Shown in pieces: positions 1 through 34,734 of a DNA stretch of 34,734 bases (positions within the stretch are counted from its first letter, which is position 1; every line of letters starts with the position of its first letter). The notes under the pieces are model-generated. The model worked only from the letters and a program-made list of their open reading frames with translations. It did not search any database and had not been told where the DNA came from. The stretch is from a virus. Both the position numbers and the translations under genes were made by a program. The stretch lies in the IMG/VR virus record IMGVR_UViG_3300034407_000852, positions 1-34,734 of that record, one strand, 5' to 3'.

Positions 1-793
1 GTTCTTTTTCAACTACCTTTTTGGTTACAAAAGTTATCTTTTCACCTCGCCGCTCTTTCAAACTCATATTGGTTGCAACAACTAGTAAGATAGCTAGAGG
101 ATCAAATACAATTATTAATAGTATTATAACACCTCTCACAGCTTTGTCAATAGTTGCCTTGTCAGTATTTCCGTATATCATCTCTGCTACGTACAATATC
201 GGACCTATTTCTACTTCTATTTGTAACTGCTCCGTTTCCAATATCAATTTGTCATCTGATATTCTGTCTATTTCGGAAAGTGCTGCGTCTATGATTCCGT
301 TAAGTTCATTTCTTTCTTCAGTCTGCCTCTCTCTTGTAGCTACAGCACCGTCCTCACCTCGTATTCGGTCATAATCAATAAGTGTCTGTACTGTTTCGTC
401 TAGTTGATCTAAGACAGTCTGAGCATCAGTTATTCTACGTTCCTCGTTCTCTATCAGTCTATCTAAACGTGCTACCTGTAGTGTATTGTCTCCAGTAGAA
501 ACTGTTTGCTCCAAATGTGCTTTGGACAGGAATCCAAAGATACCCATAGATGTGATTACTGATAAAATGATAACTGCGCTAGTAAAATATGTTTTTAAAA
601 GTATGGTTGTTGTTTGCCAATACCTATACAGCCATGATGCTGTAACTAGTTTTGCTACTTCTAAAACAACACCCATTGCTAATATAGCTGTTGCTGCGGC
701 AGGAAAAATAGCCATCAGTCCTACAATGGAGAACCATCCCGCTACTACTGATACCGACAACGCTGATAATAATAAAAGTGTTATAAAGAACAT
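1..793 (-). CDS. Multi-pass membrane protein with central coiled coil (3' end outside window)
   Basis: The reading frame opens at ATG 793 and stays open to base 1 (264 codons), so the C-terminus lies beyond the window. Hydrophobic stretches cover residues about 2-20, 22-50 and 66-88. A long charged heptad-like region (about 105-205, rich in E, R, L and I) follows, then another membrane segment at about 221-241 ending in a DPLAILLVVATN sequence, and a basic tail. Opposite-strand open frames in this interval are shadows of this gene. The ATG overlaps the end of the GIY-YIG gene. The architecture (membrane helices, coiled coil, membrane helix) resembles DUF4407-like membrane proteins, but I do not assign a function. 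It could be an envelope-acting or superinfection-related protein; that is a guess. Confidence 0.75.
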   Translation of the reverse strand, partial: MFFITLLLLSALSVSVVAGWFSIVGLMAIFPAAATAILAMGVVLEVAKLVTASWLYRYWQTTTILLKTYFTSAVIILSVITSMGIFGFLSKAHLEQTVSTGDNTLQVARLDRLIENEERRITDAQTVLDQLDETVQTLIDYDRIRGEDGAVATRERQTEERNELNGIIDAALSEIDRISDDKLILETEQLQIEVEIGPILYVAEMIYGNTDKATIDKAVRGVIILLIIVFDPLAILLVVATNMSLKERRGEKITFVTKKVVEKE

Positions 794-1128
794 TTAGGTG
801 TCCACTCCTTAGGAACAAAATCAGCCAATGGCTCTTTGTTCAGTCTTATGTTTAACATGGAATTGAGACACTTAGGATCGTGTCGTTGTTGCCACTGTAG
901 GAGAAACTCTTGCATCTTAGCCCATGACTTCTTGTCATACTCAGCAATAGTTTCCTTTGCCAGTTCACCTTCATACTCCTTTACATACTTGGAGCTACCA
1001 TAATATTTTTCATAGAGCCTTTGAGGCTTGCCTGAGTATCCTATATAATAATCACCATTAGGAAAATATGTGCAATAAACTCTATGTATCTGTTTCTCTT
1101 TTGGTTTCCGTGTTTTCTTCTTTGCCAT
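781..1128 (-). CDS. GIY-YIG domain protein, possible stand-alone endonuclease
   Basis: A protein of about 115 residues. After a lysine-rich start it carries VYCTYFPNGDYYIGYSGK, which fits the GIY-YIG signature (a hydrophobic-Tyr strand, then YYIG). An arginine follows in the helix (QRLYEKYYGSS), where the family has its catalytic Arg. The rest of the family pattern, including the catalytic Glu, is less clear. I chose the ATG at 1128 (MAKKK) over the in-frame ATG at 1143 because an AGGA element lies at suitable distance. A T4 late-type box lies at 1156-1163. GIY-YIG proteins in T4-like phages are often free-standing homing endonucleases (Seg type), but this one is short and could instead be a repair-type nuclease. 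Confidence 0.6.
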   Translation of the reverse strand: MAKKKTRKPKEKQIHRVYCTYFPNGDYYIGYSGKPQRLYEKYYGSSKYVKEYEGELAKETIAEYDKKSWAKMQEFLLQWQQRHDPKCLNSMLNIRLNKEPLADFVPKEWTPKCSL

Positions 1129-1288
1129 CAAGTACATCCTCATAATCAGATGTACTATTTATAAAGTCTTCCGCAGTCGTAAATTTCATATCTTTTTTAC
1201 CAAAGATACGTTCCCAATTTTCATTATAAGCCGTTGGATCTACTTTTCTATATCGAGAGCCTTTGCCTCCATGCCACTTGTCACTCAT
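1082..1288 (-). CDS. Small conserved phage protein (MSDKWHGGKGSRYR type)
   Basis: A 68-residue protein starting MSDKWHGGKGSRYRKVD and containing YNENWERIFGKK. This N-terminal pattern recurs in small proteins of marine T4-like phages as I remember them; no function is known to me. ATG 1288 is preferred over an upstream in-frame ATG at 1303 because AGGAG lies 8 nt before it and it overlaps the previous stop by 8 nt, as many neighbours do. The C-terminal third is acidic and Thr/Glu-rich. It lies directly downstream of the nucleotide-metabolism genes and is probably co-transcribed with them. Confidence 0.7.
   Translation of the reverse strand: MSDKWHGGKGSRYRKVDPTAYNENWERIFGKKDMKFTTAEDFINSTSDYEDVLDGKEENTETKRETDT
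1156..1163 (-). promoter_or_regulatory. T4 late-type promoter box TATAAATA
   Basis: The minus strand reads TATAAATA here, an exact match to the T4 late promoter element recognised by the gp55/gp33/gp45 machinery. The expected start is about base 1150, just before the GIY-YIG gene. It lies inside the preceding small gene, so chance occurrence in AT-rich coding DNA is possible. Confidence 0.5.
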
Positions 1289-1469
1289 TCCAAAACTCCT
1301 CATCAGATAAATCTACAAAATCGTCCAGTGTTACTTCAATATCAAGTTCTTTACCACAAAAACAGCAGTGAGCTACCATGTAGTGATTTTCAGACATATC
1401 ATGTTGTATGCTAAACTCAGCATTACACTTTTCACATTCTACAGTTTTCTTTACTACGAGACTTGACAT
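1281..1469 (-). CDS. Small zinc-ribbon-like protein
   Basis: A 62-residue protein with two cysteine knuckles, CEKC near residues 12-15 and HCCFCG near 34-39, separated by about 20 residues. This is the layout of a zinc ribbon. The C-terminus is strongly acidic (DDFVDLSDEEFWNE). It overlaps the end of the dCMP deaminase gene by 16 nt and the next gene by 8 nt, so it belongs to the same transcript. Zinc-ribbon microproteins in phages can act as transcription or nuclease modifiers, but nothing here fixes a role. Confidence 0.65.
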   Translation of the reverse strand: MSSLVVKKTVECEKCNAEFSIQHDMSENHYMVAHCCFCGKELDIEVTLDDFVDLSDEEFWNE

Positions 1470-1888
1470 ACGCTTATTCCTGCCTTATGCAAAAAATCTT
1501 TGCCGGTTCCTTTTGAAGCAGTATAATCATTTATATAATACACCATACATATCCCTGCTTGATAAATTAGTTTAGCACACTCTATACAAGGATAATGTGT
1601 AACAAACAACACAGCGCCTTGACTTGAATCTGTAGATTTACACAACTTCATCAATGCGTTGGCTTCTGCGTGTAAAACTTCTGGTTTGGTTTCATAATAA
1701 ATATTTGTTCCTGTGTCTATAGTATGTTCACAATCATTGCTCCAACCCGAAGGCATACCATTGTATCCTATTGATAATATTCTATTGTCCTTTACTATAA
1801 CACAACCAACCTGTGTTTTCTTTGCTGTCGATAGTTTTGCCGTTTCACTAGCTATATTTGCAAAATAACTTAGAAACTTTGATTTCAT
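1454..1888 (-). CDS. cd: Deoxycytidylate (dCMP) deaminase
   Basis: A zinc-dependent deaminase converting dCMP to dUMP, the substrate of thymidylate synthase. The zinc site is visible as H73-A-E75 (HAEAN) and the P-C101-x2-C104 pair (PCIEC), the signature of the cytidine/deoxycytidylate deaminase family. At 144 residues it is shorter than T4 Cd (193), which carries an extra zinc-containing insert. Its ATG overlaps the nrdB stop (ATGA), giving translational coupling with the reductase small subunit. Together with ThyX and NrdA/NrdB it supplies dTMP for an AT-rich genome. Confidence 0.93.
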   Translation of the reverse strand: MKSKFLSYFANIASETAKLSTAKKTQVGCVIVKDNRILSIGYNGMPSGWSNDCEHTIDTGTNIYYETKPEVLHAEANALMKLCKSTDSSQGAVLFVTHYPCIECAKLIYQAGICMVYYINDYTASKGTGKDFLHKAGISVCQVS

Positions 1889-2853
1889 GCCCAGACCTCA
1901 GACCAGTTGCCTGTTAATGCACCTCTAGCATAGTCTGTTGCTCTGTTTTCAAAAAAGTTTGTATGAGTAGGAGCGTTAATCATTTCCTCAACCCACAACA
2001 ATGGATTTCTTTTTACTTTGAAGATACCTTTAAGTCCTAAACTAATTAAACGCCTATCACAAATATAACGTATATACTTCTTGACATCTTCAGGTGTCAG
2101 TCCTTCCATTGGACCCATTGCAAAAGCCAAATCAATAAACTTGTCCTCAAGTTCTACCATCTTTTCAGCAATGGTGTATATAGATGACTTCAAACTGTCA
2201 TTCCAAATTTCAATGTTCTCGTTTACATACTCACGGAACAACTTAATCATGTTCTCAGCGTGTAGAGTTTCGTCTACGATTGACCAAGTAACAATCTGTC
2301 CCATGCCCTTCATCTTACCATAGCGTGAGAAGTTCAACAACATGATGAATGATGAAAACAACTGCATACCTTCTGTAAATGCTGAGAAGGCAGCAATATT
2401 TGTTGCCACTGATTCTATAGTCCCATTATTGTTTGACATATCCATGAAGTATTCATGCTTGTCTTTCATAGCATCGTATTCAAGGAACTCATTATATGTG
2501 GAGTCAGGCATACCTAGTGTTTCAATAAGGTGTGAGTATGCCGCTACGTGCAGTGCCTCTCGTGCTGCGAATCCTGCTAACATCATACGGACTTCAGGTT
2601 GCTTGAAGTATGGAAGATAGTTATTGACATAGCCGCCTGCTACATCAATGTCACCTTGTGTAAAGAAACGGAAGATGTTTGTGAGAAATGATTTTTCTGC
2701 TGTTGAAAGTTTTGTTTTCCAATCCTTTACGTCCTCTGACATTGGCACTTCTGTGTGTAGCCAATGCGACTGCTCGTGCTTCAACCAAGCATCATATGCC
2801 CAAGCGTAGTTAAAGGGTTTGAAGTACGCTCTTTCTTCCGTCAATTTAGTCAT
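1885..2853 (-). CDS. nrdB: Ribonucleotide reductase class I small (beta) subunit
   Basis: The 322-residue R2 protein that houses the di-iron/tyrosyl-radical cofactor. The ligand pattern is visible: an Asp in TQGDIDVA (68 or 70), E99 and H102 in REALHVAAY, E161 in FTEGMQLF, and E195 with H198 in DETLHAE. Tyr106, equivalent to the radical tyrosine (E. coli Tyr122), is present, so this should be a conventional radical-bearing subunit. The start overlaps the preceding gene by 8 nt and the stop overlaps dCMP deaminase (ATGA). Unlike the usual adjacent nrdA-nrdB arrangement, three genes separate it from nrdA. Confidence 0.96.
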   Translation of the reverse strand: MTKLTEERAYFKPFNYAWAYDAWLKHEQSHWLHTEVPMSEDVKDWKTKLSTAEKSFLTNIFRFFTQGDIDVAGGYVNNYLPYFKQPEVRMMLAGFAAREALHVAAYSHLIETLGMPDSTYNEFLEYDAMKDKHEYFMDMSNNNGTIESVATNIAAFSAFTEGMQLFSSFIMLLNFSRYGKMKGMGQIVTWSIVDETLHAENMIKLFREYVNENIEIWNDSLKSSIYTIAEKMVELEDKFIDLAFAMGPMEGLTPEDVKKYIRYICDRRLISLGLKGIFKVKRNPLLWVEEMINAPTHTNFFENRATDYARGALTGNWSEVWA

Positions 2854-3481
2854 CTATCCTTGCCTTCTCTAAGTTTTGTATTAGTTCTTGTTTGTAATTT
2901 TCATCAAATAAATGGTACGTTATAATTTGTTCACAGTTTCTATACATTATAGAAAAATCACACATTTCTAAAGGGAGGCAACGTGTGCCTTGTTTTTTGT
3001 AGGTGTGTTGGTACACCCTATTATTAAGTATGTGTTTTTTGTAATAGACATTGTTAGCGTGTTTGTTTTGAAGATTTACTAATTTTTCTGCATATTTTTT
3101 ATTATGTGTTTCATAAGTTATGATACCGCCTTTATAATCTTGCCAAAAACAGTAATCAGACGTTGCAAAACTTAATTTGTGAAAGTCAATAAATTTTTTT
3201 ATTGTAAATGATCTTGTTTGACAATATATGTTATTGTCTAAATCGCAAGGATAAAATCCACTACCTGCAACAACTTCACCGTGTTCCTTATATATAAAAT
3301 ATCCAGATTTGTGGCCATCGAATCTTTTTTCTTTGTATAACGCATAAAGAAGCGTATGTGGTTTTACATCCCAGTTCTGATATTCTAAATTTTTAGTAGC
3401 AGGTACATCACTGTCAATAGCTGCTTTACAAAAATCTATAATTTCATCTACGGGATAAGTGCTGTCTATTTTTTCTATCAT
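2846..3481 (-). CDS. Unrecognised protein, possibly GNAT acyltransferase-like
   Basis: A 211-residue protein that I do not recognise confidently. Residues about 60-100 (SGYFIYKEHGEVVAGSGFYP and following) read like the central beta strands of a GNAT N-acyltransferase, with a hydrophobic strand, a G-V-V-A-G strand and then a conserved-looking basic segment. I cannot see a convincing acetyl-CoA loop. The C-terminal part is Tyr/His/Lys-rich. It lies in the cassette between nrdA and nrdB, after the TagD-like cytidylyltransferase gene, and overlaps nrdB by 8 nt. Codon use looks more AT-rich than in nrdB. Confidence 0.6.
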   Translation of the reverse strand: MIEKIDSTYPVDEIIDFCKAAIDSDVPATKNLEYQNWDVKPHTLLYALYKEKRFDGHKSGYFIYKEHGEVVAGSGFYPCDLDNNIYCQTRSFTIKKFIDFHKLSFATSDYCFWQDYKGGIITYETHNKKYAEKLVNLQNKHANNVYYKKHILNNRVYQHTYKKQGTRCLPLEMCDFSIMYRNCEQIITYHLFDENYKQELIQNLEKARIDD

Positions 3482-3496
3482 GCCAAATCATAATCC

Positions 3497-3949
3497 TCAA
3501 GGAACAGCTTTAACACTGATTGATTTAGCGGCATAGATTCGTTCTCTTAATTCAGTTGTAGAGAAACTATGTTCTCTTTTGTTGTAGTATAATTCAATAT
3601 CACGCTGTTCACAAATATCTTTGCCAGTGAAGATAGTATTGCGATACTCTTCTCCTACAATACGGACATCCATCTTCAATGTGAGAAGCAAATCTTCGAG
3701 GTCTTTCTCTGTTTGATAAACAACAATCTCATCGACATACTTTACAGCCTCAAGTTGAATCCAACGCTCTACTAGAGTCTGAATTGGTTTGTTCTTGCTG
3801 TTCGGTCTGTCGATAGTAGGATCAGTTTGCAGTCCACAGATTAGATAGTCACACTTGCTCTTTGCTTCTTTCAGCATAGTGATATGACCCGCATGTAGCA
3901 AATCAAATGTAGAACAAGTAAACCCTATATTAGCTTTCAAATCTTCCAT
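3497..3949 (-). CDS. Cytidylyltransferase-like protein (glycerol-3-phosphate cytidylyltransferase/TagD type)
   Basis: A 150-residue single-domain nucleotidyltransferase. H19-A-G-H22 is the HxGH motif that binds the nucleotide triphosphate. HSFSTTELRERI near residues 127-138 corresponds to the RTxGISTT-type C-terminal motif of the TagD family, and GLQTDPTIDR is typical of the second conserved block. The family normally couples CTP with glycerol-3-phosphate or a similar phospho-alcohol to give a CDP-activated group. Size matches TagD (about 130-150). The start ATG 3949 follows a short gap after the QueC-like gene. The substrate in this phage is unknown; a surface or modified-nucleotide pathway is possible. 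Confidence 0.85.
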   Translation of the reverse strand: MEDLKANIGFTCSTFDLLHAGHITMLKEAKSKCDYLICGLQTDPTIDRPNSKNKPIQTLVERWIQLEAVKYVDEIVVYQTEKDLEDLLLTLKMDVRIVGEEYRNTIFTGKDICEQRDIELYYNKREHSFSTTELRERIYAAKSISVKAVP

Positions 3950-3972
3950 ATTCAGTCTCTCTTATGTTAAAG

Positions 3973-4587
3973 TCATGCCAAACCATAATCTTCAAGTCCT
4001 GCTTTTACAAAGGCAAGTTCTCTTTCTTTACACCAGTAACATTCTTTACACCTGCCCCAATCTTGTTCTGTACAAGAATGTGTGACGGGTATAATATGAT
4101 TAAGTATTCCTAAATCTTTAGCAAACAACAACGCCTTATCTTTTGTGAAATAAAAATAAGGTTGTTCCATAAACTGTAAAACTCTGGCTTCAGGTCTTCT
4201 TCTAGGTTCAGGGTCTGTGTGGTATTCCAAATCTTCAAAGTAAGCTGTGTCTGCTACCAATGCAAATTTTTCGTATTTCTTTATGACATCTCTTATCCCA
4301 GATATTGTAGTCTCAGTAGGATCATCTGTTTTTTCTCCTACCATAGTGGGCTCAACGACTGGTATATCTAATAAATGACAAGTTACTTCCATCACTTTTT
4401 TAGAGTGATGTTCTGCACCATCTAACTTAGGTATGGTGTAAGGAAGACATTCTTGATCTCTCTCCATACATATTTTTTTGGTTGCATACCAAAGTGTAGC
4501 ACTGTCAAAACCACCTGATACTAAAATACCTATAGGTTTATTTTCAGGTATGAATTTTGCTACATGATCTAAAGTTATTTTTTCCAT
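3973..4587 (-). CDS. QueC-like PP-loop ATPase (7-cyano-7-deazaguanine synthase-like)
   Basis: A 204-residue protein. SGGFDS at 24-29 is the PP-loop signature of ATP pyrophosphatases. The C-terminus has C172-x7-C180-x2-C183-x2-C186, very close to the zinc-binding cysteine pattern of QueC, which makes preQ0 from carboxy-deazaguanine. No QueD, QueE, GCH1 or transglycosylase gene is visible in this window, so the pathway is incomplete here. The protein could also be a PP-loop enzyme with another substrate, such as an asparagine-synthase- or NAD-synthase-like amidation. It follows nrdA with a one-base TAATG-type contact, so it is probably expressed with the reductase. Confidence 0.75.
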   Translation of the reverse strand: MEKITLDHVAKFIPENKPIGILVSGGFDSATLWYATKKICMERDQECLPYTIPKLDGAEHHSKKVMEVTCHLLDIPVVEPTMVGEKTDDPTETTISGIRDVIKKYEKFALVADTAYFEDLEYHTDPEPRRRPEARVLQFMEQPYFYFTKDKALLFAKDLGILNHIIPVTHSCTEQDWGRCKECYWCKERELAFVKAGLEDYGLA

Positions 4588-6389
4588 CAGCCTTCACACG
4601 CAATACATACATCTTCTTCTACCATAGCAGTGAGATCAAGTTCTTTGATTATTTGTCTCTCTATGCGTATAGAAACTTTGTCTGCCTTACCCAACTTTTC
4701 AGAACGACAATAGTATAGTGTTTTCAATCCTTGTTTCCAAGCTAAGTAATGTATAGCGTGTAGGTATTTGATATTGGAATCAGGTCGGAAGAATAAATTA
4801 AGCGACTGTGCTTGGTCGATATACTCTTGCCTAGTTGAAGCGTGTTCTATAACCCAACGCTGATCTATCTCCATTGCTGTTTTAAACGTATCTTTTTCCC
4901 ATTCATCAAGAAAGGTCAAGTGTTGCACTGAACCGTCATTTGAAATTATTGAAGACCAGACTTCATCTTCTGTCTGTTTTGTTTCCCCAGTTTCAATCTT
5001 ACCTTTAATGAGATCCACCAAATACTTATTTTTGTTGAGATATGCTCCAGAAAGTGTGTCCTGCCTGTAAGCATTTGCCCTAAAAGGTTCAATAGATGGT
5101 GAAGTGTTACCCATAATAATAGAACTAGAAGCATTAGGAGCGATAGCCATGACATGACTAAACCTTCTTCCTGTGTCAACTGCATCAGGCGCTTCTCCTC
5201 GCTCACTACCCAATTCCAGATTTGCTTCATCTAGTTTACTCCTAATGTGTTTGAACATTCTTAGGTTAGCACTTTTTGCCATAGCACTTTCCCAAGGTAA
5301 TTTTTTTGATTGCAGATAGGCGTGGAATCCTAATGCTCCAACTCCTATACTCCTTTCACGGCTTGCAGAAAATATTGCTCTGCTGACTTCTTTAGGTGCA
5401 TTGTCAATAAAGTGTTGTAATACGTTATCCAACATTTCTGCAATATCTTTAAGAAACATTGTGTTCCTTGACCAAGAATCATAGTATTCTAAGTTTACTG
5501 AGGACAAACAACATACCGCAGTTCTGTCTTTGTTTGTAGGCAAAATGATTTCTGAGCAGAGATTGGACTGGTGTATTTTCAATCCCAAGTCTTTTTGCCA
5601 TTCAGGCAACTGCCTGTTACTTGTATCAATATAGTGAATGTATGGTTCGCCTGTTTCCATACGTAGTTCAAGTATCTTCTGCCACAGTTCTTTTGCAGAT
5701 ACAGTTTCACGTATTTCACCTGTGTGCGGGTCTGTGAGATTCCAACCGTCATCTGCCTCAGGGTCTGTCATACAGCGTTCAATAAGTTCCATGAATCTGT
5801 CATTGATATTGATACCATGATGCAAGTTCAAACAACGAACATTAGGATCGCCTGTAGGCTTTCTCATTTCAAGGAACATCAAAACATCGGGGTGAGAAAT
5901 ATCAAGATAAGTAGCGTAACTGCCCCTGCGTGTGCGTCCCTGGCGATATGCGAGGCACGATGCATCGTAAGTCTTGAGATGAGGCATAACACCAACAGAC
6001 TTATCATCGGAGGAACGGATGCCAAAACCAATCCCAACGCCACCGCCGAGCATAGATAGCCAATTCGTTTCAGAAAGATTTTCAACGAGTCCCTCCGCCG
6101 TGTCATCAATGAAGTTTAGAAAGCATGAGATAGGCATACCTTTCTTAGAACGACCATAAGACAAAATAGGTGTAGAATATGAAAGCCAATGTTTGCTTGA
6201 GTATTCATACAAGCGTTGTGCGTGTTCAGGATTAGAACCAAACTTAGAACTGACAAAAGCAAAACGCTCTTGAGGAGATTCTTCTTCCTCTCTCATATAA
6301 CTTTCTTTCAGTCTTTGTAAACCTAATTTGTCAAATAGTTCGTCACGGGACAGGTCAATTTGAATACCCATATATTCTTTCTTAGCCAT
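4587..6389 (-). CDS. nrdA: Ribonucleotide reductase class I large (alpha) subunit, ATP-cone-less
   Basis: The 600-residue catalytic subunit. Visible active-site elements: C89 in ISCFL, the N276-L-C278-S-E280 motif (radical Cys with the Asn/Glu pair), C293/C294 in CCLSSVNL, and a C-terminal CIACEG tail cysteine pair for re-reduction by glutaredoxin. It is much shorter than T4 NrdA (754). The protein starts near the first core helix, with no N-terminal ATP-cone, so dATP feedback through that domain should be missing. The gene lies just after thyX (one base apart) and before the QueC-like gene. Open frames inside it in other phases are shadows. Confidence 0.95.
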   Translation of the reverse strand: MAKKEYMGIQIDLSRDELFDKLGLQRLKESYMREEEESPQERFAFVSSKFGSNPEHAQRLYEYSSKHWLSYSTPILSYGRSKKGMPISCFLNFIDDTAEGLVENLSETNWLSMLGGGVGIGFGIRSSDDKSVGVMPHLKTYDASCLAYRQGRTRRGSYATYLDISHPDVLMFLEMRKPTGDPNVRCLNLHHGININDRFMELIERCMTDPEADDGWNLTDPHTGEIRETVSAKELWQKILELRMETGEPYIHYIDTSNRQLPEWQKDLGLKIHQSNLCSEIILPTNKDRTAVCCLSSVNLEYYDSWSRNTMFLKDIAEMLDNVLQHFIDNAPKEVSRAIFSASRERSIGVGALGFHAYLQSKKLPWESAMAKSANLRMFKHIRSKLDEANLELGSERGEAPDAVDTGRRFSHVMAIAPNASSSIIMGNTSPSIEPFRANAYRQDTLSGAYLNKNKYLVDLIKGKIETGETKQTEDEVWSSIISNDGSVQHLTFLDEWEKDTFKTAMEIDQRWVIEHASTRQEYIDQAQSLNLFFRPDSNIKYLHAIHYLAWKQGLKTLYYCRSEKLGKADKVSIRIERQIIKELDLTAMVEEDVCIACEG

Positions 6390-6390
6390 A

Positions 6391-7053
6391 TTATGCGCCT
6401 GTTAGTTCTTCGACTGCTTGCACAACATCAGGAAAATGATGTGATAAAACTTCCCAACATTTTGCAGCTACTTCCATATGTTCTTTTTGTGTTCCGTTTG
6501 CCATCCTCAAATCGCAATAATGTACCCAACTTCTCAACGTGCCTGCCATGTACAATGTTGTTTCAGTATTACCCTCAGGTAACACAGCACGTGCTTGTTC
6601 CTTTGCAATACCTTTATCCAAAGCCCACTCATAAACTTCTTTAGCTTTGTTCACAACTTCATGCTGTTTCATGTTCCAATCTTCTTGCAGAGCCTTATCA
6701 TCAGTCTCTACAGAATTCTGCCTATTCTTTGGATCTTGTAAACGTGCCTCTCTGTCCACATAGTTCGATGATACGGCGTATCGCTGACTAAACTCCTGAA
6801 AACTAAAACTACGATGCCTAATAATCTGTCTACTAATGTCCCTGGTCGTCTTTATCTCCATGGTGACAGAAACCATTTCAAATGGGCTCCAGTGGGCGTT
6901 TTTAATTAAATATTTTAGAAGTTTAGGTGCTGTTTCTGCGTTATTTTGATTCCCTGGGTTACTTACACGGGCTGCATAAGCAATAAGTTCGTTAGCCGTA
7001 TGACACCCCGTTGTTGCTGAGGGTTGTGTCATTCCTACAAGCGATACTTCCAT
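6391..7053 (-). CDS. thyX: Flavin-dependent thymidylate synthase
   Basis: Converts dUMP to dTMP using methylene-tetrahydrofolate, FAD and NADPH. The ThyX signature RHRxxSxxExSxRY is intact as RHRSFSFQEFSQRY (residues about 79-92). The family length is about 210-250 and this is 220. In-frame ATGs exist at 7068 and 7059, but I prefer 7053 (MEVSLVGMTQPS): it shares its T with the primase stop (TAATG) and has GGAG 9 nt upstream. It replaces the ThyA-type enzyme of T4, as is common in marine T4-like phages. Confidence 0.95.
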   Translation of the reverse strand: MEVSLVGMTQPSATTGCHTANELIAYAARVSNPGNQNNAETAPKLLKYLIKNAHWSPFEMVSVTMEIKTTRDISRQIIRHRSFSFQEFSQRYAVSSNYVDREARLQDPKNRQNSVETDDKALQEDWNMKQHEVVNKAKEVYEWALDKGIAKEQARAVLPEGNTETTLYMAGTLRSWVHYCDLRMANGTQKEHMEVAAKCWEVLSHHFPDVVQAVEELTGA

Positions 7054-8072
7054 TAACATTTTCTCCATTGTGTAAATTGCAATTGTGCTTCAAGACCTTG
7101 GTAGGTATTATTACTTATAATATATTTTATTTTGTCCTGTGTCAAGCCTGAAGTTATCATTTCGTTTATGTCTTTTTCGTGAACATAATCAGGCCAAATG
7201 CAAACTTTGTTTCCTATATCAATTTGATCCTGGATAAGTTTACATACTTCTTTGTTACGTGGCTGATTGTCAAATATCATCGTAAAAAATGTCAACCGCA
7301 ATTTGTCTATTTTACCGAAAGATGTGCCGACACAAGCAATAGCATTGTCAATAAACAAACTGTCAATGGGACCCTCAACAACATAGACTTCTTCATCAGT
7401 ATTTACAGTGTCAAGTCCAAACACCTGCAAGTCATTTTCTTTTATTTTTAACTGAATATATCTAAGTTTCTCACCCCTCATGCCTCTCAGTGTCAAACCA
7501 GATAACTGTCCATCAGATGTGATACAAGGGAGTGCCAATCTAGGTTGTTTGATATTTAGTGCCTGAGTGTATTTGGTATTCAACTGTGACAGTGTACGAA
7601 TGTCATCAACATAATACAGTTTGTGAAATTGTGATTCGGGTATCTTTCTGCTTTGACAATATTTTACTGCTTCATGTTCAGCAGGCAATGTATCAAGCCT
7701 TTCCATGAGATTGTCAATCAAACGTGAGGGTTTGTCAAAGTCAGGTTTGAAATCAAAAGCAAAGTCAGGATTCGGTTCAGTTTTAGGTTGTTCATCTTTT
7801 TTGACAAACTTCTCCATAACGTATTCTTTGTAGAGGAGGTTGTCGATCTGTTCTATAAATTTACCGAGTGTGGTGCCAAAGCCGCAGTTATGACAACGAT
7901 AAAACATATCGTTTTCTTTGCGATACAGATAGCCTCTAGCTTTATTTTTCTTTACTTGAGAATCACCACAAATAGGACATCTGCAGTTAAATAGGTAGTC
8001 ATCTTTACGTTGGAATCTTTCCAACTTGTTGGACAACATATTTACAAATTTGAGATCAATATATAAAGACAT
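7053..8072 (-). CDS. 61: DNA primase, T4 gp61-like
   Basis: A 339-residue primase. The N-terminal zinc-binding domain is visible as CRCPICGDS (about residues 29-37) and CHNCG about 24 residues later. A Toprim-like core follows, with EGPIDSLFIDNAIACVG (the E-G-x-x-D element) and the acidic motif MIFDNQPRN. It would make RNA primers for the lagging strand with the gp41-like helicase at 23978-25354. The first ATG (8072) has no visible ribosome-binding site and lies about 6 nt below a sigma70-like -10 box. An alternative start is the Met at 8039. It overlaps thyX by TAATG. Confidence 0.88.
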   Translation of the reverse strand: MSLYIDLKFVNMLSNKLERFQRKDDYLFNCRCPICGDSQVKKNKARGYLYRKENDMFYRCHNCGFGTTLGKFIEQIDNLLYKEYVMEKFVKKDEQPKTEPNPDFAFDFKPDFDKPSRLIDNLMERLDTLPAEHEAVKYCQSRKIPESQFHKLYYVDDIRTLSQLNTKYTQALNIKQPRLALPCITSDGQLSGLTLRGMRGEKLRYIQLKIKENDLQVFGLDTVNTDEEVYVVEGPIDSLFIDNAIACVGTSFGKIDKLRLTFFTMIFDNQPRNKEVCKLIQDQIDIGNKVCIWPDYVHEKDINEMITSGLTQDKIKYIISNNTYQGLEAQLQFTQWRKC

Positions 8073-8077
8073 ACTAT

Positions 8078-8106
8078 ATAATACAATAATAAAAAGGGTT
8101 TGTCAA
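8078..8106 (-). promoter_or_regulatory. Sigma70-like early promoter for primase-thyX-nrd operon
   Basis: On the minus strand TTGACA (8106-8101) is separated by 17 nt from TATTAT (8083-8078). The -35 is perfect, the spacing is ideal and the -10 matches 5 of 6. The predicted start is at about 8071-8072, at the primase ATG itself, so the mRNA may be leaderless. The -35 overlaps the last codons of the upstream coiled-coil gene region. Confidence 0.75.
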
Positions 8107-8588
8107 CCTCCTATCATTTTCATCATAGAAGAAAATGTCACATCATTTCCAACTAAAAATCCGCCGGCTGCAAATGCACCAAGAATTATCCAACGCCACT
8201 TTTCTAGAGCAGTAATTCTTTTATCTAACTTTTCCTGATTCACCACCATATGAGACTTCAAGTCTTTGATAGCTTCAAGAACTTTATCTATTTCATCAGA
8301 CATTTTAGTTTCTATTTCTCTAGTATTCGTGGTTAATCTTGAATGTAGTTCTTTTACTTCATTGTCAAACTTATTTTCGGCAACATTTAGTTCTTGTTTC
8401 ATTTCTTTAAACTCTCGGTCACCCTCAGTCAAACGCTGTTCATGTACTGCTAACATTTGACTTATGCTATTATTTACGTCTGTGATTTTATCTAAGGCAA
8501 CCTCAAGTTTCTCAAATAAATTTCCTATTTGAGAAACGTCATTTTTTACGAGTGCTACCTCTGTTTCTAGGGATTTAACCGTTGCCAT
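8103..8588 (-). CDS. Coiled-coil protein with C-terminal membrane anchor
   Basis: A 161-residue protein. Residues 1 to about 125 are almost entirely charged and helical with heptad-like Leu/Ile/Val spacing, predicted as a long coiled coil. A hydrophobic segment follows (WIILGAFAAGGFLVG), then a short tail. No signal peptide is seen, so it is probably tail-anchored in the inner membrane with the coiled coil in the cytoplasm. It is the last gene of the structural run before the primase promoter and overlaps the upstream gene by 14 nt. Function unknown; an i-spanin-like role is less likely because the orientation is reversed and a better spanin pair exists at 14489-15254. Confidence 0.7.
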   Translation of the reverse strand: MATVKSLETEVALVKNDVSQIGNLFEKLEVALDKITDVNNSISQMLAVHEQRLTEGDREFKEMKQELNVAENKFDNEVKELHSRLTTNTREIETKMSDEIDKVLEAIKDLKSHMVVNQEKLDKRITALEKWRWIILGAFAAGGFLVGNDVTFSSMMKMIGG

Positions 8589-9111
8589 CTTTCTTTTTCT
8601 TCTTCCTACGTATCATTGGCATCATTACAGGATCCCTACCCGGCTCTGCTTGATTCGGCTTACTGGGATTATCAACGCCTAGTCCGGCTATTGCTCCACC
8701 TGCAACTCCCATTTCTTCATTGAAAGATTTAAAAGAAAGTACATTGTGTTCTAGAAGTTTTGCTTGTCTTTGGACTTCCTCAAAGTTCTCAAATAAATCT
8801 AACTGTATTTCAAGATCCTCATCAGTTAAATTATCTAGTTCCTTGTTTTCTCTGAGTATACTCAATGCTGCTGCTACTGTCAAGAGTCTTTTTGCGTTTC
8901 TGTCAGGTGACTTCATCAAAGCACGTTGCAATTTGAATACGAAACGCTGCAGCATAGAATAAGAATCTTTCTCCGTTCCGGTTACTGGATTCTTAATCTT
9001 TTTTCCGTCTTTGTCAACAATACCTAACTTGTATGCTTGACTACCTTCAATAGGAGTAGCGAGCATTCTAAGTATTCGTATTGTGACATATCCGTCTGCT
9101 AATCTTGACAT
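8575..9111 (-). CDS. Conserved phage structural-region protein, unknown function
   Basis: A 178-residue protein starting MSRLADGYVTIRILRMLATP. The first 110 residues look like a folded helical domain, with an acidic stretch (LTDEDLEIQLDLFENFEEVQ). The tail (about 130-178) is Gly/Pro-rich, ending in a Lys/Arg cluster (IRRKKKKKDG). Similar proteins are common in marine T4-like phages beside virion genes, from memory of the family pattern rather than a search. Its ATG shares a base with the previous stop (TAATG). Role unknown; head- or tail-associated is plausible from context. Confidence 0.7.
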   Translation of the reverse strand: MSRLADGYVTIRILRMLATPIEGSQAYKLGIVDKDGKKIKNPVTGTEKDSYSMLQRFVFKLQRALMKSPDRNAKRLLTVAAALSILRENKELDNLTDEDLEIQLDLFENFEEVQRQAKLLEHNVLSFKSFNEEMGVAGGAIAGLGVDNPSKPNQAEPGRDPVMMPMIRRKKKKKDGNG

Positions 9112-9488
9112 TATAGTTTTCTCAATATTTTAATTAAACTTTCGTTTAACGGTATGTCGGTTTCTATTATACCTTTACTCACTATTGTCTGTAAAGGCAT
9201 TCTATGTAAATAAACTAAGTATGTTTTTAAATCAGACCAGTATTCTTCGCCTAACTTATAAAACAACATATGTGTTGCAGCCTCATCAAAAACATTATAT
9301 AGGACTACCAAATGATTCAAAATTAATCGTTCATTTGCCTCGCCTGTTTTTTGATACCGATTTAGAAGTCTCTTTATATATTTTATTCTATTTAGGTCTT
9401 CTTCTAAATCTTTTATTCCTATTGAACCTGGGCTGTAATAATGTTTAACCGCATAGATAAAAAAATTATCTTCATTCAACTCAATCAT
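9111..9488 (-). CDS. DUF7207-like conserved phage protein
   Basis: A 125-residue helical protein beginning MIELNEDNFFIYAVKHYYSPG, with a central ERLILNHLVVLYNVFDEAATHMLFYKL segment. I recognise this block as conserved in a small protein of cyanophage and pelagiphage T4-like genomes (DUF7207-like), usually near structural genes. There are no signal peptide, membrane segments or catalytic motifs. It lies directly downstream of a tail-fibre-like gene and is coupled by TAATG to the next gene. Function unknown. Confidence 0.75.
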   Translation of the reverse strand: MIELNEDNFFIYAVKHYYSPGSIGIKDLEEDLNRIKYIKRLLNRYQKTGEANERLILNHLVVLYNVFDEAATHMLFYKLGEEYWSDLKTYLVYLHRMPLQTIVSKGIIETDIPLNESLIKILRKL

Positions 9489-9499
9489 ATACTAATTTC

Positions 9500-9940
9500 C
9501 TATGAATACGAAGCAGTACCTCCTATCATATACCACTTGCTATTAGTATATATCATAGTTGCTGTCTCACCTGCAGCATCAAATGCAACATTACCTTCTA
9601 CGTTTGATCCTGTGAGTGTTAATGTATGACTGCCAGTGTTACTAGTCATAATAATTAATTTAATTTGCCCATCAGATCCTGCAGCTAGACTCATGTTACC
9701 ACCAGTATCAGGATTATTCAAAAATGTGATATTAGTTGTAACGACAATAGCACCTGACGTTGTTTGCGTATTAGTGTCTTTGATTTGAATCTTGTCAGTA
9801 AACACAGCAGGTGTAGCAATAGTACCAAAAAGGTTTGCTATTGTAATTTTTTTACTGGTAGCTGACTGCACCAAATAGGTAGAATCAGAAGCAGCGGCCG
9901 TTGTGGCCGCCGTTAGTTCTGAGAGTTTCGCATCTGCCAT
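9500..9940 (-). CDS. Tail-fibre-like beta-rich structural protein
   Basis: A 146-residue Ser/Thr/Ala/Gly-rich protein. Its N-terminus, ADAKLSELTAATTAAASDSTYLV followed by KKITIANLF, matches a leader module found on many phage tail-fibre and decoration proteins. The rest alternates polar strands (TSGAIVVTTNITFLNN, SHTLTLTGSNVEG) with an aromatic end, as in a trimeric beta-structured tip. AGGAG lies about 8 nt before the ATG, and a late-type box variant (AATAAATA) sits at 9963-9970. Probably a virion adhesin or decoration protein; which part of the particle carries it is unknown. Confidence 0.7.
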   Translation of the reverse strand: MADAKLSELTAATTAAASDSTYLVQSATSKKITIANLFGTIATPAVFTDKIQIKDTNTQTTSGAIVVTTNITFLNNPDTGGNMSLAAGSDGQIKLIIMTSNTGSHTLTLTGSNVEGNVAFDAAGETATMIYTNSKWYMIGGTASYS

Positions 9941-9962
9941 AAAAATACTCCTAAATTAAAAG

Positions 9963-9970
9963 TATTTATT
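9963..9970 (-). promoter_or_regulatory. Late-type promoter box variant AATAAATA
   Basis: The minus strand reads AATAAATA, one base from the T4 late consensus. Degenerate first positions are tolerated in marine T4-like phages. Initiation at about 9957 would give a short leader with an AGGAG site before the ATG at 9940. It overlaps the stop region of the upstream gene. Confidence 0.45.
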
Positions 9971-10784
9971 AAGAGTCTGGGAACTCAGTATCGTCTGAGG
10001 CATCACCCATATCAGCGATTGCTGTGTCAGTAAGTGCTACTAGAACCTCGTGCTGAAGTTTGCTATTGATGCCATTCACGTTGAAAGTCAATGAAGCACC
10101 TCCACCGCTGCCTAGAGCACCATCAGTTACAGTGATAACGTCATTATCTGCATGACCTGAACCACCTGATATTACGTTTACGTATGCTGCACCACCAGAG
10201 TCAACCTGAATTTCAAAAGTTCCGCCTGTACCTGAACCACCAGTAGAAACACCAGTGTCACCTACAGTAAGAAAGTATTTGCCGCCTTTACGAGAAGCGT
10301 CTGCTGCACTAATAGTGTCAACGGATGAAATACGTCCTGTTGCTGTTTCAGTTCGCTTCACCCAACCTGAGTGAGAAACGCCTTTACCGTCTCCAGTTGC
10401 CGCTGAAACTTCTTCGTCAGCTACACCGAACACAGTAGATGCTAGAATTTGAATAGTGTCAGTAGCAGTATCACCGACACCAGTGATGTCAATCTGTGTG
10501 CCTGCAAGTGCGTCTGAAGCTGAAGCAGCTAACTGATAATCGTGAGCTGTATCAGCAGCCGCATCGCCTGCGATAATGTAATAAGTGGTGCCACTTGCCA
10601 ATCCTACAATAGCAGTTCCTGCTGTAGTATAAACAACCGCATCTCCTGTTGCGAAACCATGTTTAATATTAATGGTATCGTCAGTAGCGTTTACAACATC
10701 AGTGCTAGTGCTATCAATAGTAAAAGTAGTGGCCTCGCTCTGAGGCTTATTAGCCTGAGTATCTGTATTTCCCCATCCAGACAT
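9969..10784 (-). CDS. Virion surface/tail protein with Gly-Ser-rich beta domain
   Basis: A 271-residue acidic protein starting MSGWGNTDTQANKPQ. An early segment (about 20-120) has the repeat-like INIKHGFATGDAVVYTT...GLASGTTYYII pattern, typical of beta-sandwich or fibre modules. Residues about 140-175 contain SGWVKRTETATGRISSVDTI, resembling a conserved region of marine phage structural proteins. A glycine-rich block follows (GGTFEIQVDSGGAAYVNVIS, then GGGASLTFNVNG). AGGAG precedes the ATG and the start is TAATG-coupled to the upstream gene. Likely exposed on the virion; exact role unknown. Confidence 0.7.
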   Translation of the reverse strand: MSGWGNTDTQANKPQSEATTFTIDSTSTDVVNATDDTINIKHGFATGDAVVYTTAGTAIVGLASGTTYYIIAGDAAADTAHDYQLAASASDALAGTQIDITGVGDTATDTIQILASTVFGVADEEVSAATGDGKGVSHSGWVKRTETATGRISSVDTISAADASRKGGKYFLTVGDTGVSTGGSGTGGTFEIQVDSGGAAYVNVISGGSGHADNDVITVTDGALGSGGGASLTFNVNGINSKLQHEVLVALTDTAIADMGDASDDTEFPDS

Positions 10785-11980
10785 TATTGTTCTCCTGAGT
10801 TTTCTGTTTTATTTAAAATTTTTGCGAGAAGTCTATAAGATTCTGCTTTGTCTGTGCCTTCTTTAATCATCTTTCGGAGCCGTTGTATTTCTTCCTCAAC
10901 GTCCTTTTTGAGAGGAGCCATGCCTTTTTGGGCACCTTTCTGCTTCATGTCTCTCTTTGCTCGCTTCTCAGCATCTTTTGCAGCCTGTCCACTTTGTACT
11001 CTGTCTGCTGCTCTTCTAATTATTTGCAGTCTTTCAGGAGTTGCAGCAGGATTTCCGTATTCATCCAACTGTTCCGCCTCTTCCTTAGCAAGTTTCTTAG
11101 CTGCTGTTTGAATGCCTTTGCTTCTCATATATGCTTTCTGATCTTCTTTATCGCCAGGACTGCTAGACATATCAGAAGGATCTGCCTTTGACAACTTATA
11201 AGCTGCCTTAGAAGCAAGATTTACGTTTGACTTTTTCTTAGCAGGATCTGCTGCCTTCTGAATGTAAGAGGAAAGAGTAGATTTATTCAGTTCATCAACT
11301 TGTTCTACTTCTTCTTTCTTCACTGCCTTGTTGATAGCTTTACGTCTTTTCTTGAGGTAAGCATCAGAAGAATCTGAATCACCGTCATTGTCAACGTCAT
11401 CGTCCTCTTGTCCAACGGGATCCATTTTAGTTGCTTCATCAACTACAGCAAAAAATTCAGCCTTTTTATCCTCTGGTAAGTCTCTGATATTAGTGACACC
11501 GTAGTATTCAAGTGCTGCATCAAATCTATCTTTGTAAACTTCATGGAAATTTGCTACTTCCTCATCCATGCCAGCTTTGCTTTTTTCTTTCTTTAGTTCG
11601 GGTGTAAGAAGTCTGTACTTGTCACGCTTACGAATAGAAAGTCTTTTGGCTTTGTTTTCAGCCGTTTTTCTCATGTTTTCTTCTTCTTCAGGACCGTCAA
11701 CAATCCTGACGTTCTCATCAATTTCCACAGTGGATTCCTCCGTCTGATATTTCGACCTTTGTGTGTTTAAAGTTCTTGCACGATTAAAAACAGCTTGGTC
11801 TCCTAATACAAAATTTTGCAATTTGTCTAAATATACAGACATTACATTTCTTTCATCGGGAGTCAATAGAACACCTAGGCGAGACTTACCTATAGCTCGC
11901 ATAAGAACTTGTAGTTTAGCATTAGGTATGATACCTTGTCTAACAAGCTGCTGTAGTCGTTGTTTTTGTGTTTTATTCAT
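10784..11980 (-). CDS. Charged scaffold-like virion protein with dockerin-like calcium loop
   Basis: A 398-residue, highly charged, Ala/Lys/Glu-rich protein. Residues 1-80 form a helical domain (NKTQKQRLQQLVRQGIIPNA). An EF-hand/dockerin-like loop lies at 195-206 (DVDNDGDSDSSD, followed by AYLKKRRKAI). VDELNKSTLSSYIQKA at about 228-243 is a module seen repeatedly in marine phage virion proteins. The C-terminal part is coiled-coil-like. There is no Shine-Dalgarno site; a TATAAATA box sits 5 nt before the ATG. Length and composition would suit a scaffold or an internal head component, but no definite homology to gp22 is visible. Confidence 0.7.
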   Translation of the reverse strand: MNKTQKQRLQQLVRQGIIPNAKLQVLMRAIGKSRLGVLLTPDERNVMSVYLDKLQNFVLGDQAVFNRARTLNTQRSKYQTEESTVEIDENVRIVDGPEEEENMRKTAENKAKRLSIRKRDKYRLLTPELKKEKSKAGMDEEVANFHEVYKDRFDAALEYYGVTNIRDLPEDKKAEFFAVVDEATKMDPVGQEDDDVDNDGDSDSSDAYLKKRRKAINKAVKKEEVEQVDELNKSTLSSYIQKAADPAKKKSNVNLASKAAYKLSKADPSDMSSSPGDKEDQKAYMRSKGIQTAAKKLAKEEAEQLDEYGNPAATPERLQIIRRAADRVQSGQAAKDAEKRAKRDMKQKGAQKGMAPLKKDVEEEIQRLRKMIKEGTDKAESYRLLAKILNKTENSGEQ

Positions 11981-11985
11981 ACTGG

Positions 11986-11993
11986 TATTTATA
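11986..11993 (-). promoter_or_regulatory. T4 late-type promoter box TATAAATA abutting ATG
   Basis: The minus strand reads TATAAATACCAGTATG: an exact late box followed by only 5 nt and then the ATG of the scaffold-like gene. T4 late transcription normally starts about 6 nt after the box, which falls on the A of the ATG at 11980. The same geometry recurs at 19785-19792. Confidence 0.8.
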
Positions 11994-12009
11994 ACCTGTA
12001 TGACTTAGA

Positions 12010-13020
12010 CTACTTTTTAATTTTAAACTTTTTCGCTACTTGTTTTTTGGCTACTGGACGTGCTGCTTTGTACTTCTTAGACTTCTTGGCGGCTGATCCT
12101 TTCCTGTTTTTCATGCGTTGTATTTCCATTTTACGCATATTAGGAAGTAATCTAACTGAAAGTCTTTGTACTAGAGGGGTGTATAGCTGCAACATTTTTT
12201 CTAAACGTGCTTTTTCAGCAGGTGGCATATTAGTTTTGCTTCTGCCTCTTAGTAGACGTTTATAAACTAATCCTCTTGCACCTCTTGTTGCACGTTTCTT
12301 CAAACGGTCAGGTGTAGAGCCTCTTCTCAGTGCAATGTTTCTAGCTACTTTTAACTTTTGTCTGTTCTTTCTTGCTGCGAATCTACGCTTGAGTCTGCCT
12401 TGTACTGACAGTACCTCAGTAATTTGCACTTCGTCATGTGGATCGTCTGAATCAATGTCATCTATTAGTTCATCTTCATCATACAATTCAAGGTCAATTG
12501 CCATTTGCCAATTGAACACATCTATATCGTGTTCTAATGCTCTGACGTCTTTATCATTCAGAGGAACTATACCTGCCTCAGGGGCATTGATTTCATTGTC
12601 TTTTCTGTATTCTGCTTTTGTTTCTCCTGCCTCACCTTCTTCATAAATTTTATCTTTGTGCTTATCCTTTCGACTGTAATCATTCTTACGGTCTCTGTGA
12701 GTAGCAGGCTTATTAAATTTATTCATGTTTTTGGCTACAGGATCTTTCTTACTCATTTCCTTAGCCTCCTTTATTTTCTTTTTCTCGCCGGGAGTTTTAC
12801 TTTTCATGTACTGAGTACCTTTGTCAGTACCCCATTCATGTCCGCCCATAGAAGAATCATACTTTATTTCTTCATGGTGCATATTTAGCAAGTAATGTGC
12901 TAAATTCTTTTTACCTTTACTAGATTTTTTACTGGAACGTATGGCTTCCAATTCTGCTTTAGTAGCATCTTTTGGAATACCGTGTCTGTTTATTTCAGTA
13001 AACTCTATAAAGGTTTTCAT
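12010..13020 (-). CDS. Basic virion-associated protein of marine T4-like phages
   Basis: A 336-residue protein in three parts. The N-terminus MKTFIEFTEINRHG resembles the capsid-targeting leader of T4 internal proteins but lacks the ideal cleavage residues. The Lys-rich middle (about 30-130) carries an acidic patch (LYDEDELIDDIDSDDPHDE, about residues 180-198). The very basic C-terminal domain (from VLSVQGRLKRRFAARKNRQK to the end, ending in KKFKIKK) is a block I recognise from cyanophage-type genomes. The basic domain should bind nucleic acid. Stop and start abut directly with the preceding gene (TAA then ATG). Could be an internal head protein; unproven. Confidence 0.7.
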   Translation of the reverse strand: MKTFIEFTEINRHGIPKDATKAELEAIRSSKKSSKGKKNLAHYLLNMHHEEIKYDSSMGGHEWGTDKGTQYMKSKTPGEKKKIKEAKEMSKKDPVAKNMNKFNKPATHRDRKNDYSRKDKHKDKIYEEGEAGETKAEYRKDNEINAPEAGIVPLNDKDVRALEHDIDVFNWQMAIDLELYDEDELIDDIDSDDPHDEVQITEVLSVQGRLKRRFAARKNRQKLKVARNIALRRGSTPDRLKKRATRGARGLVYKRLLRGRSKTNMPPAEKARLEKMLQLYTPLVQRLSVRLLPNMRKMEIQRMKNRKGSAAKKSKKYKAARPVAKKQVAKKFKIKK

Positions 13021-14499
13021 TTAATCGCCACGCTTAGCGCCTAAGTATGCAGCTACTGCCATCTTTCTGCGTTTTGCCTTTGAGGCTCCTCTAAACTGAG
13101 GTGCGTCTGACTTGTAAAAATCGTTTATATATTTTTTGATTCCCATTGAAGGATTAAGTTTCTCCAACAAAGGACAACCTGTCATATCAAAATCGTCATC
13201 CCAATAATCTTTTTCTCTTTGTCTTTCTTGGTGTCTTTCAATAGCCTTGCGTCTTTTTGCTGCTTCTGAGTCATAAGCAGCTGGACCATGTACACTGGCT
13301 TTCACTTTTTTAGCAGAAGGTTGAGCGTGTCTTTGTGCAGCTGTCATGTGCTTCATGCCTATGTTCAGCTGCGGCATGGTTCTCCCTGGTTTGGTAGCCT
13401 TTTTAGCACTCTGTTCTTTTTCTTTATCTCTTTTTTGTACTTGTCTTTGATAACTACTATATTTACCGCCATCACGGGAATCTTTTTCCTCAGCAGTAAG
13501 TTTACGTGCATCAATATTTCTTACATAACTAGCAACATCATGTGCGTGACTTTGTTTTGTCTTACTAGGATCTTTTTTCATCCTTTTTTCAAGTTCTTTT
13601 GCAGCATATGCGTAGTTTCTTTTGTGCAATGTTTTGGACTTCATTATCTTGTCAACAAGACCTTCATCCATTTTCATTCTTTCTAATACTTTTTTCTTTA
13701 CTTCGGGTGACAAGTCCTTAAAGTGATACAGGTTTTCACTATCTTTAGTGTGAGTTTTTCCTGTCATAACCTGACCATCATGGGCGTGTTGGTCACCTGT
13801 ATATTCTGTGCCGTCTTTTTTATAGTGTCCGTCTGTTCTCCAAGAATGATTTTCACCCTCTGACATTCTCTTCTTGAGTTCTGCTCTGTCCTTTTTGAGT
13901 GAGTCTAATTTTTCAGACTGAGACTTCTTGTTCCAATCTCTTTTTATTCTGTCAGACTGTGCCTTTGCAATCATAACACCGAGATCAGTTTCTTTGACAC
14001 AATTAGGAACAACTTTGTCGCCTTTCTTTTTCATACCAGCCTGTTTGTATCCGTCCCAACACTTTTCGTTGACAGTTTCTTCTTTTACAGTTCTCCAACC
14101 ACCGCCACGTTTCTTGTACCAACGTACTGCCCAACCATTTGCGTATGCTGAAGGATAAACGTCAAACTTAGCACGTGCTGCTGCCTTAGCACGTGACCAT
14201 AATGCTGGATTAGTAGGCTTTGACTTTTCTGTAATGTATTCCACTTCTTCTTTTTTTGTTTTTACCATGATAGGTTTACCGCCTTTCCCAGGTCTGTCTG
14301 CTACTGGGTCTTGTCTACGTTTTCTTCTAGCTGCTGATGCTCTGTCTTTTTTCGACATAGCTTGAGCCTTAGAACGTGGCAAACACTTAGGCTTACCTTC
14401 GCCAGGTTCTCTTGCACAAGGTCCTTTTATTTCGCCTTTAGTGTCCATGCGAACCCAATCGCCTTTAGAACCTTTGCCAAACCAATCTTTAAGACTCAT
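13021..14499 (-). CDS. Modular basic protein (DUF6321-like, DUF5872-like and C-terminal SDAPQF module)
   Basis: A 492-residue, strongly basic mosaic. Residues 1-75 (MSLKDWFGKGSKGDWVRMDT, then CAREPGEGKPKC) match a DUF6321-like block. Residues about 93-137 (KPTNPALWSRAKAAARAKFD, then YPSAYANGWAVRWYKKRGGG) match DUF5872. CWDGYKQAGMKKKG near 147-160 is a repeated phage mini-module. A long Lys/Arg/His middle follows, and the end (about 445-492) is the KSDAPQFRGASKAKRRKMAV module. Each of these parts turns up in different combinations in marine phage proteins. The start overlaps the lipoprotein gene by 11 nt. Likely virion-associated and DNA-binding; no enzyme motif found. Confidence 0.75.
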   Translation of the reverse strand: MSLKDWFGKGSKGDWVRMDTKGEIKGPCAREPGEGKPKCLPRSKAQAMSKKDRASAARRKRRQDPVADRPGKGGKPIMVKTKKEEVEYITEKSKPTNPALWSRAKAAARAKFDVYPSAYANGWAVRWYKKRGGGWRTVKEETVNEKCWDGYKQAGMKKKGDKVVPNCVKETDLGVMIAKAQSDRIKRDWNKKSQSEKLDSLKKDRAELKKRMSEGENHSWRTDGHYKKDGTEYTGDQHAHDGQVMTGKTHTKDSENLYHFKDLSPEVKKKVLERMKMDEGLVDKIMKSKTLHKRNYAYAAKELEKRMKKDPSKTKQSHAHDVASYVRNIDARKLTAEEKDSRDGGKYSSYQRQVQKRDKEKEQSAKKATKPGRTMPQLNIGMKHMTAAQRHAQPSAKKVKASVHGPAAYDSEAAKRRKAIERHQERQREKDYWDDDFDMTGCPLLEKLNPSMGIKKYINDFYKSDAPQFRGASKAKRRKMAVAAYLGAKRGD

Positions 14500-14890
14500 C
14501 TTCTTCCTCTGGTTGTACGTTTACATTTTCCTCATAATAAACAATAACAGCAGTTTGTGATTCAATAAATCTTCTCAGTTCACCCATGTTCAGTGATATG
14601 TTTTCATAATCAGGAACACTGATTGCAAAGAAAACAATATCACCATTCTCTTCCTCAAACCTTTCTAAAAACTCATCTATGTTCTCACCCGTTACCGCAT
14701 AAAACTCAATGTCATATAATGTGACGGGTTTAGGTCTTGCTTGTATTGGTATCTCTCTGTAAAGATACTCTGTTTCTGTAACTACAATAGGCTCTGGTTG
14801 TACAGGTTGCCTACCTCCGAATAAACCTAAACCTGTGCAACTACTCAGTAGTGGTAGGAGCAGGCTTACCAGTAATAATTTCCATTTCAT
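14489..14890 (-). CDS. Outer-membrane lipoprotein, o-spanin candidate (Rz1-like)
   Basis: A 133-residue protein with a lipoprotein signal peptide: a basic start (MKWK), a leucine-rich core and the lipobox LLSSC with the modified Cys at about residue 18. It is followed by a Pro-rich stretch (QPVQPEPIV) typical of o-spanins, and the end is acidic. ATG 14890 is chosen over a TTG at 14893. It overlaps the coiled-coil membrane gene (14841-15254) by about 50 nt in another frame, the classic Rz/Rz1 layout. With its partner it would fuse inner and outer membranes in the last lysis step. It is longer than lambda Rz1. Confidence 0.72.
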   Translation of the reverse strand: MKWKLLLVSLLLPLLSSCTGLGLFGGRQPVQPEPIVVTETEYLYREIPIQARPKPVTLYDIEFYAVTGENIDEFLERFEEENGDIVFFAISVPDYENISLNMGELRRFIESQTAVIVYYEENVNVQPEEEDES

Positions 14891-15254
14891 CAAATAATCT
14901 CGCTGTAGCGTTATTTACTCTAGTTTCAATCAAACCTGGTCTTTGTGCTGTCAATACTGTTAGGTTATGATTCCTTAATTTTGAAGCCAAGTCATCTGAG
15001 TATGATTCTGCTTCTTGTAATTGTTCCCTTAGCGTATTGTTTGCTAGTTCAAACTGTTGTGCATCTCTCTGTTGTCTTTCTATTGTTTCATTGCTAGTAG
15101 CAATGGCTTGTTCAAGTTGTGCTTGATTTGCTCTCAACGTAGCAATGTTTTGATTTAACTGTTCTATGTGTGCCTGTGTGTCATAATAATACCAACGACC
15201 CACCAAACCCATTACAACTATAATCAATAAAAGTACAAAGGCAATTTTTCCCAT
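14841..15254 (-). CDS. Inner-membrane coiled-coil protein, i-spanin candidate (Rz-like)
   Basis: A 137-residue protein with a single N-terminal membrane helix (IAFVLLLIIVVMGLVG) followed by a periplasmic coiled coil of about 80 residues (HIEQLNQNIATLRANQAQLE and onward). This type II topology is that of lambda Rz. ATG 15254 (MGKIAF) is preferred because it shares a base with the preceding stop (TAATG); an upstream GTG is possible. The 3' end contains the start of the lipoprotein gene in another frame. With the lysozyme and the holin candidate it would complete a three-step lysis set. Confidence 0.75.
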   Translation of the reverse strand: MGKIAFVLLLIIVVMGLVGRWYYYDTQAHIEQLNQNIATLRANQAQLEQAIATSNETIERQQRDAQQFELANNTLREQLQEAESYSDDLASKLRNHNLTVLTAQRPGLIETRVNNATARLFDEMEIITGKPAPTTTE

Positions 15255-15541
15255 TAGCAGTTCCACCTTCTACGTGCTGCCTTACCTCTTTCACCTGTCC
15301 AACCACGTGACCTTGCACAGAAGGACTTACGCCTTTTAGCTGCTTTGCTGTCAGGGTCAAGTTTACTAGGAGGAGTAGTCACAGCAGTTTGTAATTTACT
15401 GCCAGGATTCTGTCTGCGGTATTTCTCAACACCTTTCTTTGTCAGGCCTGCACCCTTATCAGTAGGACGCTTATGGCCTCCGCCTTGAGTCATACCTTCC
15501 ATGCCCTTGGCTTCTTCTAAAAACTCTTTAAATGTTTTCAT
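15254..15541 (-). CDS. DUF6321-like basic protein with capsid-targeting-like leader
   Basis: A 95-residue protein starting MKTFKEFLEEAKGMEG. The first 11 residues closely resemble the capsid-targeting sequence of T4 internal proteins (IPII/IPIII, MKTYQEFIAEA). They contain LEE-A, fitting the gp21 prohead protease rule (L/I)-x-E before A/G/S. The remainder (GAGLTKKGVEKYRRQNPGSK, then KAAKRRKSFCARSRGWTG) is a DUF6321-like basic block with cysteines near the end. ATG 15541 overlaps the previous stop (ATGA). I infer packaging inside the head and ejection with DNA; the mature protein would be small and basic. Confidence 0.75.
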   Translation of the reverse strand: MKTFKEFLEEAKGMEGMTQGGGHKRPTDKGAGLTKKGVEKYRRQNPGSKLQTAVTTPPSKLDPDSKAAKRRKSFCARSRGWTGERGKAARRRWNC

Positions 15542-15816
15542 GTCAGTGATGCCACTCGTAGTGCCTCCCAATCTGGTTCTGCAGGTAGTTCCTCATAGTC
15601 AGAATTAGCAGACCAAGCACCTTCGCTGTAAGTATACTTGTTACCTGTCCAATCTTCAGGAGGAGTAACTCCTGTAACCATAGTGCAATTACTGCTGTTC
15701 ATGTCTGCAATAACAGAATCAGGAGTTGCTGTACTATCGCTGCCTATTGTGACAGAAGCATCGTCCTCAAATATATATTTGGAAATGTTAGTAGTATTTT
15801 CTATAATTGTTTTCAT
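15538..15816 (-). CDS. Small acidic beta-rich phage protein
   Basis: A 92-residue protein beginning MKTIIENTTNISKYIFEDDASV. It contains ADMNSSNCTMVTGVTPPEDW and a YTYSEGAW segment. The pattern (an N-terminal strand pair, then a D-x-N-S-x-N turn, then PPxDW) recurs in small proteins beside fibre and lysis genes of marine T4-like phages. Start 15816 is chosen over 15831 because ATGA overlaps the previous stop and a purine-rich GGAAGAGAAAG run precedes it. Likely structural (a fibre chaperone or decoration protein is possible); function unproven. Confidence 0.7.
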   Translation of the reverse strand: MKTIIENTTNISKYIFEDDASVTIGSDSTATPDSVIADMNSSNCTMVTGVTPPEDWTGNKYTYSEGAWSANSDYEELPAEPDWEALRVASLT

Positions 15817-16136
15817 TTCTTTCTCTTCCAATTCATTTGGTCAAGTTGTTTTTTTAGTTTCGCTATCTCTTCCATAATTTCTGTTGTACCACCGGGAGCA
15901 ACAGGAGGATGAGACCACTCTTCTAATTTTTCTATTCTATTTGCCAAACCAGGATATTGAGATGCCCATTTAGCTTCTTTCTTTGCTATATTTATATCAT
16001 ATTTAACGGCAAGATACTCCATAAAGCGATCTAGTTTCGTTTGAAACCATCTACCCATGCGGGTAGAAAGGAACCACTTACCAAAAGCGGAACCAAAAAT
16101 ACCAGTTAAGGCAGCCCTAAGTAGTATCCAATACAC
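15813..16136 (-). CDS. Small protein with N-terminal membrane helix
   Basis: A 107-residue protein. The first 25 residues (MYWILLRAALTGIFGSAFGK) are hydrophobic and may form one membrane or amphipathic helix. A basic/aromatic patch (STRMGRWFQTKLDRFMEYLA) and a helical charged region ending in KRKK follow. It is coupled by TAATG to the DUF1353 gene upstream and by ATGA to the gene downstream. Position in the lysis/structure block would suit a holin accessory or membrane-associated assembly factor, but it lacks the paired membrane helices of ordinary holins. Confidence 0.65.
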   Translation of the reverse strand: MYWILLRAALTGIFGSAFGKWFLSTRMGRWFQTKLDRFMEYLAVKYDINIAKKEAKWASQYPGLANRIEKLEEWSHPPVAPGGTTEIMEEIAKLKKQLDQMNWKRKK

Positions 16137-16606
16137 TACATTTCCTCTCTAGGAACAATAGAGCTATGACCGAACCAACAAACAGCTTTCCATGCACACC
16201 ACTTTTTCCATCCTGCTACGTGTTCTGCGGAAACTTCCATTGCCTCTTTAAATACTTTGTCTGCTGCTACTTTTGCATCTACAACAAGACACATATCTGC
16301 TTTGTCACCCTGGGCGGCTCTGTACTGACGAATACACCAATACAAATAATCGTGTACTACACCTGCACGTGCTACGTCAAAGGGTGCAATGAACCACCAA
16401 ATACCTCTGGGAACAGATGCTAAGTCTGTTTTGAAACCTTTAGGTACAGTGATTTTCATTTTTGTGTTTACTTTAGCACCGACCGCCTTTAGTGTTTTTG
16501 CTTCTGTTTCATTAAGAACATCAGAATCAAATGCCAGTGACAGATCAAGTATCCAAGTGCAAGGAGGCTGAAAATCTGCATCGAGCAATCTATTAAATTT
16601 TGCCAT
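16136..16606 (-). CDS. DUF1353 family phage protein
   Basis: A 156-residue protein with the DUF1353 core: VPKGFKTDLASVPRGIWWFI, then a VVHDYLY motif (the His-Asp pair), then AADKVFKEAM and a terminal FG element. The family is widespread in tailed phages and often lies beside lysis genes; its biochemical role is not established to my knowledge, though the conserved D/H residues suggest a hydrolase-like or metal site. GGAG precedes the start. It shares TAATG with the next gene. Confidence 0.88.
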   Translation of the reverse strand: MAKFNRLLDADFQPPCTWILDLSLAFDSDVLNETEAKTLKAVGAKVNTKMKITVPKGFKTDLASVPRGIWWFIAPFDVARAGVVHDYLYWCIRQYRAAQGDKADMCLVVDAKVAADKVFKEAMEVSAEHVAGWKKWCAWKAVCWFGHSSIVPREEM

Positions 16607-16608
16607 TG

Positions 16609-16818
16609 TTAATCTCCAAAATATTTGTTAAGCATTTCTAGTTTGTCATCATATTCAGCCATTTGTGATAATTCACCTTCAATAGCTTCCATAATATCAG
16701 AGTGTTCTCCTATACCCGCAGGATTTTTTAAGTACACTTCAACATTTACACGATGTTTTTCAATGTTTCCTTCAAAATGTTTTCTACTTGCATCCAATAT
16801 TTGGTCTCGTAATTTCAT
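16609..16818 (-). CDS. Small conserved helical phage protein
   Basis: A 69-residue protein, MKLRDQILDASRKHFEGNIE followed by NVEVYLKNPAGIGEHSDIM and a helical acidic end (EYDDKLEMLNKYF). I recognise this sequence type from many marine T4-like phages, where it is a short protein of unknown function near DUF1353 or structural genes. AGGAG precedes the ATG. It has no cysteines, signal or membrane segments. Amphipathic helices suggest a binding adaptor. Confidence 0.75.
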   Translation of the reverse strand: MKLRDQILDASRKHFEGNIEKHRVNVEVYLKNPAGIGEHSDIMEAIEGELSQMAEYDDKLEMLNKYFGD

Positions 16819-16826
16819 AGCATCTC

Positions 16827-17552
16827 CTATCTAAGCAAGGGGACAAGATACTTTCCAGTAGTGTCCCATTTTCCATAAATCAATCTTCTTGGTTTGTCGT
16901 GGTGATTTTTGTGATAATTTTCCCCACCAATCAATATATTAGAAATCAATCCTAGGTTAGCGGGAGTTCCTTTCAATCCCCCGTGACCTCTCCAATTTAT
17001 ATGTAACATTTGCAACCAACTCCAAGAAAACATAAATGATAACCAAACTATAGACCACATATTTATTGATGCTAGTATAATTAAATTTAAAAAATATAGT
17101 TTCCAATAATGATTTGTAACAAATTGTGCATCTTTTTGTTTTGCATAGTATTTAAGAAAAGTTACTCTAGGTTTTACTTCATCATACTCACCCCAAAACA
17201 ATCTCCAAAATCCTATTTGTTTAGGACCGTGAGGATCTCCTTCCTTGTCAGTATTGGCATGATGTTGTAAATGTGATACAACATAATGTCCAGGAGGAGC
17301 TTCTGCTGTAATTACCATAAACCATAACATTAACTTTCTACCTAACCAACTAGGTTCAAACTGTTGATGTGTCAACCATCTATGATATCCTATGTTAGCT
17401 ACTCTGGTTACAAATCTACAAAGTATAAACCAAAACAAAACTTCCCATATCGTGGGTTGTTCAATTAAAAACCAAAGAGGTAGGCCTATAATTGTCATTG
17501 TAAAAAGTAAAATTATTTTTACTTTTGTTTTATCTGTATAAGACAATTTCAC
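16827..17552 (-). CDS. Fatty-acid desaturase, stearoyl-CoA desaturase-like (copy 1)
   Basis: A 241-residue integral membrane di-iron enzyme that would introduce a double bond into acyl chains. All three histidine boxes are present: HRWLTH, HLQHHANTD and NYHKNHH. Hydrophobic segments flank them (LLFTMTIIGLPLWFLI; LNLIILASINMWSIVWLSFM). The family normally needs ferredoxin or a cytochrome b5-like donor from the host. The start is a GTG at 17552 overlapping the lysozyme stop (GTGA), so it is tied to the lysis/late block. It is a different subtype from the desaturase at 31748-32464. Could remodel membrane fluidity late in infection. Confidence 0.9.
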   Translation of the reverse strand: MKLSYTDKTKVKIILLFTMTIIGLPLWFLIEQPTIWEVLFWFILCRFVTRVANIGYHRWLTHQQFEPSWLGRKLMLWFMVITAEAPPGHYVVSHLQHHANTDKEGDPHGPKQIGFWRLFWGEYDEVKPRVTFLKYYAKQKDAQFVTNHYWKLYFLNLIILASINMWSIVWLSFMFSWSWLQMLHINWRGHGGLKGTPANLGLISNILIGGENYHKNHHDKPRRLIYGKWDTTGKYLVPLLR

Positions 17553-18010
17553 CTTTCTAAACTCGCTAAATGTTCTAATCTAACCATTAATCTTTCAGCT
17601 CTGTTGGTCACTTGTCTATACCAACGGCTGTCCCGTCCTTCTTTTGCTGCTTCCAACCAATCACCACTTTCAACAGCAGCATTAAACTTTTTAAAACCAG
17701 AGAGTCGAGGACGCCCCATATTAAACATCATATTAACCAGGATCTCCTGTACTTCACCCGGCAACTTTCCAAAGTCCCCTTCTCCGTATAAATTATGACA
17801 TTCGCTAACTGCTGTGTCAAGATCCTTACTGAAACATTCTTTGACTCTTTCTTCAGAGACTGTTGTTCCAACTTCTTGTCCGTGTTCGGCATCCGCTTCG
17901 GTAACAAGGTGACCGACTCCGAATGTTGGATACCCGAGGTGGTCTTTGTATATTTCATACTCTACCCCCTCGTCTATTTTAAGTTGTTCGTATATCGCTT
18001 CTCTGTTCAT
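17549..18010 (-). CDS. e: Lysozyme/endolysin, T4 gp e-like (GH24)
   Basis: A 153-residue muramidase. The catalytic triad spacing of T4 lysozyme (E-x8-D-x5-T) is seen as E14, D23 and T29 in IDEGVEYEIYKDHLGYPTFG. The rest follows the family (VNMMFNMGRPRLSGFKKF, then RYRQV-type end). There is no signal peptide or SAR helix, so export to the periplasm needs a holin. It overlaps the preceding nucleotidyltransferase gene by 32 nt and the desaturase by GTGA. Open frames on either strand within it are shadows. Confidence 0.95.
   Translation of the reverse strand: MNREAIYEQLKIDEGVEYEIYKDHLGYPTFGVGHLVTEADAEHGQEVGTTVSEERVKECFSKDLDTAVSECHNLYGEGDFGKLPGEVQEILVNMMFNMGRPRLSGFKKFNAAVESGDWLEAAKEGRDSRWYRQVTNRAERLMVRLEHLASLER
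17793..17821 (-). promoter_or_regulatory. Possible sigma70-like promoter inside lysozyme gene
   Basis: TTGACA (17821-17816), 17 nt, then CATAAT (17798-17793) on the minus strand. The score is good but it is entirely inside coding sequence and 240 nt from the next start (desaturase). It may be a chance match. Confidence 0.3.
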
Positions 18011-18614
18011 TCAAAAATGCTCCAAAAGATAATCTTGTTTGATCCTCATTCAACCCCATGCCGTTCCTAACAGCATGAAAAAGTTTCTTAGCGTGATCGT
18101 GTGAATGATCTGGATGTAACCCTGCCTTAAAACTTTCTAAGTCATTATTGCCTGCGTGTGATCGCATCTTAGTACCACTGATGCCTGCTACACCCTCAGC
18201 ATCTGGATCTCTTGCACCCGCTGACTTTATATGTATTTTGTCAAAATGATATTCACCATCAGGACCATTGTATTTATTTGCTAAATTTTTAAAATCTTCT
18301 ACTCTATCTGAACCAACTACCATAGTAACTTTCTTGTATCCTTCCTGATGTATTTTTTTCAAGTGTGCAAGAAAGTGAGGTGATTCTTTACTAGAATGTT
18401 CTATATTTGTTTTAGGGTGTACGTGCTTTAGGTAGTCTACTTTGTGGTGTGGGTGCAATGGATTTTTATGTTTGTCTTGAGAATGACTTACTACCACACG
18501 ATGGTCTGCACCAACTTCTTTTGCATGGTTGTGTACAGTATCTATGAGTTTACTGTGTCCTGCAGTAGGAGGATTCATCCTACCAAATGTAAATACCATG
18601 TGTTTATCAGCCAC
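17979..18614 (-). CDS. HxGH-family nucleotidyltransferase-like protein (NMNAT/cytidylyltransferase fold)
   Basis: A protein of about 211 residues. FTFGRMNPPTAGHSKLID at residues 8-25 carries the nucleotide-binding (T/H)xGH motif (T17-A-G-H20). GISGTKMRSH further on corresponds to the ISSTxxR motif that closes over the nucleotide. Similar proteins are common in marine T4-like phages, with no known substrate. I prefer a GTG start at 18614: it has GAGG 7 nt upstream and overlaps the DUF6267 stop by 8 nt (GTGGCTGA); ATGs at 18629 and 18599 are alternatives. The C-terminus ends SFGAFLNEQRS, vaguely like a packaging motif. Overlaps lysozyme by 32 nt. Confidence 0.8.
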   Translation of the reverse strand: MADKHMVFTFGRMNPPTAGHSKLIDTVHNHAKEVGADHRVVVSHSQDKHKNPLHPHHKVDYLKHVHPKTNIEHSSKESPHFLAHLKKIHQEGYKKVTMVVGSDRVEDFKNLANKYNGPDGEYHFDKIHIKSAGARDPDAEGVAGISGTKMRSHAGNNDLESFKAGLHPDHSHDHAKKLFHAVRNGMGLNEDQTRLSFGAFLNEQRSDIRTT

Positions 18615-19779
18615 TTTGTTTCCTCGCATCTCCTGCTGCAAAGTTCATTCTGCTAAATTCGTGTCTCAGTACAAACTTAGATGGTCTGTTGTTGTGATAA
18701 ACTACATAACCTTCAGGAGATGTAGGTGCACCATCAACTTCATGTCCCATACTGTGGTGACCGTCCATCGCAGTAGTCAAAACATTTTTAGCATTTTGCA
18801 AATGTTTGTGTACTTCTAGTGCTGCATTTACGTGTCCATCGTCTACACTAGCAACCATACGTTTACCTGCATTTATTTGTGCTTCTTGTCCAGCAGCAGT
18901 TTTTCTCTTAGTTGCTTCTTTTGCATGATGATCTGTAATGTGTTTTTTAAGTCCTTCTGCTGAAGGAGCTGAGTTGTCTCTCACTGCTCGGTTAATATGC
19001 ACTTTGAGTTTTTCTGCGTGTTTTTGTGTGTGTTCATAGGCGCCATTAGGAGCTTTCTTGTAAGCACCCATAGCCTTTTTTATATGAGAAGTGTACTCGT
19101 CCTGCATAGCTTTTGTATAAGGAACGTGTTGTGTTTCGTGGTGAATCGGAAACTGGTGAACATCATCATGGTGTTCTAATTCAGGTATGTGACCCTGCTT
19201 GACTGTCATGTCAGACCACTTTTTTCCTTCGTACGCTGTATGTATTGCTACACCTATTTTAGAGTTTACTGCCTTTTTTGCGTGTTCAGAATTTGCAGGA
19301 TGATGATATGTGATAAGCTGTGTTTTATGTGAAACCCTATGTCCTTCGTGTTTTACATCATCAGGCGTGTGCATAATGTCTGCTTGATATACACCTTTAC
19401 CATCATGTACTTTAGGCAAGTGTTCTAAAGCTGTTTTTAGTTTAGTTACTAGACCGGGTGCGTGACCGTGATTTTTTTCTATATCTTTCGGCGTGTAGTT
19501 TATTTTAGGCTTTTTGTTAAATACGGACTTTGAACCGACAAAAAACTTACCTGTCTCTGGGTGTGTACCAAAAACTATTGAAGGTGACCCATCATATTTT
19601 GTTGTTATTTTTGTAGAGTTATCTCTACCGGAAAGGTGTTCGTGTACACCGTTAAGCGTGTGATAAGCATGAGCAAAACCCTCAGCACCTCCATGTATGA
19701 CATGGTCTTCAACGTGTTCTAGGTGCTTTAGTTTATCTTCTGATTTTGCTTCTACAATGAATTTTCGTAAACTAAGCAT
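18607..19779 (-). CDS. DUF6267-like protein; putative capsid-packaged ligase-type nucleotidyltransferase
   Basis: A 390-residue, very His/Lys-rich protein. The N-terminus MLSLRKFIVEAKSED resembles the T4 internal-protein packaging leader, with IVE-A as a gp21-type cleavage site. After it come motifs in the order seen in DNA/RNA ligases and capping enzymes: K61-Y-D-G64 (motif I, with K61 the candidate for covalent AMP), FFVGSKS at 79-85, GVYQADIM at 129-136 (motif III position), EGYVV at 356-360 (motif IV) and SKFVLR at 367-372 (motif V, K368). A long helical, His-rich insert (about 190-340) separates III from IV. A late promoter abuts the ATG. I recognise the family as DUF6267; the ligase assignment is my inference. 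Confidence 0.72.
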   Translation of the reverse strand: MLSLRKFIVEAKSEDKLKHLEHVEDHVIHGGAEGFAHAYHTLNGVHEHLSGRDNSTKITTKYDGSPSIVFGTHPETGKFFVGSKSVFNKKPKINYTPKDIEKNHGHAPGLVTKLKTALEHLPKVHDGKGVYQADIMHTPDDVKHEGHRVSHKTQLITYHHPANSEHAKKAVNSKIGVAIHTAYEGKKWSDMTVKQGHIPELEHHDDVHQFPIHHETQHVPYTKAMQDEYTSHIKKAMGAYKKAPNGAYEHTQKHAEKLKVHINRAVRDNSAPSAEGLKKHITDHHAKEATKRKTAAGQEAQINAGKRMVASVDDGHVNAALEVHKHLQNAKNVLTTAMDGHHSMGHEVDGAPTSPEGYVVYHNNRPSKFVLRHEFSRMNFAAGDARKQSG

Positions 19780-19784
19780 ACTTG

Positions 19785-19792
19785 TATTTATA
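19785..19792 (-). promoter_or_regulatory. T4 late-type promoter box TATAAATA abutting ATG
   Basis: The minus strand reads TATAAATACAAGTATG: an exact late box, 5 nt, then the start codon of the DUF6267-like gene. Geometry and flank (C, C/A, A, G, T) are the same as at 11986-11993. Predicted initiation is at the A of the ATG (19779). Confidence 0.8.
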
Positions 19793-20513
19793 ACATTCTA
19801 GTATAGGAGAAATTTATTTTTTCTTTTACTGTTCCAACTAAATCAACTTCTTTAGGAGAAGGTCTAGGTAGTCTAATTAACATTTCTTCATCATCGTAAG
19901 TTATCAGGTCAACCGATTTATCTACCACTGCTTTTCTTCCGCCTCTAACAACAGTGATTCCCAAACTAGTAGATAATTTAGATGAGATTGTAACATCTTC
20001 TAATCTTTTGTGAAATTCACGATCGCCTTTATGATATCCTGTAAATGATTCATCGTATCCTCCAGCTTCCCAATATTTTTCTTTACTAACTAGAAAAACA
20101 TTTTTATGACCGGGATAACGATAATATTTTTTATTGGCGGTGTTCATCATCGCAAATCTATATAACCTTTCTTTTCTAAACTTTATGGTCTTTAAGAATC
20201 CTATGCTATCCGGGGACATTAAACAATCAATATCTAAATATAAAACAAAATCAGTAGACGCAAGTTTCGTTATCAGATTTCTACAACCATGACCATTGAA
20301 ACCCAAATCTTCATCTACTTGCCAGAGTTGAAAGTTAGGTATATCTAAATCTTTGAGTATGTCGTATGCGGGATATTTTTGCGAACCATCATCTACTAAG
20401 ATGATTTCTACCTCAGGTGGGTATCTAAGCCAAAACTCTAATTGATTTTTTAAAAGTTCTGGCTCATTGTAATATGTAAAACCAACTGTAAACCTATATT
20501 CCTTGGAGTCCAT
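19788..20513 (-). CDS. Family 2 (GT-A) glycosyltransferase
   Basis: A 241-residue protein with GT2 hallmarks: an N-terminal strand (VGFTYYNEPELLKNQLEFWL), the nucleotide-binding VDDGS at 40-44 and the metal-binding LDIDC at 93-97. A GGYDESFTGYHKGDREFHKR segment follows, which corresponds to the acceptor/catalytic region. It would transfer a sugar from an NDP-sugar to a glycan, a protein or modified DNA. No membrane helix. The 3' end carries the late promoter of the next gene, and the start overlaps the previous gene by 20 nt. Acceptor unknown; the dehydrogenase at 27139-27873 could supply an NDP-sugar acid, but linkage is speculative. Confidence 0.88.
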   Translation of the reverse strand: MDSKEYRFTVGFTYYNEPELLKNQLEFWLRYPPEVEIILVDDGSQKYPAYDILKDLDIPNFQLWQVDEDLGFNGHGCRNLITKLASTDFVLYLDIDCLMSPDSIGFLKTIKFRKERLYRFAMMNTANKKYYRYPGHKNVFLVSKEKYWEAGGYDESFTGYHKGDREFHKRLEDVTISSKLSTSLGITVVRGGRKAVVDKSVDLITYDDEEMLIRLPRPSPKEVDLVGTVKEKINFSYTRML

Positions 20514-20844
20514 CTAGTTGCTCAGTAACATCTATACTTGTAATATCTTCTGCCGGAAAATCAATACTGCCTGCATTTTCTAACTGAAAAAACTCAGCGT
20601 GGGTTAAATTTTTATCATCATACAATTCAAAACCTGAATATATTTCTTTAGTTCCTTGCCCAAGTTTACCTTCAAGATAATGGACGACTTTATTTATAGA
20701 TTCACCAACTTCTTGCCACGTTGGTTCTTTATCAAACCTAGCAATAATATATTCAGATCCGTCAATGCACCTCCACATCGGCAAATCCTCAGACCCTATA
20801 TTTTTGAAAACTTTAGTGGTAGCGACTAGTTTTAGTTTCATCAT
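20494..20844 (-). CDS. Hypothetical acidic protein
   Basis: A 116-residue protein, MMKLKLVATTKVFKNIGSED, with an alternating strand/helix pattern and an acidic C-terminal half (AEDITSIDVTEQLDGLQ). I see no catalytic motif, signal or membrane segment. It overlaps the glycosyltransferase by 20 nt and the next upstream small gene by 32 nt, which argues for a shared transcript. Not recognised; the second Met could equally be the start. Confidence 0.6.
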   Translation of the reverse strand: MMKLKLVATTKVFKNIGSEDLPMWRCIDGSEYIIARFDKEPTWQEVGESINKVVHYLEGKLGQGTKEIYSGFELYDDKNLTHAEFFQLENAGSIDFPAEDITSIDVTEQLDGLQGI

Positions 20845-21001
20845 AATACTCCGGACACTTTTCTATTTCTGACAAGTTCACTTTGTATTTAGTCGCTAAT
20901 TTATTAGCAGTAGCTTTCCAATATGCTTTGAACGAAGGATCTATTGTTTTACGACTAGCGATGACTACTTTTGCTATTTTTCGTTTGTGATCGTTATTCA
21001 T
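20813..21001 (-). CDS. Small basic hypothetical protein
   Basis: A 62-residue Lys-rich protein (MNNDHKRKIAKVVIASRKTI) with a helical middle (AYWKATANKLATKYKVN) and a Tyr/Glu-rich end. It overlaps the preceding gene by 8 nt (ATGAATAA geometry) and the next by 32 nt. No family recognised. Size and position in the small-gene block suggest a host-takeover or regulatory microprotein, without direct evidence. Confidence 0.55.
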   Translation of the reverse strand: MNNDHKRKIAKVVIASRKTIDPSFKAYWKATANKLATKYKVNLSEIEKCPEYYDETKTSRYH

Positions 21002-21545
21002 CAGTCATGTTCTCCATCCAACAAACCATTTCATTAGCCCATCCTGCAAGTTTTTCATTAACCATGTCTCGGTAATCCCAAGAGTCATAGTCCTCGTGTT
21101 CAAAATCAACACCGCCTTCGTCCAACCAAGTTCTCTCAAAGTATTTGTGATCTTCCTCTTCAACGTCCCAATTGTTGTTTGCCCAAACAGCAGCTCCTGC
21201 AAAGTTTACATATTCATCTATATATGTAAGCTCAATACGCACTCTAGGGTCAAAATCCTCAAGATGTCTAGCTAAACTTTTTGTGAAAGAAAATATGCTA
21301 CACCAAGCACTAGTGATACTGACAAACTCATTGCCTTCCTCATAGTAATCAACATATGCCCATTTAGGACCTACGTGATCCTCCATCCAATCCCTTGAAG
21401 GATAATCTTCACTGTCCCATTCAGGTAAGAATCTTGCATTTTCAATACCTTCTTGCTCTGATAGTTCAGAAAAAATACGTGAGAATTCATTTATACAGGC
21501 GTGATTGCCTGTAACTTTTAGAAAGTTATCAACGTGATTTGCCAT
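20994..21545 (-). CDS. YubB/Api92-like ferredoxin-fold protein
   Basis: A 183-residue, very acidic and Trp/Tyr-rich protein. The start MANHVDNFLKVTGNHACINE, followed by DHVGPKWAYVDYYEEG, matches the layout of the YubB ferredoxin-like (Api92-like, DUF1281) family: an N-terminal strand with N-x-L-x-V-x-G, then a G-x-KW motif. The C-terminus has an acidic stretch DEGGVDFEHEDYDSWDYRD. Its charge is reminiscent of DNA-mimic proteins, but that is only a compositional remark. GGAG precedes the ATG. Function in phages unknown. Confidence 0.65.
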   Translation of the reverse strand: MANHVDNFLKVTGNHACINEFSRIFSELSEQEGIENARFLPEWDSEDYPSRDWMEDHVGPKWAYVDYYEEGNEFVSITSAWCSIFSFTKSLARHLEDFDPRVRIELTYIDEYVNFAGAAVWANNNWDVEEEDHKYFERTWLDEGGVDFEHEDYDSWDYRDMVNEKLAGWANEMVCWMENMTDE

Positions 21546-21567
21546 TAGTATCTCCGAAATTGAAAAG

Positions 21568-21594
21568 TGGGCAGTTTAGTGGATGTCTTGCCCA
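21568..21594 (-). terminator. Possible intrinsic terminator hairpin
   Basis: On the minus strand TGGGCA and TGCCCA form a perfect 6-bp stem around a 15-nt loop, followed by CTTTTC. It lies between the winged-helix gene and the YubB-like gene. The loop is long and the U-run short, so it would be weak. The remaining bases of this 107-nt gap contain a CCCAGG direct repeat and nothing else I can name. Confidence 0.35.
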
Positions 21595-21652
21595 GGACCC
21601 AGGCTTCTAGAATATCATGGCAGGCCTGATTCGCCTCATAACAAAAAGGTTC

Positions 21653-21913
21653 TTATTCAAATACAGAGGAACCTACTGCTTGATAAGCAGCTGCAATCAT
21701 AGCACGGCTAGGACGACCCAAGCGATAAACAGTTGTACCGTTCTTAGCTGTGTTAGTATAGATAGGTTGACCACTTGCACGAAGCTCGCTAATACGCTTG
21801 CCAAGTGAGGCGACACCAAATAGGCCTCGTGCTTGACCTGCAGACAGCGACTGACCAGACCTAAGAAAATTCAGAACCTTTTGACTCTGAGTTGTAGCAG
21901 TAACATTAGACAT
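21653..21913 (-). CDS. Small winged-helix/HTH DNA-binding protein
   Basis: An 86-residue protein. SQKVLNFLRSGQSLSAGQAR, GLFGVASLGKRISELRASGQ and a TVYRLGRPS hairpin fit a helix-turn-helix/winged-helix fold: helix 1, a turn, a recognition helix with K/R, then a wing. Proteins with this pattern are common in marine T4-like phages and are likely transcription regulators. A strong AGGAG precedes the ATG. A sigma70-like promoter at 22003-22032 would drive it. It is in the small early-type block, so an early regulator role is plausible. Confidence 0.75.
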   Translation of the reverse strand: MSNVTATTQSQKVLNFLRSGQSLSAGQARGLFGVASLGKRISELRASGQPIYTNTAKNGTTVYRLGRPSRAMIAAAYQAVGSSVFE

Positions 21914-21937
21914 ATATGTCTCCTTTCATTACTAAAG

Positions 21938-22144
21938 TTAATCCCACTTTTTATGGGAACCAATACGCTCATTTTGAGTATAACCGAGCATATATTCTTT
22001 ATATTCTACACTATTTTTATCAGTGATGTCAACCCTTTCGGAGGTGTAGGTGGCGCCTACGTAATAGTGAGGGTTTTCATCACGTTCATAATAACTATCT
22101 GCAGAACCACGGTCATAAGGACCGCCATGTTTTGTACTAGCCAT
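21938..22144 (-). CDS. Small conserved phage protein (GGPYDRGSADSYY family)
   Basis: A 68-residue protein, MASTKHGGPYDRGSADSYYE, ending in an EYMLGYTQNERIGSHKKWD segment. The GPYDRGSADSYY block followed by a GYxxNExxG end is a pattern I recognise in many small phage proteins with no known function. The start shares TAATG with the preceding gene. The gene also contains a candidate internal promoter at 22003-22032 for the winged-helix gene. Confidence 0.75.
   Translation of the reverse strand: MASTKHGGPYDRGSADSYYERDENPHYYVGATYTSERVDITDKNSVEYKEYMLGYTQNERIGSHKKWD
22003..22032 (-). promoter_or_regulatory. Sigma70-like promoter upstream of winged-helix gene
   Basis: TTGACA (22032-22027), 18 nt, then TAGAAT (22008-22003) on the minus strand. 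The predicted start is about 85 nt before the winged-helix gene's ATG. It is inside the 3' half of the preceding small gene. Confidence 0.5.
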
Positions 22145-22347
22145 TAGAAAGTCTCCTTTTGTCCAGTTTTTAAATTACGCATCTCTAGAATCACATAATC
22201 GGTTCTAGGACTCTGCGTTACTGAACCTGCCCAAGTGCAGGCGTCTTTCCACGACATGAAACCCATCTTGTCTGTATGATGAATTCCATTTAAGTTACCT
22301 TTTAAAAAGTAACGGTCAAACTCTACCTGACAAGGATGATTAGGCAT
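22144..22347 (-). CDS. Small hypothetical protein
   Basis: A 67-residue protein, MPNHPCQVEFDRYFLKGNLN, then SWKDACTWAGSV and VILEMRNLKTGQKETF. The longer open frame in this phase runs upstream through the preceding gene and is a shadow. The real start is ATG 22347, since it has AGGAGG about 7 nt upstream and overlaps the previous stop by 8 nt. The C-terminus reads like a strand pair. No family recognised. It shares TAATG with the next gene. Confidence 0.72.
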   Translation of the reverse strand: MPNHPCQVEFDRYFLKGNLNGIHHTDKMGFMSWKDACTWAGSVTQSPRTDYVILEMRNLKTGQKETF

Positions 22348-22678
22348 TGCAAGCCTCCTCGAGCCAACGCTCGGCTGTCTCCATGTCAGGAGCATACTGG
22401 ATGAAAGCGTTGAGGCTTTCCTCCTCATAGGCCTTTTCGGCCGCAATTTCTTGCTCGACCAGGTTAGACCAAAAGTCGCACTCTGCCTCGAGTTCGGCAA
22501 AGGTCATGCCGCTAATGTCCATACGGAACCGGCAACCATTTACGTCCTTAGACGCATCTGAGATGTAGCCATACAGTTCATCCGCTTCGGCCTGGGCTGC
22601 TACTTCAGCAGTAGCGTAACGACCGGCATCAACGCCGTCAGCGACAATCTCATAACCCATAAAATCTAACTTAGTCAT
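22340..22678 (-). CDS. Hypothetical acidic protein, first gene behind tandem early promoters
   Basis: A 112-residue, acidic, mostly helical protein (MTKLDFMGYEIVADGVDAGR, then EAECDFWSNLVEQEIAAEKA). No known family recognised. A hand count of 22381-22500 gives 53% GC against 33% in a neighbouring stretch, and its codons use many G/C third positions, so it may be a recent acquisition. GAGGA precedes the ATG. It is the first gene after two tandem sigma70-like promoters, so it should be among the earliest and most strongly expressed; a host-takeover function would fit. Confidence 0.68.
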   Translation of the reverse strand: MTKLDFMGYEIVADGVDAGRYATAEVAAQAEADELYGYISDASKDVNGCRFRMDISGMTFAELEAECDFWSNLVEQEIAAEKAYEEESLNAFIQYAPDMETAERWLEEACNA

Positions 22679-22719
22679 ATACAGTCCTCACAACCGTTTT
22701 TTCATTGTTTATATGCTAT

Positions 22720-22747
22720 ATTATACACTAATCTGAGGAAATGTCAA
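22720..22747 (-). promoter_or_regulatory. Strong sigma70-like early promoter (proximal, P1)
   Basis: The minus strand has a perfect TTGACA (22747-22742), 16 nt, then a perfect TATAAT (22725-22720). The predicted start is about 35 nt before the ATG at 22678. This is a host-sigma70-type promoter driving the small-gene block. Confidence 0.88.
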
Positions 22748-22783
22748 GCATTTTTTCACTTTTTTTGAAATCTTTTCCTCAAT

Positions 22784-22866
22784 AAAATCAATAACTTATG
22801 TAAGTATAATACTATCTTTAGATTCAAATGTCAAGCCCTAAAAAACCCAACAAAATCAATAACTTA
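22784..22866 (-). repeat. 15-bp direct repeat in the early promoter region
   Basis: Plus-strand AAAATCAATAACTTA occurs at 22784-22798 and 22852-22866, 68 bp apart. Each copy lies upstream of one of the two promoters (37 bp before P1, 18 bp before P2). Possible AT-rich UP element or operator. The 216-nt gap 22679-22894 otherwise holds only the promoters and a small hairpin. Confidence 0.7.
22806..22834 (-). promoter_or_regulatory. Sigma70-like early promoter (distal, P2)
   Basis: TTGACA (22834-22829), 17 nt, then TATTAT (22811-22806) on the minus strand. It lies 87 nt upstream of P1 and shares its CTTGACATTT flank, so the two look like a duplicated promoter. Confidence 0.8.
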
Positions 22867-22872
22867 GTAAAG

Positions 22873-22883
22873 CCCTACAAGGG
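22873..22883 (-). terminator. Weak hairpin after methyltransferase gene
   Basis: Minus-strand CCCTTGTAGGG (4-bp stem, 3-nt loop) followed by CTTTAC, 12 nt after the methyltransferase stop. Short stem and short U-run, so at best a weak terminator insulating the early promoters. Confidence 0.3.
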
Positions 22884-22894
22884 TCTGAGAGGCG

Positions 22895-23602
22895 CTATGA
22901 TCTAAGCACTATGTAGGACTGATAACAATAGTCAGGATGCACTATTTCAGCACACAGACCCTCGTCCGCTAATGCTTGAATTAGCCACTCCTCATTGTAA
23001 AAAGTGATTAGATGTCGGCAATTCCATTTTTGGAGATCTACAGTGTTATTAATAATCTGATTGTTATCCATAACGGAAAATGTAGTCTTACACTTTCCAT
23101 CTATATAGTCTCTAAAATCTATACATTGACCATATTCTTGGACTCTTCTGCGCCAATACCAATTTGCTATGGTTTTGTCGGAAGTTAGCTGTATACTGTG
23201 TGCCATTATTTCAGGCTGAAATTTTTGCAAATCCTTTAACGAAAAAACTAATTCATTAAAATCAGTGTGGCTGAATACACTATAAGAAAAAATATGATCG
23301 TATTTTTCTCTTTTAGTATTTGTGATGGGAATGTATCTTTCTGCGTTTTGATTATAGGCCCAGTTGTAGGTACTATGATGTATCCACTCTGATTTAGGAT
23401 ATTCTTTCTCTCCAAAGTCAAGAGCTTCTTTGTCTACATCTACGCAGGTATAATTTTCTTCTTTGATTTCACCGTAAGAATGATACAGGAGGTTACCTGA
23501 GTTCCCCCCTACATCCATAACAGTTTTATCTTTTACATCTTTTACAATATATTTGTAAAAACCAAACCTATCGTGTTCGGGTTCTCTCGGATATATGTAC
23601 AT
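22895..23602 (-). CDS. Class I SAM-dependent methyltransferase
   Basis: A 235-residue protein. VMDVGGNSGNLLYH (about residues 29-42) is methyltransferase motif I (the SAM-binding glycine loop). YTCVDVDKEAL is the acidic strand-2 end, and YDHIFSYSVFSHTD is motif IV/post-IV. The C-terminal third (NEEWLIQALADEGLCAEIVH) fits the last strands of the fold. Substrate unknown: a DNA-base MTase would show DPPY or NPPY, which is absent, so a small-molecule, sugar or protein target is more likely. No ribosome-binding site is evident before ATG 23602. It lies after the EF-hand membrane gene. Confidence 0.82.
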   Translation of the reverse strand: MYIYPREPEHDRFGFYKYIVKDVKDKTVMDVGGNSGNLLYHSYGEIKEENYTCVDVDKEALDFGEKEYPKSEWIHHSTYNWAYNQNAERYIPITNTKREKYDHIFSYSVFSHTDFNELVFSLKDLQKFQPEIMAHSIQLTSDKTIANWYWRRRVQEYGQCIDFRDYIDGKCKTTFSVMDNNQIINNTVDLQKWNCRHLITFYNEEWLIQALADEGLCAEIVHPDYCYQSYIVLRS

Positions 23603-23626
23603 AATATAAATTTTCTATTTTTTGCC

Positions 23627-23944
23627 TTACTTTTTACTGTATGCTTGTGCGCCAAAGAATGCTGCAACGATACCAGCAACAGCAACAAAGTAAGTAGGAG
23701 CCATGTCGCCTAGTGTAGCTTGTGCTTGGTCTAGTCCTGACAATGAAGCAACAACAACTGCGAATGGGTATAACAACATACCACCGAGAGCAAACCAAGC
23801 CATTTTTCGTTGGGCATCACGCATTGCATCTTGGTCTTCAAGTTCTTTGCGCCTGAATTCAATATACATTTTTTTCTCTTCATCATCTACAACACCATCG
23901 CCATTCACATCGGCTGGCATGGTTTTCTTTTCTTCTTCTGCCAT
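23627..23944 (-). CDS. EF-hand membrane protein, holin candidate
   Basis: A 105-residue protein. DVNGDGVVDDEE near residues 12-23 is a canonical 12-residue EF-hand calcium loop: ligands at positions 1, 3, 5, 9 and 12, with G6 and hydrophobic position 8. A charged helix follows, then two hydrophobic segments (WFALGGMLLYPFAVVVASLS and TYFVAVAGIVAAFFGAQAY) and a short KK tail. Two membrane helices with a basic C-terminus suit a class II holin. ATG 23944 is chosen over 23965 because AGGAG lies 8-10 nt upstream. A late box lies at 23966-23973. Calcium control of the membrane part is an inference. Confidence 0.72.
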   Translation of the reverse strand: MAEEEKKTMPADVNGDGVVDDEEKKMYIEFRRKELEDQDAMRDAQRKMAWFALGGMLLYPFAVVVASLSGLDQAQATLGDMAPTYFVAVAGIVAAFFGAQAYSKK

Positions 23945-23965
23945 AGTGAGACTCCTCTTTCTCAC

Positions 23966-23973
23966 TATTTATA
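23966..23973 (-). promoter_or_regulatory. T4 late-type promoter box TATAAATA
   Basis: An exact late box on the minus strand. Initiation at about 23960 gives a 15-nt leader containing AGAGGAG before the EF-hand membrane gene. It sits between that gene and the gp41 stop, so the gene can be expressed late despite lying behind replication genes. Confidence 0.8.
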
Positions 23974-23977
23974 CTAT

Positions 23978-25354
23978 TTAAATTTTAAATCCGGAAAAGT
24001 TACTTTCACCTCGACTAAAACTAGTATTGTCAAACACAGGAGTATCTGTGTTACCTGCGTCCTGCAAACCTTCCTGAGGATTTTCAATATCAAATAATTT
24101 CATCCTCGATCTGTCAATGCCTAACATGAATCGTTTGTTCTTTGTAGGGTCTGAATATCTGTTTTTCAACTGTTTGACCATAACCTGACCTAGTTTTTCT
24201 AAATCTTCAGTGCTGATAAGAGCAAACATCAAATCCGCTGTTGCCGGGAGACCAAATGATTCTGAAGTATCAGTCAGTTCTACATCGCTACTATTGTAAC
24301 CACTTCTTGTAGTCTGTGTTGCTGTGACAATAGGAACATCAAACTCAACTGCTAGACCTCGTAGCTCTTCTGCAATGGACTTAATGATTGTGTAGGAGTT
24401 TGCTGATGAACCAGCACGGAATCTAGAACTAGCACAGATGTTAAGATAGTCAATAAATATAATATTAGGTATAAAGTTTCTTTTGAGTTTAAGTTCATTT
24501 AGTAAAGCCTTAAAGTGTCCTGTGTGAGCAGACGCTGTAGGATATTCTTTAACAATAAGTCTACCCTGTATTTTATTGTTAATTTTTTCGATTCTATCTT
24601 CAAACATTTGTTTAGACAGATCTTTCAGTTGTTGAATAGGCAAATTCATCAAATTAGCATCAATACGTTCTGCAATCCTCTCCTCCGACATTTCAAGGGT
24701 AACATACAAAACATTTCTGTTCTGTGATATTACATTTGCTGCCATATGACACATAAAAAGAGACTTACCAACACCTGTACCTGCAAGTGCTACGTTCAGT
24801 GTTTTGTTTGACAATCCACCTTCAGTAATTTCATTAAACATTTGAAGATCAAAAGGCATTTTCTCTTCTAGTCTATGATAAAAATCATATCTGTCTTCTG
24901 CGTTTTCAATATAGTCATGTCCAATGTTATTGTCAAAACCTACCTGCAATGCCTTTGACAACATATCAGGCAGGGCATCAGGACCTCTGTCTTTGTCTCT
25001 GCCGTCAATTACTTGAATACTATCCATAATAGCATTGTAGATTGCTTTGTCTTTACAAAATTTTTCAGTTTCGTCTAGCAACCATTGAGGATCATTTTTT
25101 GTCTCAACTACCTCACCTAACCACTCGCTAAGTGCCGGAAGTTCTGTTTCGGATATTATTTTATCCTCTTCAATAGCTATGGCGAGTGCTTGTTTAGTAG
25201 GAGGTTTGTTGTATTTTTCGGAATACTCCTGTATCTTTCTCAAAAGTGTTTTGTATTCACCTGAAAAATATTCTGACTTTAGAAAAGGAATTGCCTTTCT
25301 AAAATAATTATCATCAAGTAACAAGTTGGATATAATTAATTTTTCAATCTGCAT
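23978..25354 (-). CDS. 41: Replicative DNA helicase, T4 gp41-like (DnaB family)
   Basis: A 458-residue hexameric 5'-3' helicase. Walker A is AGTGVGKS (191-198) and Walker B is IIFIDYLN (298-305). TLEMSEERIAERIDANLM and a SFGLPATADLMFAL segment follow the DnaB/gp41 pattern. The N-terminal about 150 residues are the helical gp59/primase-interacting domain. T4 gp41 is 475 residues. It overlaps the zinc microprotein gene by 11 nt. Works with the primase at 7053-8072 and polymerase gp43. It is in the same run as uvsX, a common order in marine T4-like phages. Confidence 0.95.
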   Translation of the reverse strand: MQIEKLIISNLLLDDNYFRKAIPFLKSEYFSGEYKTLLRKIQEYSEKYNKPPTKQALAIAIEEDKIISETELPALSEWLGEVVETKNDPQWLLDETEKFCKDKAIYNAIMDSIQVIDGRDKDRGPDALPDMLSKALQVGFDNNIGHDYIENAEDRYDFYHRLEEKMPFDLQMFNEITEGGLSNKTLNVALAGTGVGKSLFMCHMAANVISQNRNVLYVTLEMSEERIAERIDANLMNLPIQQLKDLSKQMFEDRIEKINNKIQGRLIVKEYPTASAHTGHFKALLNELKLKRNFIPNIIFIDYLNICASSRFRAGSSANSYTIIKSIAEELRGLAVEFDVPIVTATQTTRSGYNSSDVELTDTSESFGLPATADLMFALISTEDLEKLGQVMVKQLKNRYSDPTKNKRFMLGIDRSRMKLFDIENPQEGLQDAGNTDTPVFDNTSFSRGESNFSGFKI

Positions 25355-25541
25355 CTTCTTTTATAAATTCCTTTCTTAATGCTTCAACACAAGGTTCACA
25401 TAAAAACAATTCTCCACCGTGTCCATGAAAACACAGTGCTGTATCTCCCTCCATTATTTCAATGTTACAACGGTCGCAAATTCCCTTAGGCTTCTGCGAT
25501 TCCTTCGTAGGCGCTTTCAATGTCTTCTTCAGAAACTTCAT
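25344..25541 (-). CDS. Zinc-binding microprotein between uvsX and gp41
   Basis: A 65-residue protein with CDRC at about 22-25 and CEPC at about 48-51, plus His residues in between (FHGHGG), so a single zinc ribbon or treble-clef is likely. The N-terminus is Lys-rich. Its start lies inside uvsX (56-nt overlap) without an obvious Shine-Dalgarno site; I found no better start downstream. Its position between recombinase and helicase suggests a replication accessory, for example a helicase-loading or single-strand-binding cofactor, but there is no direct proof. Confidence 0.6.
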   Translation of the reverse strand: MKFLKKTLKAPTKESQKPKGICDRCNIEIMEGDTALCFHGHGGELFLCEPCVEALRKEFIKEDAD

Positions 25542-26568
25542 CTTGCATTATCCCGTCTACACTTGAAATTGAATATCTCTTGTTTATCCAAGCAAGGAAT
25601 GTAGGATCCTGTAGTATAGGCAACCAAAACTCCTTGTTATATGTATCCTTTTGCCTGTATTTACCTTCTACTTCTTCTCCTGTTTCTGTGTTTACTTTCT
25701 GGTACCAACCATTACTAGGCTTGATAACGTGACCTGATTCTAGTGCCATATCCAACAGACCTGACCATTTACTGATACCGCCTTCAAAGGACACTTCAAC
25801 GGGAATCTTAGACTTCTCACGTACAAAGCGTGACTTCTCAACATTGATAATAAAGTTATAACCCATCAGTTCAGTGCCTTGTTTGTCCTGCTGACGACCG
25901 ATGATATAGATGTTATCTGCTGAGTAATAAATGCCTGTGCCGCCTGAAAGAATGTCTTTAGGGTACAGTCCAATCTCTTTGTACGTATGATTCACTGCAA
26001 CCATCGGAATGTCTTTCAGTGTCAAATGAGGAGTAACCATACGGAACAAGGACTTCAACTGTTTCGCACGAGACATATCTGCAACTGACTTACCATCAAG
26101 TGCGTCATCAACCTCTTTCTTAGACGCCAAGTTACCAACGGAGTCAATGATAATCATAATGTGGTCACCACGTTCAATACTATTGAGCTGTGACATTGAA
26201 TCATGCTTCAACTGTTCTACGTCTGTGATAGGAGTATGAATAACTCTGTCTTTATCAATATTAAAGGTATCAAAGTAGGACTGAGGAGTACCAAACTCTG
26301 AGTCATAGAACAAAATGACAGCATCATCATACTTGTCCTGATATGCCTTTGCCAACATCAGCGAGAAGGCTGTCTTGAAGTGTTTAGAAGGACCTGCAAA
26401 TACTGTCAGTCCAGGTGTTAGTCCACCATCAAGGCGGCCACTCAATGCTACGTTCAATGCAGGCACTGAGGTTTGAATCAAATCTTTCGTTCCGAAAAAC
26501 TTTGAATCGGTTAGAACAGCAGTGTCTTTGATAGTGCTGTTTTTTTTAAGTTTTTCAAGTAAACTCAT
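25486..26568 (-). CDS. uvsX: Recombinase UvsX (RecA family)
   Basis: A 360-residue strand-exchange ATPase for recombination-dependent replication and repair. The Walker A is the T4-specific form GPSKHFKT (59-66), and the Walker B is MIIIDSVGNLASKKEVDD. AVNHTYKEIGLYPKDILSGG matches the loop/switch region of UvsX. T4 UvsX is 391 residues. ATG 26568 is preferred over an upstream in-frame ATG at 26580: GGAG lies about 8 nt upstream and it overlaps the previous stop (ATGA). The C-terminus is acidic (DEVSEEDIESAYEG), as in UvsX, where it modulates ATP/ssDNA binding. Confidence 0.96.
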   Translation of the reverse strand: MSLLEKLKKNSTIKDTAVLTDSKFFGTKDLIQTSVPALNVALSGRLDGGLTPGLTVFAGPSKHFKTAFSLMLAKAYQDKYDDAVILFYDSEFGTPQSYFDTFNIDKDRVIHTPITDVEQLKHDSMSQLNSIERGDHIMIIIDSVGNLASKKEVDDALDGKSVADMSRAKQLKSLFRMVTPHLTLKDIPMVAVNHTYKEIGLYPKDILSGGTGIYYSADNIYIIGRQQDKQGTELMGYNFIINVEKSRFVREKSKIPVEVSFEGGISKWSGLLDMALESGHVIKPSNGWYQKVNTETGEEVEGKYRQKDTYNKEFWLPILQDPTFLAWINKRYSISSVDGIMQDEVSEEDIESAYEGIAEA

Positions 26569-27146
26569 ACGTATCTCCATTTTACATCTTTGAAACTATC
26601 TATAATAAATTTTCTTTCTTCTTCCCATATTTTTACGTGAGGTATATCCACACCCTCTGCATACTCTCGATATGCGTGTTTAGTGTCTCCAAATCCTGCA
26701 AGGAGTATTTCTTTATACCCTTCTTTCGCAGCTAACCACATGGCAAAACCACCCGAGCTAAATCTTTTAGGTAGTTCACTCATTTTTACGTTCTCTACTT
26801 TATCAGTTTCATTCAGATATGTAAAGAACATTGTATTGTTCCAACCGCTGATAACAACACCGTGACTGTCATAGTCATTATACTTAGTTGTAAAACCTGC
26901 AAGCTCTAATAGTTCAGGTGTTGTTGCTTCTGATGTTACAGGATTCCAATCTAAAAATATACAACGATTATCATTTGCATAACCAGAACAATATATTTCG
27001 TGTTGTCTATGTGCATCAGTAGCAACTAGTGTTTTTATGTTTAGGTCTTCTCTATATGCAAGGTTACACGCCCAAATATCAAGTGTGTCTCCATAAAACA
27101 TACCTTCTCTATTAGCACCGTTGCCAAGTATTATAGCCTTATTCAC
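26565..27146 (-). CDS. Unknown Rossmann-like protein, possibly DUF115/MptE-like
   Basis: A 193-residue protein. AIILGNGANREGMFYGDTLD near the start and EILLAGFGDTKHAYREYAEG near the end read like strand-glycine-loop units, and a central YDSHGVVISGWNNTMFF lies between. This arrangement resembles DUF115/MptE-like or sialyl/glycosyltransferase-associated proteins; I cannot place it firmly. GTG 27146 is chosen: AGGAG lies about 6 nt upstream and it overlaps the preceding stop by 8 nt; ATG 27164 is the alternative. It lies between the nucleotide-sugar dehydrogenase and uvsX, so it may belong with the former. Confidence 0.65.
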   Translation of the reverse strand: MNKAIILGNGANREGMFYGDTLDIWACNLAYREDLNIKTLVATDAHRQHEIYCSGYANDNRCIFLDWNPVTSEATTPELLELAGFTTKYNDYDSHGVVISGWNNTMFFTYLNETDKVENVKMSELPKRFSSGGFAMWLAAKEGYKEILLAGFGDTKHAYREYAEGVDIPHVKIWEEERKFIIDSFKDVKWRYV

Positions 27147-27873
27147 TTGTTCTCCTATTTGCATTTACAACTAATGCTGTTTTAAAAATATTGTAACTAT
27201 TATAACATAATGATTTCATATGTGTCAAGTCTTTAGGTAAGCACTTACCACCAAATCCTACTCTACCGTCAGGACCTGGACACTGCCAATGAGTTCCCCC
27301 AACAGCAGGATCGTCTTCTAACATATTTTGTATTGCAGTATAGTCAATATCTAAACGATTACAAATTTCCGCAAACTCATTTGCTACAGCAACTTTCATA
27401 GCAAGAGCAGAGTTCCTTGCCAACTTAAACATCATAGACTCTTCAGCACTCAAACAATAAACTTTCTTTTCAGAGAACATTTGATGTAGCTCTATAGAAA
27501 AGTCCTTGTCGCTGACAATCAATGGAAGTTCAGGATCGTCTACATCTTCTTTCCAATGATTCTCCCTCAAAAATTCAGGCATCATAATTGCACCTGGGAA
27601 GTTTTTTACTTGATTAGGACCAATTGTGCTACGTATGACTATTTGACCTGAATGTTTCCATTCATTAAAAACATCTCTCAATAAATTGATATTTAATTTT
27701 TGATTGCAAAGATCTAAATCAGTAGGAACACACAAAAATATGTAATCATATTGACCTCCTACATTAGTATATCCTTTGGCAGGATCATGTATATAAATTG
27801 TAGCGTCTGTTCTCTCAAACAAATAATGAGTGGCAGTTCCTACAAATCCATAACCGACAATTAAAATTTTCAC
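27139..27873 (-). CDS. Nucleotide-sugar dehydrogenase, short UDP-glucose/GDP-mannose 6-dehydrogenase type
   Basis: A 244-residue NAD-dependent enzyme. The Rossmann G7-x-G9-x-x-G12 motif (VGYGFVG) opens the protein. RSTIGPNQV, MMPEFLRE and FKLARNSALAMKVAVANEFA are family blocks, and the catalytic Cys is C211 in GFGGKCLPKD. Cellular members have 390-440 residues; this one ends shortly after the central helix and lacks the C-terminal NDP-sugar-binding domain. GTG start at 27873 overlaps the polymerase stop (GTGA). It may act as a minimal dimer or rely on another subunit. A product could be UDP-glucuronate-like for glycan or DNA decoration. Confidence 0.88.
   Translation of the reverse strand: MKILIVGYGFVGTATHYLFERTDATIYIHDPAKGYTNVGGQYDYIFLCVPTDLDLCNQKLNINLLRDVFNEWKHSGQIVIRSTIGPNQVKNFPGAIMMPEFLRENHWKEDVDDPELPLIVSDKDFSIELHQMFSEKKVYCLSAEESMMFKLARNSALAMKVAVANEFAEICNRLDIDYTAIQNMLEDDPAVGGTHWQCPGPDGRVGFGGKCLPKDLTHMKSLCYNSYNIFKTALVVNANRRTSE
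27199..27228 (-). promoter_or_regulatory. Sigma70-like promoter inside dehydrogenase gene
   Basis: TTGACA (27228-27223), 18 nt, then a perfect TATAAT (27204-27199) on the minus strand. It lies in the last 90 nt of the dehydrogenase gene and would start transcription at about 27192, upstream of the Rossmann-like gene and uvsX. Two perfect hexamers make chance less likely. Confidence 0.65.
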
Positions 27874-30365
27874 GTAAATAAATCCTCAAGTGTATTTTCA
27901 GGTTCTGTTTTCCACCCAAGTGTTTTCACAATAGTTTTCAGTGGTTCCAAGAAAGCCTTATCAAAAATTAATTCTTTATCGACATACTTATGTAAATCAA
28001 ATTCCTTAGGGAGAGTTCCGATAAATGAAATACAGTTTTCCCTTATGATATTAGGTTCCTTCAGATAAACAAATTTTACTTTATCACCCTCTTGTATCTT
28101 TTCATACTTCTTAGCAAGACCCCTTTCAATCAAATAATGATTATACAATAAACCACCTCTAACGTGAATAGGAGTTCCTTTTGCATAAATGTTAGACACA
28201 TCAGTATATTTTGCAATGTTATTACAGCCTCTAGGAAATGCAATATCCTCAACTGATTTAGTCATAAAGTCCTTTTTTGTTTCTTCAATATATCGGTGCA
28301 ATGTTTTTTCGTCACTGGTCAAACAAAGTCTAACCGACTCTTTCAAACTGTCTCGAACAACTGATGGAGTAGACGAACGAACAATCTCAAGTCCCATAAC
28401 CTTAAGATCAGGAGTAGTATATCTAACACCCTCGTTGTCCCACACATTCATTGCATATCTTTTCTTTGCTACCCACAAACAATTGTCTGCAATAGCCTCA
28501 CGTTTGAAAAATATTTTTTCCTCAAAGGCGTTTGTGTAGTTGGCAAGTTCTGTCATCGCTCTTGCAATACAAGGTTCGATTTGATCCTCACCTATTTTGT
28601 CTAATATGTCAATTAACTTGTCTTTAGGTTTATCGGCAAAAAACTTATCTACAATAGCCTTCAAAGTAATATAACAGGAGTCAGTATCAGTATAGAAACT
28701 ATACATCTCACCCTCTGTTTTTAACGTATCATTCAAAAACTCATCCAGTGCCTGAGCCGTCTTTCTTATGATAAATTGCCCGGATAGTGTTATTCCTTCT
28801 GCTATTCGGTCATCATAGTATCTGAAAAATTCATTAGCCATTGCACCATAGAGTGAGTTGAGTTGAATCTTACGTGCCATTTGAAAATTGTTATACTTTG
28901 CTATCAAGTTCTTGTACTTAGGATCCTTAGTGTTCTCATAATCCTGTTTAGCCTCTAGCATCAACTTCTTGTAGCGTTGTCTGTCATCAAAAAACTTTTG
29001 TACAATGTTAGGGAAGTGACCCTGCCTGCTACGTGTAAACGTCTGACCGTTGCCTGCTATAGCATCATCAGTATCAAACTCAACCTTGTTTTCTAACAAA
29101 TCATCTACAGTAACAGCGTACACCCCACCAGGCACCAGTGTCTCAGGGCTCATGTTGTATTGCATAATGATAGAAGGATACAGTGAAGTAGCATCAAACG
29201 AAGCGACCCATTCATACTGCCCAGGGACAGGTTCTTGTACATATGCTCCTGCAATACCGCTTGCCTGCTTACCCTCATGTTGTGAAATAATTATATCTTG
29301 ATCTAGTAGATGATTGTACAGTAAACAGTCCCAAGTTTTTACAGGAGAAAACACATCGTCAAAATTCATCTTAGCATCGTATGTCATTGTAAGACACAAC
29401 TCAATGAGTTTCATCTTCTCCTCAAGTTCATCTACAAGTTTAGTATCTATGATGTTGTATTCAACAAATAGGTTCCAATCTTTTGTATAGAAGTCTTTGA
29501 AAGTATCGTGAGGATTTTCTAGTTTCTTATGACCAAGTTCAACCTCTGTAATGTAGTCTAGTTTGTAGGACTCTCTTGTTACATATGTAAACTTTCTGTA
29601 TATGTCCAAGTAGTCTAACTGTGCCACGCCTGTGATATTGTAAGAAAGTTGTGTTCTACCGAGTCTAGTAAACTCCTTTTTGTGTACCAACTTGAAAGGA
29701 CTAAACGCCTTCTTTAGAATGTCCTCTCCCGTTATACGTACCGATCTTTCTACAAGATAGGGTATATCAAATAGTTTTGAGTTCCAACCAGTAATAACGT
29801 CAGGCGTGTTTACTGTCCACCATTCAAGGAATCTTGCAAATAATTGTTTCTCACTAGAACATTCTCGATAGTCTACGTTTAGGTGTGCAGTATGTTCTGT
29901 AGGTGTGTATGGACCGAGACCCCATGTTGTGATCTTTTTAGTAGAACTTTCCATCATTGTTATCAGTATCACTTCTTCTTGAGGATTGAAAACATCAGGA
30001 AAACCATTCTCGGTTGTAGTCTCAATATCTATTGAGTAAATACTGATCTGATTTATATCCCAATCAACCTCACCAGGATACTCTTGGGATATGTACTGAT
30101 AACCCCAGTGTGACTGTCCGAATATAGGAAAGTTAGAAACTTCTTTGTATTGTTCTATGAAGTCAGCAGCCTCTTTAGGACCACCGAATGTGATAGGCGA
30201 GACTTGCTCGCCATAAATAGATTTGTATTTGGAGTCTTCTTTTGCCTTCACATAAAGTGTAGGCGAGAAATCAATTCTTCTACTGAACCTTTTGCCTTTA
30301 TCGGATATCCCTCGATAAAGTATTTTGTCGCCATAGTGCCTAGCGTATGTATAAAATTTTGACAT
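27870..30365 (-). CDS. 43: DNA polymerase, family B, T4 gp43-like
   Basis: An 831-residue replicative polymerase with proofreading. The 3'-5' exonuclease Exo I acidic pair is in SIDIETTTE (D113, E115). The polymerase motifs are FDATSLYPSI (motif A, D391), KIQLNSLYG (motif B, about 499-507) and YTDTDS (motif C, about 558-563). T4 gp43 is 898 residues. ATG 30365 (MSKFYTYARHYG) is chosen over a TTG 15 nt upstream because GGAG lies 8 nt before it. It follows a perfect sigma70-like promoter at 30389-30417. Uses the gp44/62 clamp loader encoded at 32927-34311. Confidence 0.97.
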   Translation of the reverse strand: MSKFYTYARHYGDKILYRGISDKGKRFSRRIDFSPTLYVKAKEDSKYKSIYGEQVSPITFGGPKEAADFIEQYKEVSNFPIFGQSHWGYQYISQEYPGEVDWDINQISIYSIDIETTTENGFPDVFNPQEEVILITMMESSTKKITTWGLGPYTPTEHTAHLNVDYRECSSEKQLFARFLEWWTVNTPDVITGWNSKLFDIPYLVERSVRITGEDILKKAFSPFKLVHKKEFTRLGRTQLSYNITGVAQLDYLDIYRKFTYVTRESYKLDYITEVELGHKKLENPHDTFKDFYTKDWNLFVEYNIIDTKLVDELEEKMKLIELCLTMTYDAKMNFDDVFSPVKTWDCLLYNHLLDQDIIISQHEGKQASGIAGAYVQEPVPGQYEWVASFDATSLYPSIIMQYNMSPETLVPGGVYAVTVDDLLENKVEFDTDDAIAGNGQTFTRSRQGHFPNIVQKFFDDRQRYKKLMLEAKQDYENTKDPKYKNLIAKYNNFQMARKIQLNSLYGAMANEFFRYYDDRIAEGITLSGQFIIRKTAQALDEFLNDTLKTEGEMYSFYTDTDSCYITLKAIVDKFFADKPKDKLIDILDKIGEDQIEPCIARAMTELANYTNAFEEKIFFKREAIADNCLWVAKKRYAMNVWDNEGVRYTTPDLKVMGLEIVRSSTPSVVRDSLKESVRLCLTSDEKTLHRYIEETKKDFMTKSVEDIAFPRGCNNIAKYTDVSNIYAKGTPIHVRGGLLYNHYLIERGLAKKYEKIQEGDKVKFVYLKEPNIIRENCISFIGTLPKEFDLHKYVDKELIFDKAFLEPLKTIVKTLGWKTEPENTLEDLFT

Positions 30366-30388
30366 CTGATCTCCATTCAAGTAATAAC

Positions 30389-30417
30389 ATTATATAATAT
30401 AAGGAGTTCAGTGTCAA
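30389..30417 (-). promoter_or_regulatory. Strong sigma70-like early promoter for gene 43
   Basis: Perfect TTGACA (30417-30412), 17 nt, perfect TATAAT (30394-30389) on the minus strand. The -35 overlaps the stop of the nuclease gene. The predicted start at about 30382 gives a 17-nt leader with a GGAG site before the polymerase ATG. Confidence 0.9.
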
Positions 30418-30884
30418 GTAATAAAAGCCCTCAGATTATCAGGAACGGCAATTTTTCCCGTGTCAATAAGTCGGCGGCGATTAAGTCGGTGCAGTTCAAC
30501 AAGTTCATCTTTGTTGCCCCCTTCATAAGGAACAGCATGACCTTCTTTGATTAAAATATTTGTAACTGTAGTTCTTCTGTTCTCAGCATGATAATATACA
30601 TCAAAGTCACCAAGAACTCGACCAAACTTGCCCCTCATATCCTCACCGTCTCTTGCTACTCTTGTTTTAAGAGTACAATATGGACCGAGAAGTTGTTTCA
30701 GTCTTTCTTTTGCTGCCTTGCCAAATATTTTTTCTACTTTATCTCGTGTTCTAGATTCGGGTGTGTCAATACCCATAATTCTAACACGTTCATCATTTAA
30801 CCAGATACCGAAACCCAAATCTATATCGACATCTACGGTATCCCCATCTACTATTTTTCTTATCCTACATTTATATTCATACAT
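30414..30884 (-). CDS. Thermonuclease-like (SNase) endonuclease
   Basis: A 156-residue staphylococcal-nuclease-fold protein. The signature is VDGDTVDVDIDLGFG then RVRIMGIDTPESR, giving R35, D40, T41 and E43 at the positions of the SNase catalytic/calcium residues by simple alignment, with FGRVLGDF further on for the second arginine. No signal peptide is evident, so it would act in the cytoplasm, on host DNA or replication intermediates. It shares TAATG with the Sm-like gene and ends inside the polymerase promoter. Small SNase proteins appear in this position in several marine T4-like phages. Confidence 0.9.
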   Translation of the reverse strand: MYEYKCRIRKIVDGDTVDVDIDLGFGIWLNDERVRIMGIDTPESRTRDKVEKIFGKAAKERLKQLLGPYCTLKTRVARDGEDMRGKFGRVLGDFDVYYHAENRRTTVTNILIKEGHAVPYEGGNKDELVELHRLNRRRLIDTGKIAVPDNLRAFIT

Positions 30885-31234
30885 TAGTGTGTCGCTTCCT
30901 TTAAAACTTGTTTTACTGTTGGGTCATCTGTTCTTACAACACCTTCATCAAAACGTCTTATAAATTCTTTTAACAAATCGTCATTTGGATCACAAATGGA
31001 GACAATATGTGCAGGAATAAATGCTATTGACGCATTTTTAGCGTAGGGGGCGTAAGGAGTGAGACCCAGTACAAATTCGTTCGCTGTATCTTTTTTAGGC
31101 TTCATCATTATATAGTGAGGAGCTTTAAGTTCTATGACCTTATTGCCTTTACCCTCAGCCAATTCAACCTCATTTATAACACCTATAACGTCATCACCTG
31201 TATCCAACTTCAGAATTCGTACTGAGTTACTCAT
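30884..31234 (-). CDS. Sm-like (LSM/SH3-barrel) small protein
   Basis: A 116-residue protein, MSNSVRILKLDTGDDVIGVI, then VIELKAPHYIMMKPK and GLTPYAPYAKNASIAFIPAH with a helical tail. The order (a strand with GDDVIG, then a central L-x-x-P strand, then a GLxPYxPYA block) is a recurring marine T4-like phage family that I describe as Sm-like. An RNA- or protein-binding role is possible but unproven. It sits between hsp20 and the nuclease, as in related phages. AGGAG precedes the ATG. Confidence 0.75.
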   Translation of the reverse strand: MSNSVRILKLDTGDDVIGVINEVELAEGKGNKVIELKAPHYIMMKPKKDTANEFVLGLTPYAPYAKNASIAFIPAHIVSICDPNDDLLKEFIRRFDEGVVRTDDPTVKQVLKEATH

Positions 31235-31243
31235 AATATTCTC

Positions 31244-31690
31244 CTATCCTACTTTAATTTCCTTAGGTTTCTTCTCTTCAGGTACAATCCTGACAAGAGA
31301 TACATTCAACATACCATTTTCAAAATCTGCATCAGTAACTTCCACATCATCTGTCAAAGCAAATGTGCGTGTAAAGTTCCTAGCTGCGATTCCTTTGTGA
31401 TAATAATCACGTTTATCTTCACCTCTGTCCTGGACTCCTTGAATGACAAGTTTATTGCCTTCAGGCACTACATGAATGTTAAATTCATCTTTAGTGAAAC
31501 CAGCACACGCTATTTCAATTACAAAGTGTTCATCATCTAATTTCAAGATGTTGTACGGAGGATAATTATTTGAAAGTTCAGAAACAGTGTTTAAGTTATC
31601 GAACATACGATCAAATCCTATTGTATAGGAACGAACATTATCAAAAATATCAGCCATGTCTGCCACAGCATAACGCTTATTACTAACCAT
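31244..31690 (-). CDS. hsp20: Small heat-shock protein Hsp20 (IbpA-like)
   Basis: A 148-residue ATP-independent holdase chaperone. The alpha-crystallin domain is seen from PPYNILKLDDEHFVIEIACA to ADFENGMLNVSL (the family's A-x-x-x-N-G-x-L element), and a C-terminal I-x-V motif (KEIKV) is present for oligomer contacts. This gene is a hallmark of marine T4-like phages (cyanophages and pelagiphages). GGAG precedes the ATG. It has its own late promoter and a 5'-terminal hairpin in the leader (31724-31740). Confidence 0.95.
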   Translation of the reverse strand: MVSNKRYAVADMADIFDNVRSYTIGFDRMFDNLNTVSELSNNYPPYNILKLDDEHFVIEIACAGFTKDEFNIHVVPEGNKLVIQGVQDRGEDKRDYYHKGIAARNFTRTFALTDDVEVTDADFENGMLNVSLVRIVPEEKKPKEIKVG

Positions 31691-31723
31691 AATAGTCTCC
31701 TTTATTAAGCGAGTTATTGTAAT

Positions 31724-31740
31724 GGACCCTTTCGGCGTCC
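31724..31740 (-). promoter_or_regulatory. 5'-terminal stem-loop in hsp20 leader
   Basis: The minus strand GGACGCCGAAAGGGTCC folds as GGAC/GTCC plus CC/GG with a bulged G and a GAAA (GNRA) tetraloop. The late promoter predicts initiation at about 31739, putting the hairpin at the very 5' end of the mRNA. It is not followed by a U-run, so it is not a terminator. Confidence 0.55.
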
Positions 31741-31744
31741 GTCT

Positions 31745-31752
31745 TATTTATA
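31745..31752 (-). promoter_or_regulatory. T4 late-type promoter box TATAAATA for hsp20
   Basis: Exact late box on the minus strand at the 3' end of the desaturase gene. The predicted start is at about 31739, giving a leader of about 50 nt to the hsp20 ATG. Confidence 0.82.
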
Positions 31753-32464
31753 CAACCCGTATCAAATTTATCACAGGTTTTATAAATTTATCTTTGGAGT
31801 AGTCTTTAGGATTATTATGATGATCCTTGTGCCGACCTTCTCCCAATGTAAATAAGTCAATCAAAAATGAGTTTTTAGGTTCTCCATTTTTGTGGTTCAT
31901 AACAATTACAATTTGTGATAGCATTGCATATGATGTTGGAACTAACCAACCATATGTCAATCCCATTATACCAAACAAATAATAACAAATAAAAGCATAA
32001 CCAAAAATTATACCATATTTAAAATTCAAAAAGAACTGGTGCCAAGGCGACTTTACCATTCTCAAAACAGAAATACTAGGTTTCATTGTGTCTGTTTTGT
32101 GAAAAAAGAAAAACCAGTTTCTCCAACCTAAATATTTAGAACTATGAACATCGTTCTCTGTGTCCGAGTTTTTGTGATGGTGATGATGACTTTCAACCCA
32201 CTCTATTGGACTTTGCCATGTTCCCATCACAGCCCAAAACATCAAACACTTTTCCATAAAAGGGGAAACTTTAAATTGTTTATGAGTAAAGTATCTGTGT
32301 TGACCCAACACCCAACCAAACACGCCAAATTTATAAGACAACACCAATGTAAAAAATAACCACACTGCTGTTGGCGGGTTCGTGTAAACTAAATAAATTG
32401 TAGGTATTAATAATAACTGCCCTATTGATAATACAGCAGCTTTAAATTTCCTACTGAGACTCAT
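31748..32464 (-). CDS. Fatty-acid desaturase (copy 2)
   Basis: A 238-residue membrane-bound di-iron desaturase. Histidine boxes: HRYFTH, then an unusually His-rich box (ESHHHHHKNSD), then EGRHKDHH. Membrane segments flank them (LSIGQLLLIPTIYLVY; IIFGYAFICYYLFGIMGLTY). Sequence differs clearly from the copy at 16827-17552, so they are not a recent duplication. ATG overlaps the regA stop (ATGA), making it a member of the replication operon. It should need host electron donors. The two could act at different times or on different acyl positions. Confidence 0.88.
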   Translation of the reverse strand: MSLSRKFKAAVLSIGQLLLIPTIYLVYTNPPTAVWLFFTLVLSYKFGVFGWVLGQHRYFTHKQFKVSPFMEKCLMFWAVMGTWQSPIEWVESHHHHHKNSDTENDVHSSKYLGWRNWFFFFHKTDTMKPSISVLRMVKSPWHQFFLNFKYGIIFGYAFICYYLFGIMGLTYGWLVPTSYAMLSQIVIVMNHKNGEPKNSFLIDLFTLGEGRHKDHHNNPKDYSKDKFIKPVINLIRVV

Positions 32465-32886
32465 GTTCGCCTTTTATTTCCTATATTATATTTCGGTACC
32501 AAGTTCCAATCATTTTTGTCCCTATAAGAAATTATTTTAATTTGACTCATAGGACAGTAATCTAATTCTCCTTCACTAATAATTTTGAGCAGTCCCCACT
32601 CTTCTAAAAGTTTTGCGATAGTGTTCCTGCGTTGCAAATCATTATCCATAAAGTCTGCTTCTTTTCCATCTAGTGCAAACAGTTCTTTAAAGTGAGTTAT
32701 AAAATATCTTCCTTGTTTGTGAAGTATGTGGCAAGATTGGTATAATGTATTGTCCTTTTTAGAAGCGACCCCTATCCGTGAGAGAGTTTCCTTAATTTTT
32801 AGAAAGTTCTCAGGATCTTCTAATAATATTTCTAGCGGTTGGTAGTCGGGATAATCAATACCAAATAAATTATCACGGTCAATCAT
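32461..32886 (-). CDS. regA: RegA translational repressor
   Basis: A 141-residue RNA-binding protein that represses translation of early phage mRNAs. It matches T4 RegA block by block: LLEDPENFLKIKETLSRIGV, LYQSCHILHKQGRYFITHFK, RRNTIAKLLEEWGLLKII, and the end NWNLVPKYNIGN-like WNLVPKYNIGN. It has about 16 extra N-terminal residues compared with T4 (122 residues). ATG 32886 is chosen because AAGGAA lies about 7 nt upstream; a longer frame begins inside gene 62. A late box at 32934-32941 precedes it. Order gp62-regA matches T4; T4 places 43 next, here five genes intervene. Confidence 0.94.
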   Translation of the reverse strand: MIDRDNLFGIDYPDYQPLEILLEDPENFLKIKETLSRIGVASKKDNTLYQSCHILHKQGRYFITHFKELFALDGKEADFMDNDLQRRNTIAKLLEEWGLLKIISEGELDYCPMSQIKIISYRDKNDWNLVPKYNIGNKRRT

Positions 32887-32926
32887 TTCATTTTCCTTAT
32901 GAATTATTATAAAATTACAAGAGTAT

Positions 32927-33382
32927 TTATAATGTACCACCTTTTGAGGTAGCAAGGAAAGTTTTGATTTTTGATAGGTCATCGTCTGACAGTATTTTCA
33001 AAGCATCTTTTGCCTTGTTAAAACTGTAGCCGAAATATTCCTGTACCGCTTCTAAGTCTGACTCTTCTGCCTTCAACCACTTGTTATATCTTTTTGCCTT
33101 TCTAATCACACCTTTCAAAAAATCAAATTGCATCTTTTTATCCAGGTGTGGGCGAGAGTTCATCTCGTTGCCAGCAATAACAGTATCGGGAGAATAACCC
33201 ATAGCACGATTAATAATGAAAGCATTATACTCTTTTTCAGTTCGCTCATCTAGTATCATATCCTCCTTTGTATAATTAATTGCCTGAACATAATCAAAAG
33301 GACTTATCTTTTTGAGTTTTTCCTCAAAGTCTTTTTCATTTATCTCCTCAACAGGAGGTCCGAATCCTTCTAATATACTCAT
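32927..33382 (-). CDS. 62: Sliding-clamp loader small subunit, gp62-like
   Basis: A 151-residue helical protein, MSILEGFGPPVEEINEKDFE, with a block reading FIINRAMGYSPDTVIAGNEM and ending in FNKAKDALKILSDDDLSKIK. This pattern, and the position between gp44 and regA, identify the gp62 subunit of the T4-type clamp loader (4:1 with gp44). T4 gp62 is 187 residues. It overlaps the gp44 stop (ATGA), which should couple the stoichiometry. The 3' end contains the regA late promoter. Confidence 0.9.
   Translation of the reverse strand: MSILEGFGPPVEEINEKDFEEKLKKISPFDYVQAINYTKEDMILDERTEKEYNAFIINRAMGYSPDTVIAGNEMNSRPHLDKKMQFDFLKGVIRKAKRYNKWLKAEESDLEAVQEYFGYSFNKAKDALKILSDDDLSKIKTFLATSKGGTL
32934..32941 (-). 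promoter_or_regulatory. T4 late-type promoter box TATAAATA for regA
   Basis: Exact late box on the minus strand in the last codons of gene 62. Start predicted at about 32928, giving a leader of about 42 nt before regA. Confidence 0.78.
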
Positions 33383-34311
33383 TTGAATTTCATACTCGCC
33401 ATTATTTCAGTCAAACAAGCAGTCAGATTAATTTCCTGATCTGCAACAAACGCCGCCTTGTACTGATAGTCTGCAATAAGTATAACCATCTGAGGCACAG
33501 TCTCTACCTCAGGAATCAAACTGTCATAAATGTATCTGAAAATACCTTGAGGGTCTGACTCGACATTGTTAGCGACCCATTGTCGCATCTTCTTCCAGTC
33601 CTTTTTCTTCAGAGACTTAATCAGTTCTTTTGTATTTACCTCAGACAAGTTACTCAGTATTCCTTCATCAACAACACCTGATGCACTGTACTTTTGTAAC
33701 TCATTTATAACTCTTCTATAGTCAGGAAAATGTTTCATCAATAGTTCTGCAAGGACCACTGTTTTGTACTCAACACCTTCACTGTTCAGTATATGTTGCA
33801 TCCTCTTCAGAAAAGAAGCACAAAGACTTTGTTTGTCCTCTTTACGTGAAGAAAATTCAATCACAGTAGTCCTACTGTGCAGAGGAGCAATGATCTTCTG
33901 TTTGTAGTTACAAGTGAATATGAACCGGCAGTTGTCAGAGAAGGTCTCTATGAAAGCCCTGAGAGCAGGTTGTACTGACTCTTTGTTTAAGTAGTCAGCC
34001 TCATCTATGATTACAACCTTAGGCTTGTCCTCAAAACTGAAAGCACTTGCAAAACTTTTGATTTTAGTTCTGAGTGTATCAATTTGTCTACCCTCATCCG
34101 AACCATTAATGACAATGTAATCACTGCCTAGTTCTTCACAGAGGGCTCTTGCTACTGTAGTTTTACCTGTGCCTGCTGTACCACACAAAAGCAGGTTAGG
34201 AACCTCTCCCTTGAGGAGAAATTCCTTAAATGTTTTCTTAATAGAATCAGGGAGAATACAATCTTCAATTTTTGTCGGACGATATTTTTCTACCCATAAA
34301 AAGTGCTTCAT
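33379..34311 (-). CDS. 44: Sliding-clamp loader large subunit, gp44-like AAA+ ATPase
   Basis: A 310-residue AAA+ protein that loads the clamp for gp43. The N-terminus WVEKYRPTKIEDCILPD is the RFC/gp44 box. Walker A is GTAGTGKT (44-51), Walker B is VVIIDEADYL (99-108), and PLHSRTTVIEF is the SRC-type arginine-finger region, here SRT instead of SRC. ATG 34311 is preferred to 34317: GGAG lies 7 nt upstream. It overlaps the preceding gene by about 47 nt. The sliding clamp gp45, which precedes 44 in T4, is not the preceding gene here. Confidence 0.95.
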   Translation of the reverse strand: MKHFLWVEKYRPTKIEDCILPDSIKKTFKEFLLKGEVPNLLLCGTAGTGKTTVARALCEELGSDYIVINGSDEGRQIDTLRTKIKSFASAFSFEDKPKVVIIDEADYLNKESVQPALRAFIETFSDNCRFIFTCNYKQKIIAPLHSRTTVIEFSSRKEDKQSLCASFLKRMQHILNSEGVEYKTVVLAELLMKHFPDYRRVINELQKYSASGVVDEGILSNLSEVNTKELIKSLKKKDWKKMRQWVANNVESDPQGIFRYIYDSLIPEVETVPQMVILIADYQYKAAFVADQEINLTACLTEIMASMKFK

Positions 34312-34734
34312 CAACATACTCCATAATATAATTTGCTATTTTCCTATGTCCTTCCTGATTAGGATGCAGACACTTTTCCAATAACTTTTTTGTACAAATA
34401 TCTTTCAATGTAGGTGTTATCCAATTAGACCATGTTTCATCTTCTAACCAATCAGGTATCACAAAAGCTGAAGTCATTATATAATTTAAATTGTTTTTAG
34501 TCAAGAAGTTTTCAGTTGCTCGTATAGCCAGATTGGACATAAAGTAACAATGATGAGGATTTCGGTGACCCCTGTTATTTGAAAACCGAGGCTTCACAAA
34601 ACCTAAAGGAGTGGTTGACCATTCAAAATCTCTGGTCAGTCCACTCCAACAAATGAAAATTTTATCATCAGGTTCAAACTTAAAATTTAAAACATTGGTG
34701 GCTATTACTGGATTAGAATTACCATCAACTGCTT
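34265..34734 (-). CDS. SGNH/GDSL-like hydrolase, C-terminal part (5' end outside window)
   Basis: The minus-strand frame is open from the window edge to a stop at 34265 (about 155 codons), so only the C-terminus is seen. HPNQEGHRKIANYI matches block V of SGNH hydrolases, whose catalytic His sits in this motif (usually D-x-x-H-P-N-x-x-G-H). Earlier text reads DDKIFICWSGLTRDFEW, a strand plus loop that fits block III. The catalytic serine block would be upstream, outside the window. It could be an esterase or deacetylase acting on glycans. It overlaps gp44 by about 47 nt. Confidence 0.7.
   Translation of the reverse strand, partial: AVDGNSNPVIATNVLNFKFEPDDKIFICWSGLTRDFEWSTTPLGFVKPRFSNNRGHRNPHHCYFMSNLAIRATENFLTKNNLNYIMTSAFVIPDWLEDETWSNWITPTLKDICTKKLLEKCLHPNQEGHRKIANYIMEYVDEALFMGRKISSDKN

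What the first reader, a model, noticed from the sequence alone, without database searches (positions are those of the whole stretch)
18607..19779. DUF6267-like protein looks like a covalent nucleotidyltransferase packaged in the virion
Seen: the start MLSLRKFIVEAKSED resembles the T4 internal-protein leader (MKTYQEFIAEA) with IVE-A fitting the gp21 cleavage rule. Downstream, KYDG (K61), GVYQADIM, EGYVV (356-360) and SKFV (K368) appear in the order of ligase/capping-enzyme motifs I, III, IV and V. Known: T4 internal proteins with such leaders are packed in the head, cut by gp21 and injected. Inference: a ligase- or capping-like enzyme delivered with phage DNA. The His-rich helical insert between motifs III and IV is unusual for ligases.
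Basis: partly seen in the sequence, partly recalled or inferred. Interest (0 to 1): 0.8.

Follow-up and report, generated by a model that had tools for sequence, protein, structure and literature searches.

The report
Ligase-like phage enzyme tagged for packaging
A protein of unknown function carried by nearly all T4-like marine viruses of bacteria looks like a remote cousin of the enzymes that seal DNA and RNA, and in this virus it carries a short address tag like the one that sends proteins into the virus head for delivery with the DNA.

Summary
The ORF is real: 390 aa, on the minus strand (18607-19779), DUF6267 (PF19782, E 8e-88). AlphaFold models are confident (pLDDT 92 and 94). For a natural relative with a shorter insert, the best 17 PDB matches are all DNA/RNA ligases or capping enzymes, though none passes E 0.001. 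Profile comparison with ligases is not significant. I conclude a very divergent covalent-nucleotidyltransferase fold; activity is untested.

The leader matches the T4 capsid-targeting sequence (positions 4, 7, 8, 10) and is a detachable module. A T4-type late-promoter motif (TATAAATA) ends 5 nt before the start codon. In cyanophage S-CREM2, 4 of 5 leader-bearing genes are in its virion proteome, including a relative of this protein's genomic partner. DUF6267 itself has not been found in a virion; the three proteomes checked carry leaderless versions.

Most DUF6267 phages examined lack any recognised ligase.

The parts
18607..19779 (-). DUF6267 protein, 390 aa, predicted divergent covalent nucleotidyltransferase (ligase/capping-like fold)
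19750..19779 (-). residues 1-10 MLSLRKFIVE: capsid-targeting-like leader, candidate prohead-protease cut after E10
   Evidence: column pattern; T4 leader; residues 1-13 disordered in the model; residue roles from PMC9026906
19785..19792 (-). TATAAATA, T4-type late-promoter motif ending 5 nt before the ATG
   Evidence: motif described in PMC2984593
19588..19599 (-). K61-Y-D-G64, motif I, predicted nucleotidyl-accepting lysine
   Evidence: K, D and G 96/96; end of strand 57-61
19528..19530 (-). K84, possible motif Ia equivalent (after strand 79-82)
   Evidence: 96/96; falls on the SR of DNA ligase motif Ia in the alignment
19372..19395 (-). GVYQADIM (129-136), motif III-like; D134 in the place of the usual Glu
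   Evidence: D134 96/96; aligned to DGE of DNA ligases
18763..19113 (-). helical insert, residues 223-339, with invariant N263 and K331
   Evidence: shorter in cyanophage relatives
18700..18714 (-). EGYVV (356-360), motif IV-like
   Evidence: E356 and G357 in 95/95 ungapped rows; strand 357-362; aligned to Rnl2 motif IV
18676..18678 (-). K368, motif V-like
   Evidence: 95/95 ungapped rows; strand 365-369
17979..18614 (-). partner gene: HIGH-motif (TAGH...ISGTKMR) nucleotidyltransferase, 211 aa from a likely GTG start overlapping the end of the DUF6267 gene; no leader

Best explanation
DUF6267 is a very divergent branch of the covalent-nucleotidyltransferase fold (DNA ligase, RNA ligase, capping enzyme). 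It is expected to bind a nucleotide, transfer NMP to K61 and pass it to an acceptor, most likely a nucleic-acid 5' end. It works with a HIGH-motif nucleotidyltransferase encoded next to it or fused to it, and in some phages with a polynucleotide-kinase-like protein, as an end-healing and sealing (repair) cassette. In the lineage of this window the protein is expressed late from a T4-type promoter, carries a capsid-targeting leader, enters the prohead, is cut after E10 and is injected with the DNA. Shown here: motif invariance, fold class by structure comparison (coherent, not individually significant), gene linkage, leader and late-promoter motif. Inferred: catalysis, substrate, cleavage, packaging of this very protein, and the repair role.
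For: Motif residues invariant in order I, III, IV, V, each at or next to a predicted strand. Foldseek of the short-insert relative: ranks 1-17 all ligases/capping enzymes from many distinct families: fungal tRNA ligase, archaeal DNA ligases, DNA ligases I, III and IV, RNA editing ligase, guanylyltransferase. Partner adjacent, downstream or fused in 158 of 163 loci with enough flank; fusions confirmed. Kinase in 36 loci, sometimes fused to the partner. Leader. Late-promoter motif upstream of 59 of 117 leader-bearing versus 3 of 76 leaderless genes, still p about 0.03-0.05 on clusters. Virion proteomes: leader-bearing partner homologues detected in S-CREM2, S-SZBM1 and S-SCSM1; 4 of 5 leader genes of S-CREM2 in its 52-protein list, p about 0.01. 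Most DUF6267 phages examined have no recognised ligase.
Against: No PDB match below E 0.001. Profile comparison with RNA and DNA ligases is not significant, while the two ligase families find each other easily (probability 94). Motif III has Asp, not Glu. No OB-fold or motif VI follows motif V. The HIGH partner could equally mean NAD metabolism. DUF6267 was not detected in the three proteomes checked (leaderless versions). Several phages have both DUF6267 and a DNA ligase, so it is not simply a replacement.
Confidence: 0.5

Rival explanations
1. NAD-metabolism module: the HIGH partner is an NMN adenylyltransferase (NadR-like when fused to the kinase), and DUF6267 is an NAD- or nucleotide-using transferase of that pathway, for instance one that consumes NAD and releases NMN which the partner recycles, acting on a small molecule or protein rather than nucleic-acid ends.
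For: Weak best matches of the partner are NMN/NaMN adenylyltransferases. Cyanophage homologues are annotated NMNAT and found in virions. HIGH-kinase fusions resemble the NMNAT-kinase fusions described in jumbo phages (PMC7824862).
Against: All NMNAT matches are far below curated cut-offs. The kinase is closer to zeta-toxin and polynucleotide-kinase families. The ligase-like fold of DUF6267 is unexplained by NAD salvage alone.
Confidence: 0.25
2. It is the unrecognised replicative or repair ligase of T4-like marine phages, made for replication; in some lineages it is also packaged, but packaging is secondary.
For: Present in about 470 phage records, often just after UvsX, gp41 and MazG. The literature states that cyanomyoviruses lack a g30 homologue and leaves distant homologues open (PMC2984593). 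No PF01068, PF01653 or PF09414 match in most complete DUF6267 phages tested.
Against: Some phages carry DUF6267 and a DNA ligase together. Late-promoter motif and leader do not fit a purely replicative role. No OB domain for nick binding.
Confidence: 0.15
3. A nucleotidyltransferase fold that has lost catalysis and serves as a DNA-binding internal protein or as a carrier that brings its partner into the head.
For: Leader sits on DUF6267 or on the partner but rarely on both (75 and 49 versus 8 unique pairs), as if one tag could serve the pair; His- and Lys-rich insert.
Against: Catalytic-motif residues are invariant, unlike in a degenerate enzyme. The one-tag pattern weakens when related sequences are clustered (25 of 36 clusters).
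Confidence: 0.06
4. Motif resemblance by chance in an unrelated fold.
For: No individually significant structural or profile match.
Against: Four motifs in order at strands, all invariant; the top structural matches are coherent across many independent ligase and capping families.
Confidence: 0.04

Closest known systems
Covalent nucleotidyltransferase superfamily (T4 Rnl2, ATP- and NAD-dependent DNA ligases, fungal tRNA ligase Trl1, mRNA capping enzymes)
   Same: KxDG motif I, motif III-, IV- and V-like elements in order at predicted strands; structure search points only here
   Different: Not detectable by profile comparison; Asp in motif III; 115-residue helical insert with invariant N263 and K331 before motif IV; no OB or other C-terminal domain; HIGH domain fused or encoded alongside
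T4 internal proteins IPI-III and their capsid-targeting sequence
   Same: Short N-terminal leader with hydrophobic 4, aromatic 7, aliphatic 8 and Glu 10; late-promoter motif
   Different: Body is a 370-residue enzyme-like fold, not a small basic protein; Leu at position 4; virion presence unproven
NadR-type NMN adenylyltransferase/kinase and phage NMNAT
   Same: HIGH nucleotidyltransferase partner; HIGH-kinase fusions in relatives
   Different: Partner scores far below NMNAT cut-offs; DUF6267 has no counterpart in NAD salvage
T4 Pnkp plus Rnl1 or Rnl2 RNA repair
   Same: Ligase-like plus polynucleotide-kinase-like proteins in one cluster
   Different: Kinase present in only part of the loci and not in this window; additional HIGH nucleotidyltransferase with no counterpart in T4 repair

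Membership tests
Covalent nucleotidyltransferase superfamily | Motif I lysine (KxDG) conserved | tested here: met
   K61, D63, G64 96/96; 58/58 in the second alignment
Covalent nucleotidyltransferase superfamily | Motifs III, IV and V in order with conserved acidic and Lys residues | tested here: met
   D134 96/96 (Asp, usually Glu), E356 and K368 in all ungapped rows; strands at each
Covalent nucleotidyltransferase superfamily | Nucleotidyltransferase core fold | tested here: inconclusive
   Ranks 1-17 all of this superfamily, but best E 0.05 and TM-score 0.25; 390-aa model gives only scattered ligase hits
Covalent nucleotidyltransferase superfamily | Detectable profile homology to RNA_ligase or DNA_ligase families | tested here: not met
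   hhalign probability at most 1.2; P 0.05-0.26. Best alignments do fall on the catalytic motifs. Not required for superfamily membership, but bars naming it an Rnl2 or DNA ligase
Covalent nucleotidyltransferase superfamily | Covalent lysyl-NMP intermediate | not testable with these tools
   Needs biochemistry
DNA ligase / mRNA capping enzyme | OB-fold domain with motif VI after motif V | tested here: not met
   The chain ends with one helix (372-389) after motif V
T4 internal protein / capsid-targeting sequence | Leader with targeting residues 4 and 7 and processing residues 8 and 10 | tested here: met
   L4, F7, I8, E10; family columns F/L/Y4, F/Y/H7, L/I8, E10; rule from PMC9026906
T4 internal protein / capsid-targeting sequence | Late transcription | tested here: inconclusive
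   TATAAATA at 19785-19792 before the gene and enriched before leader-bearing relatives; no transcript data
T4 internal protein / capsid-targeting sequence | Present in the virion and cut by the prohead protease | not testable with these tools
   Only leaderless DUF6267 relatives have proteome data, and they were not detected; other leader-bearing proteins were
HIGH-motif nucleotidyltransferase (partner) | (H/T)xGH and ISxTxxR motifs | tested here: met
   TAGH and ISGTKMR in the window partner; (T/H)xGH in 234 of 244 relatives, the second motif only in 84 with the strict pattern; Pfam CTP_transf_like E 9e-7
NMN adenylyltransferase (partner) | Score above curated NMNAT cut-off | tested here: not met
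   17.9 bits versus cut-off 112

The most novel reading that the evidence does not exclude
DUF6267 founds a new family of covalent nucleotidyltransferases and is the long-missing ligase of T4-like marine phages, working with a HIGH nucleotidyltransferase and often a kinase; in many lineages it is packed into the head and acts on host or phage nucleic acids from the first moment of infection.
Probability: 0.2. Interest if true: 0.85.

Novelty: new variant of a known kind. Interest (0 to 1): 0.62.

Why it matters
DUF6267 occurs in about 470 phage records, mostly marine T4-like cyanophages, yet no paper in the library searched names it. T4-like cyanophages are stated to lack a DNA ligase, with distant homologues left open. 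A nearly universal, catalytically intact ligase-like protein beside the replication genes is a direct candidate, testable with one adenylylation assay. The capsid-targeting rule, if right, also gives a sequence-only way to predict which enzymes marine phages carry into the cell; in one phage it recovered four virion-associated proteins that are not parts of the particle's known architecture.

Tried and rejected
Plain sequence search of PDB with the protein and two profiles: nothing relevant. Foldseek with the full 390-aa window model: only scattered ligase hits, because the helical insert dominates; solved by modelling a natural short-insert relative. hhalign to ligase families: not significant. 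DUF6267 in literature: no paper. The idea that exactly one of the pair carries the leader was striking on raw counts (124 of 147) but drops to 25 of 36 clusters against about 20 expected, so it is reported only as suggestive. Late-promoter motifs before leader-bearing partner genes: not enriched. A clean replacement of DNA ligase by DUF6267 is contradicted by phages that have both. PF09511 (T4 Rnl1 type) was searched, but the control also stayed silent, so that absence is not informative.

Full report
What is there. The ORF lies on the minus strand, 19779 down to 18607, 390 aa; the plus-strand reading has 15 stops. Pfam names it DUF6267 (E 7.7e-88) and PHROGs phrog_455, unknown function. The window is a 34.7-kb virus record of a T4-like phage: DNA polymerase, UvsX, DnaB-like helicase, clamp loader, primase and ribonucleotide reductase genes flank the region. 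Relatives are found in 469 annotated phage records, most of them cyanophages, all below 60% identity, and in many marine and freshwater viral contigs.

Conservation. In 96 aligned sequences down to 21% identity, K61, D63, G64, K84, D134, Y158, H180, N263 and K331 are invariant; E356, G357, V359 and K368 are invariant in all ungapped rows. An independent set weighted to cyanophages agrees (58 of 58). This is the behaviour of an active site, and the order is that of motifs I, III, IV and V. Two departures from canonical ligases: motif III carries Asp in place of Glu, and two invariant residues (N263, K331) lie inside the helical insert.

Fold. AlphaFold gives mean pLDDT 92.3; only residues 1-13, the leader, are below 50. 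K61 ends a strand, D134 lies in a strand, and motifs IV and V lie on neighbouring strands. Against PDB the 390-aa model finds nothing below E 0.001, but several weak hits are DNA or RNA ligases. Because the helical insert dominates that model, I modelled a natural relative with a shorter insert (301 aa, pLDDT 93.8). Its ranks 1-17 in PDB are all of the covalent-nucleotidyltransferase superfamily: fungal tRNA ligase (E 0.05), archaeal DNA ligases, human DNA ligases I, III and IV, trypanosome RNA editing ligase and a guanylyltransferase; NAD-dependent LigA, Rnl2 and Naegleria RNA ligase follow below. No single match is significant (best E 0.05, TM-score 0.25). The case rests on coherence across many independent families. 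Profile comparison is not significant either (probability at most 1.2), while the RNA and DNA ligase profiles find each other at 94. The best local alignment to DNA ligases nevertheless puts K61 on the motif I lysine, K84 on motif Ia and D134 on the motif III acid; the best to Rnl2 puts E356-G357 on motif IV. My reading: same fold and probably same chemistry, but a remote branch. No OB domain follows motif V, so it is not a DNA ligase or capping enzyme in the strict sense.

Partner genes. Directly downstream, probably from a GTG at 18614 that overlaps the end of the DUF6267 gene, lies a HIGH-motif nucleotidyltransferase (TAGH, ISGTKMR; Pfam CTP_transf_like). Among DUF6267 loci with enough flank, 158 of 163 have this partner adjacent, downstream within 6 kb, or fused at the C terminus; fusions were confirmed by Pfam in seven proteins, one of them S-PM2. 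In 36 loci there is also a P-loop kinase related to zeta toxin and polynucleotide kinase, sometimes fused to the HIGH domain in either order. Such a cassette (ligase-like, kinase, HIGH transferase) suggests end healing and sealing; the alternative is an NAD module, since the partner's weak best matches are NMN adenylyltransferases, though far below cut-off.

Leader. In T4 the first ten residues of IPIII suffice for packaging; residues 4 and 7 carry targeting, 8 and 10 processing (PMC9026906). T4 carries MKTYQEFI twice. DUF6267 columns match: F/L/Y at 4, mostly F/Y at 7, mostly L/I at 8, E at 10. The leader is a module: many cyanophage DUF6267 proteins lack it and start MPNKHLEHL or MAKNTHLEHL, while their partner carries it (MKKFSAFLTEAE). 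In this window DUF6267 has it and the partner does not. Raw counts (75 leader on DUF6267 only, 49 on partner only, 8 both, 15 neither) suggest one tag per pair, but clustering weakens this.

Late promoter. TATAAATA lies at 19785-19792, ending 5 nt before the ATG. NATAAATA is the cyanophage and T4 late-promoter motif (PMC2984593). It occurs within 60 nt upstream of 59 of 117 leader-bearing DUF6267 genes, 34 of them at the same position as here, against 3 of 76 leaderless ones and 1.9% of random stretches. Collapsed to clusters the association stays at p about 0.03-0.05. The motif alone is common in the AT-rich window (14 found, 11 expected), so position and conservation carry the argument. Late expression fits packaging.

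Virion data. Published proteomes list the leader-bearing partner homologue in S-CREM2 (gp154), S-SZBM1 (_140) and S-SCSM1 (_91). In S-CREM2 four of the five annotated leader-bearing genes are among the 52 detected proteins of 221 (p 0.012): a SAM hydrolase, gp13, an APH/ChoK-like kinase and the cytidylyltransferase. In S-SZBM1 it is one of three, in S-SCSM1 one of two. The DUF6267 proteins of these three phages were not detected, and at least that of S-SZBM1 has no leader. So the leader predicts virion presence in this phage family, but DUF6267 itself in a virion remains to be shown.

Missing ligase. T4-like cyanophages are said to lack gene 30 DNA ligase, with distant homologues left open (PMC2984593). 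Ten named phages with DUF6267 were searched: nine have no PF01068 and all ten no PF01653 match, and PF09414 was absent from the six of them tested. Others have DUF6267 and a DNA ligase together (DLP6, L032, L110, L120 and L145 records). DUF6267 is thus a candidate for the missing ligase, not an established one.

Verdict. Observation confirmed; interpretation partly supported; a new variant of a known kind, with the activity and the virion location as the two decisive open points.

Noticed in passing
window 15254-15541 (-): A second capsid-targeting-like leader (MKTFKEFLEEAKGMEG) on a 95-aa DUF6321 protein; candidate packaged protein.
   Followed up: no
window 17979-18614 (-): HIGH-motif nucleotidyltransferase partner, likely GTG start overlapping the DUF6267 stop region; homologues are in virion proteomes of three cyanophages.
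   Followed up: yes
window 16827-17552 (-): Fatty acid desaturase gene (Pfam E 1.4e-10) beside a phage lysozyme; possible auxiliary metabolic gene, no PHROG match.
   Followed up: no
L285 (S-CREM2 1-20000), genes gp6, gp12-gp14: SAM hydrolase, gp13 and APH/ChoK-like kinase carry T4-like packaging leaders and are in the virion list; a gene annotated CRISPR-Cas9 nuclease next to them is also in the virion list but no leader was found on it.
   Followed up: partly
L164 5216-7954, L111 1795-3687, L185 6182-7462, L149 5221-6441: Kinase and HIGH-nucleotidyltransferase domains fused in either order, and an adenylate-kinase plus zeta-type kinase fusion, downstream of DUF6267.
   Followed up: partly
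NC_019443 (metaG-MbCM1) and similar records: DUF6267 or partner proteins annotated as NrdB ribonucleotide reductase, which looks like a mis-annotation.
   Followed up: no
L131, L134, L135, L137, L164, L168: DUF6267 with a degenerate leader (MFSFKGFxTxDKN): targeting residues 4 and 7 kept, processing Glu10 lost.
   Followed up: no
L081 (HTVC008M) 5383-7170: Partner protein fused to DUF5824 at the C terminus.
   Followed up: no
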